From assembly GCA_016286575.1 (NCBI GenBank), contig JAEETB010000002.1, positions 1 through 64,000 of the forward strand: 64,000 nt of DNA, in the 5' to 3' direction. The stretch's first letter is position 1, and each line of letters begins with the position of its first letter. The notes under the pieces were generated by a model that searched no databases, was not told the DNA's origin, and was given only the letters and a program-made list of their open reading frames with translations. The position numbers and the translations under genes were made by a program. Origin of the DNA: Prevotella sp. (GTDB taxonomy: Bacteria > Bacteroidota > Bacteroidia > Bacteroidales > Bacteroidaceae). Below are positions 1-64,000 of the stretch, piece after piece.

Positions 1-446
1 GTGCCCAACAGCAGTTCGACGAGGAGGAGGCCAAGCGTCTGGAGAAGAAGATCCGTAAGAACAAGTTCGACTTCGACGACTTCATGGGTCAGATTCAGCA
101 GATCAAGAAGATGGGTAACGTGAAGGATCTTGCTGCGATGATTCCTGGTGTGGGCAAGCAGATCAAGGATCTCGACATCGACGATAATGCCTTTAAGGGT
201 ATCGAGGCCATCATCAACTCGATGACACCTAAGGAGCGTGCTAATCCCGATATCATTAATCAGAGTCGCCGTCGCAGGATCGCTGCCGGTTCTGGTACGA
301 AACTGGAGGATGTGAATCGCTTGATGAAGCAGTTCGACCAGACGCGTAAGATGATGCGTATGGTGACGGGCATGGGTTCCTCGAAGATGGCCCAGATGGC
401 TAACGCTATGAAGGCCATGAAGGGTGGTGGCATGCCGAAATTTTAA
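1..446 (+). CDS. ffh: Signal recognition particle protein Ffh, C-terminal part
   Basis: This is the 3' end of ffh; the reading frame is open from the first bases of the window, so the ATG at 84 used in the ORF track is internal. The visible part is the methionine-rich M domain, which binds 4.5S/SRP RNA and signal peptides of nascent membrane proteins. Recognisable segments are DFMGQIQQIKKMG, DLAAMIPGVGKQI, SMTPKERANPDII, and the RNA-binding SRRRRIAAGSGT followed by VNRLMKQFDQTRKMMRMV. It ends with a short Met/Gly-rich tail. The GTPase domain lies outside the window. Identification by family recognition is secure. Confidence 0.96.
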   Translation, partial: AQQQFDEEEAKRLEKKIRKNKFDFDDFMGQIQQIKKMGNVKDLAAMIPGVGKQIKDLDIDDNAFKGIEAIINSMTPKERANPDIINQSRRRRIAAGSGTKLEDVNRLMKQFDQTRKMMRMVTGMGSSKMAQMANAMKAMKGGGMPKF

Positions 447-480
447 ATCGAAAATCGAAATTCGTAAATCGTAAATCAAT
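445..480. repeat. Heptamer repeat tract AAATCGW
   Basis: Five consecutive 7-nt units (AAATCGA, AAATCGA, AATTCGT, AAATCGT, AAATCAA) fill the whole gap between the ffh stop and the next ATG. The last 17 bases, GTAAATCGTAAATCAAT, recur exactly inside ilvD at 10192-10208. Confidence 0.85.
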
Positions 481-1101
481 ATGGCATTTGGTAAATGGAT
501 CAACAACCTGAAGGGACTCTTCGAGGAAGGTCCTATGAAGGAATTGACAGAGCATGTGTCTGCTCAGTCGCAGACAAAGCTCTCTGCTGAGAATGTGGTG
601 ATTACGGATGAGTTCCGCAACACGTTCAACGTCAATTCTCCTGTTCGTGAGAATATCCGTAACAGTTTCCTGTTCTCCATGCTCACGATGGCTTCTTATA
701 TCGTGATTGCTGATGGTAAGGTGGAGCCTCAGGAATATGACTTTCTGGGTAAGTTCCTGCGTGACACCTTTAGTGAGGAAGCTGAGGTAGAGGGCATGGA
801 CGTCGTAAAGAAACTGATTGCCAAGCACGATGAACTGGAAGCCTATAAACCGATGGCTTTCCTGCAGTTGATAGGTGATTGTGGCAGTCAGATTGCCAGT
901 ACCCTGAATGAGGATCTGCGTTATCAGATGTTGTCGATGCTGGCGCTGATTGTCAAGTCGGATGCCAATATCTCAGATAAAGAGATTGAGTCGCTGAAGG
1001 AGGTGGCCGTGTATATCGGTATGAAAGCCACGGATGTCGATGCTCTGATGAATCTTGATCCAGAGAAGGCCAAGGATGAGTGGCAGTGGATGAAAGGATA
1101 G
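481..1101 (+). CDS. TerB-like helical protein
   Basis: A 206-residue soluble protein without signal peptide or membrane segment. Residues about 55-200 resemble the TerB/DjlA-N helical fold: an acidic turn in [14 protein letters not shown] is followed by amphipathic helices, and a second similar stretch, [15 protein letters not shown], lies near the end. Proteins with this fold are linked to tellurite-resistance and membrane-stress systems, but many are uncharacterised, and nothing here shows a specific role. The gene begins directly after the heptamer tract and ends 22 bp before folD. The call rests on motif appearance only; the function is unknown. Confidence 0.55.
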
Positions 1102-1123
1102 TCCGTTGCAAAAATTATTATAT

Positions 1124-2002
1124 ATGCAGTTAATTGATGGAAAGGCAACAGCAGCAGCTATTAAGGCTGAGATTGCTGAAGAGGTAAAAGAGATTATTTC
1201 AAAGGGTGGCAAGCAGCCCCATCTGGCAGCCGTATTGGTAGGTCATGATGGCGGCTCAGAAACCTATGTAAAGAATAAGGTACTCGCGTGCGAGGCTTGT
1301 GGCTTTAAGAGCACACTGATTCGTTTTGAAGAGGATGTGACGGAGGCTGAGCTTCTGGCCTGTGTGGATAACCTGAATCGCAATGGCGATATCGACGGAT
1401 TCATTGTACAGCTGCCCTTACCGAAACATATTGACGAGCAGAAAATCATCGAGGCCATCGACTATCGTAAGGATGTCGACGGTTTCCATCCCATCAATGT
1501 AGGTCGCATGGCCATTGGTCTGCCGTGTTTTATCTCAGCGACACCTTTGGGTATCATCACCCTGTTGAAGCGTTACAATATCGAGACCAGTGGTAAGAAG
1601 TGTGTTATTCTGGGTCGCTCGAATATCGTGGGTAAGCCCATGGCTCAGCTGATGATGCAGAAACAGTATGGCGATGCCACGGTGACCGTATGTCACTCAC
1701 GCTCAAAGACTTTGAAGGAAGAGTGTCGTGCTGCAGATATCATCATCGCTGCTATCGGACAGCCCGACTTCGTGACGGCTGATATGGTCAAGGAGGGTGC
1801 TGTCATCGTTGACGTTGGTACCACCCGTGTGCCTGATGCTACTCGTAAGAGTGGTTTCCGTCTGAATGGCGACGTGAAGTTCGACGAAGTGGCTCCTAAG
1901 TGCAGTTTCATCACGCCAGTTCCTGGTGGAGTAGGTCCCATGACCATCTGTTCGCTGATGAAGAATACCCTCGCCGCTGGCAAACATGAGTATTATATTT
2001 AG
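1124..2002 (+). CDS. folD: Bifunctional methylenetetrahydrofolate dehydrogenase/cyclohydrolase FolD
   Basis: FolD interconverts 5,10-methylene-, 5,10-methenyl- and 10-formyl-tetrahydrofolate in cytosolic one-carbon metabolism, using NADP. I prefer the ATG at 1124 ([10 protein letters not shown]) over the TTG at 1106 in the track, because family members begin with this motif. That gives 292 residues, a normal length. Visible signatures are the catalytic tyrosine-lysine pair in SETYVKNK (about residues 46-52), [14 protein letters not shown], the nucleotide-binding loop [12 protein letters not shown], and the C-terminal [18 protein letters not shown]. All expected motifs are present. The stop codon overlaps an inverted-repeat element. 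Confidence 0.96.
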
Positions 2003-2093
2003 GCACAGATTAACACGGCTTTATAAATAAAGACACGGCTGGTTGTTGATAAAAGCAGTGTTTCTCTAAAAGAGAGCCGTGTAAATCCGTGCC
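2002..2093. repeat. GGCAC-ended intergenic inverted repeat, copy 1
   Basis: The segment opens with GGCACAGATTAACACGGCT and closes with AGCCGTGTAAATCCGTGCC, which are imperfect reverse complements, around an AT-rich centre. It fills the gap between folD and the small TPR gene. A related element lies at 10914-10990 between ilvD and ilvB. It may act as an RNA hairpin or be a small non-coding mobile repeat. Confidence 0.7.
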
Positions 2094-2107
2094 AAAAAGA
2101 ATAGAAG

Positions 2108-2287
2108 ATGACTGCACAAGAGTGGTACGAAAAAGGTAACGCCTTTCGGAAAGAGTCAAAATGGCACGAGGCCATCAACTGCTATATCCAGGCTATTGCG
2201 CTTGACCCAGACAGTCCGGCTGTTGAGGCCAAGCGCATGCTCGATGATATCATGGCCTTCTACTGTAAGGATATGTATAATCCCTGA
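2108..2287 (+). CDS. Small TPR-like protein (59 aa)
   Basis: This frame was missed by the ORF track because of its length. It reads MTAQEWYEKGNAFRKESKWHE and ends KDMYNP before a TGA. The pattern of a W/Y-x-x-G-N helix followed by W-x-x-A-I-x-x-Y-x-x-A-I-x-L-D-P is one tetratricopeptide repeat hairpin plus a capping helix. TPRs bind other proteins, but the partner here is unknown. It begins 15 bp after the inverted-repeat element and ends 24 bp before the aldo/keto reductase, so the two may be cotranscribed. I recall similar short TPR proteins in other Bacteroidales, but could not check. Confidence 0.75.
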   Translation: MTAQEWYEKGNAFRKESKWHEAINCYIQAIALDPDSPAVEAKRMLDDIMAFYCKDMYNP

Positions 2288-2311
2288 TAACAACAAAAAC
2301 TAAAAAAGACT

Positions 2312-3673
2312 ATGAATAAGGAGGAGAATAATCAAAAGAATGTGAGTCGCAGGGAGTTCCTGCGCCGTTTGGGTATGGGTGCTGGAGCCGTTATGGCTTC
2401 GAGTGTGATGGGACCTTTGGGCGTGTTTGCTCAAGAGGATCAGAAGAAAGTGGGGGAGAACCGCATGACCTATCGTGTACAGCATGGTTCGGGTGAGCAG
2501 ATCTCACTATTGGGATTTGGTATGATGCGTCTGCCTAATGATCAGGACGAGGTGAACCAATTAGTGGACTATGCCATCGAACATGGGGTGAACTACTTCG
2601 ACACGGCACCGATGTATATGGGTGGACGTTCGGAGGTGTTGACAGGTAATGCCTTGAGCCGTCATCCGCGTGAGAAATACTATGTGGCCACGAAGATGTC
2701 TAACCAGCGAAATAATCTGTGGGACTTCAAAGAGGCCCAGAAGATGTACTATCAGTCGTTCCAGCGATTGAAGGTGGATCATATCGACTACTATCTGTTG
2801 CACAGCATCGGAGGTGGTGGTATGGACACGTTGAACGCCCGGTTCTTTGATAACCATCTGCTTGAGTTCCTGTTGAAGGAGCGTGAGGCAGGACGGATTC
2901 GTCATCTGGGTTTCTCATATCATGGTGATGTGCGTCCCTTCGACTACTTGTTGGATCATCAGGACGAGTATCACTGGGACTTCGTGCAGATACAGATGAA
3001 CTTCCTTGACTGGCGACATGCTTCGATGGGTAACGGCTGGCGAAAGGATGCCGATGCGGAGTACCTCTATAATAAATGTGAGAAGACAGGTGTACAGTGT
3101 GTTGTCATGGAACCGCTACGTGGTGGTGCCTTTGGTAAGATGGCCAAGGAACTGACGAACCAGTTGAAGGCTGTGCGTCCCAATGACAGTACGGCCCGTT
3201 GGTCATTCCGTTGGGTGGGCTCTCACCCCAATATCCTGACCACGTTGAGTGGTATGAACAAGATGGAACATGTGAAGGAGAATGTGGAGACCTTCTCACC
3301 GCTTGAAATCTGTACAGAGGCTGAGAATACGCTGCTGGCAGAGATTGCCGACCAGATGGCAGGCTATCCGACGATTCCCTGTACAACCTGTGCCTATTGT
3401 ATGCCTTGTCCTTATGGTGTCGATATTCCAGGCAACTTCGCTTATTATAATGACGCAGTGAACAGTCATGTCTTGCCTCTGCCTGAAAAACAGGCTGCAG
3501 ACTATGCCGAGAGGAAACAGCAGTTTGCCGATGGATTACGCAAAGCGTTACCCAATGTCGAGTCATGGGCCAGAAGTTGTGCGGACTGTGAAGAGTGTCT
3601 GCCGAAGTGTCCGCAGCAGATTCGTATTCCGAACCAGATGGCACGAATCGTTGAATTGTTGCGTAAAAGATAG
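2312..3673 (+). CDS. Tat-exported aldo/keto reductase with C-terminal 4Fe-4S cysteine motifs
   Basis: A 453-residue oxidoreductase. The N-terminus carries a twin-arginine signal (SRREFLRRLGMGAG, about residues 12-25) followed by a hydrophobic stretch ending in VFAQ, so export of the folded protein is expected. Residues about 60-340 are an aldo/keto reductase barrel: ISLLGFGMMRLP, FDTAPMYMGGRSE (catalytic Asp and Tyr), VATKMSN (Lys), and IDYYLLHSI (His). The C-terminus has two ferredoxin-like cysteine sets, CTTCAYCMPCPYGVDIPG and CADCEECLPKCP, as in bacterial AKR-ferredoxin fusions. Substrate is unknown. It sits alone between a small TPR gene and the promoter of the oxoacid oxidoreductase operon. 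Confidence 0.88.
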   Translation: MNKEENNQKNVSRREFLRRLGMGAGAVMASSVMGPLGVFAQEDQKKVGENRMTYRVQHGSGEQISLLGFGMMRLPNDQDEVNQLVDYAIEHGVNYFDTAPMYMGGRSEVLTGNALSRHPREKYYVATKMSNQRNNLWDFKEAQKMYYQSFQRLKVDHIDYYLLHSIGGGGMDTLNARFFDNHLLEFLLKEREAGRIRHLGFSYHGDVRPFDYLLDHQDEYHWDFVQIQMNFLDWRHASMGNGWRKDADAEYLYNKCEKTGVQCVVMEPLRGGAFGKMAKELTNQLKAVRPNDSTARWSFRWVGSHPNILTTLSGMNKMEHVKENVETFSPLEICTEAENTLLAEIADQMAGYPTIPCTTCAYCMPCPYGVDIPGNFAYYNDAVNSHVLPLPEKQAADYAERKQQFADGLRKALPNVESWARSCADCEECLPKCPQQIRIPNQMARIVELLRKR

Positions 3674-3710
3674 GTTTTCTAACAAAAATGAAAGAAAAAA
3701 GCGTTTTTCT

Positions 3711-3741
3711 TTTGCATTTTGCTTACTAATTACTATCTTTG
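3711..3741 (+). promoter_or_regulatory. Bacteroidetes-type promoter for the oxoacid oxidoreductase operon
   Basis: TTTG at 3711-3714 and TATCTTTG at 3734-3741 are separated by 19 bp, matching the Bacteroidetes -33/-7 consensus TTTG-N19-21-TAnnTTTG. It lies about 40 bp upstream of the ferredoxin gene. It also overlaps the N-terminal extension proposed by the ORF track, which argues for the later start at 3782. Confidence 0.75.
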
Positions 3742-3781
3742 CACCCCGAATTCAGGATTTAATGCATTAAACTATAATAAT

Positions 3782-4012
3782 ATGGCAAAAATGAAAGGCG
3801 CCATTGTGGTAGATACTGAGAGGTGCAAGGGATGTCAGTTGTGCATCATCGCTTGTCCTCAGAAGGTTATCGCCCTGGCCAACAAAGTGAATCTTCACGG
3901 CTACCCATACGTAGAGGCTGCCAACGAGGAGGCCTGTGTAGGCTGTGCTTCGTGTGGCATCGTCTGCCCGGATGGATGTATCACCGTGTATCGTAAAAAA
4001 GTGGAGGAATAA
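3782..4012 (+). CDS. korD: 2-oxoacid:ferredoxin oxidoreductase, ferredoxin (delta) subunit
   Basis: A 76-residue 2[4Fe-4S] ferredoxin-type subunit that carries electrons from the catalytic subunits to ferredoxin. Two cluster motifs are visible: CKGCQLCIIACPQ and CVGCASCGIVCPDGC. I use the ATG at 3782 (MAKMKGAIVVD); the track start at 3719 lies upstream of the predicted transcription start. The gene heads a D-A-B-C operon with 3 bp to the next gene. The symbol follows the general 2-oxoglutarate (kor) naming; branched-chain (vor) substrates are equally possible. Confidence 0.88.
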   Translation: MAKMKGAIVVDTERCKGCQLCIIACPQKVIALANKVNLHGYPYVEAANEEACVGCASCGIVCPDGCITVYRKKVEE

Positions 4013-4015
4013 GCT

Positions 4016-5101
4016 ATGGCAGAAAACAAGGAAGTTGTATTGATGAAAGGCAACGAGGCTATTGCCCACGCTGCTATTCGTTGCGGATGCGACGGCTATT
4101 TCGGCTATCCTATTACTCCGCAGAGTGAAGTGATTGAGACGCTGGCTGAACTGAAGCCTTGGGAGACCACTGGTATGCAGGTGGTGCAGGCTGAGAGTGA
4201 GCTGGCTTCGATTTACATGGTCTATGGTGCCGCTGGTGCTGGTAAGCGTGCGATGACATCCAGTTCGTCTCCTGGTATCGCCCTGATGCAGGAAGGTATC
4301 ACCTACATGGCCGGTGCTGAGGTGCCTGGTGTGTTTGTGAACGTTCAGCGTGGTGGTCCCGGTCTGGGAACCATTCAGCCTTCACAGGGTGACTATTTCC
4401 AGGCTACCCGTGGTGGCGGTAATGGTGACTACAAGGTGATTGTGTTGGCTCCGTCTTCAGTACAGGAGATGGCCGACTTCGTGGATCTGGCCTTTGAGTT
4501 GGCCTTTAAGTATCGTAACCCCGCTATGATTCTGAGCGACGGCGTGATCGGTCAGATGATGGAGAAGGTGGTGCTGCCTCCGTTCAAGCCCCGTCGTACG
4601 GACGAGGAGGTGATCAAGCAGTGTCCTTGGGCTTCTACTGGTAAGCCAAAGAACCGTGAGCGTGTGGTCATTACTTCTCTGGAGCTGAAGCCTGAGATTA
4701 TGGAGCAGCGAAACATCGCCCTCCAGGAGAAGTATGCTAAGATTCAGGAGAATGAGGTGCGCTTTGAGGAGCAGCAGATGGACGATGCCGAGTATGCTAT
4801 CGTAGCCTTCGGTTCTGCAGCCCGTATTGCTGAGAAGAGTGTAGAGATTGCTCGTGAGCAGGGTATCAAGGTCGGCTTGTTCCGTCCTATCACACTGTTC
4901 CCTTTCCCAACAAAGCAGATTGCTGAGTTGTCGAAGAAGGTGAAGGGTATCCTCGTGGCTGAGATCAATGCCGGACAGATGGTACAGGATGTTCGCCTCG
5001 CCGTGAACGGCGCCATCCCCGTTGAGCAGTTCGGCCGCTTAGGTGGTATCGTTCCCGATCCCGAAGAAATCGTAAATGCGCTTAAAGAAAAAATAATGTA
5101 G
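4016..5101 (+). CDS. vorB: 2-oxoacid:ferredoxin oxidoreductase, alpha subunit (VorB/KorA type)
   Basis: A 361-residue alpha subunit of a CoA-dependent 2-oxoacid:ferredoxin oxidoreductase, which oxidatively decarboxylates 2-oxoacids to acyl-CoA with ferredoxin as acceptor. The fold-typical segments are MKGNEAIAHAAIRCGCDGYFGYPITPQSE, the conserved VQAESELASIYMVYGAAGAGKR, and TSSSSPGIALMQEG. The C-terminal part resembles the transketolase C-like domain (YAIVAFGSAARIAEKSVEIAR and VGLFRPITLFPFP). Bacteroidales homologues are usually named VorB (3-methyl-2-oxobutanoate dehydrogenase), but specificity for 2-oxoglutarate, branched-chain or other oxoacids cannot be read here. It is tightly spaced with both neighbours. 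Confidence 0.9.
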   Translation: MAENKEVVLMKGNEAIAHAAIRCGCDGYFGYPITPQSEVIETLAELKPWETTGMQVVQAESELASIYMVYGAAGAGKRAMTSSSSPGIALMQEGITYMAGAEVPGVFVNVQRGGPGLGTIQPSQGDYFQATRGGGNGDYKVIVLAPSSVQEMADFVDLAFELAFKYRNPAMILSDGVIGQMMEKVVLPPFKPRRTDEEVIKQCPWASTGKPKNRERVVITSLELKPEIMEQRNIALQEKYAKIQENEVRFEEQQMDDAEYAIVAFGSAARIAEKSVEIAREQGIKVGLFRPITLFPFPTKQIAELSKKVKGILVAEINAGQMVQDVRLAVNGAIPVEQFGRLGGIVPDPEEIVNALKEKIM

Positions 5102-5103
5102 CA

Positions 5104-5874
5104 ATGGATAGAAATCAAATAGTTCAACCAGAGAACATCGTCTGCAAGAAGCCGACGCTGATGAACGACAACAATATGCACTACTGCCCAGGCTGTAGTC
5201 ATGGTGTGGTGCATAAGCTCATTGCCGAAGTCATCGAGGAGATGGGTATGGAAGACAAGGCTGTAGGTGTATCACCTGTAGGCTGTGCCGTCTTCGCGTA
5301 CAATTATATAGATATAGACTGGCAGGAGGCTGCCCACGGTCGTGCACCCGCACTGGCTACGGGTATCAAGCGCTGCTGGCCTGACCGTCTGGTATTCACC
5401 TATCAGGGTGATGGTGACCTGGCTTGTATCGGTACCTGTGAGACCATTCACGCCCTGAACCGTGGTGAGAACATCGTGATTATCTTCGTCAACAATGCCA
5501 TCTATGGTATGACGGGTGGTCAGATGGCTCCAACGACCCTGATTGGTCAGAAGACTTCTACTTGTCCTTATGGCCGTGATCCTCAGTTGCATGGTTATCC
5601 CTTGAAGATGGCTGATATCGCTGCTGGACTCGAGGGTACTTGCTATGTGACTCGTCAGAGTGTTGAGTCTGTAGCCTCTATCAATAAGGCTAAGAAGGCG
5701 CTGCGCAAGGCTTTCGAGGCTTCGATGGCTGGTAAGGGAAGCTCTCTTGTAGAGTTTGTATCAACCTGCAACAGCGGTTGGAAACTCACACCTGCTAAGG
5801 CTAATGAATGGATGAAGGAGAATATGTTCCCCTTCTATCCCAAAGGTGACTTAAAAGATACGACAGACAAATGA
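5104..5874 (+). CDS. korB: 2-oxoacid:ferredoxin oxidoreductase, beta (TPP-binding) subunit
   Basis: A 256-residue thiamine-diphosphate-binding subunit. CPGCSHGVVHKLI near the N-terminus holds the conserved cysteines and TPP-contact histidine. The TPP/Mg motif is GDGDLACIGTCETIHAL followed by IIFVNNAIYGMTGGQMAPT (about residues 100-145). It pairs with the preceding alpha subunit to form the active site. The stop codon overlaps the start of the gamma gene in ATGA, suggesting translational coupling. The gene is complete and of normal length. Confidence 0.93.
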   Translation: MDRNQIVQPENIVCKKPTLMNDNNMHYCPGCSHGVVHKLIAEVIEEMGMEDKAVGVSPVGCAVFAYNYIDIDWQEAAHGRAPALATGIKRCWPDRLVFTYQGDGDLACIGTCETIHALNRGENIVIIFVNNAIYGMTGGQMAPTTLIGQKTSTCPYGRDPQLHGYPLKMADIAAGLEGTCYVTRQSVESVASINKAKKALRKAFEASMAGKGSSLVEFVSTCNSGWKLTPAKANEWMKENMFPFYPKGDLKDTTDK

Positions 5875-6416
5875 AAAAGGAAATAATTATCAGTGGTTTC
5901 GGAGGTCAGGGCGTGCTCTCGATGGGTAAGATTCTGGCCTATAGTGGACTGATGGAGGATAAAGAGGTGACTTGGATGCCTGCTTACGGTCCTGAGCAGC
6001 GCGGTGGTACGGCCAACGTGACGGTCATCGTCAGTGACGAGCGTATTTCTTCGCCTATCCTTAGCAAGTATGATATTGCCGTAGTACTGAACCAGCCTTC
6101 GCTGGAGAAGTTCGAGCCGAAGATCAAGCCCGGTGGTATTCTGATTTATGACGGCTTTGGTATTATCAACCCGCCAACGCGTAAGGATATTACTGTTTAT
6201 CAGATTGCCGCTATGGACAAGGCTGCTGAGATGAAGAACAGCAAGGTCTTCAATATGATTATCCTTGGTGGACTGCTGAAGGTCGCTCCCGTAGTGAGTG
6301 ACAAGGGTGTTGAGAAGGCACTGAAGAAGACATTGCCCGAGCGTCATCACGGACTGATTCCTCTGAATATGGAGGCCCTGCAAGAAGGTGCCAAGATTAT
6401 TGAGGAAGTGAAATAA
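5871..6416 (+). CDS. korC: 2-oxoacid:ferredoxin oxidoreductase, gamma subunit
   Basis: A 181-residue gamma subunit. It begins EIIISGFGGQGVLSMGKILA, the glycine-rich signature of the POR/KOR gamma family that contributes to CoA binding. This is followed by MPAYGPEQRGGTANVTVIVSDERISSP, another family hallmark. It overlaps the beta gene by four bases and closes the operon; a strong hairpin terminator follows within 10 bp. All four subunits expected of a heterotetrameric enzyme are therefore present in one transcription unit. Confidence 0.93.
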   Translation: MKKEIIISGFGGQGVLSMGKILAYSGLMEDKEVTWMPAYGPEQRGGTANVTVIVSDERISSPILSKYDIAVVLNQPSLEKFEPKIKPGGILIYDGFGIINPPTRKDITVYQIAAMDKAAEMKNSKVFNMIILGGLLKVAPVVSDKGVEKALKKTLPERHHGLIPLNMEALQEGAKIIEEVK

Positions 6417-6421
6417 AAACT

Positions 6422-6456
6422 GAATCCCCTGCCGATTGGTAGGGGATTCGTTTTTT
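6422..6456. terminator. Bidirectional rho-independent terminator between convergent genes
   Basis: A perfect 9-bp stem, GAATCCCCT (6422-6430) with AGGGGATTC (6441-6449), is followed by GTTTTTT on the plus strand and preceded by AAAAA. It can therefore end the oxoacid operon and, read on the minus strand, the beta-galactosidase gene, whose stop codon (6455-6457) touches the T-run. Confidence 0.9.
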
Positions 6457-8935
6457 ATTGTACGGTGATGTCAATGGATTTACTGATCTTCAGCTTTTCA
6501 TCCGTTACTTTCAGTGTAAGCGTGCCAGGTGTTTTCCCACTGCGCACAACGACGACTAATTGGCCGTTGAAGAGTTTCATCGTAGGCTGTTTGAAGGATT
6601 CCAGACTGGTGGCATCACCATTGCAGACGGCCTCGTAAGAGCCTGCGCCAGTGACTTCGAAGGTGAGCTGGTTGTCAGCCTGGGGAATGAGTGTGCCCTC
6701 GGCATCGGTCAGAGAGACGGTGATGAAGGCGAGGTCGTCAACAGTGGTTAGTGGTGAGGGGTGAGTGGTTAGAGATGTGTTCTGAGTCCAGACATCTAAT
6801 TTTAAATTGGCGGGGGTGCCGGCGGTCTTGAGGATTTGTTCGCCAGCGGCGTTGCCGTCAGCGTCATAGACGATGACTTTGAGTTCACCCGGTTCGTATT
6901 TGACGTTGTTCCAACGCAGACGGTAGCGGTCAAGACGGCTGGAGGGATCCTTGGTCATCCGACCCTGACTCTTGCCGTTGACGAAGAGTTCGCCCGAGGG
7001 GTAGTCGGTATAGCAGTAGACAGGTGTCACCTTGCCGATACGGTTCCCCTTGTCCTTCTTAGAGAGTCCCCAACTCCAATGGGGTAGGAGGTGGATGGTA
7101 TGTTCCGCTGTGTTCCAACGGGAGCGGTAGAGATAGTAGCGGTCCTTGGGCAGTCCGGCGAGGTCGCAGATGCCGAAGTAGCTGGAACGAGAGGGCCAGT
7201 ACTCGTCGTAGGGAGTCGGTTCACCGAGATAGTCATAGCCCGTCCACACGAATTCACCGATGACCCAGTCCTTGTCGTCCTGCCATACCCAGTCATCGTC
7301 GGGCAGGTTGCTCCATGAGCAGTATTCCAGATCATAGGAAGAACACTGTCCGTCAGCCTTCTTGATGGCATCGGGGATGTAGTTGGGCGACCACGAGGCG
7401 TATTGTGAGTTGTCCGTCACCTCCACAGGGAACTTATACACACCACGCGAGCTGACCGTTGAGGCTGTCTCTGAACCCAGGAGGAACCCCTGAGGCAGTT
7501 GTTGGATACTGTTCCCGTATTTGTGTACACGGTAGTTAAAGCCTGGTACGTCCATCACCTTGGCGACACCACTCTCAATGGATTTCTCGGCATGGTCGAG
7601 GCCCTGAGTGACAGGTCGGGTGGGGTCGAGGGTGTGACAGGCCTCCTGCAGTTGTTCACTCAGTTGGCGACCTTCAGCACCGCCTTGTTCGGGAATCTCA
7701 TTGCCGATGCTCCACATGATGATGCTCGGATGGTTGCGATTGGCGAGGATGAGGTGTTCGATATCCTGGTACCACCAGTCGCTGAAGAAACGGGCATAGC
7801 CGTTCTTGCACTTGGGATAGACCCACATGTCGAAGCTCTCAGCCATGACCATCATACCCAGAGAGTCACAGATATCCATCTGCATCTGTGAAGGCATATT
7901 ATGAGATGTACGGATGGCGTCGCAACCCATATCCTTCATGGTCTTGATCTGTCGGATAAGGGCAGCCTTGTTGATGGCAGCGCCAAGAGGCCCAAGGTCG
8001 TGGTGCAGACAGACGCCCTTGATCTTACGGGTGACGCCATTGAGTTGGAAACCGCCTTCCTTTGATACCTTGACGGTGCGGATGCCGAACTTCTGTGAGG
8101 TGGCATCGAGCAGTTGACCGTTCTGCATGTACTTGATGTGCGCCTTGTAGAGATAAGGAGACTCAGGCGACCACTGTTGCGGGTTGCTGATCTCGAAGGA
8201 GAGATGGCTCTCGCCGTTATGGTTGATATCCGAGGCGTGTTCATGGCCAACCAACTTGCCGGAAGCATCACGGAGTTCTACTTCGAAGCCCAGTTTGGTA
8301 TCCAATGGACTGCCAGCGCCTACGGTGACGTCGATGATGGCCTTGTTATCATGGATTTCCCGGGTGCGGATGAAAGTCTTCCAGGGATCAATCCAGTTGC
8401 TGCCCGTGGTGATGAGTGTGACGGGACGGTAGATGCCGGCACCGGGATACCAGCGCGAACTCTCCTCGACATTCTGGAGGTCAACCTCCAAGAGATTATC
8501 GCCTGCTTTCATAAAGGGCGTGATATCCACACGGAAGGTGTTGTAACCGTAGGCCCAGTAGCCCGCCTTCTGACCGTTGAGATAGACGGTAGGCTCTGCC
8601 ATCGCACCGTCGAAGAGCAGTTCAGCGTGTTGGCAGTCGGCGGGGATGGTGATGGTGCGCTTGTAGTGGCCCTCACCAATCCAGGGAAGGGCTCCTGAAC
8701 GGCCACTCTTCTCTGTGGCCTCCTTCTCACCATTCTGTTCGATGGCCACCATCTGCAAGTCCCATTTCTTATCGAAAGGACCGGCAATGGCCCAGTCGTG
8801 GGGTACGCTGACGGTCTGCCACGTCTGTTTGTCGTGTGAAAAAAGCCAATTGTCAGTGAGGATGGTCTCCTGACGTGTCTGTGCGAAGACTGAAAGTGCC
8901 ATCGCACAAGAGAGCATAAGTAGTTTGATTCTCAT
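6455..8935 (-). CDS. GH2 beta-galactosidase-like glycoside hydrolase with DUF4982
   Basis: An 826-residue secreted or periplasmic GH2 enzyme with a signal peptide (MRIKLLMLSCAMALSVFAQ). Order: N-terminal sugar-binding jelly roll (VSVPHDWAIAGPF, YLNGQKAGYWAYGYN), Ig-like domain, TIM barrel, DUF4982 (YCYTDYPSGELFVNGKSQG) and a C-terminal Ig-like domain. The acid/base glutamate is in MWSIGNEIPEQG (about 413) and the probable nucleophile in GFLLGSETAST (about 489); GEFVWTGYDYLGEPTPY follows. Such enzymes remove terminal beta-galactosides from glycans. An odd insert, TSLTTHPSPLTT near residue 726, is encoded by a heptamer repeat. It stands alone, with no SusC/SusD pair in view, so the natural substrate is open. 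Confidence 0.9.
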   Translation of the reverse strand: MRIKLLMLSCAMALSVFAQTRQETILTDNWLFSHDKQTWQTVSVPHDWAIAGPFDKKWDLQMVAIEQNGEKEATEKSGRSGALPWIGEGHYKRTITIPADCQHAELLFDGAMAEPTVYLNGQKAGYWAYGYNTFRVDITPFMKAGDNLLEVDLQNVEESSRWYPGAGIYRPVTLITTGSNWIDPWKTFIRTREIHDNKAIIDVTVGAGSPLDTKLGFEVELRDASGKLVGHEHASDINHNGESHLSFEISNPQQWSPESPYLYKAHIKYMQNGQLLDATSQKFGIRTVKVSKEGGFQLNGVTRKIKGVCLHHDLGPLGAAINKAALIRQIKTMKDMGCDAIRTSHNMPSQMQMDICDSLGMMVMAESFDMWVYPKCKNGYARFFSDWWYQDIEHLILANRNHPSIIMWSIGNEIPEQGGAEGRQLSEQLQEACHTLDPTRPVTQGLDHAEKSIESGVAKVMDVPGFNYRVHKYGNSIQQLPQGFLLGSETASTVSSRGVYKFPVEVTDNSQYASWSPNYIPDAIKKADGQCSSYDLEYCSWSNLPDDDWVWQDDKDWVIGEFVWTGYDYLGEPTPYDEYWPSRSSYFGICDLAGLPKDRYYLYRSRWNTAEHTIHLLPHWSWGLSKKDKGNRIGKVTPVYCYTDYPSGELFVNGKSQGRMTKDPSSRLDRYRLRWNNVKYEPGELKVIVYDADGNAAGEQILKTAGTPANLKLDVWTQNTSLTTHPSPLTTVDDLAFITVSLTDAEGTLIPQADNQLTFEVTGAGSYEAVCNGDATSLESFKQPTMKLFNGQLVVVVRSGKTPGTLTLKVTDEKLKISKSIDITVQ
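6742..6777 (-). repeat. In-frame heptamer repeat inside the beta-galactosidase gene
   Basis: On the coding strand the tract reads as 7-nt units TAACCAC, TCACCCC, TCACCAC, TAACCAC. It encodes SLTTHPSPLTT in the linker between DUF4982 and the last domain. The period equals that of the tracts at 445-480 and in ilvD, though the unit sequence differs. Confidence 0.75.
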
Positions 8936-8962
8936 TATAAAACTTGTTTTAGTGACTATTTT

Positions 8963-9028
8963 GCTGCAAAATTACGAAAATATTTCGAAATAGTTGGCTA
9001 TTTGACGAATTTAGTTTAATTTTGCAGC
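8963..9028. promoter_or_regulatory. Divergent promoter region with mirrored TAATTTTG boxes
   Basis: The gap between the beta-galactosidase start and ilvD holds a perfect 12-bp inverted repeat, GCTGCAAAATTA (8963-8974) and TAATTTTGCAGC (9017-9028). Each arm contains a TAATTTTG box matching the -7 consensus TAnnTTTG, one facing each gene. A weak TTGG at 8994-8997 lies 19 bp upstream of the ilvD-facing box. The repeat may also be an operator; that is inference. Confidence 0.6.
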
Positions 9029-9057
9029 TAAATTTCGAAATTTAAATACTTTATGAT

Positions 9058-10908
9058 ATGAAGCATCAGTTGAGAAGTGCAGTCTGCACCGAAGGCCGTC
9101 GAATGGCTGGCGCCCGTGCCCTGTGGGTGGCTACAGGTATGAAACATGAGCAGTTTGGTAAGCCGATTATTGCGGTGGTCAACTCGTTTACCCAGTTTGT
9201 ACCTGGTCATACTCATTTGCACGAGATTGGTCAGATTGTCCGTGAAGAGATTGAGAAGATGGGCTGTTATGCCGCTGAGTTCAATACCATCGCCATTGAC
9301 GACGGTATTGCGATGGGGCATGACGGTATGTTGTATTCGTTACCCTCACGCGACATCATTGCCGACAGCGTAGAGTATATGGTCAATGCCCATAAGGCTG
9401 ATGCGATGATCTGTATCTCCAACTGCGATAAGGTGACGCCAGGAATGCTGATGGCTTCTATGCGACTGAATATCCCGACGGTCTTCTGTTCGGGCGGTCC
9501 GATGGAGGCAGGCAAGTGGCGCGGTGAGAATGCCGACCTGATCACGGCGATGATCAAAGGAGGTGACCCCACGGTGAGCGATGAGGAACTGGCAGAGATC
9601 GAACAGTGTGCCTGTCCTGGCTGTGGTGCCTGCTCAGGTATGTTCACAGCCAATTCGATGAACTCTCTGACGGAGGCCATCGGTCTGTCATTGCCTGGCA
9701 ACGGTAGTATCTTGGCCACCCATAAGAACCGAATCCAACTGTTCCGCGATGCTGCCAAGCTCATCGTGAAGAACGCGCTGAAATACTACGAGGAGGGTGA
9801 CGAGAGCGTCTTGCCCCGTAGCATTGCGACCCGTGATGCCTTCCTTAACGCCATGACCCTCGACATCGCCATGGGTGCTTCTACGAACACCGTTTTGCAT
9901 CTGTTGGCTGTGGCGCAGGAGGCAGAGGTAGACTTCAATATGAAGGATATCGACGCCTTGAGCCGTAAGGTGCCCTTCCTCTGCAAGCTCGCCCCCAACT
10001 GGCAGAAGTACTCCATTCAGGAGGAGAACCGTGCCGGTGGTATCCTTGGTATCATGGGTGAACTTGCCAAGGGCGGTCTGCTGAATCTCGACTGCAAGCG
10101 CGTGAATGGTGCTACTCTTGGAGAAGACATTGTCAAATACAGCATAGTGGGATTGGAATGGGCAGACGGTAAAATCGTAAATGGTAAATCAGTAAATCGT
10201 AAATCAATTGATCCCGAGGCAGAGCGCATCTATCGCAGTGCCCCTGGTGGTAAGTTCTCTACGGTGATGGGTTCTCAGGATGCCCAGTGGGAGACACTTG
10301 ATACCGACCGTGAGAACGGTTGTATCCGTGATATCGACCATGCCTACACCAAGGATGGCGGTATGGCCGTACTCTTCGGTAATATCGCACAGGACGGTTG
10401 TGTTGTGAAGACGGCTGGTGTTGATGAGTCGCTTTGGCATTTCGAGGGCCCGGCCGTAGTCTTTGATTCACAGGAAGATGCCTGCGAGGGCATCCTGGGT
10501 GGAAAGGTGAAGAGCGGCGACTGTGTGGTCATCACCCACGAAGGTCCGAAGGGCGGTCCTGGTATGCAGGAGATGCTCTATCCCACAAGCTACATCAAGT
10601 CGATGCACCTCGGTAAGGAGTGTGCGTTGATTACTGACGGACGTTTCTCGGGCGGAACCAGCGGTCTGTCGATTGGACATATCTCACCTGAGGCTGCCAA
10701 TGGTGGCAACATCGGTAAGATCAAGGATGGCGATATCATCGTCATCGACATCCCCTCGCGCTCTATCAATGTAAAATTGAGCGATGAGGAGCTTGCAGCC
10801 AGACCTCAGCAGCCGCTGAAGCGCAACCGCGTGGTCAGCAAGGCGCTCCGTGCATATGCCCAGAGCGTATCCTCTGCCGACAAAGGTGGCATCAGATTGA
10901 TTGATTAA
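9058..10908 (+). CDS. ilvD: Dihydroxy-acid dehydratase IlvD
   Basis: A 616-residue iron-sulfur dehydratase of valine and isoleucine biosynthesis, converting 2,3-dihydroxy acids to 2-oxoacids. Cluster-binding cysteines are seen in [10 protein letters not shown] (about C123) and [11 protein letters not shown] (about C192). Other signatures are [27 protein letters not shown] and [17 protein letters not shown]. Near residues 371-384 an extra stretch, [15 protein letters not shown], encoded by a heptamer repeat, interrupts the segment before [14 protein letters not shown] recall the E. coli enzyme lacking about 15-18 residues here. The gene heads ilvD-ilvB-ilvN. ilvC, often nearby in Bacteroidales, is absent from the window. 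Confidence 0.96.
10172..10208 (+). repeat. Heptamer repeat embedded in the ilvD coding sequence
   Basis: Five units, AAATCGT, AAATGGT, AAATCAGT (8 nt), AAATCGT and AAATCAA, encode a Lys/Asn/Ser-rich insert in IlvD. The 17-mer GTAAATCGTAAATCAAT is identical to the last part of the intergenic tract at 464-480. Confidence 0.85.
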
Positions 10909-10913
10909 TTTAA

Positions 10914-10990
10914 GGCACGGATTCCACGGATTAACACTGCCTTATCTGTGTATGGAATAAAAAGCCGTGAAAATCCGTGAAATCCGTGCC
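10914..10990. repeat. GGCAC-ended intergenic inverted repeat, copy 2
   Basis: It opens GGCACGGATTCCACGGATT and closes AAATCCGTGAAATCCGTGCC, which pair as inverted repeats. It occupies the ilvD-ilvB gap and shares its termini with the element at 2002-2093. A transcript would fold into a long hairpin that could tune ilvB expression relative to ilvD. Confidence 0.7.
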
Positions 10991-11001
10991 AATAAATATA
11001 A

Positions 11002-12714
11002 ATGAGAATGAGAGATAGAATAACAGGATCGAAGGCGCTGATGCGGGCATTGCAGGCTGAGGGGGTAAAGACCATTTTTGGATACCCCGGCGGATCGATT
11101 ATGCCCGTCTATGATGCCCTTTTTGATTATACACGAGGAGAGAAGAAATGTTTCGACCACATTCTGGTGCGTCACGAACAGGCAGCGACCCATGCCGCAG
11201 AAGGCTATGCCCGCGTCTCGGGTGAGGTCGGTGTGGCCTTGGTGACCAGTGGTCCTGGTGTGACGAACACATTGACGGGTATTGCCGATGCGATGCTCGA
11301 CTCCACACCGATTGTCGTGATTGCCGGTCAGGTGCCCATCTCGGCCCTGGGAACCGATGCCTTCCAGGAGGTAGACCTCGTGGGTGTGGCCCAACCTATC
11401 TCGAAGTGGAGTTACCAGATCCGTCATGCCGAGGATGTAGCCTGGGCCGTGAGTCGTGCGTTCTATATTGCCCGTACCGGTCGTCCGGGGCCTGTAGTCC
11501 TCGACTTCGCTAAGAATGCACAGGTCGAGGAGATTGACTGGGAACCGATGAAGGTGAACTTCGTGAGATCTTATGTCCCTTATCCGAAACTCGACGAGAA
11601 GGCCGTCCGTGAGGCTGCTGATCTCATCAACAATGCCAAGAAGCCCTTGGCACTGGTAGGGCAGGGTGTCGAACTCGGTAATGCCCAGAAAGAACTGAAA
11701 ACTTTCCTCGAGAAGGCTGATATCCCTGCTGGTCGTACGATGCTCGGACTGTCGGCACTGCCCTCGAACCATCCTTTGAACGTCGGTATGCTCGGTATGC
11801 ATGGCAACTACGCCGTGAACCTGAAAGAACAGGAGTGCGACGTACTCATCGCCATCGGTATGCGTTTCAGTGACCGTGTGACCGGTAATCTGAAGACCTA
11901 TGCCAAGCAGGCGAAGATTATCCACCTCGACATCGACCGCAGTGAGATAGACAAGAACGTGAAGACCGACGTGGCTGTGGTGGCCGACTGTAAGGAGTCG
12001 TTGCCCGCCATTACCGCTCTGTTGAAGGAGAATGGTCATCAAGGTTGGCGCGATTCGTTCAGAGAGCTCGACAAGAAAGAGCGTCAGAAGGTGATCGAGC
12101 CTGCCATCCATCCGAAGAAAGGACCGCTGTTGATGGGAGAGGTCGTGAACACCGTGGCCGAACAAAGTCCCGACGATACGATCCTCGTTACCGACGTGGG
12201 TCAGAACCAGCTCTTTGCCACCCGTTATTTTAAGTACCACCACCAGCGTAGTATCTGTACCAGTGGTGGTCTGGGAACGATGGGTTACGGTATGCCTGCT
12301 GCCATCGGTGCCACCTTTGCTGCCCCCGAACGTATGGTCTGCTGTTTTATGGGTGATGGCGGATTCCAGATGTGCATCGAGGAACTCGGCACCATCATGG
12401 AACAGAAGGCACCCGTAAAGATGATTCTGATGAATAACCACTATCTCGGCAATGTGCGTCAGTGGCAGGATATGTTCTGGCTGCGCCGCAAGTCGTTCAC
12501 GAAGATGATGAATCCCGACTACTCACATATTGCCAAAGGATATGGTATACCCTATGAGGCTGTCATTGAGCGTCAGGATCTGGCTGCCGCCGTTGAGAAG
12601 ATGCTCAAGACCGATGGTCCGTATATTCTGGAGTGTGCGATCCTGGAGGAGGATAATGTATTGCCGATGACGCCTCCGGGAATGAATGTTGATGATATGA
12701 AGTTGGAGATTTGA
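11002..12714 (+). CDS. ilvB: Acetolactate synthase, large (catalytic) subunit
   Basis: A 570-residue TPP-dependent acetohydroxyacid synthase that condenses pyruvate with pyruvate or 2-oxobutyrate, the first shared step of branched-chain amino acid synthesis. The catalytic glutamate lies in LVRHEQAATHAAEGYAR (about E59). The central FAD/nucleotide-binding domain is followed by the TPP motif GDGGFQMCIEELGTI ending in MNNHYLGNVRQWQ (about residues 449-490). The start at 11002 gives MRMRDRITGSKALMRAL, matching family N-termini. The gene lies 11 bp after the inverted-repeat element and 2 bp before ilvN. All domains are complete. Confidence 0.96.
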   Translation: MRMRDRITGSKALMRALQAEGVKTIFGYPGGSIMPVYDALFDYTRGEKKCFDHILVRHEQAATHAAEGYARVSGEVGVALVTSGPGVTNTLTGIADAMLDSTPIVVIAGQVPISALGTDAFQEVDLVGVAQPISKWSYQIRHAEDVAWAVSRAFYIARTGRPGPVVLDFAKNAQVEEIDWEPMKVNFVRSYVPYPKLDEKAVREAADLINNAKKPLALVGQGVELGNAQKELKTFLEKADIPAGRTMLGLSALPSNHPLNVGMLGMHGNYAVNLKEQECDVLIAIGMRFSDRVTGNLKTYAKQAKIIHLDIDRSEIDKNVKTDVAVVADCKESLPAITALLKENGHQGWRDSFRELDKKERQKVIEPAIHPKKGPLLMGEVVNTVAEQSPDDTILVTDVGQNQLFATRYFKYHHQRSICTSGGLGTMGYGMPAAIGATFAAPERMVCCFMGDGGFQMCIEELGTIMEQKAPVKMILMNNHYLGNVRQWQDMFWLRRKSFTKMMNPDYSHIAKGYGIPYEAVIERQDLAAAVEKMLKTDGPYILECAILEEDNVLPMTPPGMNVDDMKLEI

Positions 12715-12716
12715 TT

Positions 12717-13253
12717 ATGGAGAAGAAACTATATACATTGTTGGTGTATTCAGAGAACGTAGCCGGTATTCTGAATCAGGTGACGGCAGTGTTTACGCGT
12801 CGTCAGGTGAATATCGAGAGTCTGAACGTGTCTGCCTCCAGCATCCCTGGTGTACATAAGTATACCATCACCGCCTGGAGCGACGAAGACCAGATTATCA
12901 AGATTGCTCGTCAGATTGAGAAGAAGATCGATGTCATCAAGGCCAACTATTTCACTGACGACCAGTTGTTTATCCGTGAGTCTGGCCTCTATAAGCTTGC
13001 CACTCCGATGGTTTTGGAGAACTCAGAGATTTCGCGTACCATCCGCCGTTTTGATGCCCAGATTATTGAGGTGAACCCCACCTATACCATCGTGATGAAG
13101 CACGGTGTTACCGAGGACATCATCTCCCTCTTCCGTGCCCTCGATACCTTCGGTTGTGTACTTCAGTACACCCGCTCTGGCCGCATCGCCGTTACCCGTG
13201 GCATGCAAGAGCAAGTCAGCGAGTTCCTCGAAGAACGCGAGCAGCATGGATAA
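12717..13253 (+). CDS. ilvN: Acetolactate synthase, small (regulatory) subunit
   Basis: A 178-residue regulatory subunit with an N-terminal ACT domain (YTLLVYSENVAGILNQVTAVF, then NIESLNVSASSIPGVHKYTI) that normally senses valine, and a C-terminal ALS_ss_C-like region. The ATG at 12717, 2 bp after the ilvB stop, is preferred over the TTG at 12711, which overlaps ilvB. It ends the visible ilv operon. The next gene is convergent and a hairpin separates them. The long form (about 180 residues) is closer to IlvH-type subunits. Confidence 0.93.
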   Translation: MEKKLYTLLVYSENVAGILNQVTAVFTRRQVNIESLNVSASSIPGVHKYTITAWSDEDQIIKIARQIEKKIDVIKANYFTDDQLFIRESGLYKLATPMVLENSEISRTIRRFDAQIIEVNPTYTIVMKHGVTEDIISLFRALDTFGCVLQYTRSGRIAVTRGMQEQVSEFLEEREQHG

Positions 13254-13275
13254 ATGAAAAACTCCCACAAAATAA

Positions 13276-13299
13276 AAGCCCCGCCAACCGGCGGGGCTT
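13276..13299 (-). terminator. Terminator hairpin of the first LruC gene
   Basis: A perfect 10-bp stem, AAGCCCCGCC and GGCGGGGCTT, with a 4-nt loop. On the minus strand it is followed by TTATTTT, so it fits termination of the LruC gene. On the plus strand there is no T-run, but it may still end ilvN transcription. It is related to the hairpins at 15372 and 16677. Confidence 0.8.
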
Positions 13300-13304
13300 C
13301 ATTA

Positions 13305-15209
13305 TTAGTAAACCTTTCCTGTAACAGGTTTTGTATACCAGTCGGTGGACGTCACAGAACTCTGTCCCCAGTTGTTAAATTCCGAATAGGCCTCCTTGAT
13401 ACAAGTTTTCTCCAAAGGATATTTGAAGTCGTTAGGAATCATGATACCATGTGGATCCTCACCCGTTCTCGACAAGTAAATCTCAGTCTTTGTTGTAGCG
13501 TCATAGAGATATGGTGCTGTCGTTGGATCAATGAGACTGAACGATTTTTCAACTTGCTTAGTCACTTTGTATGGCGAAGCTGTTTGGCCACCCTTCTGAG
13601 TGTTGATAAATACCTTCGTATCAGAAGAATTAGTTAAGAGCTTATGCACCTCATTATTATCAATGCCAATACCCTTGATGTAGATTTCATCGTAAGCACC
13701 ACAGGCTGTGACATAGTATTCTACAGTGGTCTCGCTCTTTCTGACAGCCTTGATGACCACGTCGTTCAAATCGTAGTCGCCCACAGGGGTATCCTCAAAG
13801 CAATAAGTATAGTTCTTGTATTCCGGATCAACAGGAACGAAGGGAATTTCGATGCCACCCTCAACGTCAATAATGATGTCGTTGAAATCAGCGTCAGTGC
13901 CCGACTCCCAGCACATAAGCTTCCTGCCATTCAGTGTCAGCCATGCTACACGAGGCCCATCGGTATCCAGTTTGGAGCTACTGAAATTTAATACAGGGTC
14001 ATTGTTGATGTCATTATTCAAACGACCGTCTCCGTAAAGTTCTCCCTGCTTTCTTATTTTTTTAACAGGGTCTCCTGGTTTGGTTTCCTCAAACTCGGTG
14101 TTGGCACGAACCATGAAACCAATGCTTAAGCCCTTGGGGAAAGTGAAACTTCCTTCTGTGCCGATAGCAGGAGTCTTCGAATCACCAAAATACATAAGTG
14201 CATAGGCGGCAGTTCTCCTGATGATATTGTCTTCACTATCCGTATAATACTCGTTGAATGGGAACGCTTTGTATTTAGGCAGACTCTGCAGGAATGCCAC
14301 CGGATTACTCTGATACTCAGGGGCATTTGTGTCAAAATAATAGTAATACAGGTCGGAGTTGTATATTTCGTTTCCGTATTTTGAACCAGAGTCCCACTTG
14401 AAGGCCGGCATCACAATAATCGGTTTGTCTCCTGTTGTGATGGGATATACCTTGTCATTATATAGACCGCTACTCTTTACTTTTTGCAGATTCCGCTGCT
14501 TGTTCTGGAAATATGAAAGTACCATCGAATTAAAGGCGGTTTTCATTCCCTCAGAATAGTTGGGAACTGTCATTTTCTGGGCAGTATAACTATCCAACTC
14601 ATAAAGCATTTCACCCGGAACCCAACCTCTTGTATTAGCATATGATTCGATAGACTTTCCAATAGTGAACGTGCCATTTGGTAATGTGTAGGGCGTTTCT
14701 TCCACATCGTCACCTTCGCCTCTGGTTTTGGCAACATTGTTTAATGATACGGTTTCGCCTTCTACCTTTGCTAATTGATAATTAGTATCGGAGATGAAGG
14801 CTACAAACAGTCCATTGTTGACTTTGGGCGCGTCATACGTCAAGGTGATTGAACTCCGGCCATCCACTTCTGCCGCATTCAGGACTTCCATTGATGTATA
14901 TGGTTCACCATCCTCATCAACATGTTCTAAATACACCAAAACTTGTACAGTCTTGATGGAAGAGTTCACTAGAATAGTCACCTTACCATTAACTGTTGTA
15001 CACCAGTCGTGGTTGGGGTCGAAGGTGGTACCGAATACTTTCTGTACATTGGCATTGATGTCCTCTTGTGTGATAACCTTATCCTCAGTAGGAGTCACAG
15101 GAGTGACCGGCTCCACTTTCGTGGGATCATACAAATCTGTCGATTTTGTGCAGCTGGCCAATACTAAAAGGCCGATGGCTGCAAAAGTTGTTATCCTTTT
15201 CATATACAT
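13305..15209 (-). CDS. LruC/DUF4842-domain surface lipoprotein, copy 1
   Basis: A 634-residue lipoprotein with lipobox LLVLASC followed by KSTDLYDP. The C-terminal half carries two Asp-rich motifs: WESGTDADFNDIIIDVEGG (DUF4114-like) and YCFEDTPVGDYDLNDVVIKAVR (LruC/DUF4842-like). The DxDxND pattern suggests calcium binding. LruC proteins are outer-surface lipoproteins of largely unknown function, frequent in Bacteroidales surface-structure loci. The N-terminal region, about residues 50-330, has no recognised domain. It is a paralogue of the gene at 16712-18610, with matching layout throughout. A TAACTTTG box lies about 40 bp upstream. Confidence 0.75.
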   Translation of the reverse strand: MYMKRITTFAAIGLLVLASCTKSTDLYDPTKVEPVTPVTPTEDKVITQEDINANVQKVFGTTFDPNHDWCTTVNGKVTILVNSSIKTVQVLVYLEHVDEDGEPYTSMEVLNAAEVDGRSSITLTYDAPKVNNGLFVAFISDTNYQLAKVEGETVSLNNVAKTRGEGDDVEETPYTLPNGTFTIGKSIESYANTRGWVPGEMLYELDSYTAQKMTVPNYSEGMKTAFNSMVLSYFQNKQRNLQKVKSSGLYNDKVYPITTGDKPIIVMPAFKWDSGSKYGNEIYNSDLYYYYFDTNAPEYQSNPVAFLQSLPKYKAFPFNEYYTDSEDNIIRRTAAYALMYFGDSKTPAIGTEGSFTFPKGLSIGFMVRANTEFEETKPGDPVKKIRKQGELYGDGRLNNDINNDPVLNFSSSKLDTDGPRVAWLTLNGRKLMCWESGTDADFNDIIIDVEGGIEIPFVPVDPEYKNYTYCFEDTPVGDYDLNDVVIKAVRKSETTVEYYVTACGAYDEIYIKGIGIDNNEVHKLLTNSSDTKVFINTQKGGQTASPYKVTKQVEKSFSLIDPTTAPYLYDATTKTEIYLSRTGEDPHGIMIPNDFKYPLEKTCIKEAYSEFNNWGQSSVTSTDWYTKPVTGKVY

Positions 15210-15249
15210 TTTTGTGTTTATGTTGATAATTTAGTTTTTTTTGAATATG

Positions 15250-15257
15250 CAAAGTTA
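15250..15257 (-). promoter_or_regulatory. -7 box for LruC copy 1
   Basis: CAAAGTTA on the plus strand reads TAACTTTG on the minus strand, matching TAnnTTTG, about 40 bp upstream of the first ATG. No clear TTTG was seen at -33. Confidence 0.5.
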
Positions 15258-15360
15258 CGAATAGACACGTGATTCTTACATATAATTGATAAATAATTAA
15301 GTAATATTAACAGAATAATGCCAAATGTATGTCATTTTGTTGGGCGACTCGGTGTCGGGA

Positions 15361-15745
15361 CCTCTCAAAATAAAAATCCCCGCCAATCGGCGGGGATTTT
15401 TAATTATTACTCGTAAACCTTTCCAGAAACAGGTTTCTTATACCAGTCGGTGGAGGTGACAGAACTCTGTCCCCAGTTGTTGAACTCCAGATAGGCGTCC
15501 TTGATGCAGACTTTCTCCAATGGATATTTGAAGTCGTTAGGAATCATAATACCATGAGGATCCTCACCTCTTTTCGACAATTCAATCTTTAAATTGTTTG
15601 TCGCATCGTTGATATAAGGTGCTGTATTAGGATCAGCGATGCTAAAGGTCTTATCCACAGTCTTAGTCACTGTATATGCTGGATAAGTTGTGCCGCCCTT
15701 TTCGGTGTTAATGAATGTCTTGGTGTCTGTTACTCCGAAGAGACT
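15361..15745. repeat. Direct repeat (about 385 bp), copy A
   Basis: This stretch matches 16666-17050 at a constant offset of 1305 bp, with no gaps and about ten differences counted by eye. It starts at CCTCTCAAAATAAAAATCC and stops after CCGAAGAGACT. It includes the terminator hairpin and the 3' end of an LruC gene. The two copies bracket the DUF6266-like gene. Confidence 0.9.
15372..15401. terminator. Terminator hairpin of the truncated LruC copy
   Basis: A perfect 13-bp stem, AAAAATCCCCGCC with GGCGGGGATTTTT, and loop AATC. The A-run and T-run make it bidirectional. It is nearly identical to the hairpin at 16677-16706. Confidence 0.88.
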
Positions 15746-15775
15746 CTTGACTTCAGCGGTTTTAACATTTCAGAG
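15407..15775 (-). pseudogene. Truncated LruC-domain gene fragment (C-terminal about 120 aa)
   Basis: The minus-strand frame reads VKSLFGVTDTKTFINTEKGG and continues through NDFKYPLEKVCIKDAYLEFN to SGKVYE. It is nearly identical to the last part of the complete gene at 16712-18610. Upstream of it an in-frame TGA appears near 15774, and similarity ends there, so the lipobox, N-terminal region and Asp-rich motifs are missing. The track ORF 15407-15670 is only an internal GTG start in this fragment. It looks like a leftover of a segmental duplication or recombination, though it might donate sequence to its neighbours by gene conversion. Confidence 0.85.
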
Positions 15776-15843
15776 AGGTTGACTCTCTTGAAACCCCTAT
15801 AAACAGGAAATTCTGCATGATGACTTGGGTGACTCAGGAAATG

Positions 15844-16344
15844 CTATATAACGGTGATGACGATAGTGCTTTTGCCCTTGACTGCATGGAGAGTAATGGT
15901 TTTAGGCCAAGGACCGCTTAGAAACAACTCCTTGTAGCCTTTGAGGCTTGCAATACAAATCTCACTGGGATGGTCGGCAGCGTAGACAGTGATGGCCTCC
16001 TCAACATCAGTGATGCTAACATCTTTCCCTGCCACCGCTTCCTCCGCCAACACCCCTAGGGCTCTGGCAAGCGGCTTGGCATTAAGCGAATAGTAGCGGG
16101 TATAAGAACTTCCGATTCCCTTGGGTGTTATCGTCTTGCGAAGTGTAGGTAGATGATGCTTCAAATGCATCTGAATCATGTTAAAGATGGCGCGACGTTT
16201 TTTGGCTGCTGGAGTGGTATAGACGTGTGCGGGCATAGTGGGCGTGGATCGCGCAAAGGTTACATCCCCACGAGTTACATACGTGATGCCATCGATTGTT
16301 CCTGATGCCATCCGGCCGATGCCGACTTGTTTGATTTTTACCAT
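15844..16344 (-). CDS. Small conserved protein, DUF6266-like
   Basis: A 166-residue protein without signal peptide or lipobox. It begins MVKIKQVGIGRMASGTIDGITYVTRGDVTF, a Gly-rich opening resembling DUF6266-type proteins of Bacteroidetes, in which residues near the N-terminus form a GxxSGxxG-like pattern. The middle is basic (AAKKRRAIFNMIQMHLKHHL) and the end is a beta-rich segment (ICIASLKGYKELFLSGPWP). The role is unknown; DNA binding is possible from the basic region but not shown. It lies between two copies of a 385-bp direct repeat, which suggests that the block arrived or was duplicated as a unit. No transposase motif is visible. Confidence 0.6.
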   Translation of the reverse strand: MVKIKQVGIGRMASGTIDGITYVTRGDVTFARSTPTMPAHVYTTPAAKKRRAIFNMIQMHLKHHLPTLRKTITPKGIGSSYTRYYSLNAKPLARALGVLAEEAVAGKDVSITDVEEAITVYAADHPSEICIASLKGYKELFLSGPWPKTITLHAVKGKSTIVITVI

Positions 16345-16473
16345 AACTGTTATATGATTAGTTTCTACAATATTTAATTATTACTAACAAACTTGTTCCT
16401 TCACTCTATCCATACACTACTCAAGCAGTACTCTGGTTCTATCCAAGGTAATGTTAGTCTTTTGACCTTGGCT

Positions 16474-16506
16474 ACACCTTGGGTACACCTTGGGTATACC
16501 TTGGGT
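16474..16506. repeat. 11-nt tandem repeat
   Basis: Three units, ACACCTTGGGT, ACACCTTGGGT and ATACCTTGGGT, with a degenerate fourth (TGACCTTGGCT) just before. It lies in the 367-bp gap between the DUF6266-like gene and LruC copy 2. Apart from the terminator and part of the direct repeat I see nothing else in that gap. Confidence 0.8.
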
Positions 16507-16665
16507 AGAGTATGTGAAATCCGCCACAAAAGTATAAAAAATCCATCAAATAGAAAAAGAAAAATTGATATTTCTACTGACGAGCATATCCGAAATTACC
16601 AGAATTGGCTAATTGTCGCACGTGCGAGCAGGGTGACGCATCGCCGAAGTCAGGAAATAAATAAT

Positions 16666-17050
16666 CCTCTCAAAATAAAAATCCCCGCCAACCGGCGGGG
16701 ATTTTTAATTATTACTCGTAAACCTTTCCAGAAACAGGTTTCTTATACCAGTCGGTGGAGGTGACAGAACTCTGTCCCCAGTTGTTGAACTCCAGATAGG
16801 CGTCCTTGATGCAGACTTTCTCCAATGGATATTTGAAGTCGTTAGGAATCATGATACCATGAGGATCCTCACCTCTTTTCGACAATTCAATTTTTACATT
16901 GTTTGTTGCATCGTTGATATAAGGTGCTGTATTAGGATCAGCGATGCTGAAATTCTTATCCACAGTCTTAGTCACTGTATATGCTGAATAAGTTGTGCCA
17001 CCCTTTTCGGTGTTAATGAATGTCTTGGTGTCTGTTACTCCGAAGAGACT
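16666..17050. repeat. Direct repeat (about 385 bp), copy B
   Basis: The partner of 15361-15745 at +1305 bp. Here it forms the intact 3' end of LruC copy 2 together with its terminator. Confidence 0.9.
16677..16706. terminator. Terminator hairpin of LruC copy 2
   Basis: A perfect 13-bp stem, AAAAATCCCCGCC and GGCGGGGATTTTT, with loop AACC, immediately after the stop codon on the minus strand. Confidence 0.9.
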
Positions 17051-18610
17051 ATGTACTTCTTTACTGCTAAGACCCGTATTAATATTCATGATATAAATCT
17101 CATCATAGGCACCGCAGGCAACGATGGAATATGTAACGGTTGTCTCATTCGTTCTGACAGCTTTAATGACCACGTCGTTCAAGTCGTAGTCGCCCAGTTC
17201 GGTATCCTCAAAGCAGTAGGTGTAGGTATTGTATTCCGGTTCAATGGGGACTTCGGGCACATTGAGACCACTTTCAATTTCTATGATAATGTCATTGAAA
17301 TCCGAATCTGTACCTGACTCCCAACACATGAACTTTCTTTCATTGAGGGAGAGATATGCCAAACGTGGCCCATCAGTACCCAGTTTAGAAGATTTGAAGT
17401 TACATTCAGAATAATTATTAATTTCATTGTTCAAACGGCCGTCTCCATAGAGCTCACCCTGTTTCCTGGCTTTTCCATTTTCTACAAAACTTGTGTTAGC
17501 GCGAACCATGAACCCAATCTTCAGGCCAGCAGGGAATTTGTATGTACCTATGGTACCTTCTTCAGGCTTACCTTCGCCCCAATAAATCAGAGCATAGGAA
17601 CCACGTTTATCAAGAACATCATCTTCCTTTTCAATGTATAAATCCTTAAATTGAATTGCCTTATACTTGGGCAATTTCTTCAGGAATTCTACAGGGTTTG
17701 CCTGATATTCAGAGTCGTTTTCATCGAAATAATAGTAGTAGAGGTCTGAATTATATATTTCGTATCCATAACCAGTAGTAGTTTTCAAAGAACCATCACA
17801 CTTATATACTGGCGAGATGATAATGGGCTCGTTTCCAGTGGTGAATGGATAGGCTTTTTCATTATAATAACCACTTCTCTTTACTAAAGGAAGATTCTCC
17901 TTCTTGTTTTGGAAATAGGAGAATATTATATTCCTGAACAAGGCAGCAAACTCACTTGTGTATTCTGTCGGTTCCATCTTCTGGGCTGAATAGTCGTTCA
18001 TATAATAGAGCTGTTCACCTGGTACCCATCCTCTTTGGCTGGCATAAGAATCAATACTGCCTGCAATCGTGAATTCTCCAGTTGGCAAGGTCAGACCAAG
18101 AGCTTCTGGCAGTTCCCAATCTTCACCTCTGGTTTTCGCTGCGTCTGCGATATTAACTGTGTTTCCCTCCACCTTTTTGAAAATCTGCTTGCTTCCATTG
18201 ATGAAGGCTACATAGATACCGAGATTGTCTTTAGGGGCATCATAATACAGAGTGATGGTGGTCTCACCGTTCAATTCTGCCTCATTTAAGATTCTCATCG
18301 AGGTAACTGTTTCTCCTTCCTCGCCTATTTCGCTGACGCAGACTAGAACCTGTACCTTTTTGATCGTTGAGTTGGCGATGATTTTCACCTGACCATTAAC
18401 GGTACTGCTCCAATCGTGATTGGGGTCGAAAGTAACGCCGAAGACTTTCTGGACATTAGCACTGATATCATTAGATGGCTCCGATGGAGTAGGGGTCACA
18501 GGCGTCTGAGGCTCCACGTTTGTGGGATCATACAAATCTGTCGATTTTGTACAGCTGGTCAATAATAAAAGACCTGAGGCTGCCATAACAATCAATCTTT
18601 TCATGTTCAT
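16712..18610 (-). CDS. LruC/DUF4842-domain surface lipoprotein, copy 2
   Basis: A 632-residue paralogue of the gene at 13305-15209. The lipobox is LLLLTSC, followed by TKSTDLYDPTNVEP. The first shared block is NVQKVFGVTFDPNHDW, then YASQRGWVPGEQLYY and a Tyr-rich IYNSDLYYYYFDEND. The C-terminal Asp-rich motifs are WESGTDSDFNDIIIEIESG and YCFEDTELGDYDLNDVVIKAVR, candidates for Ca2+ binding. Export to the cell surface is likely from the lipobox and family. It is divergent from the AraC-type regulator, whose start lies 150 bp away, so the regulator could control both directions; that is inference. Confidence 0.75.
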   Translation of the reverse strand: MNMKRLIVMAASGLLLLTSCTKSTDLYDPTNVEPQTPVTPTPSEPSNDISANVQKVFGVTFDPNHDWSSTVNGQVKIIANSTIKKVQVLVCVSEIGEEGETVTSMRILNEAELNGETTITLYYDAPKDNLGIYVAFINGSKQIFKKVEGNTVNIADAAKTRGEDWELPEALGLTLPTGEFTIAGSIDSYASQRGWVPGEQLYYMNDYSAQKMEPTEYTSEFAALFRNIIFSYFQNKKENLPLVKRSGYYNEKAYPFTTGNEPIIISPVYKCDGSLKTTTGYGYEIYNSDLYYYYFDENDSEYQANPVEFLKKLPKYKAIQFKDLYIEKEDDVLDKRGSYALIYWGEGKPEEGTIGTYKFPAGLKIGFMVRANTSFVENGKARKQGELYGDGRLNNEINNYSECNFKSSKLGTDGPRLAYLSLNERKFMCWESGTDSDFNDIIIEIESGLNVPEVPIEPEYNTYTYCFEDTELGDYDLNDVVIKAVRTNETTVTYSIVACGAYDEIYIMNINTGLSSKEVHSLFGVTDTKTFINTEKGGTTYSAYTVTKTVDKNFSIADPNTAPYINDATNNVKIELSKRGEDPHGIMIPNDFKYPLEKVCIKDAYLEFNNWGQSSVTSTDWYKKPVSGKVYE

Positions 18611-18641
18611 GTTGGTTAAAATTGTTCGACTATATTTGGCG

Positions 18642-18649
18642 CAAATATA
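18642..18649 (-). promoter_or_regulatory. -7 box for LruC copy 2
   Basis: CAAATATA on the plus strand gives TATATTTG on the minus strand, matching TAnnTTTG, about 32 bp upstream of the start codon. No good -33 TTTG is seen. Confidence 0.55.
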
Positions 18650-18735
18650 AGAAAAATCGGGCGTATTTGTTGTATAATTGACTTCTAATTAAAGAAAATT
18701 AACTGAAATCCTTTCCTAAATTGGAAATAATACCG

Positions 18736-18743
18736 TATTTTTG
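18736..18743 (+). promoter_or_regulatory. -7 box for the AraC-type regulator
   Basis: TATTTTTG matches TAnnTTTG and lies 20 bp upstream of the ATG at 18763, implying a very short leader. A TTTC about 20 bp further upstream is a weak -33 candidate. Confidence 0.55.
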
Positions 18744-18762
18744 CATCATGTTGAACCAATAG

Positions 18763-20484
18763 ATGTCTGAAATAACCGTTAATATGCTGGTGCGTAAAGG
18801 CTTCTTGATTGTTTGTCTGGTACTTGTGTCGCTGGTTGGCGATGCTCAGATTTCCTTACCCGACTCCATGCTGACCATCACGAAATCCTATGCCTGTCAC
18901 ATCACCAGTCCCGATACTGCTCAGACCATTTTGAGGACCATTCGTGAGCGTCAGACGGAACCTGCCTGGCGGATTGATTTTGCTGAGGGAGACCTGAACT
19001 ATAACATGCGCCGTTATATGAAAGCCCTTTCCTATTTCGAGCGTGTCAAGGCTGAACCCTCCCTTAAAGACAGTACTCATCTACAGTTGCTTCTCTATAA
19101 GCGGCTGATGGACTGCTATGACGTCCTCAACCTTGAAGACGACCTGATCAGAACCATTTACAACCTCCGTAAGATGGCGCGAGCCCAGGGCGACAAGGCC
19201 TTCGAGTCGATGACCGTCTTTATGAGTGGTAAACAGCATCATTTACGCGGTCAACTCGACAGGGGCTATGCCTCCTGTCTGGAAGGTCTTGAGCTCATGC
19301 GTGAGACGGAATATGTCAACAAGCATATCGAACTGCGCAACTATTATGGGGTATTATTAAAGATGTACACGCGCGATGGTCGTTTCGAAGAGGCCATCCA
19401 CATGTCCCGATATCAAGAAGCTGAGGCTCTCTATCCGTCGCCAGCCATCATGCGCAAAGCCCGTGAACGTGGTCTGCGCCAGGTATATGCCCTCCGTGCC
19501 AGCATGTATGCCCAAGCCGGCGATATGACCGAGGCCAACAAAGCCTATGCAGCCTGGAAGAAGACCACCTGCGGCAATGCCATCGACGATATGGACATTT
19601 TCGACTATCTGCAGCTCAGCCACCATAACGACGAAGCCCTGAGTACCATCGTCCATTACCGTGAATTCCTGCGCGAACAGGGTGATACCATCTCTTATCG
19701 CATGCTCTTTGCCCTTAACCGTGAGGCCTTGCTCCGTGTGGATATGGGTGACTATGAACAGGCAATAGCCTGTGGTCGTCAGGTAGCAGTCATCGCCCAC
19801 AAACTCCATATCATCAAGTCGGGCGAGCAGATGCAGACCACCTACAATCTGTTGTTGGAGCAGCAGGCCTCCGAGTCTAAGACGAAGTGGCTGATGTTGT
19901 CGGGCATTGCCATCGCCATCGTGGCTATGGTGGTGCTCATCATCCTCTATTATGCCCGCAACGAACGCCGTCATGTCCGTGATATGCGCAAATTGGCCCA
20001 TGTCCTCGAAGCCTATCGTCGGGCCGTGATCAATGGCGAACCATCCACGTCGCCCGAAGTCGTGGCAGCCATCGAAGAGCTCCGTTCCATCCAGATTCCC
20101 GAGAGCCAGCCGTCAGAAGGGGAGGAGGAACCCGACGACGAAGACCATCGCTTGTTTGTGGAGATGGACACACGGGTCACGCGCGACCGTCTGTTCCTCA
20201 AACCAGGTTTAGGACGTGAAGACCTCATGCGTCTGATTGGTGTCGACAAGAACCGTTTCGGTAAGATGATGAGCAAGTATTCGGATGCCTCCAATACCTC
20301 TGTCTATATCAACCAGAAACGAGTGGAGTATGGTGCCAAATTGTTGTTGGAACATCCCGAGTACACCATCTCAACGGTGGCCACTGAGTGCGGTATGAGC
20401 AATACGGTCACCTTTAACCGTACATTCAAAGAGATGTACAACATGACGCCCTCAGACTATCGTGAAAAAATGACCTCCATTTAG
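18763..20484 (+). CDS. Membrane-anchored TPR/AraC-family regulator
   Basis: A 573-residue protein with three parts: an N-terminal hydrophobic segment (GFLIVCLVLVSLVGDAQ), a helical TPR-like region of about 330 residues, and a transmembrane helix (LMLSGIAIAIVAMVVLIILYY, about 375-398). The cytoplasmic tail ends in an AraC-type helix-turn-helix (GREDLMRLIGVDKNRF, then YTISTVATECGMSNTVTFNR and FKEMYNMTPSDYRE). This layout suggests a periplasmic TPR sensor coupled directly to DNA binding, as in other Bacteroidetes regulators. It stands between the LruC genes and the pilus-like locus and is the obvious candidate regulator of one or both; the signal is unknown. A run of eight G follows at its stop codon. 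Confidence 0.85.
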   Translation: MSEITVNMLVRKGFLIVCLVLVSLVGDAQISLPDSMLTITKSYACHITSPDTAQTILRTIRERQTEPAWRIDFAEGDLNYNMRRYMKALSYFERVKAEPSLKDSTHLQLLLYKRLMDCYDVLNLEDDLIRTIYNLRKMARAQGDKAFESMTVFMSGKQHHLRGQLDRGYASCLEGLELMRETEYVNKHIELRNYYGVLLKMYTRDGRFEEAIHMSRYQEAEALYPSPAIMRKARERGLRQVYALRASMYAQAGDMTEANKAYAAWKKTTCGNAIDDMDIFDYLQLSHHNDEALSTIVHYREFLREQGDTISYRMLFALNREALLRVDMGDYEQAIACGRQVAVIAHKLHIIKSGEQMQTTYNLLLEQQASESKTKWLMLSGIAIAIVAMVVLIILYYARNERRHVRDMRKLAHVLEAYRRAVINGEPSTSPEVVAAIEELRSIQIPESQPSEGEEEPDDEDHRLFVEMDTRVTRDRLFLKPGLGREDLMRLIGVDKNRFGKMMSKYSDASNTSVYINQKRVEYGAKLLLEHPEYTISTVATECGMSNTVTFNRTFKEMYNMTPSDYREKMTSI

Positions 20485-20582
20485 GGGGGGGTAAAACTAT
20501 TTGTAAAGAATATTTGTGGTTTGTAATTTGGACAAATCTTTGCAATGTTTTTATTTTCTAACCAATTGATTTTAAGCTTATT

Positions 20583-20717
20583 TGACAAATTGTTGTATAT
20601 ACAATTGGACGAATTGTATTTCTGAACTATAGAGTTGATTGTCTATTATTTATCAATTTTTGTAACCTTGTTTTTGTTTTATTAGTTATTCCAAATGTTA
20701 AAATATGACAAATTGTT
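20583..20717. promoter_or_regulatory. Possible operator cluster upstream of the surface-structure locus
   Basis: The 319-bp gap between regulator and DUF3575 gene is very AT-rich. TGACAAATTGTT occurs twice (20583-20594 and 20706-20717), each with an ACAA-A-TTGT dyad. A perfect 12-bp palindrome, TTGTATATACAA, lies at 20593-20604, and similar GGACAAAT and GACGAATTGTA motifs are nearby. Repeated dyads upstream of a regulated promoter, next to an AraC-type gene, suggest binding sites. Some of this could be chance in AT-rich DNA. Confidence 0.4.
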
Positions 20718-20782
20718 AGAAGAAAACGACAAAATTTAATTAAAAAAGAATCGTTCTTACTTTATTATATAAAGAAAATAAC

Positions 20783-20790
20783 TACCTTTG
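20783..20790 (+). promoter_or_regulatory. -7 box heading the surface-structure locus
   Basis: TACCTTTG matches TAnnTTTG, 13 bp before the ATG at 20804. A TTTA lies 18 bp upstream as a weak -33. It is the last clear promoter-like site I see before the run of genes that continues past the window end. Confidence 0.6.
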
Positions 20791-20803
20791 CATTATAAAA
20801 ACG

Positions 20804-21403
20804 ATGATCACCGTGAGAAAGTTGAAGTCTATAACCATTGCATGCATCTCGCTATTGGCTTTTGTGTGTGTTGAGAGGGTAAACGCCCAGACGTTTGCCT
20901 TCCGGAACAATCTGCTTTATGATGCAACTTTGACCCCCAATCTTGGTTTCGATGTTCGTTTGGATTCCAAATGGACGGCAGGTGCTGTCGTAGGCCTGAA
21001 TGCCTGGGATATCGACAAGGAAAAGAATAAGAAATGGCGCCATCTGCTCGTTGCCCCCAACGTCCGTCGTTGGTTGGGTGATTCCCTCTTCCATAAGAGT
21101 TACATCGAGGCCAACCTAATCTATAGCCATTACAACGTCGGCAACACAAAGATTCCTTTCGGTCTTTATAAGGGTGCTCAGGATCGTCGTTTGCAAGGCG
21201 ACCTCTTCGCTCTTGGTGGAAAATATGGATATAGTTGGATTTTGGGACGTGCTTGGCGTATCGAGGCTGAGGCTGGTGTTGCTGTGGGCTATGCTTGGTA
21301 TAAGGAGTACGAATGTCCGACCTGTGGTGCCTATTTAGGCGAGGGCAATCGTATTTTTCTCTTGCCTCAGTTGGGAATCAATGTCGTTTTGATAATTAAT
21401 TAG
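20804..21403 (+). CDS. DUF3575-family outer-membrane-type protein
   Basis: A 199-residue protein with a signal peptide (about residues 1-29, ending VNAQ). The mature part has the DUF3575 pattern: FRNNLLYDATLTPNLGFDVRL, then WRHLLVAPNVRRWL, LIYSHYNVGNTKIP, GGKYGYSWILGRAWRIEAEAG and VGYAWYKEY. The alternating strands suggest a small outer-membrane beta-barrel. DUF3575 genes often open fimbrial gene clusters in Bacteroidales, and this one is followed 11 bp later by a pilin-like lipoprotein. Its precise role, whether export, anchoring or assembly, is unknown. Confidence 0.85.
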   Translation: MITVRKLKSITIACISLLAFVCVERVNAQTFAFRNNLLYDATLTPNLGFDVRLDSKWTAGAVVGLNAWDIDKEKNKKWRHLLVAPNVRRWLGDSLFHKSYIEANLIYSHYNVGNTKIPFGLYKGAQDRRLQGDLFALGGKYGYSWILGRAWRIEAEAGVAVGYAWYKEYECPTCGAYLGEGNRIFLLPQLGINVVLIIN

Positions 21404-21414
21404 AAAAAGAGATC

Positions 21415-23574
21415 ATGATGTCAGTACTTAGGAATATACCCCATGTTGTTTTGCTTACGATGTCATTCGCAGGCTATATGGGTATTATTTCCTGCTCATC
21501 GTCTACTGAGCATGTTGACGATGCGAATCCTGGTTATGATCCGGTGTCAGGTGAGGTCCCCATTAAGTTCCATTTCCATGTAGCCACTGGTAATACTTCA
21601 ACCACACGTATGAGTCAGTCAGACGTTCAGGCTACCTCGAGCGATGTTTTCCGTGGCATGGACCAGAGTGTCTTGATGTCATTCAATCTTCCTTCTAATG
21701 GTAAATCTGTTTCGTCTTCCATCGTGGCAGACAAGCTGAATGGTATGGGGCTTATCACCTCAGGTTCTGTTGGTCCTAACTCAGAATCGAAGTCCCGTTT
21801 TGTTGCAGATTTAGCCTTACCGGTCGGAATCAACACTCTGATGTTTTGGGGTAAGGCTATTAAGACTGGTTCGGATAATGCCCAGGGTAAGATGGAGTTT
21901 GGTGTTGCCAAGGACATTAGCAAAAATACCTTCAGACTTTGTAATCGAGTTCCTGATGATGCGTCAGAAACCTATAATAAGACCGTGTTTAGTCACTATG
22001 AATCTTTGATGGTTACTATTTTGAACACGATAGTGCAAACTCAGATATCCAAAGATGGTGTCACCATCAAATGGTCGGACTATGCATCAGTGACCAGCAC
22101 TGGTATTTTACAAGAGAAATCCAGTTCGGCCAACGATAAAGACCCGAGTAATCCTGTGGTAGCCATATGTGGTTTGGGTGAAACTCTATCCAATCTGTTT
22201 GTGACCCTGAATACAGTTTATCAGGATGAGTTCCGTGCAGGTTCAGGTTCAGCGGTACAACAGATGTTGTCAGATCTCTATCCTCATATCAATATTGCTG
22301 CATCAGCATCAGCCAGCAGTCAGGAGGAACAGACTGCCAAGGAAGTGGCAGAGGCTATCCAAGCCAATATGCTCAAAGTGCTCACCACTGATGGGAAAGC
22401 CTTTTTGCCAATCTCTACGATTGTTGATAATTTAGGTCTTTCTTCGATCACTATTCCAGCAGGTAACAATGATTTGACCAAGTTCCCCTCTGTATTTGGT
22501 TTGCCAGAAGGCAGTACCCTTTTACAGTTTGATGTTGCAGAGACTTCCTATTCCTACAGGAGTCAGGTCATCGGTAATGGCATGACCTTTGATATTGATC
22601 ATTACATGTATCCTCCTGAGCTCTGCTATTTCGGGAATAGTCCTATTCGCATTACGGATTCAACCCTGGTTTCTGCCGACTATCCTCAAGGTACGACAGA
22701 TTGGGATGCCGATGCGTCATGGATTTCCAATCATTGGAGTAAGGATTCCCGTGTATTACCTTCAACTCGCAGCGTCGCTATGCAGCATAGTATCAATTAT
22801 GGAACATCTCTTTTGAAGACGACCGTTCGTTATGGTGCGATGGATCTGGAGGACAACAACCATGCCATACAGTTGGCAAGATATGGATCTAATGAGGAAA
22901 ACGCCATCATTGATGCCACCTCATCGCCTTTTACCTTTACAGGACTTTTGATTGGTGGACAGCCTTCAGAAGTGGGTTGGAATTACTTGGCTAAAGGTTC
23001 GGTACCTTCTTTCAATGCCTTGATTTATGATCAGGCGCTGAATACCGGTGGTACCAATCAACAGACCATTCCTGCCTATGATGCTGGGGCCACCACTCAG
23101 GGTAGGTCAGAGCCTGTCTATACACTTGTTTTTGACAATTGGGATATCTCCAAAGCCGGATCCGATCAGAATGATGTCTATATTGCCCTTGAATTTGTGA
23201 ATAACTCTGGGGTTGATTTCTGGGGTCAGGATAACCTGATTCGTAAAGGTTCTACCTTCTATATCATAGGAAAATTGGATCCTGATGTGATCAAAGGCGC
23301 TACTTCTGCCCAGTTAGCAGATAAATCATACGGTATCACCTGGCCCACGAATTATGCCCTGCCGCCGTACGATGCCGATGGCAACACCCTCAAGGAACGT
23401 CGTGTGTTTATTCAAGATTATATGACGGAGGCACACTTCGTGATAGGCCAAACCTCTTTGCAGAAAGCATTTGTGTCTGTGCCTGACCTTCGTTCATCAG
23501 AGAATTCCCTAGGTCTCTCCGTTGATGTGGCATGGACGACTGGTTTAAAATTTAGTATTATATTTGGACAGTAA
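21415..23574 (+). CDS. Large pilin-like lipoprotein, paralogue 1
   Basis: A 719-residue lipoprotein with lipobox MGIISC and acidic residues soon after the cysteine. At about residue 65 it has STTRMSQSDVQ, followed by FRGMDQSVLMSFNLP. The TRM...VQ...FRG...PF layout is shared with the genes at 24880, 26695 and, in part, 28797. The C-terminus is SVDVAWTTGLKF. The family fits Bacteroidetes type V pilins: lipidated precursors cut after an arginine and joined by C-terminal strand exchange. At this length it could be an accessory or tip subunit rather than a stalk pilin; no classical adhesin domain was recognised. Confidence 0.6.
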   Translation: MMSVLRNIPHVVLLTMSFAGYMGIISCSSSTEHVDDANPGYDPVSGEVPIKFHFHVATGNTSTTRMSQSDVQATSSDVFRGMDQSVLMSFNLPSNGKSVSSSIVADKLNGMGLITSGSVGPNSESKSRFVADLALPVGINTLMFWGKAIKTGSDNAQGKMEFGVAKDISKNTFRLCNRVPDDASETYNKTVFSHYESLMVTILNTIVQTQISKDGVTIKWSDYASVTSTGILQEKSSSANDKDPSNPVVAICGLGETLSNLFVTLNTVYQDEFRAGSGSAVQQMLSDLYPHINIAASASASSQEEQTAKEVAEAIQANMLKVLTTDGKAFLPISTIVDNLGLSSITIPAGNNDLTKFPSVFGLPEGSTLLQFDVAETSYSYRSQVIGNGMTFDIDHYMYPPELCYFGNSPIRITDSTLVSADYPQGTTDWDADASWISNHWSKDSRVLPSTRSVAMQHSINYGTSLLKTTVRYGAMDLEDNNHAIQLARYGSNEENAIIDATSSPFTFTGLLIGGQPSEVGWNYLAKGSVPSFNALIYDQALNTGGTNQQTIPAYDAGATTQGRSEPVYTLVFDNWDISKAGSDQNDVYIALEFVNNSGVDFWGQDNLIRKGSTFYIIGKLDPDVIKGATSAQLADKSYGITWPTNYALPPYDADGNTLKERRVFIQDYMTEAHFVIGQTSLQKAFVSVPDLRSSENSLGLSVDVAWTTGLKFSIIFGQ

Positions 23575-23592
23575 AAAAGAGTACAGTTAACA

Positions 23593-24870
23593 ATGAGTTC
23601 ATTGAATCGACATATCAGAAAGTTGTTTTCCCTGCTGATGCCGGTGGCGGTGGTATCGTGTTCAGTGATCGATGAGGACCTGAGCAACTGCGTTGTTGTT
23701 GAGCAGGCGAAGCTGGACTATGAGCTACGCCTGGTGACGAATATGACCACCGAGCTGACGACCCAGCTGACCACGCAGACAGATATCCGGCTGGCCGACG
23801 CCCTGAAGCAGCATCTCGACGATATCTTCACCGACTATGCCCACGACGTGGACTTGTCGTTCTATGATACGCAGGGCGACTCTACTCGTATTCAGCACGA
23901 CGAGCACATCATGAACGCCAACCAGGCCAGCTATACCCTGAACCTGCCCATGCGCCAGTATATGCATCTGGCGACGGCCAACATCATCGACAATGAATCT
24001 GTGACACTGGAGAACGCCCAGTATTGCCATTCGTCGATATTACGTCAGGCCGCCACAGATACCATCGACTCACATACCACGGGCGTCTTCACAGCCCGAC
24101 AGTCGATGGAGGTGTTGGAGGGTATCGATCAGAACTTCGATGTCCATCTCTATATGGCCAACTGCGCAGCCACTTTGGTGATCGACCCTAGAGGGCATGG
24201 ACAGCTCGACAAGATACGTGTTTACAGTACGGGATTCGCCACGGGCTTCAACATCTGCGACAGTGTTTATCACTATGACGTTCGTTCGCCTTATGTCAGG
24301 ACAACCCGTACGGCAACAGACAATCTGGACGAACTGTCTTTCACATCGGTGACTTTCCCGTCGAGGGAATCCAAGGAGTCGGCTACGCGCTCCGTCATCG
24401 AGACAGAGGAGCCTTTTATTGCTCAGCCCGGCGAGGAGGCACTTTGGGAGTTCCACGTCTATGTGACCCAGCCCGATGGCAGCATCACGAAGACCGTGCT
24501 CAGCGTCAAGACGCCTTTGCGTGCGGGTCAGTTTAAGATAATCAAGTGTTGGATAGGAGAGCAAGGTGAGATTAATGTTCCATCGGAAACTCCAGATCCC
24601 GGACCCGGTCCAGATCCTGGTCCTGGCCCCGATCCTGGCCCTGACCCCGGTCCTGGCCCTGACCCCGGTCCTGGCCCCGATCCCGGTCCTGGTCCCGATC
24701 CCGGTCCCGATCCCGGTCCTGGTCCTGATCCCGGTCCTGGTCCCGGTCCTGACCCCAGTCCTGGCCCTGACCCTGAACCCGGTCCTGAACCTGAACCCGG
24801 TCCAGCATCTAGTGAGGTGAGTACCTCTGTTACCCTCGACTGGCAAGAAGGTATTGAGATAGTGACTTAG
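23593..24870 (+). CDS. FimB/Mfa2-like lipoprotein with Pro-Gly-Asp repeat
   Basis: A 425-residue lipoprotein. Its start, VAVVSCSVIDEDLSNCVVV then KLDYELRLVTNM, resembles the opening of FimB/Mfa2 anchors (SC-x-x-I-x-EDLS-x-C). In Porphyromonas, Mfa2 anchors the fimbria and limits its length. It lacks the Thr-Arg processing motif of its neighbours, as expected for an anchor. Residues about 334-405 are a PDPGPGPDPG-type repeat, then SVTLDWQEGIEIVT ends the protein. That C-terminal strand resembles those of the flanking pilin-like proteins, which is odd for an anchor. High GC and strong local repetition mark the linker DNA. Confidence 0.7.
   Translation: MSSLNRHIRKLFSLLMPVAVVSCSVIDEDLSNCVVVEQAKLDYELRLVTNMTTELTTQLTTQTDIRLADALKQHLDDIFTDYAHDVDLSFYDTQGDSTRIQHDEHIMNANQASYTLNLPMRQYMHLATANIIDNESVTLENAQYCHSSILRQAATDTIDSHTTGVFTARQSMEVLEGIDQNFDVHLYMANCAATLVIDPRGHGQLDKIRVYSTGFATGFNICDSVYHYDVRSPYVRTTRTATDNLDELSFTSVTFPSRESKESATRSVIETEEPFIAQPGEEALWEFHVYVTQPDGSITKTVLSVKTPLRAGQFKIIKCWIGEQGEINVPSETPDPGPGPDPGPGPDPGPDPGPGPDPGPGPDPGPGPDPGPDPGPGPDPGPGPGPDPSPGPDPEPGPEPEPGPASSEVSTSVTLDWQEGIEIVT
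24592..24810 (+). repeat. Pro-Gly-Asp coding tandem repeat
   Basis: A degenerate 6/12-nt tandem array built from GGTCCTGGCCCCGATCCC-like units, encoding PDPGPGPDPG-type sequence. It is prone to length change in multiples of 6 bp, so protein length may vary without a frameshift. It ends in Glu-Pro pairs. Confidence 0.9.
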
Positions 24871-24872
24871 AA

Positions 24873-24908
24873 ATGAAAAGTGAATAGTGAAAAAGTGAAT
24901 AGCGAAAA
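24873..24908 (+). repeat. GTGAAAA heptamer repeat across a start codon
   Basis: Units ATGAAAA, GTGAATA, GTGAAAAA (8 nt), GTGAATA and GCGAAAA span the start of the next gene. The ATG at 24873 is out of frame and meets TAG after four codons. Loss of one 7-nt unit would put it in frame with the gene. Confidence 0.8.
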
Positions 24909-26673
24909 GAACCATATATGGCAGATAGGTTGGGTGAGTGTTTTGTTGCTTATCCTTCTGACTGGTTGTTCTCGTGACGACGGTGGCAGTTCTCAGTCGA
25001 TTGTGAAGACCCAGTTTAATTTCTCTTTGCCTTTGAAGAGTACGCAGTCACTGACCCGTATGGGTGGCGATGTGGTTCAGAAGGACGGAACCGATAAGGA
25101 ATTCCGTGGAATAACCGATGTCAAGTTGTTCTGTTACGACTCGGCTCCAACGGAGTCGTCCACTAATCTTGGTAATATTATTGAGGTGAAAACTTCAGGC
25201 AGTAGTGTTGTGACGGATGTGACGACCGATGACCTCTCCATGTGTCAGGAAATCAATATTCCTGTCTCCACCTCCCATTTCGGTTTCTTTGCCCGTGCCA
25301 AAGATGCTCCTACGACACATGAGGAGAAGATGAAGTATGGCATTATCGAGACCGTTGGTCTTGACAAGAGCACCTACGAGGGTAACAGTGGCATTCGATT
25401 CAAGCCCGTTCCGATATGTACTTCCGAGGCACCCTTCGGCGGAAGCACAGCAGGTCAGAACCTGCTCGACTTGCTCAACGACCTGATGAGTACCACCGGT
25501 GCCGAGTTGTCGCCTAATAATAAGTGGTCTACCGTGAACAACATGTACCTGAATGAGGCTTACCAGCGCATGACGGCCTTAAAGGCTTTGTCGTCGGATC
25601 ATGTTCAGATCATGTTAGCAGCCATCAATAGGCTCATCAATCAGGATAGTCCAGACGATCAAGGCGAATTGTTACGCTCCAACATCCTGGCCAAGATCGC
25701 TGCAGCTTGTGTCACTGCTCCACTTCCCACCAGTCCGACCATTACGTTAAAGCCTGAGTATCAGGGATTTCCTGATGATATCCATCTGCCGGCCGGTGCC
25801 GCTCGTATTGAATGGGATGCCACTCAGGAAAAATTCATCGTTCCTGATACCCATAGTTATGGAGCCAATATCCAAGTCGCTTCCATCAACGACTATGTCT
25901 ATCCGATGAACCTGCAGTATCAGGTGTATTCCGACATTGTGGCTTCTGATGATTTGGTTATCCAGACCGAAGAGGGCACCATTCCTGCAGACCAGTATCA
26001 AAACTGGGACGATTTGTTGGAATGGGGTTATAAAGGCGCCTCTAAAGAAGTGACGGAGTCCACTCAGTCAGTGGCTATGGTGAAGCAGGTAGAATATGCT
26101 GTTGGGCGCCTTGCCTTGCAGGCAGGTCTGTCTTCATCGGATATCTACGATGCCAAGAAGAATAAAGTGGACGTTGCTAATGGCTTTACGCTTAAAGGTT
26201 ATCTTGTTGGCGGGCAGCGTGAAGTGGATTATAATTTCCAGCCAGTTGTAGGTAGTAAGGAGTATGCCATCTATGATACAGACCTGAGTGTCGGACTCCA
26301 GACTTTGCAGAAATCAACGTTCACGGAACCCGACTATATCTTAGGTCTTGGAACGGATCGTAATAAAGAAGTTAATTTGGCCTTGGAGCTTGTGAATGAC
26401 TGTGATGATTTTTGGGGTGCAGATGGTTTGATAGCCCACGGTGCCACTTTCTATTTGGTGGTCTGTCTGAAACCCAGTGAAGGCACGAACTACAGTTCGA
26501 GCCTGAATCAGATTTTCAGTCGCGACCATGCCACGCAGGTAAAGTTGACCGTCACGAGCCTGTCCTCGGCAACCTACGGTCTGCCCAACCTCGAGCTTTT
26601 ACGCCCTACTGTGGGTATCAGTGTGGATCTCAGTTGGCAAAAGGGTCTTACGTATGATGAAATCATTTTGTAG
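24880..26673 (+). CDS. Large pilin-like lipoprotein, paralogue 2
   Basis: A 597-residue lipoprotein with lipobox LILLTGC followed by SRDD. No ATG is in frame upstream of the signal; translation must start at GTG 24880 or GTG 24895, both inside a heptamer repeat, so the start is uncertain. LTRMGGDVVQKDG (Arg about 60) precedes EFRGITDVKLFCYDSAP, the motif set shared with paralogues 1 and 3. The C-terminus is VGISVDLSWQKGLTYDEIIL. The mid-region shares DDIHLPAGAARIEWD and YVYPMNLQY with paralogue 3 (NIGLPDGAARVRWD, YVYPAALWY), confirming common ancestry. Expected surface pilus component by family resemblance. Confidence 0.6.
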   Translation: MNSEKVNSEKNHIWQIGWVSVLLLILLTGCSRDDGGSSQSIVKTQFNFSLPLKSTQSLTRMGGDVVQKDGTDKEFRGITDVKLFCYDSAPTESSTNLGNIIEVKTSGSSVVTDVTTDDLSMCQEINIPVSTSHFGFFARAKDAPTTHEEKMKYGIIETVGLDKSTYEGNSGIRFKPVPICTSEAPFGGSTAGQNLLDLLNDLMSTTGAELSPNNKWSTVNNMYLNEAYQRMTALKALSSDHVQIMLAAINRLINQDSPDDQGELLRSNILAKIAAACVTAPLPTSPTITLKPEYQGFPDDIHLPAGAARIEWDATQEKFIVPDTHSYGANIQVASINDYVYPMNLQYQVYSDIVASDDLVIQTEEGTIPADQYQNWDDLLEWGYKGASKEVTESTQSVAMVKQVEYAVGRLALQAGLSSSDIYDAKKNKVDVANGFTLKGYLVGGQREVDYNFQPVVGSKEYAIYDTDLSVGLQTLQKSTFTEPDYILGLGTDRNKEVNLALELVNDCDDFWGADGLIAHGATFYLVVCLKPSEGTNYSSSLNQIFSRDHATQVKLTVTSLSSATYGLPNLELLRPTVGISVDLSWQKGLTYDEIIL

Positions 26674-26694
26674 AATAATTAAATATGTATATAT

Positions 26695-28752
26695 ATGAAT
26701 AAAAGACAATTCTCCGGTCTGGTGTCAAGTTTGGTGCTGATAAGTACCATTAGTCTGTCATCATGTTCTTCCAGTGACGTGGAAGACAACTCCCAAGTGG
26801 TTTACGACCCAGAAGGAAATGCTGGTGTCAAGCCCGAATTTGTTATATCCATCCCCCGTTCGGTGGTGGGTAGCACCCGTATGAGCAATGATGTGACTCA
26901 GAATGAAGGTACTTCGGAGCAGTTCCGCGGATTGGACAATATCCTTATGATTCCTTTCGCAAGTGTTCCTACGACCACCTCCTCCAGTCTCTCTGACATT
27001 ATGGGTCTCAGTAGTATCCAGGCTTTGAATAAGCAGGGTACTCTGAACTACAAGGTCTATGCCGATCAATATGTGCCATTGGGAACGAAGCATTTCCTCT
27101 TCTATGCTAAGGCCATTGACAACGACGCAGACGTAGACATCACCTCGATGTCCGACAAGTTCAAGTATGGTGTGATCCATGCTACGGGTCTGTCGAATGG
27201 CACTTTCACCAATCCTAATGGCGTGAGTTTCAGTCTGGAACAGATCAATACCAATAGTTCAGAGCAAGCAGGTAATACAGTGGGCCGTAATATTATTCAG
27301 TTGATGTCGGGACTGGCCAATACGACCGTTTCGAGCGCTTCGGCTCCCGATAATGCCTGGAGTACAACAACGAATCTCATTCTGGCCCGTCTTTATAGGA
27401 ACTTTATTGGTACGACCGTATCCTCGTCATCTAGTGTAGCTGCTATCTTGGCCATGCTCTACAACGGATTTGAGCGTGTTCCTGTCGGATCACCAGCACG
27501 TCAATTGGCTGATGCCCTCAAGAGTAAGATTAACGATGCTTGCTCGTCTACCCCCATACTCGACTCGACTCAACCAGTAAGTCTGATTAGTGACTATTCT
27601 GGTTATCCTGGCAATATCGGTCTTCCCGACGGTGCAGCTCGTGTTCGTTGGGATGCCACCAACCAGATTTTCGTTGACATAACCGCCAATTATAATCAGA
27701 ATCTGAAGATGCCGATTACCGACTACGTCTACCCAGCCGCTCTTTGGTATTATGTCAGCACGCCCTTGAAAGCTTCCAACACGATTAAATCGACGGAATA
27801 CGATGAGCAGGCCAATTGGAACAGTGTTATTTCCAACGTCTATAAAGGTGCTGCCGATGAAGTGGGGGCCTCTACGCTCTCTGTGGCATTAACAGAGCCA
27901 GTACAGTATGCTGTCGGACGTATTGAGACCAAGATAACCATGGGTACCGGCACCTTCTACGATGGTAATGGTGATGAGGTAGTTATTGGCAATGGCTATA
28001 AGCTGAAAGGTCTGTTGATAGGTGGTCAGAACAGCTGTGGCTTTGATTTCGCCTCAAGAGGCAATGAGAGTCAGACTATCTATGATGTCAACATGGCTTC
28101 ATCCATCACCGCAAAGCCAGGCGTGACTACCTCAGCCAATCAGACCTTGGCCCTTGAGACCAAGAAAGACCAGGTGATCTATGCGGCTCTTGAACTTGTT
28201 AACGGTGGTGAGCAATTCATGGGTTTCGATGGCATTATCCCTGCAGGTGGCACTTTCTATCTGCCCACCGTCCTGAATCCACAGGCAGCCGCCAATTATG
28301 TAAGTGGAACGCGAGATAAGATTGTGATGAAGGATCATGTCACCAAGTTGACCGTTACGATTAAGAATGGTACGAATACCCCACCAGACCGTAATGGTGA
28401 TGGCAATCCTGATAAGTATGTATTAGATCCCAATGATGTACCCATTGGTGTGGATGCCGATGGTGATGGTCAGGTGGATCCATACGATATCGATGGTGAC
28501 GGCTCGCCAGATGCGTTTATCACAGATCCAGAAAAGGGAGGTCCCGGCTGGGATACCGATGGTGACGGTTATGTAGATTTACCTGTCCTGCCAGACCCAA
28601 CTACGGGACTATATCCCACTTATCCGAACACCCCAGGAGGTTTGGGCAATGCCACGAATGGTATTCCCAATTTGGCTAGTCCTGGTATCGAGTTGGGTAC
28701 CTCTGTCAATCTGGATTGGCAAGAGGGTTTGATATTGACACCGAACATTTAA
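26695..28752 (+). CDS. Large pilin-like lipoprotein with calcium-binding-type Asp repeats, paralogue 3
   Basis: A 685-residue lipoprotein with lipobox ISLSSC followed by SSSDVED. VGSTRMSNDVTQ (Arg about 62) and EQFRGLDNILMIPFASVP match the paralogues. Residues about 562-637 contain DRNGDGNPDKYV, DADGDGQVDPYDIDGDGSPD and DTDGDGYVD, the pattern of thrombospondin type 3 or EF-hand-like Ca2+ loops. This segment lies just before the C-terminal strand LGTSVNLDWQEGL, where the Mfa2-like protein has its Pro-Gly linker. A calcium-stiffened stalk is a reasonable inference. Start is ATG, 21 bp after the previous gene. Confidence 0.62.
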   Translation: MNKRQFSGLVSSLVLISTISLSSCSSSDVEDNSQVVYDPEGNAGVKPEFVISIPRSVVGSTRMSNDVTQNEGTSEQFRGLDNILMIPFASVPTTTSSSLSDIMGLSSIQALNKQGTLNYKVYADQYVPLGTKHFLFYAKAIDNDADVDITSMSDKFKYGVIHATGLSNGTFTNPNGVSFSLEQINTNSSEQAGNTVGRNIIQLMSGLANTTVSSASAPDNAWSTTTNLILARLYRNFIGTTVSSSSSVAAILAMLYNGFERVPVGSPARQLADALKSKINDACSSTPILDSTQPVSLISDYSGYPGNIGLPDGAARVRWDATNQIFVDITANYNQNLKMPITDYVYPAALWYYVSTPLKASNTIKSTEYDEQANWNSVISNVYKGAADEVGASTLSVALTEPVQYAVGRIETKITMGTGTFYDGNGDEVVIGNGYKLKGLLIGGQNSCGFDFASRGNESQTIYDVNMASSITAKPGVTTSANQTLALETKKDQVIYAALELVNGGEQFMGFDGIIPAGGTFYLPTVLNPQAAANYVSGTRDKIVMKDHVTKLTVTIKNGTNTPPDRNGDGNPDKYVLDPNDVPIGVDADGDGQVDPYDIDGDGSPDAFITDPEKGGPGWDTDGDGYVDLPVLPDPTTGLYPTYPNTPGGLGNATNGIPNLASPGIELGTSVNLDWQEGLILTPNI

Positions 28753-28796
28753 AGGCAAAAATAAGATAAGGTTTAAATATAATAAGGTAAGCAATA

Positions 28797-30728
28797 GTGA
28801 GAAGATTACTCATCATATGGTGCTGTATGGCTGCGATGCTTATGAGCGGCTGTAAGGAACAGGGAGAGGTGACGGAAGTTGTTCCAAAGCCTGTTCCTGA
28901 GCCTGAACCAGCCTATGTCATTGCTGATATCGCCCTGGCAGTTCCCGACGTCAGTGGCGACGATACAGGTGTATCCACCACCCGTATGTCATCAGAGATT
29001 GTCCAGGAGCATTCTTCTCGTCTTGTGCAGTTGCTGAGTCTTACGCCTTTTACCAAGAAGGGGAAGATAGAGTCTTCTGACCTCTCGACGTTGTATTATG
29101 ATGCCACAGATCTTGGTAATCGGGAGTACGGTGCCAAAACCATCAACGGCAACGCTGCCAAGTTCCTCTATTTCGAGAATTTTGCTTTAATCCCCGGTGT
29201 GGCCTCGTTCTTGACTTATGGAAAGGCTAAACCTGTGGAAAGTGGCCTCTCCGACGATATTGCCAAAAAGTCGTATAACGGCTCTCTGATTATCAGATCA
29301 GACGGTGTCTCCTCCTACAAGTTCCCGGATCTTATCAATCCCGGAAAGTTGTCGTTTGAGTTAGAACCCATCTACGACATCGACAGCAAGCCTGCAACAG
29401 AGAAGATTCCTGTCGAAGCCCAGCAGTTGGCAGATTATCTCACTTCGATCGGTAATACTAAGATAGAATATACTGATAAGGGTGTTCAGCAAACCTTACG
29501 TTGGTCAGAAACCGATGGTATGTTGCTTGGTTTGTTCAACAACTTCATCAATCTGGGTAATGATTATAAGCCAGGATTGATAGCTGGTTCTTCTGCGAAC
29601 GTCATGGCATTTGTTAATGCACTCTATCATGATATTGATCAGTTGCAACCCAATCTGTTGGCCCCTCGATCAACTCTTTGTGCAGAGATCAAGAATACTA
29701 TTCTTGCCGGTGCCGGTTTGTCGAACTTCACCCAAGATGGAACCAAGGTGACGAGTCTTGGCGTGGTCTATCCAGGCAATCTCGGCCTTCCCGATGGTGC
29801 AGCCGTGTACCAGTGGGATTCCGAAAATAAACAGTTTGCAGTGATGACGCAGACCTCCAGTACATCGAACATCACGGGTATTGGCCGATATGCCTATCCT
29901 CCGGAACTGTTCTATTATGGTAATAGTCAGATCCGGACCAGCAATACCGCCGTATCCATCCGTCAGTATAGTTCTGGAAAAACCACTTGGGAAGATATGT
30001 TGAGTCTCTATGTCGATAACGATGAGGTGACTAGAAGCACCAAGTCTCTTGCCATCAAAGATGCTCTACAGTATGGTGTTGCAAGGTTTCAGGCAACAGT
30101 CAATCCCGTGCCCTCTGTCCTGAAGGACTCTAAAGGTAATAATGTGACAGTCACCCCGACCTCTTTCCCCATCACTGGCATCATCATCAGTGGTCAGCAT
30201 CCTGTAGGCTTCGATTTCAAGATTCCTGAGAACTCAGCATCGTCAGATGATCCTACAGGCACAGGTGTTGAGTTGTTCGTCTACGATCATCATATCCAGA
30301 GTGAGGACGGTCAGATATTCCTCTCTTCCAGTACGGAAACGCCAGCGTTCAGTACGTTAGTGCTTCAGAGTCAGGATTACAAGGCAGATGCTCCCGACCA
30401 GTCCGATGTCACTGTGATCCTGGAGTTTGAGAACAACAGTGGTCAGGATTTCTATGGCGAGAACAAGATGGTTGTTTTCCAGGGAACGAAGTTTTATTTG
30501 ATTGGTAAGTTAAAGCTGAATAGTGCCGAGAATGCCGGCAGTGTCGATGATGATACCAAGAAGCGTATTTTCACGCAGGACCATACCACAGAGGTGTCCA
30601 TGACCATCAATACGTTGGCTCAGGCTTACAATGTGATGCCCAATATTCTGTCGGGTCGTATGGAATTGAGTGTAGAGATGAAGCTGAAGTGGGTTGAAGC
30701 CACTCCGACAACAGTGATATTGAAGTGA
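28797..30728 (+). CDS. Large pilin-like lipoprotein, paralogue 4
   Basis: A 643-residue lipoprotein, starting at GTG 28797 and giving MRRLLIIWCCMAAMLMSGC, with a Pro/Glu-rich spacer (KPVPEPEPAY). VSTTRMSSEIVQ (Arg about 63) is conserved, but the FRG motif that follows in the other paralogues is missing, making it the most divergent of the four. NLGLPDGAAVYQWD and YAYPPELFYYG match paralogues 1-3. The C-terminus, ELSVEMKLKWVEATPTTVILK, is a variant of the shared terminal strand. Its stop codon lies in a GTGAAAA heptamer tract that runs into the next gene. Confidence 0.58.
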   Translation: MRRLLIIWCCMAAMLMSGCKEQGEVTEVVPKPVPEPEPAYVIADIALAVPDVSGDDTGVSTTRMSSEIVQEHSSRLVQLLSLTPFTKKGKIESSDLSTLYYDATDLGNREYGAKTINGNAAKFLYFENFALIPGVASFLTYGKAKPVESGLSDDIAKKSYNGSLIIRSDGVSSYKFPDLINPGKLSFELEPIYDIDSKPATEKIPVEAQQLADYLTSIGNTKIEYTDKGVQQTLRWSETDGMLLGLFNNFINLGNDYKPGLIAGSSANVMAFVNALYHDIDQLQPNLLAPRSTLCAEIKNTILAGAGLSNFTQDGTKVTSLGVVYPGNLGLPDGAAVYQWDSENKQFAVMTQTSSTSNITGIGRYAYPPELFYYGNSQIRTSNTAVSIRQYSSGKTTWEDMLSLYVDNDEVTRSTKSLAIKDALQYGVARFQATVNPVPSVLKDSKGNNVTVTPTSFPITGIIISGQHPVGFDFKIPENSASSDDPTGTGVELFVYDHHIQSEDGQIFLSSSTETPAFSTLVLQSQDYKADAPDQSDVTVILEFENNSGQDFYGENKMVVFQGTKFYLIGKLKLNSAENAGSVDDDTKKRIFTQDHTTEVSMTINTLAQAYNVMPNILSGRMELSVEMKLKWVEATPTTVILK

Positions 30729-30766
30729 AAGTTGAAAAGTGAAATATGAATGATGAAGAGTGAAAG
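30725..30766 (+). repeat. GTGAAAA heptamer repeat across a gene junction
   Basis: Six 7-nt units (GTGAAAG, TTGAAAA, GTGAAAT, ATGAATG, ATGAAGA, GTGAAAG) cover the stop of one lipoprotein gene and the start of the next. They resemble the tract at 24873-24908 and supply the ATG codons at 30750 and 30753. Confidence 0.75.
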
Positions 30767-31985
30767 AATGATCATAGGAATGACAGGTAAGATGATACCG
30801 CTGATGGTATTGTCTGTTCTGGCGTTGTTGCTGTGTCTGTCTTGCGGTAGCGGCAGTGATGGCAGTGGCGATGAGCCTGATGTTCCCAAGGAGCAGCCCA
30901 AGCTCCAGATTAACATCTACACTCCTGGTCATCCCGTTGTGACCCGTGCTGATGTGGGTGATGTAGAAGGTGAAAAAGCCGAGATGACCATCCATAAGCT
31001 TCAGATATGGGTTTTCGAACATTCTAATGGCGAGAAGGTAGCCTATCTCGAAGATACTAATCCGATGGCTCAACTACGTGATACGACAGGTGGTGCCTTC
31101 CTTCGTGGTACTTATCAGTTGATTGTCAGCAACAAGTTTGCTGAGGATCGACCTGCTGTCGATGTCTTTGTTCTGGCGAACGGCAATCAGACGGGTCTTC
31201 AGACGTTTGGTGAAAACACCACGCGTAATGTTCTTCAAGGTGCCTTGATGGAAGAGGGCTGCTATGGTTTGACAACGTTCCAGACGTCTGTCTCCGAAAC
31301 GCAGGGTCTCCCCCTGTCTGGCAGGCTGAATGCCGCCGAGCTGGGTGGTGTAGCCCCAGTGCTTTATGTTAAGAATACCGTCACGGTTGTTCGTTCGGTG
31401 TCGAAGATCAGGTTCATTTTCAGTCGTAACAAACCCGATGCAGAAGATGAAGGGAAGGATGATCTTCATATCACCAAGATCGATCTTGATGCAGATATGC
31501 TCCCCAATTCGGCATATTTATTCCTGTCCGGACAATATACGCCTAGAGTATATCACTTACCTGACGGTATAGCCTATAATAGCTTAAAGACCTTGGCAGA
31601 GCCCGTCAGTATGACGATCAATCAGTGTGCCACCCCGGCAAAATATGCCTTTGTCTCATCCCTGACAGGTCAGGAATATGAGAATCTGATTAACAGTGGC
31701 ATTACTCAGAACGAATTGACCCAGGTCGGACGATTCTATTTCCGTGAGTCGGATCGTCAAATGAGAGGTACGATATATTACAGAATAGAGGACAAGACCA
31801 CTAATCATGTGGATGATAGGAAAGCGACCTTCAAGATGAATTCTGCAGGTGATTTCTCCCGCAACCATACTTGGATTGTCTATGGCTATTTCGCTGGTAG
31901 TGATAACCTTCAGATTACCTCCGTGAAGATCACTCCCTGGGAAGAGGTGCCCGGTGACAATAGCCACGAAGTGTACAATTGGTAA
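30750..31985 (+). CDS. FimA/Mfa1-like fimbrillin lipoprotein
   Basis: A 411-residue lipoprotein with lipobox LLLCLSC and acidic, Ser/Gly-rich residues after it. HPVVTRADVGDVEGE (Arg about 66) is followed by IHKLQIWVFEHSNGEKVAYLE, the usual opening of Bacteroidetes FimA-type pilins after arginine-specific cleavage. SVSKIRFIFSRN and FLSGQYTPRVYHLP fit the family's two beta-sandwich domains. The C-terminus is VKITPWEEV. Of the locus it most resembles a typical pilin in length, so it could be a structural subunit. Start is ATG 30750 within a heptamer tract; ATG 30768 is an alternative. Confidence 0.68.
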   Translation: MMKSERMIIGMTGKMIPLMVLSVLALLLCLSCGSGSDGSGDEPDVPKEQPKLQINIYTPGHPVVTRADVGDVEGEKAEMTIHKLQIWVFEHSNGEKVAYLEDTNPMAQLRDTTGGAFLRGTYQLIVSNKFAEDRPAVDVFVLANGNQTGLQTFGENTTRNVLQGALMEEGCYGLTTFQTSVSETQGLPLSGRLNAAELGGVAPVLYVKNTVTVVRSVSKIRFIFSRNKPDAEDEGKDDLHITKIDLDADMLPNSAYLFLSGQYTPRVYHLPDGIAYNSLKTLAEPVSMTINQCATPAKYAFVSSLTGQEYENLINSGITQNELTQVGRFYFRESDRQMRGTIYYRIEDKTTNHVDDRKATFKMNSAGDFSRNHTWIVYGYFAGSDNLQITSVKITPWEEVPGDNSHEVYNW

Positions 31986-31999
31986 AAGATAAAAGAGAT

Positions 32000-33130
32000 A
32001 TGACGAAGAAAAGATATATAGAGACCCTGTTGTTTTCGGCACTAAACGCCTTTGCGTTATTGGTTGTCGGATGCTCTGACACCGATGATAGTGGGATGCC
32101 TCCAGTCATCGAGTCAGAAGGTGAACCCTTACAGGTTTCTCGTTTCACTCGTTATGGTGCTGGTGATGGGACAAATGAGACCAACTACGACAATCTGACG
32201 ATGTGGCTTTTCGCCATACCTACTAATAATCCCGCAGAGAAAGTCCAATCAGGTATTGTGAGCTTCAATGGTATCTCTGAAGACGATAATCTTCTCACAT
32301 GGAACTCTGCCATCTATGTGAAGAACTCAACGACATACGAGATGTTCGGTTTCATACCATCGTATATTGCTGGCACAGACTCTGGCATCTCCGAGAATGG
32401 CGCTAGTTCGGCAAAACTGACCCTGAAGGGGTTGCAATCGCTCTCAGATGACGATGTTTGTATTATCACAGGTGTCGTTAACGGTGCTCCTGAAAACCTG
32501 ACACCCACAGATAAGCTCTATCGGGGCGTATATGAATATCAACCTTTATACGGTAGTACTCGTTATGGTGTACGCCTGCTGGCGGATCATATCTATGCCT
32601 CGTTGAAATTTGGCATCTATATCGATGGTGATTATGATGACCGTAGGACAATCAAGTTGAAGAAGATGGAAGTGATGAGTAACCAGAAGGCTCAGGTCAA
32701 TGCGGTAATAATCTTGAACAAGGGGGCAGGTACAGAGGTAGGGGTACCTTTCACCTCATTTACCACCACATCTGTAGAATCTTCCGACAAAGCGTCACAG
32801 GTCATTTTCGAGGATACTGAAGGTCATGAGATCATGACCACAGCTGCAGTAGCTTCTATGACAGACAAACAAAAAGCTGCATATAATATGATCTCTCCGA
32901 TCTATTTCGGAGACTGGCTCAAGAACGACCTTTATCTGGTGAGCACCTACGACGTATATGATAAGAAAGGTAACCTGACGCGCGAGAACTGTACGGTAAC
33001 CAATAAGTTGCCGAGTTCAAAGACCAATATAGATATTGGCGAACAGGATTCCATAACGTTGACGGTCAATCCGTCTTACCTCTACGTGCTTTCTGATCCA
33101 GATCAGGATCCCAAGGTGGTAATTAAATGA
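32000..33130 (+). CDS. Fimbrillin-family lipoprotein
   Basis: A 376-residue lipoprotein. I use the ATG at 32000 (MTKKRYIETLLFSAL); the track start at 31979 is a TTG overlapping the previous gene. The lipobox is LLVVGC followed by SDTDDSG. VSRFTRYGAGD (Arg about 51) lies before NYDNLTMWLFAIP, a fimbrillin-like opening. The rest is beta-rich with VRLLADHIYASLKFGIYID near the centre and SITLTVNPSYLYVLSDP near the end. Its stop lies 10 bp before the ATG of the 3868-residue giant protein, linking pilin-like genes and giant proteins in one run. Confidence 0.62.
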   Translation: MTKKRYIETLLFSALNAFALLVVGCSDTDDSGMPPVIESEGEPLQVSRFTRYGAGDGTNETNYDNLTMWLFAIPTNNPAEKVQSGIVSFNGISEDDNLLTWNSAIYVKNSTTYEMFGFIPSYIAGTDSGISENGASSAKLTLKGLQSLSDDDVCIITGVVNGAPENLTPTDKLYRGVYEYQPLYGSTRYGVRLLADHIYASLKFGIYIDGDYDDRRTIKLKKMEVMSNQKAQVNAVIILNKGAGTEVGVPFTSFTTTSVESSDKASQVIFEDTEGHEIMTTAAVASMTDKQKAAYNMISPIYFGDWLKNDLYLVSTYDVYDKKGNLTRENCTVTNKLPSSKTNIDIGEQDSITLTVNPSYLYVLSDPDQDPKVVIK

Positions 33131-33140
33131 TGAAAGAGTT

Positions 33141-36100
33141 ATGAAGTTGAGATATATCATAATAAGCTATCTGATGCTCTTGGTTGCTACGGCAGTCAAG
33201 GCACAGATTACTATTGGTGGTAATGTCTATGGTGGCGGCAATGAGGGTGATGTCGGTGGTAATACTAAAGTCACGGTTCGAGCTGGCGACGTCCATCAAG
33301 TGTTCGGTGGTGCCCGTATGGCTGATGTGAAAGGCAATGCTTTTGTCAATATCGACGGCGAGCATGCCTCTGCCTATATTATTATTAATAAGGTATATGG
33401 CGGTAATGATATATCTGGAGAGATTGGTGATCCCAAGCAAGCTCAAAACCCTGTCAAAAAATTGCCTGTTGAGTTGGACATGGTAGCTACAAACAATATA
33501 ACCAAAGATTGGGATGCATTTGTAAAAATCTCTACCAAAACCGAAAAAGTTGAAGGCAAGGTTCAGGAGACTAGCAATGCCCAAAAGATCTATATCGGTC
33601 AGCTCTTTGGTGGTGGCAACGGTGATTACGACTATACCTCAAGTGGCACTTATAATGGTCTAAAAGCGCCTGATTTGCGTAAGACTTATCTCGAACTTTT
33701 GGGAGGCTCTATCGTCAATGTCTTCGGTGGCGGAAACGTGGCTACGGTGACAGAAGATGTCGTTATTCATTTGGATAATCCAAGCAAGGTGGTGAACCAT
33801 ATCAAAGTGAAAGACGGCAAAGAGGATGATGTCAATGGTACTGACCTGCTGACTGAAGATCGTTTCATAAAGATGGGTATTAACTACAAGTTCACCTATC
33901 CAAACAGCGCTTCCTTCCAGTTTGGAAACCTCTTTGGTGGCAATAACAAAGTAGATATGGCCATTCAGCCTAAGTGGAATTTGTTGGGCGGTATGGTGAG
34001 AAATCTCTACAGCGGTGGTAATGAGGGACGTATGACCTGTCCACAAGGTCTGTTGCTGCAAATTCCAGAAGAGTCTACTCTTATAGTTGACAATGTCTAT
34101 GGCGGATGCCGAAAGGCTGATGTGCGTCCGTTGGATGCTGCAGGCAAAGATGTGCCTAACGCGCAGATCCAGTTGGAGCCGAATCCAACAGGTATTCCTG
34201 CAGGCTTTTCAGCTCATACGAGAATTCTAGGCGGTAATATCAACAATGTCTATGGTGGTAACGATATCTCCGGCAATGTCTATGGTGGTAACACTGTGGC
34301 TATCCTGACTACGATTCATGGCAATGTGTATGGTGGCGGCAATGGCTCGTATGCCTATACCGACAACCCGGCATTGAAGGACGAACTCCTCTGGCGCGAC
34401 TTCTATTATAATCCTAAAGAGATATTGGGTTTAAGCGGTGATACTTTCACTGGCTTGCAGTCGGCAGAGGCCCTCAATAAGGTGCGCCCCAATGCTGAAC
34501 AGGTGTCCCTCCTTCTCCGAGGCACGGCAGATAAACCTGTTTTCGTCGAGGGCTCGGTCTTTGTGGGTGGTAACAGTGCATCACTGCAAAACCTGACAGA
34601 CATAGCCAATCGTCAGGCCCATGTGAAGATTGGATCGTATGTCACCATCGATAATCTGTTCCTTGGCAACAATGGTGAGAATATGGTAAAGACCGATGAG
34701 GAAGTACGTAACGAGGATGGTCTGGTTCAGTCAGAAGGTGTACTGCGGACTATAGCCAATACGACGATAGCAGGTTCTAAGTTCAACTCGATGGATTTGA
34801 CACAATCCGATGTCTTTGACAAGTACATGGAGGGTTGTGCCATGAAGGTGATGCCCAGCGTGGTATTCGACGATGTCGAGAATTACACACCATATTCCAG
34901 CCAATTCGGTTCCTTATACTGTGGCGGTAATGTGGGTAGTATGATGACTGATGGACTGACTGAAATTTCCTTTGTAGACAAGGCCATAATTTACGATAAG
35001 ATTGTGGGCGGCTGTAACAAGGCCAATGTTGATGCTGGAGAGTTCAATGCCGCCTATGAGGGTGGTCTTATCGGTGAGCCAGACAGCCACGGCGATAAGT
35101 TGAAGCTCAACTTCTCGGGTCTGAAGATCCAGCCCATGCGATGGAAAGATCCTAATGACAAGTCCAAGTTATTGGAGTGGAATACCGTAGTCTACAATGC
35201 CACAACGCAACAATTTGACAATGTAGAGAATGTTAAGCCTACTGAGCCAGGCCAAAATATAACAAGTACTGATGCCGATATTGTCCGTCGTCTGAAAGGC
35301 GGTAACCTCTACGGTGGTTGCTACGAGTCTGGTCATGTGAATGGTAATGTCATTCTCAACATCAACGAGACGCTGATGGAGCGTGATAAGCTCTTTGACC
35401 TCACAGATGAAGGAGATACCCTGTATGTGAATACTGAAAAGGGAAAATATACCATTACGAAGCGCAATACGGGTGTCATCCTCTCCGAACAGGGTATGGA
35501 CGTGCTTGGTGATGCACTTAATGTGTTCGGTGCTGGTTATGGTGCCGCCTCAGAGATATGGGGTAGTACCACCATTAATCTGAATAAGGGTTACGTGTTC
35601 CAGATCTTCGGTGGTGGTGAGATGGGTGCCGTCGGTAAGAAAGACGCAGACGGGAAGTATGGTAAAAAGAGGGCAGATGGAACTTATGGCCCAGATGAGA
35701 AGTACAGTACCTATATCAACCTGAAAGGTAGCGTTGCAGGTGTGTCGAGAGCTACTTCTTCCATTAACTCTGACATGGCAGAGTGTGAGTTTATCTATGG
35801 TGGTGCCTTCGAAGGTGTGATAGCAGGCGACATCCATATCAACCTCGGTAATGGCCGTATCTTTAACTCCTTTGCAGGTAGCTGTAATGCCGATGTCCTT
35901 GGTCATACAGAGACTTACATAGGTCGCAATGGTGTGGATGCAAATGGCAATGATATTGCAGGTTTCCCATGGATCCGTGACCACCTCTATGGCGGAAACG
36001 ACCTGGGAGGCCGAATTTTAGGAGATGCAAAATTCTCTTCCCGTATCCGTGACGATGTGAAGGGTATGGTAGCTGGCGACTATGGTGTTTCATCTTATAT

Positions 36101-39100
36101 GGAGTACACCCAGGGTAGGGTAAGGTATATTCTGGGCGGCTGTTTCGGTGATTATGATTATAATAACGATCCGGCATATAAGGTAGGAACGGGAGCTGAT
36201 TGTCGTGTTGCCCAAAGACCTTATCTGCACAATTCTTTTGTCAATTTCAGGCCTAACTCGAATGCCAACAACAGGGTCGAGAAAATCTTCGGTGCGGGTG
36301 AAGGCTATCCGGGCGATCGTGAAGGTGACAAGGGACAGGATCACAGCTACGTGCTCATCGATATTCCCGACAATGTTGATAACTTCGCCAATACTGAGAT
36401 TTTCGGTGCCGGTGCCTATAATGGAGTTGGCATGCGCTATACCGCAGGTGAGACATTTGCAGAAGGTTTTGACCTCAACGAAGCCACCGCTGTCATCGAC
36501 CTGTTACGAGGTAGGGTAGGAGCAGCCTATGGTGGTAGTTACGAGGAGGGTGTGACTCGTCGTACGTTAGTCAACGTGCCCGTTGGCTCCACGATCAAGA
36601 TCGGCAGTATCTTTGGCGGTGCATACGGTAGTGATGCCTATTTGCCTTGTGATGTGTATGAGGCCAATGTGAATTATCTGACCCAGAGTGAAAACGCCTA
36701 CCTGATTAGTGACCCGACTGGCAGTAACCAGCTGATGAAGGGTGCTATCTACGGAGGTAACAATCATGCGCGTCGTACCCTCTATGGTAAAGTCAATATT
36801 TCTGCCCCTGTCAGACAGAAACATCCTACTTACGGCATGACCACTGCTACCGTCTATGGTGCAGGAAGTGGTTCTCTGACCTGGAATGAGTACACTGAGG
36901 TCAACTTGAATGCTGGCGCCAGTGTATGGGAAGTATATGGCGGTGGAGAGGCCGGCGGTGTGATGAGTGCTGAGAGTGTGCAGAAATACATAAGTGATTA
37001 TAAACCTGATTATTGGCCAAAGGTTAAGGATTCTGATCCTAATGTTCCTTTCACCGCTGCTGAATGGACAGCTGCCTGGACTTTAGGTTCAGGATATGAC
37101 CCTGCGACATTGTCAACAGGTTATGTGAACAATAAATACACCAACTTGACTAACCCACTGGCAAGGAAAGCCGAGATAGATGATCGCGAGCTCACAAACG
37201 AACAGAAGGCAAGAATAGGCAATAAATACAATACCAACGTCCTGATTTATAAAGGTGCATATGTAGGTAATTATGCATACGGTGGTGGATTAGGTAATGA
37301 AAATGATGCTTTCGTCGGAAGCGGTGATGTCTACGGTACGACTTATATCGCCCTGCTCGGCGGTATCGTGAACAAAGATATCTATGCGGCGGGAACGTCA
37401 GGTGCCGTTTATAACATTTTCGGGGCTGAGAATATGACAGCCAGCACCAATGCCTTCATTGCTGGTGGTACGGTGCGTAATGTCTATGGCGGTGGTTGGA
37501 AGGGCAATGTCGGCTACCACGATGAAAAGACGACTGACACCACCAATGACATTCCTGGTGAGACTCACGTCGTTATCGGTATCCGTCGTGATCAGTCTAC
37601 AATACCTTCTGACTACGGTTTCTACAATGGTGTGCCCGCCATCCAGCGTAATGCCTACGGCGGCGGTGAGGGTGGCGCCATCTATGGCACGACCCACCTG
37701 ACCCTGAATAACGGCTATATTGGCTACGTCTACCTGCAAGCTGGTGAGACGCTTAACGAACAGGGTAAGATTGTTGCCGCTTCAGGAACAACCGAGCCAC
37801 GCTATGTAGAGAAAGTTGATGATGAGACGTATTGGACTAATGATGTGTGGAGTGGTGTTGACCGTCTGAAAGACTGCGGCAACCTGTTCGGTGGTGGCTA
37901 TGATGTGTTGAGTAGTGTTGACTTCAGCAATGTCACTATGTGGAATGGTATTGTCCGCAATAGTGTTGTCGGTGGTGGTGAGGTTGCGACTATCGGACGT
38001 GGAGCCATTGAGGCCAGTGGCCCGTCGAACTCCATCCGTACGTTGAAGGGTATCTATAAGGCCGGTAAGACCAACGTGGAGATCTACAACGGTCATGTAC
38101 TGCGCAACGTATACGGTGGTGGTAAAGGCTATAACATCTTCGGCTATGGTCAGCAAGGAACACTTTATATGGATGGTTATGTCTTCGGACAGACCGAGGT
38201 ACACGTCCATGGTGGTGAGATCGGTACCACTGAAGGCGTGGCCGAGGGCTATGGCAACGTGTTCGGCGGTGGCGATATCGGCTATGTCTACAGTCCCAGC
38301 ATCTATAGTGACAAGACTAAAGCCAAGATAGGAACGGGTTCTCCCGGTCACATCTATTATTATGGTGCTGATGGTAAGCTGACAGAAGACTGTAAGGTGG
38401 TCATTGCCCCCTATCTGCAGGTGAAGAACGGCTACACCATCACATACAATGGTAAGACCTATAACTCGTATGACTATGTGCCGACGGACTATTTGAATAC
38501 CTTGCCGAAGAAGAATGAAAGCGGCACTTATGTCGGTACCGAGTGGGAAAAGCTCTTCACCGGTGATACTGCTGGGGAGGAAGAGCGTGGTATCTATATC
38601 CGTAATGCCGTGTTCGCTGGTGGTAATGTCGCCTCAAACAGTGAACAGACTTATGCAAACGCCACAACTATCTACGGCAATACCACTGCTACGCTCTATG
38701 ATGTCTATCACCGTGATTTCATTACCGTGGGCACCGAGCATACTGGTGGTGTCTATGGTGGTGGTAACCTCTCTGTGGTGGATGGCTACCGTGAGTTGAA
38801 TATCACGAACTACGGCACTGACTACTATGGTCTGAAGCAGACCATCAGTATCGATGAATATCGTAGTCTTTCGAACCGTGAGCGTGCTTACTTCCAGCTG
38901 GAATACAAGTGTCTGGCCGATGTCACCATTGGCGGTGTGTTCTATGAGAAGGACAAGCGCCTGACAGAGGAGGAGTATCTGAAACTGTTGAGCAACGAGG
39001 CCATCGCCAGTCAGGTGAAGGCCAGCTTCGAGCCTTATGGCTTCTGTTCTATCTATGCCGGTCGTTTGTTGAATACGATCCAGCGTGCCGATCTCTGCGG

Positions 39101-42100
39101 CGTATTTGGCTCGCGCATGGTACTGCAGGGTGCCAAGGACCGTGTGGCTGAGGTAGGCGAGGCCATCGACTACACCATCAACCGTGTGGGTGAGCTGTCA
39201 CTTAACCGTCAGCATTCTGCCAGAAGCGGTGAAAAGAGCGAAGATGCCACTCACGGCAATTACTTTGGCATCTATAGTCTTGTGAACTACCTCGGTAACC
39301 TCACGAGTGACGTAAAGTTCGGTAGTGACTATGTCAACGGCGATGGCATCACTTCCACAGATGGTACGACCTATTATTCATATAAGTCGTCGAAGCATAC
39401 CAGCAGCGATCGTAACAAGGGTCAAAGCTCCAATCAGGTGGCACTGGCCTCGGGTGTGTTCCTGGAGTTGCTCACTGAGAACAGTACGAAGGAACATAAA
39501 GAATATGGCTATGTGACTGGTGTGGTTGAGCTCGACCTGATTAATGTGAAGAAAGACATGGTTGGTGGTGGTTTCGTCTATGCCAAGAACGAGCACCGCG
39601 TGCCCATGTACTATCCTAATAAGAGTAATGTGCTCCTGTCAGAGTATAACAAGCCTAAGTCAGAAGGTGGCAAGCAGCCCGATGAGGCCCGTACTTATAA
39701 GCGCTATCGGTACTCGCTCGACCAGGAAGGTGACTGGTCGGAGTCGGCTGGTTCCTATGTCATCAGTGGTGACAATTCCCATGTATACCAGACGATGGAG
39801 TGGCATACCTCCGGTAACTTCATCCATCCATCGAAGCGCATCGTTGATGACTGCTATCCTACGAACAATTCCTACGTCATCGGCTCAGCCAACTATTCCG
39901 AGGCACACTACTGGTATGTGAAGGGTGAGGTCTATATCTATGATCAGAAGGTATCTGCCTATACGGGATCGGCTAATGCCTACTCGAAGGAAGTTCACCT
40001 GCCGCTGACCATCACTGCCGCTTCGAACGGTAAGCTGCAGCTCCTCAATGTGAAGCCCAACCTCTATGCCTATAAGACCGATAAGAACGGTACGCCGGTG
40101 AAGATTGGAACCATGGGCAACGACGGCAAGCCTATCGATAAGGTCTTTGTGAATAACGAGAGTGACAGCTATGGTCTGAACGATGTCATCTCATGGTGGG
40201 ATTGGCACCAGTTGTCGGCCAGCGACCGTCAGTATTTTGTGACCGAGACCTATGTGAACTGTGTCACCGTCAATGTGGACGGTGTGGAATATGAGCCAGG
40301 CACATACGTCATGGATCAGCGCGACTACGATCTGTTCATGGCCAACAATCATGATATCCGTGATAGCAAGGGCGAAAAGTTCAAGGATGACGATGGCCAT
40401 GACATCGGCAAGACTTTCGCCTTCCGCTCATCGAACAATATCAGTCACGAGACGGGCTATCTGCTCACCTTCGATATGAACACGCCGAAGATATGGGATG
40501 ACTACTACTCACCCCAGACTGGCAGCAGCAGCGAAGGCAAGATTATGAAGAGCGAATATGAGGCTAAGTTCACCGACGGCATGAGCGATGCCCAGAGGCA
40601 GGCCGTTATCGATGCATGGCGCGAGGGTCCGACGTTCACGCCTACCGAGACGGGTGTCTATGGCAAACGGTCGTACAGAGCCGGTGAGGTAGTTACGAAG
40701 GAAACCTATGATAATGCCGGTGAAGGCAAGGAGAAGATGGAAAAGGCATACGTAGCCACAGAGACTGTCACCTATACTTATAACGGTACGACCAAGACGG
40801 TTAACGCCGGTACCGCCATCTCCAAGACCGAGTATGACAATATCGGCACCTATAAGAATTCCTTCGCCGAAGCCTGGTACTGTACGAACTCCGTGAAGCT
40901 GACCAATGAGAACTATCTGCTCTACGGTGAGTTGAAGACAGCTGCAGAGATTGCCGCATTGAAGGCCATCAGTAGCAAAGAAGCTACAGATGCCGAGATC
41001 GATGCCGCCCTCACACCGGCCTATATCTGTACACAGGATGGCGAATACGGTGGTCAGCGCTTCGATACCGGTACGAACTACAGTGCTATTCAGGCCTGGA
41101 GCTCACTGCCGACAGCTGATCGTCAGAAGTTCAGCTATAACTTCGATGCCCTCGACCTGTTGACGGATACCGATTATCTGACTGTTGATCCGAATGTCAC
41201 CACGTCTCCGTCGCATGAGGAAACGGTGGCTACCTTCCATGCACCTTACACCGACCAGGTAGATGTTGAATATCAGGCAGTGTTCAAGAAACAGGGTGTT
41301 GACGTGAAGTTCAATGGCAGCAACTTGGCCGATGGAGCCGTTCTCAGCAACAAGGAGTTTGAGACGATCCGCAACGACAAACGCCACTATACCCATGTGG
41401 AGACCAAGAACAACGGTGACGATGTCTATATCGCCAAGAATCACTTTGTCTATCTCGGTACCCCATACGGTCGTGGTCAGGTGGTTGATGCTGACGTCTA
41501 CAATGCCAATGCCAGTGATGTGGAAGCTGTCAGGTTCCCCACAGCAGGTGAGTGGTACTACTGTTACGAGGACTATGTAGCCGAGAACGGTTCAACTGTC
41601 AGCAAGGGTACTACGATAACCAAGGCCGAATATGGTGTCGTGCCCAACTACCAGCAGTACTTCATCATCCAGGGTGAGGAACCAACTGAGACTACTACGC
41701 TCTACGTCAGTCGTGAGTCAAATGCCTACGATGTGATGAAGGAGAAGATCATCACCGTGGTTTATCAATATACCTATTATGAGGATGAGGACGACGGCAG
41801 TGTGAAGCTCAACAACGAGCTGCACGTCATCAACGTCCATCTCGACTTGGAGAGCGGTGTACCGCAGATTGGCCAGCTCAGTCAGCCGGCGGTTGTACTG
41901 CCCGGCAATGTGGTGGGTCTGAAGGCACCTGAGGTGAACCCAGGACTCTACGAGGTACTCACTAGTGGTTGGGAGATCTACACATCGCAGGATGATGCTG
42001 AAAACCACCGCAATGGTGCGCCTTTCGAGAATAACAATACGCCCGTTTACTTCTATCAGAACCAGAAGCACTATGTGACCTTCTATTCGAAGACCTATCT

Positions 42101-44747
42101 GGGCAAGACCTATTCTAACGCGGTACCTCTGCGTGTCGCCAACTATCATGATCTGGCCGAAGTACTGGATGACCCGAATCTTCTCTACATCGACCGAAGC
42201 GACGTGGACCGCAACTGCAAGGTCTACATCAATGACTATAGCAAGGATGCCGAACCCAAGAACGGTCTCGATCTGTTGAAGAAACTCTTCGACGAGAAGG
42301 CCACAGGCTATATCAAGGGTTGTGACAATCTCGACATCATCCTGCGTACCGACTTAGACCATAGCGGCAGTGCATGGACCGGCATTGGCGGTGAGGGTAA
42401 CTGCTTCGAGGGAGACCTGCACGGCGACGGTCATACGATAACAGGACTTTCGAGCTCACTCTTCGGCAGCCTCTGTGGCAGTGTCTATAACCTCGGTGTC
42501 ACAGGCTCGTTTACCGGAGGTGGTATTGCCGAGCAGGGCGACGGCTATGCCGAGAACTGTTGGGTAAGCACCACAGGTACTGTCGCTGCTGGTACGAAGG
42601 CTATCATCGGTAATCCTACCCGTGGTGTTGCCGGTAGTCACCAGATGGTGAACTGCTACTATCCCGAGACGAATGCCTATACCGCTTATGACGGCACCAA
42701 GGCGATGTCACAGAAAGCCTTCTACGGTGGTGAGGTGGCCTACAAGTTGAACGGTTTCTTACTCAACAAGCGTCAATACGACAACACGTCCAGTGGCAGC
42801 TTAGACAAGAAGTATTACTATCTGCCGTTGCAGTCCGATCAGTCGTTGCCTGAAACGATGAGTGAGGGAAGCTATCCTGGCAATTACGCCATCTATCCAC
42901 TCACCACGAATCGTACAGAGCCTGTGACGGGTATCCGTGGCTATGTGGAGCAGCGCTTCTCCGACGGCGACTATCGCTATGCCGCAGGTACTATCCCTGA
43001 GACGTCAGATATCCGCATGAGGAATGTCACCATCGGTGCAGGCACCGAGGCTGAAGAGACCATGACCTATTACGTTCCTGTCTGGCCAGATGACTATCTG
43101 TACTTCGGTCAGAAGCTGACCTATGGTTATGTTGACGGACAGGCTCACCAAGACTATCCTTCTGCTTTGAGAAGAGATGGTGAACTGGTGAAACGTGATG
43201 AAAATGGCAACCGCGTCTTCCGTGCTCCGGCCTACTTCGGTAGCAGCACGATCGGCGAGGCCTTCTTCAACCAGAATGCCGTCTTTGCATCGGCCAAGAA
43301 GGACGATGAAAATGCAGTGGCCTATAAGGGTCTGACAGCCATCGACTTCTCTGGTGCCAGTGGTAATGACGGTGAGGGTCTCTACTATCCGCCATTGCTC
43401 GACGATGACGGTCTGGTAGGATTCCAGAATGTTGATTTGACCAAGAACCTCTTGGTTTACACCAAGACGACCCAAGGTGGAAATACAGCGGCAGACAAGA
43501 CGACCTCTGTCGTGGCCAATTATCTGCAGGAGCCTACCTACGATGATTATGAGACCAACGCGACGTATAAGACCGTATCCCAGGCAGACTCGAATCATGA
43601 GCATGGTCATTGGGTATGTGACGGCGTGGCCTACCGCGATCATTTCCTGGTAGATAAGGAAGACTTCAATTGTCCGATTGAGTACACCTTCACTGACGAC
43701 AAGCGGATGTGGTATCAGCGTCTGCCGGAGCGTTATGTGACGGCTGAAGGCGGTTCGAACAAGGGCTGGCTCGACATCAGTCTGCCGTTCAAGGTCGAGA
43801 CTGTCAGCACACAGACCAAGGGCGAGCTGACCCACTTCTATCAAGGCAGCACAACCGGCCATGAATACTGGTTGAGAGAGTTGACGGATGTGAACAAGGG
43901 TACGCCCGACGACCTGGGTATCTTCCAGTATCTGATGACTGATCCTTATGATGGTGACAAGGAGTATACCAACACCTATCTCTACGATCATTATTATAAG
44001 TATAGTGATTATCGCGATGCCAACAGCGATCAGTATCAGAAGGAGTATTATGCCTCAAGCCATACCTTCGTGAACTATCCACGTCAGAAGGCTGGTGTAC
44101 CTTATCTGATTGGATTCCCGGGCAAGTACTATTACGAGTTCGACCTGAGTGGTGAATGGACTGGTCCATACCATACTTACTCAAGACCCGAGAATCCAGG
44201 TCAGCAGCTGCTCACCTTCGTTTCATCGACAGGTGCGAAGATTGGTGTGAGCGACACGGAGATGAAGAAAGTGTCCTACAACGGCTACCAGTATTGTGCC
44301 AACTATGGTCATAAGACCCTGGCATCCGGCGCAGATAACTATATGCTCGACAACGAGGGCTCTAAGTATGCAGCCCTGACGGCTGAGACAACCGTTCTCC
44401 CGTTCCGTGTATACTTTACAAGGTCAGCGTCTACATCGACCCGTACTGAGGCTGCCCACAATGTGCTGATCAGTGATCTGCCACCTGATTCAAGGACCAG
44501 AGGCATCGATGACGAAAACAAGTTCAGAAGTGGTGAGCTGATTGTGAAGGCCCGTAACAAGGTCATCTTGATCACCTCGGAACTCAATTATAAGACCGAT
44601 GTGTCCATTGTCACACCAGCAGGTGTTACCTTGAGCACATTCGCTATTGCACCGGATGAAACCGTCGCTACTCGTGTTGCCAGCACCGGCGTCTATATCG
44701 TATACGCTGATAATGGCAGGTATGTGAAGAAAATCATTGTGAAATAA
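33141..44747 (+). CDS. Giant secreted YGGGN-repeat protein (3868 aa)
   Basis: It has a signal peptide (MKLRYIIISYLMLLVATAVKAQ) and almost at once a VYGGGNEGDVGGN-type repeat. Residues about 24-1890 repeat [VI][YF]GGG[NE] separated by short strands such as TKVTVRAG, the look of a Gly-turn beta-solenoid. Residues about 2370-2870 hold at least six modules with G-x-x-Y-x-x-G-x-x-[IV]-x-x-x-x-Y (for example VNAGTAISKTEYDNI). Residues about 3060-3170 resemble the GLUG motif (GDGHTITGLSSSLFGSLCGSV). The end, TGVYIVYADNGRYVKKIIVK, looks like a type IX secretion C-terminal signal. No enzymatic motif was seen. An adhesive or structural surface role is inferred. Confidence 0.72.
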   Translation: MKLRYIIISYLMLLVATAVKAQITIGGNVYGGGNEGDVGGNTKVTVRAGDVHQVFGGARMADVKGNAFVNIDGEHASAYIIINKVYGGNDISGEIGDPKQAQNPVKKLPVELDMVATNNITKDWDAFVKISTKTEKVEGKVQETSNAQKIYIGQLFGGGNGDYDYTSSGTYNGLKAPDLRKTYLELLGGSIVNVFGGGNVATVTEDVVIHLDNPSKVVNHIKVKDGKEDDVNGTDLLTEDRFIKMGINYKFTYPNSASFQFGNLFGGNNKVDMAIQPKWNLLGGMVRNLYSGGNEGRMTCPQGLLLQIPEESTLIVDNVYGGCRKADVRPLDAAGKDVPNAQIQLEPNPTGIPAGFSAHTRILGGNINNVYGGNDISGNVYGGNTVAILTTIHGNVYGGGNGSYAYTDNPALKDELLWRDFYYNPKEILGLSGDTFTGLQSAEALNKVRPNAEQVSLLLRGTADKPVFVEGSVFVGGNSASLQNLTDIANRQAHVKIGSYVTIDNLFLGNNGENMVKTDEEVRNEDGLVQSEGVLRTIANTTIAGSKFNSMDLTQSDVFDKYMEGCAMKVMPSVVFDDVENYTPYSSQFGSLYCGGNVGSMMTDGLTEISFVDKAIIYDKIVGGCNKANVDAGEFNAAYEGGLIGEPDSHGDKLKLNFSGLKIQPMRWKDPNDKSKLLEWNTVVYNATTQQFDNVENVKPTEPGQNITSTDADIVRRLKGGNLYGGCYESGHVNGNVILNINETLMERDKLFDLTDEGDTLYVNTEKGKYTITKRNTGVILSEQGMDVLGDALNVFGAGYGAASEIWGSTTINLNKGYVFQIFGGGEMGAVGKKDADGKYGKKRADGTYGPDEKYSTYINLKGSVAGVSRATSSINSDMAECEFIYGGAFEGVIAGDIHINLGNGRIFNSFAGSCNADVLGHTETYIGRNGVDANGNDIAGFPWIRDHLYGGNDLGGRILGDAKFSSRIRDDVKGMVAGDYGVSSYMEYTQGRVRYILGGCFGDYDYNNDPAYKVGTGADCRVAQRPYLHNSFVNFRPNSNANNRVEKIFGAGEGYPGDREGDKGQDHSYVLIDIPDNVDNFANTEIFGAGAYNGVGMRYTAGETFAEGFDLNEATAVIDLLRGRVGAAYGGSYEEGVTRRTLVNVPVGSTIKIGSIFGGAYGSDAYLPCDVYEANVNYLTQSENAYLISDPTGSNQLMKGAIYGGNNHARRTLYGKVNISAPVRQKHPTYGMTTATVYGAGSGSLTWNEYTEVNLNAGASVWEVYGGGEAGGVMSAESVQKYISDYKPDYWPKVKDSDPNVPFTAAEWTAAWTLGSGYDPATLSTGYVNNKYTNLTNPLARKAEIDDRELTNEQKARIGNKYNTNVLIYKGAYVGNYAYGGGLGNENDAFVGSGDVYGTTYIALLGGIVNKDIYAAGTSGAVYNIFGAENMTASTNAFIAGGTVRNVYGGGWKGNVGYHDEKTTDTTNDIPGETHVVIGIRRDQSTIPSDYGFYNGVPAIQRNAYGGGEGGAIYGTTHLTLNNGYIGYVYLQAGETLNEQGKIVAASGTTEPRYVEKVDDETYWTNDVWSGVDRLKDCGNLFGGGYDVLSSVDFSNVTMWNGIVRNSVVGGGEVATIGRGAIEASGPSNSIRTLKGIYKAGKTNVEIYNGHVLRNVYGGGKGYNIFGYGQQGTLYMDGYVFGQTEVHVHGGEIGTTEGVAEGYGNVFGGGDIGYVYSPSIYSDKTKAKIGTGSPGHIYYYGADGKLTEDCKVVIAPYLQVKNGYTITYNGKTYNSYDYVPTDYLNTLPKKNESGTYVGTEWEKLFTGDTAGEEERGIYIRNAVFAGGNVASNSEQTYANATTIYGNTTATLYDVYHRDFITVGTEHTGGVYGGGNLSVVDGYRELNITNYGTDYYGLKQTISIDEYRSLSNRERAYFQLEYKCLADVTIGGVFYEKDKRLTEEEYLKLLSNEAIASQVKASFEPYGFCSIYAGRLLNTIQRADLCGVFGSRMVLQGAKDRVAEVGEAIDYTINRVGELSLNRQHSARSGEKSEDATHGNYFGIYSLVNYLGNLTSDVKFGSDYVNGDGITSTDGTTYYSYKSSKHTSSDRNKGQSSNQVALASGVFLELLTENSTKEHKEYGYVTGVVELDLINVKKDMVGGGFVYAKNEHRVPMYYPNKSNVLLSEYNKPKSEGGKQPDEARTYKRYRYSLDQEGDWSESAGSYVISGDNSHVYQTMEWHTSGNFIHPSKRIVDDCYPTNNSYVIGSANYSEAHYWYVKGEVYIYDQKVSAYTGSANAYSKEVHLPLTITAASNGKLQLLNVKPNLYAYKTDKNGTPVKIGTMGNDGKPIDKVFVNNESDSYGLNDVISWWDWHQLSASDRQYFVTETYVNCVTVNVDGVEYEPGTYVMDQRDYDLFMANNHDIRDSKGEKFKDDDGHDIGKTFAFRSSNNISHETGYLLTFDMNTPKIWDDYYSPQTGSSSEGKIMKSEYEAKFTDGMSDAQRQAVIDAWREGPTFTPTETGVYGKRSYRAGEVVTKETYDNAGEGKEKMEKAYVATETVTYTYNGTTKTVNAGTAISKTEYDNIGTYKNSFAEAWYCTNSVKLTNENYLLYGELKTAAEIAALKAISSKEATDAEIDAALTPAYICTQDGEYGGQRFDTGTNYSAIQAWSSLPTADRQKFSYNFDALDLLTDTDYLTVDPNVTTSPSHEETVATFHAPYTDQVDVEYQAVFKKQGVDVKFNGSNLADGAVLSNKEFETIRNDKRHYTHVETKNNGDDVYIAKNHFVYLGTPYGRGQVVDADVYNANASDVEAVRFPTAGEWYYCYEDYVAENGSTVSKGTTITKAEYGVVPNYQQYFIIQGEEPTETTTLYVSRESNAYDVMKEKIITVVYQYTYYEDEDDGSVKLNNELHVINVHLDLESGVPQIGQLSQPAVVLPGNVVGLKAPEVNPGLYEVLTSGWEIYTSQDDAENHRNGAPFENNNTPVYFYQNQKHYVTFYSKTYLGKTYSNAVPLRVANYHDLAEVLDDPNLLYIDRSDVDRNCKVYINDYSKDAEPKNGLDLLKKLFDEKATGYIKGCDNLDIILRTDLDHSGSAWTGIGGEGNCFEGDLHGDGHTITGLSSSLFGSLCGSVYNLGVTGSFTGGGIAEQGDGYAENCWVSTTGTVAAGTKAIIGNPTRGVAGSHQMVNCYYPETNAYTAYDGTKAMSQKAFYGGEVAYKLNGFLLNKRQYDNTSSGSLDKKYYYLPLQSDQSLPETMSEGSYPGNYAIYPLTTNRTEPVTGIRGYVEQRFSDGDYRYAAGTIPETSDIRMRNVTIGAGTEAEETMTYYVPVWPDDYLYFGQKLTYGYVDGQAHQDYPSALRRDGELVKRDENGNRVFRAPAYFGSSTIGEAFFNQNAVFASAKKDDENAVAYKGLTAIDFSGASGNDGEGLYYPPLLDDDGLVGFQNVDLTKNLLVYTKTTQGGNTAADKTTSVVANYLQEPTYDDYETNATYKTVSQADSNHEHGHWVCDGVAYRDHFLVDKEDFNCPIEYTFTDDKRMWYQRLPERYVTAEGGSNKGWLDISLPFKVETVSTQTKGELTHFYQGSTTGHEYWLRELTDVNKGTPDDLGIFQYLMTDPYDGDKEYTNTYLYDHYYKYSDYRDANSDQYQKEYYASSHTFVNYPRQKAGVPYLIGFPGKYYYEFDLSGEWTGPYHTYSRPENPGQQLLTFVSSTGAKIGVSDTEMKKVSYNGYQYCANYGHKTLASGADNYMLDNEGSKYAALTAETTVLPFRVYFTRSASTSTRTEAAHNVLISDLPPDSRTRGIDDENKFRSGELIVKARNKVILITSELNYKTDVSIVTPAGVTLSTFAIAPDETVATRVASTGVYIVYADNGRYVKKIIVK

Positions 44748-44775
44748 ATAATAATCATTTAAAATATTGAGCATT

Positions 44776-46143
44776 ATGAAAAAGGTAATGAAAAGAATGT
44801 TTCTGGTCGCCGTGCTGCTGATGGCATGCGTGGTGACGAAGGCAGAGGTAACGGTCGAGTTCGCTCGTGAGTTCACTGCAGAGACTGGTGGTACAATTAC
44901 GGTAAAGGGTCAGGCAGCCAACGCCACTGATGCTACCAGCACTGATGTTACCATTACGGTGACACCAGCCAAGGACTTTTTTATCACCAAGAATGACATC
45001 AAAGTCTATCTGACTGTTCCTGCCAGCACACGTTCGGTAGATTTTGAGAATCTGCTGACACTTAGTGGTGATGAGCCGAAGGACAAAATGGCTGCCCGTG
45101 ACTATACCTTCACGGTGCCTGCAGGCTTCGGTGCCATCATTTATGAAGCCGATTTCCAGTCAGCTGATGCACTCTACAACATCGGTGATGATTCGAAATC
45201 AGGTTCGGTGAGATGGTCGTTGAATGAAGAGAAGACGGTCATGACCATTGCCGGTACCGGACGTACCAAGGATTTCAGTCTCGGCAGTGCAGACTTTGTG
45301 GATCCGTTCGAGGCATTCAGAGCAGAAGGCTCTACCGTTAAGTCGATTGTGATCGAAGCTGGTGTCACTGCTCTTGGTGACAACATCTTCAGCGGCTTTG
45401 TAGGCCTGACCAAGATTTCCATCTTGAATAACAGTGCTTTGTTATCGCTTGGCAAGGAAGCCATCAATACGAGTGGCGTGTCTGTCGAAGTTCCCGGCAA
45501 TCTTTACAATGAGTATAAGATCACCGAGGGGTGGAGTGGTCTGACTATTGCCCCTGCTGAGGGATCTGTGGAGATGGCTATTACATTCGATAACAGTAAC
45601 TCCTATAGGGCATTTGTTAACAGTGCACAGAGTCTGATGATTCCAAGTGTGCTGAAGGCATGGGTTATCTCTGGACTGAATGCTAGCGGCACATCGTTGG
45701 AACTGTCTGAGGTGAAAGACATTCCTGCCAATGTTCCCGTCTTGCTTACGGCCTCCGGCAAAGTCAGCGATGGTTTCTATACCTCATCTGTCGCTTCAGC
45801 CGCCAGTTCAGCAGGCAAGTATCTGAAGGTTGCTCCTGAAGGAGGACTGACCGTTGGCGCAGGTCAGGTATATCTGCTTTACAATGACCGTTTCTACTTC
45901 TCTCAGGCCGGAACCCTTCCAGCCAACCGTGTATACCTGGATATGAGACAGGAACCAGCAGCCAAGACCCGTAGCAGTATCGGCATTGGTGACGATGGCA
46001 CAACGGCCATCCGTCGCATCGAAGGCGAGAACAAGCTGATCGACAAAGCCGGATGGTATACCCTTGATGGCCGTCAGCTTCAGACGATGCCAACTCGCAA
46101 GGGTGTGTATATCAATGATGGTAAAAAAGTCGTGATTAAGTAA
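44776..46143 (+). CDS. Secreted BspA-like protein with shared N- and C-terminal modules
   Basis: A 455-residue protein. I use the ATG at 44776 (MKKVMKRMFLVAVLLM) rather than the TTG at 44767. After the signal peptide (ending TKAE) lies a beta domain of about 110 residues containing ITVTPAKDFFITKNDIKVYL, which recurs in the next gene. The middle is BspA-like: VRWSLNEEKTVMTIAGTG, then IVIEAGVTALGDNIFSGF. The C-terminal module (LKAWVISGLNASG, WYTLDGRQLQTMPTRKGVYI) ends NDGKKVVIK, resembling type IX sorting domains. The stop overlaps the next ATG by one base (TAATG). A role as partner of the giant protein is inferred from position. Confidence 0.68.
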   Translation: MKKVMKRMFLVAVLLMACVVTKAEVTVEFAREFTAETGGTITVKGQAANATDATSTDVTITVTPAKDFFITKNDIKVYLTVPASTRSVDFENLLTLSGDEPKDKMAARDYTFTVPAGFGAIIYEADFQSADALYNIGDDSKSGSVRWSLNEEKTVMTIAGTGRTKDFSLGSADFVDPFEAFRAEGSTVKSIVIEAGVTALGDNIFSGFVGLTKISILNNSALLSLGKEAINTSGVSVEVPGNLYNEYKITEGWSGLTIAPAEGSVEMAITFDNSNSYRAFVNSAQSLMIPSVLKAWVISGLNASGTSLELSEVKDIPANVPVLLTASGKVSDGFYTSSVASAASSAGKYLKVAPEGGLTVGAGQVYLLYNDRFYFSQAGTLPANRVYLDMRQEPAAKTRSSIGIGDDGTTAIRRIEGENKLIDKAGWYTLDGRQLQTMPTRKGVYINDGKKVVIK

Positions 46144-47168
46144 TGTCTCGCAAGATGACGATAGTACAAAGCTTAGGGCGGCTGTTACTGACAGCGCTGC
46201 TCATGGTGTGGAGTCTGGGAATGACTGCGCAGAAGGTTAGCGTGGTCACCCAGAAGTTCAAGGGCGGTACTGTCGAGGAGAAGCCTGGCCAGACAGAAGA
46301 AAAGGACGGTAGTGTCACGGTTACGCTGACCGTGACCCCCGATCCAGGCTACATGATCTCGAAGGACGACATCAAGGTGGTGGAAACCATCTCAGCCGAT
46401 GCTGAGACCCGTGCCGATGCTGAGATCAAGCTAGGCAATCCTTTGCCATTGGAGGGCGATGATCCCGATGACCTCACCAAAGAACGAAAGTATACGGTGA
46501 AGGTGGAATCGCCGTTTGGCATCTATGTCAAGGAGGCCAACTTCAAGCTGAAGGATGCCGTACAGATCGAGGCTTCTGTCTTCTCCAAGACGAGCGAGGA
46601 GAGTACTGAACAGGCCGCTATGTTCAATCCACCAACAGACCTGGGCTTAGCCGAGGGCTTGAAAGCCTATATGGTGGTAGGCGTCAATACGGACAAGGGA
46701 AAGGTCGAACTCCAGGAAGTGAAGTACTTGCCCAAAGGTCTGCCACTGCTGTTGATTGCCGACGATCCTGGCGAAGGCTTCATTTTGGAGCCGAAGTCTG
46801 ATAAAACGTCTGAAATCAAAGACGCTGATAAGGCCAGCAACCTCCTGCGGATAGGCTCGGAAACCGTACAGCCCAAGGCCTTCGAAGATTATATCTTCTA
46901 TAAGGGCCGGTTCGTGATGGTCGACGGCGGTAAGCTTGCTGATGGCAAGATGTTCCTCGATCTCAATCAGGAGCAGGCCGCCAAGACGCGCGGTGTGCTC
47001 GGTATTGGCGGTGATGATTCCGGCACCACAGGTATTGCCGATGTGGAGCGTGCTGCGCGATCTGCTCACGACACCAGCTGGTACACCCTCGACGGCCGCC
47101 GCCTCACGACGCCCCCCTCCCGCAAGGGCATCTATATCCGAAATGGAAAAAAAGAGGTCTTTAAATGA
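46143..47168 (+). CDS. Secreted protein with the shared modules, short form
   Basis: A 341-residue protein with signal peptide (ending MTAQ). The N-terminal domain (VTLTVTPDPGYMISKDDIKVV) matches that of the preceding protein. The C-terminal module (LKAYMVVGVNTDKGKVELQEV, SWYTLDGRRLTTPPSRKGIY) ends RNGKKEVFK. It lacks the BspA-like middle, so it may be the minimal two-module form. Translational coupling with the upstream gene is suggested by the TAATG overlap. Downstream lies a 123-bp gap, the largest within the run, in which no clear TAnnTTTG promoter was seen. The function is unknown. Confidence 0.68.
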   Translation: MSRKMTIVQSLGRLLLTALLMVWSLGMTAQKVSVVTQKFKGGTVEEKPGQTEEKDGSVTVTLTVTPDPGYMISKDDIKVVETISADAETRADAEIKLGNPLPLEGDDPDDLTKERKYTVKVESPFGIYVKEANFKLKDAVQIEASVFSKTSEESTEQAAMFNPPTDLGLAEGLKAYMVVGVNTDKGKVELQEVKYLPKGLPLLLIADDPGEGFILEPKSDKTSEIKDADKASNLLRIGSETVQPKAFEDYIFYKGRFVMVDGGKLADGKMFLDLNQEQAAKTRGVLGIGGDDSGTTGIADVERAARSAHDTSWYTLDGRRLTTPPSRKGIYIRNGKKEVFK

Positions 47169-47291
47169 GAGTAGGAAGGATTATTCTCGATAAGGTATCC
47201 TTAAGTGGGTAAAAAATGGTAGTTAAGGATGAGTTATAAATGATTTTATTAAGTTCGTGGATAGTAATAATGGCCCAGGACTAAAGTTTAG

Positions 47292-50200
47292 ATGATGAAA
47301 ATGAAGACATATAGAATGACGTTAAAGCGCATGATGATGACGGTGCTGATGATGCTCACTGTATCAGCCATGAGCGCCGAGCAGAAGATTTGGCTACGCT
47401 ATTCTAGCGGAGGTAAGGCGAAGATCAGTCTCGATGGAAAGGGACTCGAGCTTGATAAGGAGAATAAGGCCACGGTGAAAGATGCCGCTGGCCTGAAGGT
47501 TGCTGTAACTGCAACACCCGACGACGGCTACACCGTATCCAGTGTAACCGCCCAGCTCTCCGTCACCCTTGATGACGGCAATTCCAAGACCCGTGGTGCC
47601 GACGATGCCTCATTCCTGGAAGTGACTAAGGAATCTGATACCGAATATGTCTTCACCATGCCTGACGCAGGCTATAATGTTGTTGTAAATGTTAATTTTA
47701 CAGTTGAATCATCAAGAAAAGGAGGAGATCTTAGTGGCATTACAATAAAAGGTGGTGATTTTTCGGGAACGTATTTTATTAAGAGTGTTAGTGTCAACAA
47801 AGAAACTACAGATGATTATTATTTGTGTCCTACGGAAGGGTGGGTTTACTATACAGGAACAAATAGTTTCACTGAGGAGGACAATGGTCAACCCTTCTTG
47901 ACAACTTATCCGTGTAAGAGTATTGAGGGTTACAATGCAACCAAGGCATTATGGAAGATTGAGAAAAGTGGCAATTACTATACTATCAAGCATGTCATTG
48001 ATGGCAAATACATGGTATATAATGGCCAAATCTCTGATGCGAATGCAAACCGTATTCGTGTACACCTTGCGGATGTTGAAACCCTTGGTGAAAATGAATT
48101 GTTTGTTATAGGTACGAATACTGCCGGCAATATCGTTATTTCACCTAAGAATGCTAGTACTAACTATTTCAACGTTTGTCAAGGTAATATAAAGGATTTG
48201 GCAGGATCTACTAAATACAAAGTTAAAGCAAAAAATGACGGTCCAACAACTCCCACTAATCATAAGAATGATATTCATGGAACGATTGGATTATACACTG
48301 ATATAAATGATTCAAATGCTCCATTTATTCTTGAAGACTACATCACCCGCCCGACAATAGATTATGATGTTAGTGACAATAACAAGATTATTATCACAAA
48401 TAAAACGACTTCATTATCTGGTACGATATATTATACCACAAATGGTGATGATCCTACTCTGGAAGCTTCAACTAGATCATCTTTTACAGATGCTTCGAAG
48501 ACGATAGATTCGTTTACTGATGGTACCATTATCAAAGCTGTGGCAAAGGTCGGTAATGATTATTCTAATGTTGTTACATTCACGTCATTTGTTCATGTGG
48601 GTAATTCAAATCAGTATTTGATTCAGACTGTTGATGGTGGTTCGTTCTATATGGTTCCACCAATTACTACAGAGACTAAAGTTACCACTACTAATATACC
48701 TCATGAAAAAATGGCTTGGTATTTTGATTATGTAGGACAAGAGTGGGGTATTCAATATTACAATATTGTAAATGTTAAGACTTCCAGTTATCTGTATTGT
48801 TCAGGAAGTAAAGGTTCTGATGGTGCATTTAAGTTAAAAGAAGATAGTGAAACAGATGCGAATCGATATACATTTGTGTTTGTTTCATCAGGAGATGGTG
48901 TTAATGTTATTCCAAATATACATTTTGCAGAAACCACGGGAATGTGTATGAGTAAGAAGAATGGCAATAATGCAACAGACAACCTGAATCTGTCTGATGG
49001 AACTGACAATAATTCTCGCTGGAAGTTTGTTGCGCTTCCTTCTGATTCAGACCCAAAGACATTGTTTGACCGCTCTTTTGCGTCGACAAGCTCGGGATAT
49101 AAGTCGTATGAAATACAGAGTGCCAGTGCAACGACAACTCATTTAGTTCCACCAGCGACGGTAGGTGGTAATCTAACTGCAAATACAACGGGTGACAATC
49201 CTGTGTGGTCTTTCGAAGATACAGGAGAGTCGGATACTTGGATTTCATATTATTATTTGAGAAACCGTACAACAGGCAACTATGTTTTCTTTGACGGAAC
49301 AGCAGGCCAAGATAATGGTAGTACATTCTTTACCAGTGCTACTATTACATCTGGTTCTGAGGATAAATTTAAGTTCATAGTTGTAAAAGCTACTAATGGC
49401 ACTTCATACAACATTATTCCAAAGTTGCTGAAAGATCAAGCAAACCAAACAAAGAATAGTTTAAGTAAAACCTCTACTACGGAATTGAAGACTCTAAACA
49501 GTAGAGCCGTAGAAGCATCTCTTTGGAACCTTGTAGAGACAAACACCTTTACTGTATTGCCTCCTACCATTGCATACGGAACAGGAGTTGTCAGCATGTC
49601 AAGTGTTACGCCAGGTGCCGTTATAAAATACACAACGAGTACTACCGATCCTTCAACAATATATGATGATGCAAATAAACCTGCCTATGCAGATGATGCC
49701 CAAATATATATAAAGGCTCTTGCTGCCGTTGGCAATAACACATCCAGTGATGTCACATTCATCAAGAACCCAGATGTTAATTTCACGGAAGGCTTTGATT
49801 TCTCTTACACAGGGTCTGCCATAGAACCGACTGTTAGCAGTGTAACGGTAACTCCAGAAGGGGGCTCTGCTATAACTATCGATGAAACAGAATATGAGAT
49901 AGCCTATAGCAATAACACAAACGTTGGTAAGGCAACCATCACCATCTCTGATGCATTGCCGGCTAACAATTTGATCATCAGCGGCATTTCTGAATTTGAT
50001 ATCACTAAGAGAAGTTTGGGTGATGGCACTACGGCAGCAGATGGTATAGTTATTACTGTGACAAAGGTTGAGGACACTCCCATTTCATATACAGTTACTG
50101 TTAAAAACGGCACAAGTATCACTTTAGTAGAGGATACCGATTATACCCTCAATGATGTAACTTCTGATGCTAGTGGTTATAGGGCTACGATTACAGCGGT

Positions 50201-50870
50201 GGAAAATAGTAACTACAGTGGAGGTGCCAAGATTATTTTTGTGAAAGCTGACTTTCCCACAGCAACTGACCCGAATAGTGGTGGGGCTGTATCCGCCTAT
50301 CAGGCTACTACTGATTTGGCAACTCCTCCAGGACTGACTGCTTATATTGTAACAGGTATTAACTTGGGTACAAGTACTGTGGAGGTGAAAAAGGTAGATT
50401 ATATACCAAATGGAAAACCTGTTTTGCTTCTGACAGATGAGGGGGATCCTCATGACGCAGATTTTACAACCTCGTTGGTAGAGGGTGTGACTGATGAACA
50501 GCGTAATACTGATACAGAAGGTAATTTATTGAAGATCTCTACAAGTGCAGAACCTGTTGCCTGTGACTGGGGACAGTATTACATTTTCTCTAAAGGTGAG
50601 TTTGTTCTCTCTATGGGTGGAAAGACAATGATGGAAGGTTTGTTCTATTTGGATAATAGCGAGTATAGTTCTGGAGGTGGATCAACACGAAATCCTAGTA
50701 TACTCCACTTGTCAAGGGGTGCTACTACAGTAATAAATGGTGTCGTCAGTCAGAAAGAGAAGGATTCAAGGTCTTCTGTATGGTATACCATTGACGGACA
50801 GAAGCTTAATCAGAAACCTACCCGCAAGGGAATTTATATATATCATGGTCATAAAATAATTATAAAGTAA
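47292..50870 (+). CDS. Large secreted multidomain protein (1192 aa)
   Basis: The signal peptide runs to about residue 30 (ending MSAEQ). A shared N-terminal beta domain (LKVAVTATPDDGYTVSSVT) is followed by a repeated domain in three copies with beta-trefoil-like features (KSGNYYTIKHVIDGKYMVYN; YYNIVNVKTSSYLYCSG; YYYLRNRTTGNYVFFDG). Between and after them are two chitobiase C-terminal-like Ig domains (TIYYTTNGDDPTLE; VIKYTTSTTDPSTIYDD). Next comes an Ig-like repeat (FDFSYTGSAIEPTVSSVTV). The last 160 residues are the shared module (LTAYIVTGINLGTSTVEVK, VWYTIDGQKLNQKPTRKGIY) ending GHKIIIK. Carbohydrate binding by the trefoil-like units is possible. The next gene begins 2 bp after its stop. Confidence 0.65.
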   Translation: MMKMKTYRMTLKRMMMTVLMMLTVSAMSAEQKIWLRYSSGGKAKISLDGKGLELDKENKATVKDAAGLKVAVTATPDDGYTVSSVTAQLSVTLDDGNSKTRGADDASFLEVTKESDTEYVFTMPDAGYNVVVNVNFTVESSRKGGDLSGITIKGGDFSGTYFIKSVSVNKETTDDYYLCPTEGWVYYTGTNSFTEEDNGQPFLTTYPCKSIEGYNATKALWKIEKSGNYYTIKHVIDGKYMVYNGQISDANANRIRVHLADVETLGENELFVIGTNTAGNIVISPKNASTNYFNVCQGNIKDLAGSTKYKVKAKNDGPTTPTNHKNDIHGTIGLYTDINDSNAPFILEDYITRPTIDYDVSDNNKIIITNKTTSLSGTIYYTTNGDDPTLEASTRSSFTDASKTIDSFTDGTIIKAVAKVGNDYSNVVTFTSFVHVGNSNQYLIQTVDGGSFYMVPPITTETKVTTTNIPHEKMAWYFDYVGQEWGIQYYNIVNVKTSSYLYCSGSKGSDGAFKLKEDSETDANRYTFVFVSSGDGVNVIPNIHFAETTGMCMSKKNGNNATDNLNLSDGTDNNSRWKFVALPSDSDPKTLFDRSFASTSSGYKSYEIQSASATTTHLVPPATVGGNLTANTTGDNPVWSFEDTGESDTWISYYYLRNRTTGNYVFFDGTAGQDNGSTFFTSATITSGSEDKFKFIVVKATNGTSYNIIPKLLKDQANQTKNSLSKTSTTELKTLNSRAVEASLWNLVETNTFTVLPPTIAYGTGVVSMSSVTPGAVIKYTTSTTDPSTIYDDANKPAYADDAQIYIKALAAVGNNTSSDVTFIKNPDVNFTEGFDFSYTGSAIEPTVSSVTVTPEGGSAITIDETEYEIAYSNNTNVGKATITISDALPANNLIISGISEFDITKRSLGDGTTAADGIVITVTKVEDTPISYTVTVKNGTSITLVEDTDYTLNDVTSDASGYRATITAVENSNYSGGAKIIFVKADFPTATDPNSGGAVSAYQATTDLATPPGLTAYIVTGINLGTSTVEVKKVDYIPNGKPVLLLTDEGDPHDADFTTSLVEGVTDEQRNTDTEGNLLKISTSAEPVACDWGQYYIFSKGEFVLSMGGKTMMEGLFYLDNSEYSSGGGSTRNPSILHLSRGATTVINGVVSQKEKDSRSSVWYTIDGQKLNQKPTRKGIYIYHGHKIIIK

Positions 50871-50872
50871 GA

Positions 50873-53800
50873 ATGGAAAAATATTCACTTGATATGAGTA
50901 AAAGAAGATATATAAGTATTTTATTTACGTTACTGATTTTCCTCTTGAGTGGAGTTACTCAGGTGTGGGCTGTTGTTGATGCAAATTCTATAAAGATCGT
51001 TGTGACACCTCCTGGTGGAGATTCACCAGATTATGGCATGGTAGTGAAAGAAGTTGTTCCGACTAGTGGCGACAATAAGGTAACACTAACGGCTACTCTA
51101 GGAGCTACTCATACTATTTCAAAAACAAATATCATTGTTCAACCAGTTACAGACCCCAGTCAAACCCGAGCTCCTGGTATAGCTTCGGAACTGGAAGTCA
51201 TGGACGGAACATCACCTAATGAATTTTATTTCATTTTACCCGCAAGATATGACGGTGCCATTGTGACTGCAAACTTTATTTCGACAGAAGCTACAGAGAT
51301 TGATGATTTAAGTGGGATTACCAATCAGTTTGGAAACTATAAGTTTAGTTCAACCTTCTCTCCTTCTAAAACCCCAGCAGATGGTATAGGAACTTCAACT
51401 AAACCTTTTAGAGGTTCTCTACAGGGCTATATTGATGCAAGTGGAGAGATTAAGGTGATTAGTTTGTCTAAACCATTGTTTGACTATGTGAAGGATGCAA
51501 CTATTAAGAATATTGTTGTGGAAGGTACGATTAGTGGTTCTGGCAATGTGGGTGCTATTGCTGGAAATGCTTTAGGAGCTTCGCGCATCTATAACTGTGG
51601 TGTATTGGCCACAGGAAGTACTGTAGAAAAAGACGAAGATGGTTATGATAAGATTACCTCGTCCAGTAGTTCCGTTATTGGCACCAACTATGTAGGTAGT
51701 ATTGTGGGTTTGCTTGACGGCAGTTCGCGTATCATCAACTGCTATAGTTATGCCAATGTTTCCGGAGGTAATTATGTAGGTGGTATTGTGGGTTATAACA
51801 ACGTTGCTACCACTGCCAGCAACCTTCAGACGATGGTGATGAACTGCATGTTCTATGGTGAAGTCAGTGGTTCTTCGATAGCTCCCATATACAACGGTGA
51901 GATTATCACCAACGATGGCGATGCAGACGGCGTTAACAACTTCAACTATTTCCGCCTAGAATCATCTTACATTCAGGATAACACTATTACCAAAGTATAT
52001 AACTGTGCCCTTGGTGCCGAGACACGTTTCCTGCAGCGATTCGAATTCTACCGCCATTTGCTGAATAGTAACCGTGAATTGGCTGCTTGGTGGGCTACGG
52101 GCGATGCTGACAATAAGGACGAGATGATGAAATGGGTATTGGAGCCTAGCCAGATAGGATCCTCCACACCCTATCCTATCCTTAAGACTCCAGATAAATA
52201 TGCTTCGGTGGTCAATTATACTCCCAGCACGACAGCCTACGATGAAGCAAACCGCAACAAGGGACTTAAACTGACTCGCGAAGGCGACGGTGGTGTGCTA
52301 CAAGTTACCATACAGATGGGATCTACTAAATTCTCTGCCCCGTCAAGTGCTGGCTTTAAGTCTGGTGTAACAGGCAGTTTTGATCTCACCATTACCGATA
52401 AGGATTTTGAGCATTTCAATTATAACTACGGTAAGGTGCAATTGCCCTATTATAATGATTATTGTGATGGTAACTATACAGGAAACCGCGTGGTTACCGG
52501 CTGGAAGATTATTAGTATCACGGGTGGCACGGCGGGAAGTTACTCTACCGGAGATGATGTTACCTACAATGACAAAGGTGAATTGACAGCAACACCCTAC
52601 AACTTTGCCGACCGCAAATGTAAGAATAAAGACCTTTACTCCGAAAGTGGCCGTGTTTTCAACCAAGGTGCCTACTGGGATGTTCCCGAAGGGGTGACTG
52701 CCATCACCATCGAGCCTTATTGGGGTAAGGCGGTTTATCTGTCCGATGCCTACTGGGATGTGACCTATAAGAATGGTACTGGAACTGATCTCACTAAAGC
52801 CGGATCTACAGAAGATGCCATGACTACTGCCGCCAATGTCACTACCGTCGGCGGAGGTAAACACTATGAAAACGGCAAGAAATATAATCTTGCTACCCGT
52901 AGTCGTGATGATGCTGGTCAGATTGTCTATACTTCCATGAGCAATGCTATCTCAAGTAATGGTTCTGCACTTTTTTCGGAGAGTGTTACGAATCCCACCG
53001 TTTATGATTATGCTGTGGTGCTTGTGGGTAATTATCATCATACTGCTGCCATAGAAGCAAATAAGAACTATACAGTTACCTCTATTGACCTTGATGGCGA
53101 CAATGAGCCGGACTATTCTCTCATGCTTCGCTTTAACGGCCGTCTGGCTTTCCATCCTGTAAAATACGATTTTCTGAACCTGATAGGCCTCGGTATGGCA
53201 CAGAAGACCACCGGCGGCACAGGTTCATACAATCTTGGTATCATGCAGCCCAAGGCTTGGTTCGAGGTGACCAACACCGCCCTTTTCCGTGTTACTCAGT
53301 TTGAATACGATAAGGGTAGGACAAAGAGTCCCTATATCTTACAGGGAGGTGTTATTGAGCAGTGGGTTACCCAACAGGACAATGCCGGAGATGGGGTAAG
53401 TTACTTCCACATAGGAGGAAATGTATGGTTCAAGGAATTCCACAGAGGCTCCCACCAAGATAATGCTAACAAGAGCACTCCTCACCCCCCCTTGTCTGTC
53501 ACTGGCGGTGATTTCTCTAAGTTCTACCTTACAGGCTATTATCAGTCTCAGGCCACCATTTACGATGATAATGCCGAGTGCTATATCAACGGAGGTCGCT
53601 TCGGAGAGATTGCTGGTGCCGGTATGGAAGGTATTGGTACTTCAGATAGCAAAGGCAACATTACCTGGATTATTGATAATGCCGATATCAAGGAGTTCTA
53701 TGGCGGTGGAATCAACCATGCTAAACCTGTGCATGGTAATATTCACACCATCATCAGCAACAGCCATGTGGATGTTTTCTGCGGTGGTCCCAAGTTCGGA

Positions 53801-56800
53801 AATATGGCGGCTGGTCGCACTGTCACCACTTCTGCCACCAACTGCACTTTTGGCACTTATTTCGGTGCAGGCTACGGCGGTAACTCCTACAGCCGCGACG
53901 CACCGAGAAACCACAATAATATATTAAACTTCCCCCATAACGATAAATCTGCTGGTAACCACACTTCTTGGAACAACTGGTTGTCGGATAAATACAAGCA
54001 GAGCTATGTTGCCAATAAAGGTGGTATATCCACCCAGTTTGACTATCAGTTCTTGCCAATGTCGAGCAACACTGATAATGTGGCACGTATTTTTGTCGAT
54101 TATGTCGCCTTCTCATTGGCCACTTGTCATAACGTCACTTCTTCTTTGACAGGTTGCACCATTACAGGTCATTTCTATGGTGGTGGAAGTTTGGGAAAGG
54201 TTGATGGAAATGTTACCTCAACGCTTTCCAACTGCAAGGTAAATGGCAATGTATATGGGGCAGGCTATTCCGCTTCTTTGCCAACAGTCGATGTGATGAG
54301 TGTTGGTTTCCAGACTGAACCTTATTATTATACAGACCTCGGTACTTATCGTAAGGGAGTCTTCCCTGCAACTACCCCTTATACTTGGCAACATGGCGCT
54401 GCCATCAGTGTCGACAATGTAAATCATATCCTTTATACCACAGAAGACCTTGATGCCCTTGGCACGGTTGAGGGTAAGGTTACGTTGAACATTGAGGGAG
54501 AAAAGACTTCTGTCACAGGAAATATTTATGGAGGCGGTCAGTCGAGTGATGTGTATGGTGTTAACACTTCAAATGAAATTACTAGTGAAGTTGAGATAAA
54601 TATCAAGGATGGCTCGATGACCGATGTCTATGGTGGTGGTGAAGGTAAAAACACTATAGTCGGTGGTAATGTAGTAGTTAATATTGGTGCAAAAGCCACA
54701 AATGGAGATCTAAGTGGAAATGCTATTATTTCTGGTAATGTATATGGTGGTAGTGCCCTTGGTGCTGTGAATGCATCATCTACAAAAGATGAAAATGGCG
54801 ATGTTGCTAGTTATGTGCCACTTTCAGGAAAAACAACGGCAGTTAATATTTATGGCTGTACTAGCATTGCTAACGTCTTTGGTGGTGGATTAGGCCAATT
54901 GGAAAGTGGTACATCGGGACAGCCTAATTATAAGCCTTTCATTGCTGCTCAGAACTTCGGTGACGTGACGGTTACTATGGAAGGCGGAAAAGTCAGTACA
55001 GCCATCTATGGCGGTAGCAATGAGAATGGTGTGCTGAAAGGCAAGGCTACAGTGACACTAAAAAACGGAACAGTAGGAACAGCAGTGACATCAGGAGACC
55101 CAAACAACGTGGTCTTTGGTGGTGGTAAAGGTCAACCCACACTTGTAGAAGGTGATGTGGAAGTAAACATCGGAGAAACTACTCAGACTGAAGGTGGCGC
55201 AACTATTAATGGTAGTGTCTATGGTGGTTCTGCTTTGGGTAATGTGAATGCGACGAAGAATGGAACTGCAGTAGAAAGTACAACAAAGCAGGATCCTGCT
55301 TATCCAACGGATCCCACCAAGACAATTCCAACAGAGACAACCGTTACACTGAATAGGGGTACTGTCGGTGGTGATATTTATGGTGGTGCCCTTGGTTATT
55401 TACATACAACGTCTGAAACAGAAAGCGATGATGTTGCTGCTAACGTATATGGCCCCGTAACGGTCACAGTCAATGGTGGTACAGCCCGAAATGTGTTCGG
55501 TTGTAATAATAAATTAGGTACACCGAAGAACACGGTAGCTGTGACAGTTAACGGAACGGCAGCCCATATTGACGAAGATAATACAACCACTCCAGTAACT
55601 CCTGCCGTGTTTGCTTTGGGTGCAGTTTATGGCGGTGGTAATGAGGCTCATTATGTGCCAACGGCCAGTGGAGTTGAAGCACCTGTTGTGACCATCAACG
55701 GTTGTGCTAGTAGTATCGAATACGTCTATGGCGGTGGTAATGCTGCCAACGTACCAGCTACCAGTGTAACTGTCAATGGCGGTATCATCGGCTACGTCTT
55801 TGGTGGCGGTCATGGCGACAAGAATGCCTCTCCGGCTACTGAGGCTAATGTGACGGGTGTTGTCGATATTGACATTAATGGCGGTACCATCAGTTACATC
55901 TTTGGTGGTAGTAACAGTAAAGGAACTATCGGCGGTGATATAACTTTGGATATAAACAAGACAGGTACCTGTGCTATGAAAATTGCTGAGGTGTATGGCG
56001 GTGGTAATGAGGCAGACGGTAAGGCTGCCACTATTACCATTGGTTGCACGGGCGATCTCGTTACTGGTGATGATGGACATGCATCACATCCAGAGAATAT
56101 CGGTACCACTTTGGAAGGTATTGGAGCACTCTATGGCGGTGCCAACAAAGCCGATGTCGGTACAGCAGAAGCGGCCTCAAACATCACGCTGAACATCAAT
56201 AGTGGTATAGTTGCTAATGTGTTTGGTGGTAACAATACCAGCGGTACGATTTATGGTACAATCGAGGTTAACATTAATAAGACTTCTGAGGCTTGTGGCT
56301 GGTATGTGGGCAATGTCTTTGGCGGTGGTAATAAGGCTGAGTATAGTGGCACTCCTACTGTCAATATCCAAAATGGTAAGGTGAGCCGAAATGTCTATGG
56401 TGGTGGTAACGAAGCTGGTGTAGGTGGTTCGAAAGTAGACATGACTGGCGGTATTGTGCTGGGCAATGTATTCGGTGGCTGTAATACCAGCGGCACAGTT
56501 TCTGGTGATACCCAGGTGAATGTTACTGGCGGCACAATAGGTGAGGGTAGTATTACAAAAGATACTAACGGCAAAATTACAGCGTTTAGTCGTACTACAA
56601 AGGGTAATGTCCATGGTGGTGGTTATGGTAAGGACACTTACGTGAAAGGGAATGTAGAGGTGAATATTGGAAGTGCGACAACCGTTTCTTCAACAACTAC
56701 ATACAGTGGAACAGCAGAAATCTATGGCGATGTCTATGGTGGTGGCGCTCTGGGACATGTGAATGCTTATCTGGATGGAACGACGCTTACATACAGTTCA

Positions 56801-59800
56801 GATAAAACGACTACCGTCAATCTGAATAAGGGTACGATTTATGGTGATGCTTACGGTGGCGGTCTTGGTGATGCAAATAATGCTGCATACGTTGGTGGTA
56901 CTGTGAACGTGAATCAGAATGAGGTGGCTTATATTATTGATTATGAAAATACTACAGATGTAGATCCAACAGACCCAGACCCAACTAATCCAACCAAATT
57001 TATACAGGTGGTGAAGAGTGGTCGTATCTTTGGCTGTAACAATCTGAATGGTTATCCTTTGGAAAATGTTACAGTGACAGTTAATAAGACTGTTGCGGGT
57101 AATGTCACGAGAACCTCGGGTACTTTAGATCATACTAAGTTGGCTGATGATCCCAGTCTTTCTTATGAATTGGCAGCTGTATATGGCGGTGGTAATCTGG
57201 CTTCATTTACAGCGACAAACAAGAAGACAATTGTTCTTATCAAGGGTTGTGATGATACCAGCATTGAGACGGTCTATGGCGGTGGTAATGCCGCTGCCGT
57301 TCCTGAGACGGATGTGAAAGTCCAGAGCGCATACGAGATAGGTTCTGTCTTCGGCGGTGGTAATGGTAAAGACAAGTATTACAATGGTACAACATGGGTG
57401 GCCAATCCTGGAGCCAATGTCAGTGGCGATGCTCACACCGTGCTGTATGGCGGTATCATCCATGAGGCATACGGTGGAAGTAATAAAAAAGGTACCATTT
57501 CTGGCAATATTACCATTGATATGTCAGATACTCATCTTAATGGAGACAATTGTGATCTGCACGTTGGAAAGTTTGTGGGTGCCGGTAAGGATGCCGATGC
57601 CAATGGTGTGAAGATGATCGTTGGCTGTAAACCCAGTCAAAAGACTCCTATTATTTATTTTGGTGCTGATAATGCCAATATCAATGGTGATGTGGAAGTG
57701 ACTATCACCAGCGGTAACTATGGAAAGGTGTTCGCTGGAAATAACGCAGGGGGTGCTATCTTAGGAAAAATCATCTTGAATATTGAGGAGACTGGCAATT
57801 GTGAAACTCCCATCACTATCGATGAACTCTACCTTGGTGGTAACGAGGCTGCTTATTCTGTCTATGGCTATTATAAGGACGCTACTGACGGCAAATTGTA
57901 TCCAATAGGTAAAGATGGAAAAGACAAAGATGGAACAGCAAGAAAGCCTGTGAGGTGGGATAGCACTACCGAACAATATGTCGAGATTTCAGGAACAGGA
58001 AATGATACATTCACACCATACGCCGATCCGATACTGAATGTCATTTCTTGTACCAGCATCGGCCAGATATTTGGTGGTGGCTATGGAGAAGGTGCTGTTA
58101 TGTATGCTAATCCGACGGTGAATATTAACATGATTCCAGGGTCAAAGGCTACACTCATAGATCTTGACGGTGACGGTAATCCAGACAACGATGCCACAGC
58201 TTTGGGTGCTATCGGCAATGTCTATGGCGGTGGTAATGCTGCAGATGTCATTGGTAATACGACGGTCAACATCGGTACGGAGACAACCATCAGCATGAAT
58301 ACCGAACCGGCTCATCTTGGCGAGGGCAAATATACCTATAATACGGAAACTGGTAAATATGATGGCGTCGCTGTCATAGGTGCCAATATTACTGGCAATG
58401 TGTTTGGTGCTGGTAAGGGTTCGGAAACCGATGTCACTAAGGCAATGGTATCAGGCAACAGTATTATCGTTATGAAGGGCGGCTCGGTGAAGAAGAGCGT
58501 CTATGGCGGTGGCGAGCTGTCGCAGGTGGCAGGTAATACAGACATTACCGTTGCTGGCGGTACCATTGGTACGCCCAATGAAGGCAGTACAGTGTACGGC
58601 GGTGCTACGTATGGTAATGTCTATGGTGGTGGTCAGGGTAATACCACAACTCCCGATGCTGGTCTTATCAAGGGTAATACCAAGATTACAGTCCAAAACA
58701 CTGTTGTAGATGAGAACACGACTATAACCCCCAACATCTTACATAATATCTATGGTGGTGGTGCGTATGGTTCGGTTGGAACAATTACCCGTGATGCTAA
58801 TGGTGCGACCTATGTACCTGGAAGAACTACTAATATTTTGAACATGCCTACAGCTTGGGCAAGGAAATCAGGGAATACAGGCACTGACACAGGAAATACG
58901 GAAATTTATATCAACGGCGGACAAATCGGTACAAATGGTAACGAGAATGGTATGATATTCGGTTCGTCGCGTGGTGATGTTTCCACACCTTATGGTGCAA
59001 ACGCAGAAAATCCTTATGGCACAGATGTAGACAAGAACGACCGCTTGGCTTGGGTATATGATACTAAGGTTGTAATCGGTCAATCGGGTAATCCAGACAT
59101 CAGAGGCTCTGTCTATGGTAGTGGTGAGAACGGACATGTCTTTAACAATACTGATGTACAGATTCATAACGGAAAGGTAGGTATTGATGATACAGGGAAA
59201 ATTACCGATCCAGTGACTAATATCGAATATACGGGCGCCGACTATCCTAAACGTGGCAACGTCTATGGTGGCGGTTGCGGTGAGGATGATTATACCGTCT
59301 CTGGTGTAAAATATTTCAACCCATTGGCAGGTATTGTGCTTGGCGATACAAAGGTGACCATTGATGGCGGAAAAGTCGTCCATAATGTCTATGGTGCCGG
59401 TGCTTTAGGTTCTGTAGGTGGTAAGACCACCATCGAGATTAGTGCAGGTCAGGTTGGTGACGATGGCGTGGGTGATGGTGATGTCTATGGTGCTGCCCGT
59501 GGTAAAGTGGGTCTCACTCAAGAGAACATCGCACAGGTTCGTGAAACGAGTGTTACCATCTCGTCGACTGCTGATGTCAAGGCAAGTGTCTATGGTGGTG
59601 GTGAGGCCGGTAATGTCAGAGAGAACACGGCTGTCAGTATGACTGGAGGTACCGTTGGCGAGAATGTCTATGGCGGCGGTAACTTAGGCTACGTGGGAAC
59701 TTTTACTACTTCGACGAATACAGGAACTGGAAGCACGGAATATATTTTTACAGATACTGAAGGTAACGCCAATACCACTGCCAATAGTGACAACAAGAAT

Positions 59801-62800
59801 ACTGGTGTTTGTACTGTTACAATTTCTGGCGGTAAGGTGGGCCCTGATACTCCGACGGAGACCAAACCCGGTAATGTGTTCGGAGCTGGCAAGGGTTCTT
59901 CAGAAACATTCGAGTGTGAGCCCGCTATGGTATATAGCACGAATGTCATTATCAGCGATGGTATTGTGAATGGTACTGTCTATGGTGGCGGCGAGGTAGG
60001 CCGAGTAGAAAACAACACGGTGGTAACAATAGGAACCCAAGGAGAAACGGATGGGTCTAATAAGCCTGATATTAAAGGTAACGTTTTCGCTGCTGGTAAG
60101 GGTCTCAACACACATGGATATTCGGCTCTGGTTCGTGGCGACAGTAAAGTGACGGTTCAGGGTATAGCCCATGTCGGACACAGTGTCTTTGGTGGTGGTG
60201 AGATTGCTACGGTGGGTAGATATGTGGTCGTAGATAATCTGCCGACAACAAACACCAGTGGTGGTGATTGTATCGTAGAAATCAAAGGCAATGCCCATAT
60301 CGCAGAAGATGTCTATGGTGCCGGTAAGGGGGTTCTGCCTTATGAAGGGTATACTTCTTCAGAAACTCCCTGGAGTAAGACGTCCACTGGTTCTACGCAA
60401 TATACAGATGCCAATCGAGCTGACTACTTTAAGTATATTACTACGCTGGCTATAGTCAGTGATACCCATGTGACTGTGACAGGAAACGCTACTGTTGGCG
60501 GTTCCGTCTATGGCGGTGGTCAGAAAGGTTTTGTGCAGACAGATACTGATGTGGAGATTCAAGGTTCTTGCGCGATTGGCACGGCTAGTACGACCACGGG
60601 AGGTAACGTCTTTGGCGGTGGACTGGGTGATGCTTCTGTTGCTGGTTATGCAGAGGCAGGCCGTGTGAAGGGAAATACCAACCTCGAAGTCAGCGGTGGT
60701 AATGTGTATGGCAACGTCTATGGCGGCGGTAGCTTGGGCGACGTGGGTACCATTGTCAAGAGTGCTGATTATAATTATAAGTGGACTAACGAGACCAATC
60801 CCAGTGAGACTTACACTTACAACAATACCGGACTTTGTACTGTTGAAATTAATGGCGGTATCATAGGTGTTGATAATCCTACAAACGCTTCTGAACATGG
60901 CAATGTGTTTGGAGCTGGTAAGGGTAAAGACGACACCTACTGGTGTGAGAAGGCCATGGTGTACAAGACAAATGTCACAATTAATAAAGGTACAGTAAAA
61001 GGTAACGTTTATGGCGGTGGTCAGATTGGCCGCGTGGAAAATAACGCGGTGGTAACGATAGGACCGGCTTCAGGAGATGATGTTGCTGATATCAAAGGTA
61101 ACGTATTCGGAGCAGGTGCAGGTTTGAATACTCATGGCTATTCGGCATTGGTACGTGGTAACGCTACCGTCACTGTTCAGGGTAAAGCCCAAGTTGGACA
61201 AAGCGTCTATGGTGGTGGTGAAACAGCATCGGTGGGAAGATTTGTTGTAAATACCGAAACGTCATTACCAACAGAACCGCTAAGTGGTGGAACATGTACC
61301 GTCACAGTCAATGGTGAAGCCGCAATTACGGGCAATGTCTATGGAGCTTGTAAGGGAATCACTCCTGATTATGCTAATGCTACCATACATTGGAAGAATG
61401 ATAATAAGTCGCATAATTTTGATGATGAGGCTGATTACCTTAAGTTCCTTAAAACACTGGCCTTAACCAGCAATACCGATGTGACCATCGGTGGTAGTGC
61501 TACTATTGGTGGTGATGTCTATGGCGGTGGACAGAGAGGTATTACCTTAGGTTATGTGGAGGTCGATGTGACTGGCGGTACCATTACCAAAGATGTTTAT
61601 GGCGGTGGTGCTTTGGCAGACACGAACACCAGCAATTGGGATGGGTCGTCATTAACAGCTAAATATTATGAGGTTACTGGCCTCACTGTTGGAACGTCTG
61701 TTGTAACAGGTTTGTACACAAAGAATGGCGATAAATATACGGCGGCTACGGGTACGGCTCAATCAGGTATCAAATATTATAGGTTGACAAATACCAAAGT
61801 TAGTCTGATGGGTGGAAAAATCCTAGGTGCAGCCTATGGTGGTGGTTTAGGTCAAAAGACTGGTGTGGATAATGCAACCAGTGATGTTGAGGCTATGGTC
61901 TATGGTGACGTGCTGGTTGACCTGAACGGAACGACAACCATGAGCGACGGAAAAGCTACAGTTAATGGTGTGGCGACGACGTATGCCGCGGGTTGTGTCG
62001 TTAATGAAATATTTGGTGGTAATAATGTTAACGGTTCACCGAAGGGTGACGTGATGGTGCATGTTTATGCTACTCAGAATAAGAATGAGGAAGATATTAT
62101 AACAAAGGATGCGGGTAATTACGATGTGACAGCCGTGTATGGTGGTGGTAATCAGTCTGCGTACGTGCCTGCAACGGCTTATCATCCTACGAATGCTCCA
62201 GCCGGTTCAAAGACCCAAGTTATCATTGAGGGATGTAGCACGACCAGTATCGAGAACGTCTATGGTGGTGGTAATGCTGCTGCTGTGCCAGAGACGAATG
62301 TGGAAATCAGATCTGCTTTTGAAATCTACAACGTCTTCGGTGGCGGTAATGGATATAGTGCCACAAAGAATCACACAGATCCCACGGCAGCCAACTACAA
62401 TCCTGGTGCTGATGTTGGTACTCTTGACAAAGGAACATCGACATATGGTACAGGTAACGCTAATACGTTATTAATAGGTGGTCATATCCACGAGGCCTAC
62501 GGAGGTAGTAACCAGGAGGGTAAGATTATGGGTAATGTCAACATCAATACCAATCCAAAGGATGAATCTGAGGACGGTTACTGTGCTCTGAATGTCGAGA
62601 AGTTGGTTGGTGCAGGTAAGAATGCCGATGTCGATGGCGACTTGATTATGATTCTGGGTTGTAAGCCAACCACGAAGACTCCGTTAGTCTTTGCCGGTGC
62701 CGATAATGCCGACGTGAATGGTAACGTGGAACTGACGATTACCAGTGGAACGTTCGGACAGGTATTTGGTGGAAATAACCTGGGTGGTGTCATCAAGGGA

Positions 62801-64000
62801 CATATTAAACTGAATATCGAGGAGACAGGGTGTAACCCAATCCGTATTGATTCACTCTATCTTGGCGGTAATCAGGCTGCATACTCAATATATGGTTATT
62901 ATAATAAAGGAACGGAAGAGAATCCTGATCTTCAGCCAAGAACGGCTGAGATGGAGGCTGTAGGCAGTTCTAATCCTGGTTATATTGCGCCTGTAGGGAA
63001 TCCTTCCAATACTGACGGGAAGCATCCGTTCCCATACGCTCAGCCTGTGCTGAATGTAATTTCTGCCACCAGCATTGGAAAGGTGTTTGGTGGTGGTTTA
63101 GGTGAGGGTGCTGTTATGCATGCTGACCCGACGGTGAACATCAATATGATTCCGGGTGTATTTGCTACTCAGGAATTAGGTGGTCCTCATAAGCTTGGTA
63201 CAATCGGTGATGTCTATGGCGGTGGTAATGAGGCTGTGGTTTATGGTAAAACGACTGTAAACGTTGGAACGGCAGAAACAGTAACGATGACCTCCGTTAG
63301 TGACGATGCAACGACAACAACAGTTGATGAGAGCAAGCCATATGTCGAAGGTGCTCGTATTGTCGGTAATATCTTCGGTGGCGGTAATCAGGCTAATATC
63401 GAAGGCAGTACCGAGGTTAACATCGGTACGATGACCTATGCAAATGAAAATTATGAGGGCGTTAGTATCAAATGCTTGGAGAACAATGCTGAGCATCCAG
63501 ATAACGAAGAGAAGACTGGTATGGTATTCGGTGGCGGTAATGCAGCTGATGTGACTGGTAATACAGTCGTCAACTTTGCTGGTGGTTATGTGGAGAACCG
63601 CATCTATGGTGGTGGTAACTTAGGATCGGTAGGAACATTTACCAAAAATACTGCAGGAAAGCCTGATTCTTGGACATCAGGCGGTAAGTGTACAGTTACT
63701 GTCAGTGGCGGTAAGTTGGGTAAGGACAATATGAAGATGCCTGACGATTTCGGCTATGTTTTCGGAGCCAGCCGTGGTGAGGTAAGAGATACTACCGTAG
63801 CAGAATATGCAGATCTTCGATTTAAGACTTATGTTAAAGAGACCGAGGTGGTTATCAAGGGTGATGCCTTTATTCTTGGTGGTGTCTATGGTGGTAGTGA
63901 GAATGGCCATGTGCGTGGTGATACATGGGTGAAGATTCAAGGTGGCCAGATTGGTTGTGGCACGGGAACGACTATACCTTATGATGAAACAAAGTTTATT
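50873..64000 (+). CDS. Second giant secreted YGGGN-repeat protein, 3' end beyond the window (at least 4376 aa)
   Basis: The frame starts at ATG 50873 (MEKYSLDMSKRRYISILFTL; the ATG at 50894 is an alternative) and stays open to base 64000. It is missing from the track because no stop is reached; track ORFs here lie in other frames. A signal-like helix (LLIFLLSGVTQVWA) precedes the shared beta domain (KVTLTATLGATHTISKTNIIV). About residues 200-330 resemble GLUG motifs (NYVGSIVGLLDG, YVGGIVGYNN). From about residue 900 the protein is Y/F-GGGN repeats alternating with short strands (VTINGG, DVTVTMEGG), consistent with a beta-solenoid. Long internal repeats of about 1.05 kb and 1.1 kb occur. The C-terminus is not in view. 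Confidence 0.75.
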   Translation, partial: MEKYSLDMSKRRYISILFTLLIFLLSGVTQVWAVVDANSIKIVVTPPGGDSPDYGMVVKEVVPTSGDNKVTLTATLGATHTISKTNIIVQPVTDPSQTRAPGIASELEVMDGTSPNEFYFILPARYDGAIVTANFISTEATEIDDLSGITNQFGNYKFSSTFSPSKTPADGIGTSTKPFRGSLQGYIDASGEIKVISLSKPLFDYVKDATIKNIVVEGTISGSGNVGAIAGNALGASRIYNCGVLATGSTVEKDEDGYDKITSSSSSVIGTNYVGSIVGLLDGSSRIINCYSYANVSGGNYVGGIVGYNNVATTASNLQTMVMNCMFYGEVSGSSIAPIYNGEIITNDGDADGVNNFNYFRLESSYIQDNTITKVYNCALGAETRFLQRFEFYRHLLNSNRELAAWWATGDADNKDEMMKWVLEPSQIGSSTPYPILKTPDKYASVVNYTPSTTAYDEANRNKGLKLTREGDGGVLQVTIQMGSTKFSAPSSAGFKSGVTGSFDLTITDKDFEHFNYNYGKVQLPYYNDYCDGNYTGNRVVTGWKIISITGGTAGSYSTGDDVTYNDKGELTATPYNFADRKCKNKDLYSESGRVFNQGAYWDVPEGVTAITIEPYWGKAVYLSDAYWDVTYKNGTGTDLTKAGSTEDAMTTAANVTTVGGGKHYENGKKYNLATRSRDDAGQIVYTSMSNAISSNGSALFSESVTNPTVYDYAVVLVGNYHHTAAIEANKNYTVTSIDLDGDNEPDYSLMLRFNGRLAFHPVKYDFLNLIGLGMAQKTTGGTGSYNLGIMQPKAWFEVTNTALFRVTQFEYDKGRTKSPYILQGGVIEQWVTQQDNAGDGVSYFHIGGNVWFKEFHRGSHQDNANKSTPHPPLSVTGGDFSKFYLTGYYQSQATIYDDNAECYINGGRFGEIAGAGMEGIGTSDSKGNITWIIDNADIKEFYGGGINHAKPVHGNIHTIISNSHVDVFCGGPKFGNMAAGRTVTTSATNCTFGTYFGAGYGGNSYSRDAPRNHNNILNFPHNDKSAGNHTSWNNWLSDKYKQSYVANKGGISTQFDYQFLPMSSNTDNVARIFVDYVAFSLATCHNVTSSLTGCTITGHFYGGGSLGKVDGNVTSTLSNCKVNGNVYGAGYSASLPTVDVMSVGFQTEPYYYTDLGTYRKGVFPATTPYTWQHGAAISVDNVNHILYTTEDLDALGTVEGKVTLNIEGEKTSVTGNIYGGGQSSDVYGVNTSNEITSEVEINIKDGSMTDVYGGGEGKNTIVGGNVVVNIGAKATNGDLSGNAIISGNVYGGSALGAVNASSTKDENGDVASYVPLSGKTTAVNIYGCTSIANVFGGGLGQLESGTSGQPNYKPFIAAQNFGDVTVTMEGGKVSTAIYGGSNENGVLKGKATVTLKNGTVGTAVTSGDPNNVVFGGGKGQPTLVEGDVEVNIGETTQTEGGATINGSVYGGSALGNVNATKNGTAVESTTKQDPAYPTDPTKTIPTETTVTLNRGTVGGDIYGGALGYLHTTSETESDDVAANVYGPVTVTVNGGTARNVFGCNNKLGTPKNTVAVTVNGTAAHIDEDNTTTPVTPAVFALGAVYGGGNEAHYVPTASGVEAPVVTINGCASSIEYVYGGGNAANVPATSVTVNGGIIGYVFGGGHGDKNASPATEANVTGVVDIDINGGTISYIFGGSNSKGTIGGDITLDINKTGTCAMKIAEVYGGGNEADGKAATITIGCTGDLVTGDDGHASHPENIGTTLEGIGALYGGANKADVGTAEAASNITLNINSGIVANVFGGNNTSGTIYGTIEVNINKTSEACGWYVGNVFGGGNKAEYSGTPTVNIQNGKVSRNVYGGGNEAGVGGSKVDMTGGIVLGNVFGGCNTSGTVSGDTQVNVTGGTIGEGSITKDTNGKITAFSRTTKGNVHGGGYGKDTYVKGNVEVNIGSATTVSSTTTYSGTAEIYGDVYGGGALGHVNAYLDGTTLTYSSDKTTTVNLNKGTIYGDAYGGGLGDANNAAYVGGTVNVNQNEVAYIIDYENTTDVDPTDPDPTNPTKFIQVVKSGRIFGCNNLNGYPLENVTVTVNKTVAGNVTRTSGTLDHTKLADDPSLSYELAAVYGGGNLASFTATNKKTIVLIKGCDDTSIETVYGGGNAAAVPETDVKVQSAYEIGSVFGGGNGKDKYYNGTTWVANPGANVSGDAHTVLYGGIIHEAYGGSNKKGTISGNITIDMSDTHLNGDNCDLHVGKFVGAGKDADANGVKMIVGCKPSQKTPIIYFGADNANINGDVEVTITSGNYGKVFAGNNAGGAILGKIILNIEETGNCETPITIDELYLGGNEAAYSVYGYYKDATDGKLYPIGKDGKDKDGTARKPVRWDSTTEQYVEISGTGNDTFTPYADPILNVISCTSIGQIFGGGYGEGAVMYANPTVNINMIPGSKATLIDLDGDGNPDNDATALGAIGNVYGGGNAADVIGNTTVNIGTETTISMNTEPAHLGEGKYTYNTETGKYDGVAVIGANITGNVFGAGKGSETDVTKAMVSGNSIIVMKGGSVKKSVYGGGELSQVAGNTDITVAGGTIGTPNEGSTVYGGATYGNVYGGGQGNTTTPDAGLIKGNTKITVQNTVVDENTTITPNILHNIYGGGAYGSVGTITRDANGATYVPGRTTNILNMPTAWARKSGNTGTDTGNTEIYINGGQIGTNGNENGMIFGSSRGDVSTPYGANAENPYGTDVDKNDRLAWVYDTKVVIGQSGNPDIRGSVYGSGENGHVFNNTDVQIHNGKVGIDDTGKITDPVTNIEYTGADYPKRGNVYGGGCGEDDYTVSGVKYFNPLAGIVLGDTKVTIDGGKVVHNVYGAGALGSVGGKTTIEISAGQVGDDGVGDGDVYGAARGKVGLTQENIAQVRETSVTISSTADVKASVYGGGEAGNVRENTAVSMTGGTVGENVYGGGNLGYVGTFTTSTNTGTGSTEYIFTDTEGNANTTANSDNKNTGVCTVTISGGKVGPDTPTETKPGNVFGAGKGSSETFECEPAMVYSTNVIISDGIVNGTVYGGGEVGRVENNTVVTIGTQGETDGSNKPDIKGNVFAAGKGLNTHGYSALVRGDSKVTVQGIAHVGHSVFGGGEIATVGRYVVVDNLPTTNTSGGDCIVEIKGNAHIAEDVYGAGKGVLPYEGYTSSETPWSKTSTGSTQYTDANRADYFKYITTLAIVSDTHVTVTGNATVGGSVYGGGQKGFVQTDTDVEIQGSCAIGTASTTTGGNVFGGGLGDASVAGYAEAGRVKGNTNLEVSGGNVYGNVYGGGSLGDVGTIVKSADYNYKWTNETNPSETYTYNNTGLCTVEINGGIIGVDNPTNASEHGNVFGAGKGKDDTYWCEKAMVYKTNVTINKGTVKGNVYGGGQIGRVENNAVVTIGPASGDDVADIKGNVFGAGAGLNTHGYSALVRGNATVTVQGKAQVGQSVYGGGETASVGRFVVNTETSLPTEPLSGGTCTVTVNGEAAITGNVYGACKGITPDYANATIHWKNDNKSHNFDDEADYLKFLKTLALTSNTDVTIGGSATIGGDVYGGGQRGITLGYVEVDVTGGTITKDVYGGGALADTNTSNWDGSSLTAKYYEVTGLTVGTSVVTGLYTKNGDKYTAATGTAQSGIKYYRLTNTKVSLMGGKILGAAYGGGLGQKTGVDNATSDVEAMVYGDVLVDLNGTTTMSDGKATVNGVATTYAAGCVVNEIFGGNNVNGSPKGDVMVHVYATQNKNEEDIITKDAGNYDVTAVYGGGNQSAYVPATAYHPTNAPAGSKTQVIIEGCSTTSIENVYGGGNAAAVPETNVEIRSAFEIYNVFGGGNGYSATKNHTDPTAANYNPGADVGTLDKGTSTYGTGNANTLLIGGHIHEAYGGSNQEGKIMGNVNINTNPKDESEDGYCALNVEKLVGAGKNADVDGDLIMILGCKPTTKTPLVFAGADNADVNGNVELTITSGTFGQVFGGNNLGGVIKGHIKLNIEETGCNPIRIDSLYLGGNQAAYSIYGYYNKGTEENPDLQPRTAEMEAVGSSNPGYIAPVGNPSNTDGKHPFPYAQPVLNVISATSIGKVFGGGLGEGAVMHADPTVNINMIPGVFATQELGGPHKLGTIGDVYGGGNEAVVYGKTTVNVGTAETVTMTSVSDDATTTTVDESKPYVEGARIVGNIFGGGNQANIEGSTEVNIGTMTYANENYEGVSIKCLENNAEHPDNEEKTGMVFGGGNAADVTGNTVVNFAGGYVENRIYGGGNLGSVGTFTKNTAGKPDSWTSGGKCTVTVSGGKLGKDNMKMPDDFGYVFGASRGEVRDTTVAEYADLRFKTYVKETEVVIKGDAFILGGVYGGSENGHVRGDTWVKIQGGQIGCGTGTTIPYDETKFI
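57172..58290 (+). repeat. Long internal repeat X, copy 1
   Basis: Encodes SIETVYGGGNAAAVPETDV, then VGAGKDADANGVKMIVGCKPSQKTP, TITSGNYGKVFAGNNAGG, LYLGGNEAAYSVYGYY and PTVNINMIPG. The same order recurs at 62125-63270. A shorter relative begins near 55690. Confidence 0.8.
59665..61760 (+). repeat. Two adjacent copies of long internal repeat Y (about 1050 bp each)
   Basis: Copy 1 begins VYGGGNLGYVGTF at 59665 and copy 2 VYGGGSLGDVGTI at 60715. Both continue with GNVFGAGKG, an EPAMVY/EKAMVY segment, GRVENN-VVTIG, GLNTHGYSALVRG, HVGHSVFGGGE or QVGQSVYGGGE, and a THVTVTGNATVGG-like end. A partial third start appears at about 63598 (IYGGGNLGSVGTF). Confidence 0.8.
62125..63270 (+). repeat. Long internal repeat X, copy 2
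   Basis: Encodes SIENVYGGGNAAAVPETNV, VGAGKNADVDGDLIMILGCKP, TITSGTFGQVFGGNNLGG, LYLGGNQAAYSIYGYY and PTVNINMIPG, in the same order as 57172-58290, about 4.95 kb away. Confidence 0.8.

Follow-up and report, generated by a model that had tools for sequence, protein, structure and literature searches.

Seven consecutive genes on the forward strand of the window (the whole 64,000-nucleotide stretch of DNA that was analysed) encode lipoproteins, and six of these carry an arginine shortly after the lipid cysteine. The locus raises the question of whether these six proteins are processed and polymerised as type V pilins while the seventh stays behind as the anchor, as the original prediction held. 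All computational tests supported this arrangement of six processed subunits and one anchor, and we infer cleavage and polymerisation from the sequence and model comparisons described below. The cluster very probably encodes a single type V pilus with six Arg-cut subunits and an uncut anchor, the order of which would be set by their tails.

The cluster starts with a DUF3575 outer-membrane-type protein (20804-21403, + strand; Pfam PF12099, E 1.5e-44), followed on the same strand by subunit A, the anchor, subunits B, C, D, E and F, and a secreted protein of 3868 residues. A lipobox cysteine is present in all seven lipoproteins of the cluster and in most of their relatives (SPII lipoproteins). 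The nearest named relatives belong to rumen Prevotellaceae, to other Bacteroidales metagenome genomes, and to the cultured Prevotella communis E15-14 and Prevotella sp. tc2-28; the operon is carried by one cultured host whose genome is complete, P. communis E15-14. When 398 genomes of the genus were searched with the profile of the family formed by A, B, C and D (A-D), 131 matched at E <= 0.001, in some cases only weakly. Just upstream of the cluster, 18763-20484 encodes a protein with a TPR-like part and an AraC-type HTH, which may regulate the pilus operon. A DUF4114/DUF4842 lipoprotein encoded on the reverse strand at 16712-18610 has no Thr-Arg shortly after its cysteine.

Subunit folds and the arginine site

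Subunit A (719 aa, 21415-23574) is a lipoprotein and candidate stalk protein with the tail SLGLSVDVAWTTGLKF. Because the A-D, anchor and F profiles gave no secure sequence match in the PDB, A and the anchor were compared by fold; a Pfam search with 53 A-D proteins yielded no match except one at chance level. A Foldseek search using the AlphaFold model of A (pLDDT 86) returned type V pilins as all of its top 14 matches, and VIA-align gave Z scores of up to 14.1 against such pilins. The alignment with FimA proposed in the original prediction bore out this relationship: the model aligned with the FimA prepilin (PDB ID 4q98) from model residue 44 with a Z score of 12.8, and with polymerised FimA (6kmf, Z 10.0) only from residue 66, one past R65. 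Judged by its model, A is a divergent type V pilin.

The arginine had been placed just before the first conserved beta segment. In the model of A, it instead comes after a strand (residues 47-56), within a loop at residues 59-67 with pLDDT below 50, and before the next long strand (82-90). Because these two strands flank the loop, the modelled Arg is between the first and second strands, as in the processed Porphyromonas subunits, and this position suits the pilin mechanism better than one before the first strand. Published work shows the same pattern in P. gingivalis, where the cuts fall at R49 in Mfa1, R43 in Mfa3 and R54 in Mfa4, and Mfa2 lacks such a site (PMC5789003). The predicted cut in A, after R65 (STTR/M, codon at 21607-21609), could release the N-terminal strand 47-56, as had been anticipated, and the loop is not an ordered and buried one; exposure of the Arg was judged by pLDDT and secondary structure, and A is the one subunit in which the position of the loop was modelled.

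The anchor (425 aa, 23593-24870) scored 20.5 bits against Pfam Mfa2, just under the cut-off of 21.2, and the same profile matched 10 of 46 anchor orthologues at E up to 0.01 (best 5e-8). Its model matched Mfa2 (5nfi) with a Z score of 15.6 and the putative Bacteroides anchor 3gf8 with 16.9, and also matched the putative Bacteroides anchors 3pay and 4qdg; these three Bacteroides proteins have been named as the closest relatives of Mfa2 (PMC5789003). By profile and by fold, the anchor belongs to the Mfa2/FimB anchor family. In the model, strand 41-48 leads into a short helix (51-58), and no long flexible loop separates the two. Between the pilin domain and the tail lies a Gly-Pro-Asp-rich linker (24589-24804), which has low confidence and no secondary structure in the model and would let a donor strand reach far from the membrane. 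This GPDPGPGP linker of about 70 residues is absent from six other aligned anchors.

A site of this kind might serve shedding, with clostripain freeing soluble adhesins from their lipid and no polymerisation taking place. Many surface lipoproteins of B. fragilis are indeed released by clostripain (PMC12632263). However, the site here comes after a complete first strand of the pilin fold and coincides with the start of polymerised FimA, and the cluster encodes a non-cut Mfa2-like anchor. Shedding is thus very unlikely, and processing of pilin subunits is the preferred reading.

Subunits B (597 aa, 24880-26673), C (685 aa, 26695-28752) and D (643 aa, 28797-30728) belong with A to the A-D family. 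Subunit E (411 aa, 30750-31985) is FimA/Mfa1/Mfa3-like as far as sequence comparison tells. It matched NCBIfam fim_Mfa1_fam (E 6.7e-8), its profile matched Mfa3 (5nf4) in the PDB with an E value of 8e-4, and Pfam P_gingi_FimA was detected in 21 of 30 orthologues; a phmmer search of the PDB with E alone returned chance matches only. Subunit F (376 aa from the ATG at 32000, 32000-33130, in a reading frame open from a TTG at 31979) was matched weakly and by sequence only, through Pfam Mfa_like_1 in 5 of 37 orthologues.

The predicted site positions R65, R60, R62, R63, R66 and R51 were confirmed in all six subunits, and the measured distance of 26-44 residues from the lipid cysteine agrees with the predicted 25-45 or so. 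The sites read STTRM in A (R65, Cys27, +38), SLTRM in B (R60 at 25057-25059, Cys30, +30), GSTRM in C (R62 at 26878-26880, Cys24, +38), STTRM in D (R63 at 28983-28985, Cys19, +44), VVTRA in E (R66 at 30945-30947, Cys32, +34) and RFTRY in F (R58 from the TTG start, which is R51 from the ATG, at 32150-32152; Cys25, +26). The acidic residues reported after the cysteine were found as a trend, their fraction at Cys+3 to Cys+6 reaching 0.70 in A-D and 0.85 in anchors.

Between Cys+20 and Cys+60, Thr-Arg occurred in 192 of 284 A-D proteins (27 expected from composition, about 7-fold), 51 of 64 E proteins (7.5 expected, about 7-fold), 44 of 72 F proteins (8.4 expected, 5-fold) and 0 of 103 anchors (13.5 expected); because the rows are related sequences, these figures are counts and not probabilities. 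The window anchor has no Thr-Arg before residue 98, in agreement with the claim that the Mfa2-like protein lacks the site. An aligned Arg was present in 157 of 163 A-D proteins, and the other six show VTR, NTR or THR one gap off when inspected by eye. The Arg was found in all 38 E proteins and in nearly all F proteins, being lost in those of loci L095, L135 and L194. These three F genes read ..FALPAPTGF or ..TAVPAPTGF, and the other subunits of their operons retain the Arg.

The predicted conservation of Thr-Arg held for one residue of the pair: Arg is nearly invariant, and Thr is merely preferred. In 127 non-redundant related gene groups, the nearly invariant Arg has variable surroundings, and the P2 residue at 157 A-D sites was T in 126, M in 16, S in 9, H in 3, V in 2 and R in 1. 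The lipid Cys and the Arg are the sole invariant columns in the first ~155 residues of 18 A-D proteins that are 23-59% identical to C; after the start Met, only Cys, Arg and one Gly are fully invariant in 11 E and F proteins. A Thr-Arg motif as the conserved unit was rejected, conservation being restricted to the basic residue.

Protease candidates and the Arg/Lys switch

In P. gingivalis, the cutting is performed by RgpA/B (PMC5954841), and a surface clostripain cuts Bacteroides pilins according to a 2025 review (PMC12632263). The sole C25 protein found in the genome that contains the window, which is 87% complete, was the sortase PorU (950 bits). Because this was the only C25 protein found, a gingipain is not needed, and it was rejected as the protease, no RgpA/B having been found in that genome. 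A C25 search of 19 other, mostly F-less, genomes with such operons gave no match in 17. Genomes G422-G438, mostly F-less, have no C25 match including PorU, and G439 has PorU and lacks F; the missing C25/PorU in G422-G438 is in line with a missing T9SS giant tip module. A C11 clostripain gene was present in the window's own genome and in 54 of 54 other genomes tested, as judged by gene presence only. The C11 clostripain is most likely a better candidate for the protease than a gingipain.

Pilins with a Lys site have been described in P. distasonis and B. ovatus (PMC5789003). In one set of F-less operons, TR is replaced by TK in A, D and E together (PATKM, PATKT and IATKA in L138). Operons L139, L158 and L183 have Arg in all subunits, and L152 and L175 are mixed. 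An automatic site caller, which misread some rows, classed 20 operons as all-Lys, 72 as all-Arg and 19 as mixed, compared with 59 mixed ones obtained by shuffling (minimum 45). A paired independent-contrast test of the switch had too few phylogenetically independent pairs for significance, so shared ancestry may explain part of the concert. Because Arg and Lys change together across the subunits of an operon, the concerted change points to one common protease. Covariation of the P2 residue inside operons (0 of 5000 by plain shuffling, without correction for relatedness) was not relied on.

Conservation alone would also be expected if the Thr-Arg were purely structural, for example part of a salt bridge in the loop, and no protease acted on it. 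However, the very low model confidence of the loop is that of a disordered segment, Arg changes to Lys together across operon subunits despite their differing neighbourhoods, and the site is missing only in anchors. A structural role is therefore extremely improbable, and we favour a protease site.

C-terminal tails and the proposed order of subunits

In 74 of 74 F operons, the product of the gene immediately upstream of F has NW as its last two residues, and no other gene in these operons encodes such an end; among F-less groups, the NW tail was found in 1 of 53. In the window, this gene is E, whose tail (31911-31982) ends in TPWEEVPGDNSHEVYNW and is the proposed donor strand for F. Across the operons, the NW gene before F was E in 63, an A-D protein in 10 and a fused anchor/A-D frame in 1, and the operons with a non-E NW gene (the 10 A-D and the 1 fused) have no E. 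The ten NW tails of A-D proteins scored on average 30-53 when compared with E tails and -1 to 11 when compared with D tails. None of the E-family proteins of F-less operons, which have 489-718 residues and an extra C-terminal domain, end in NW. In the A-D tree, the NW rows form one clade of ten plus L072, and A-D proteins may have acquired the NW tail once or twice (AU p 0.051). In L083, the anchor and the next A-D subunit form a single open frame of 1017 aa that ends in YNW.

The tail of the anchor, EVSTSVTLDWQEGIEIVT (24814-24867), is likewise a proposed donor strand and forms a strand at residues 409-415 of the model. It resembles the tail of subunit C. Among operons with C, 19 of 20 have an anchor tail of the TSV type, compared with 8 of 83 without C, and anchor tails scored 59 against the C tail, whereas shuffled tails scored 17. 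The anchor tail thus points to C as the stalk where C exists. In C, an Asp-rich DxDGDG insert is followed by the tail GIELGTSVNLDWQEGLILTPNI; the DxDGDG repeats (28390-28640, shortly before the tail) have a calcium-binding look and also occur in the L023 orthologue. L023 further carries, between A and the anchor, an inserted gene (L023:6856-8475) that looks AAA-ATPase-like by sequence (YVDKTDLVYEL). An invariant Trp lies near the C-terminus (W675 of C, W707 of A and W417 of the anchor), and the model of A has a terminal strand at 701-709.

The giant protein after F (3868 aa, 33141-44747) is a GNVYGGGN-rich secreted protein and the proposed tip partner of F. Its putative T9SS type A C-terminal domain matched TIGR04183 with an E value of 7e-4 and 19.5 bits, below the cut-off of 23. 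A GGNVYGGGN-type protein follows F in 65 of 66 operons and in 0 of 28 F-less ones, so that F, the NW tail and the giant T9SS-type protein co-occur. F is better placed distally, by the giant protein, than within a uniform polymer. In P. gingivalis, Mfa5 is delivered by the T9SS (PMC5954841). The simplest reading is that the tails are partner-specific C-terminal donor strands and that F is an adaptor to a T9SS-delivered tip.

Alternatively, the donor in these Arg-cut type V pilins could be the freed N-terminus of the next subunit, with the tails needed for folding only. An N-terminal donor was proposed for Mfa4 and is still open (PMC5789003), and Met or Gln regularly follows the Arg in A-D. However, the NW tail tracks the position next to F and not the protein family, and, in operons that have C, the anchor tails match that of C, neither of which is expected for tails that serve folding only. 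We consider an N-terminal donor unlikely and retain the C-terminal tails as the proposed donor strands.

We infer the following direction and order of assembly. Subunits A, B, C, D, E and F would be exported as surface lipoproteins, each with its groove filled by its own first beta strand just past the lipid Cys. A surface Arg-specific protease, likeliest the C11 clostripain and not a gingipain, would cut after the Arg in the flexible loop, whereupon the lipidated strand would depart and the groove open. Lacking the cut site, the anchor would remain lipidated, retain its own first strand and donate its tail only. The tails would be specific for their acceptors, and therefore tail-groove pairs would set the order of subunits. 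The stalk (C if present, else A) and the anchor would have a common tail type; F would be distal, adjoining the giant T9SS-type protein; E, or any gene product encoded directly upstream of F, would plug into F by its NW tail, with D next. A tail code of one tail type for one groove, an exchangeable F-plus-NW adaptor and a long-E end without F have, taken jointly, somewhat better than an even chance of being correct. We did not find such a tail rule in the literature, of which our coverage was partial. If the tail-code reading is true, up to six different pilins assemble in a fixed order, F and the NW tail attach a giant protein secreted by the T9SS to the tip of the pilus, and F-less pili end with a long E that has an extra C-terminal domain.

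Comparison with known fimbriae and pili

Among the pili known from gut and rumen Bacteroidota, those of type V are the main kind. What is known of their protease outside Porphyromonas, of their donor strand and of how subunit order is set comes from very few species, and the natural swaps found here (tail, Arg/Lys site and tip module) make all three directly testable. In rumen Prevotella, the cluster also connects type V pili with giant T9SS proteins.

The cluster resembles the P. gingivalis Mfa1 fimbria (mfa1-5) in its gene order, which runs from the stalk through the anchor and the accessory subunits to a last component exported by the T9SS, in the loop Arg that is present in processed subunits and missing in Mfa2, and in a Trp conserved close to the C-terminus of both shaft and anchor (PMC5789003, PMC5954841). 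The proposed T9SS-delivered tip, to which F would be the adaptor, is comparable with the T9SS-delivered Mfa5. Unlike the Mfa1 fimbria, the present cluster has six putatively processed lipoproteins, of which four belong to a divergent family that has no Pfam match, and a giant T9SS-type protein of 3868 aa without a vWA match, and no gingipain Rgp was found. With the P. gingivalis FimA fimbria (FimA stalk, FimB anchor, FimC-E tip), it shares the prepilin fold and the position of the cut (4q98, 6jzj, 6kmf); identity is however 9-10%, and the subunits here are larger and have an inserted helical region. The fold is also that of the Bacteroides type V pilins of known structure (BACOVA_04078, BF1861, BT2657 and BACEGG_00536), for which the 2025 review states processing by a surface clostripain (PMC12632263). 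Bacteroides pili have been described with three kinds of pilin, whereas the present operons have up to seven, with position-specific tails.
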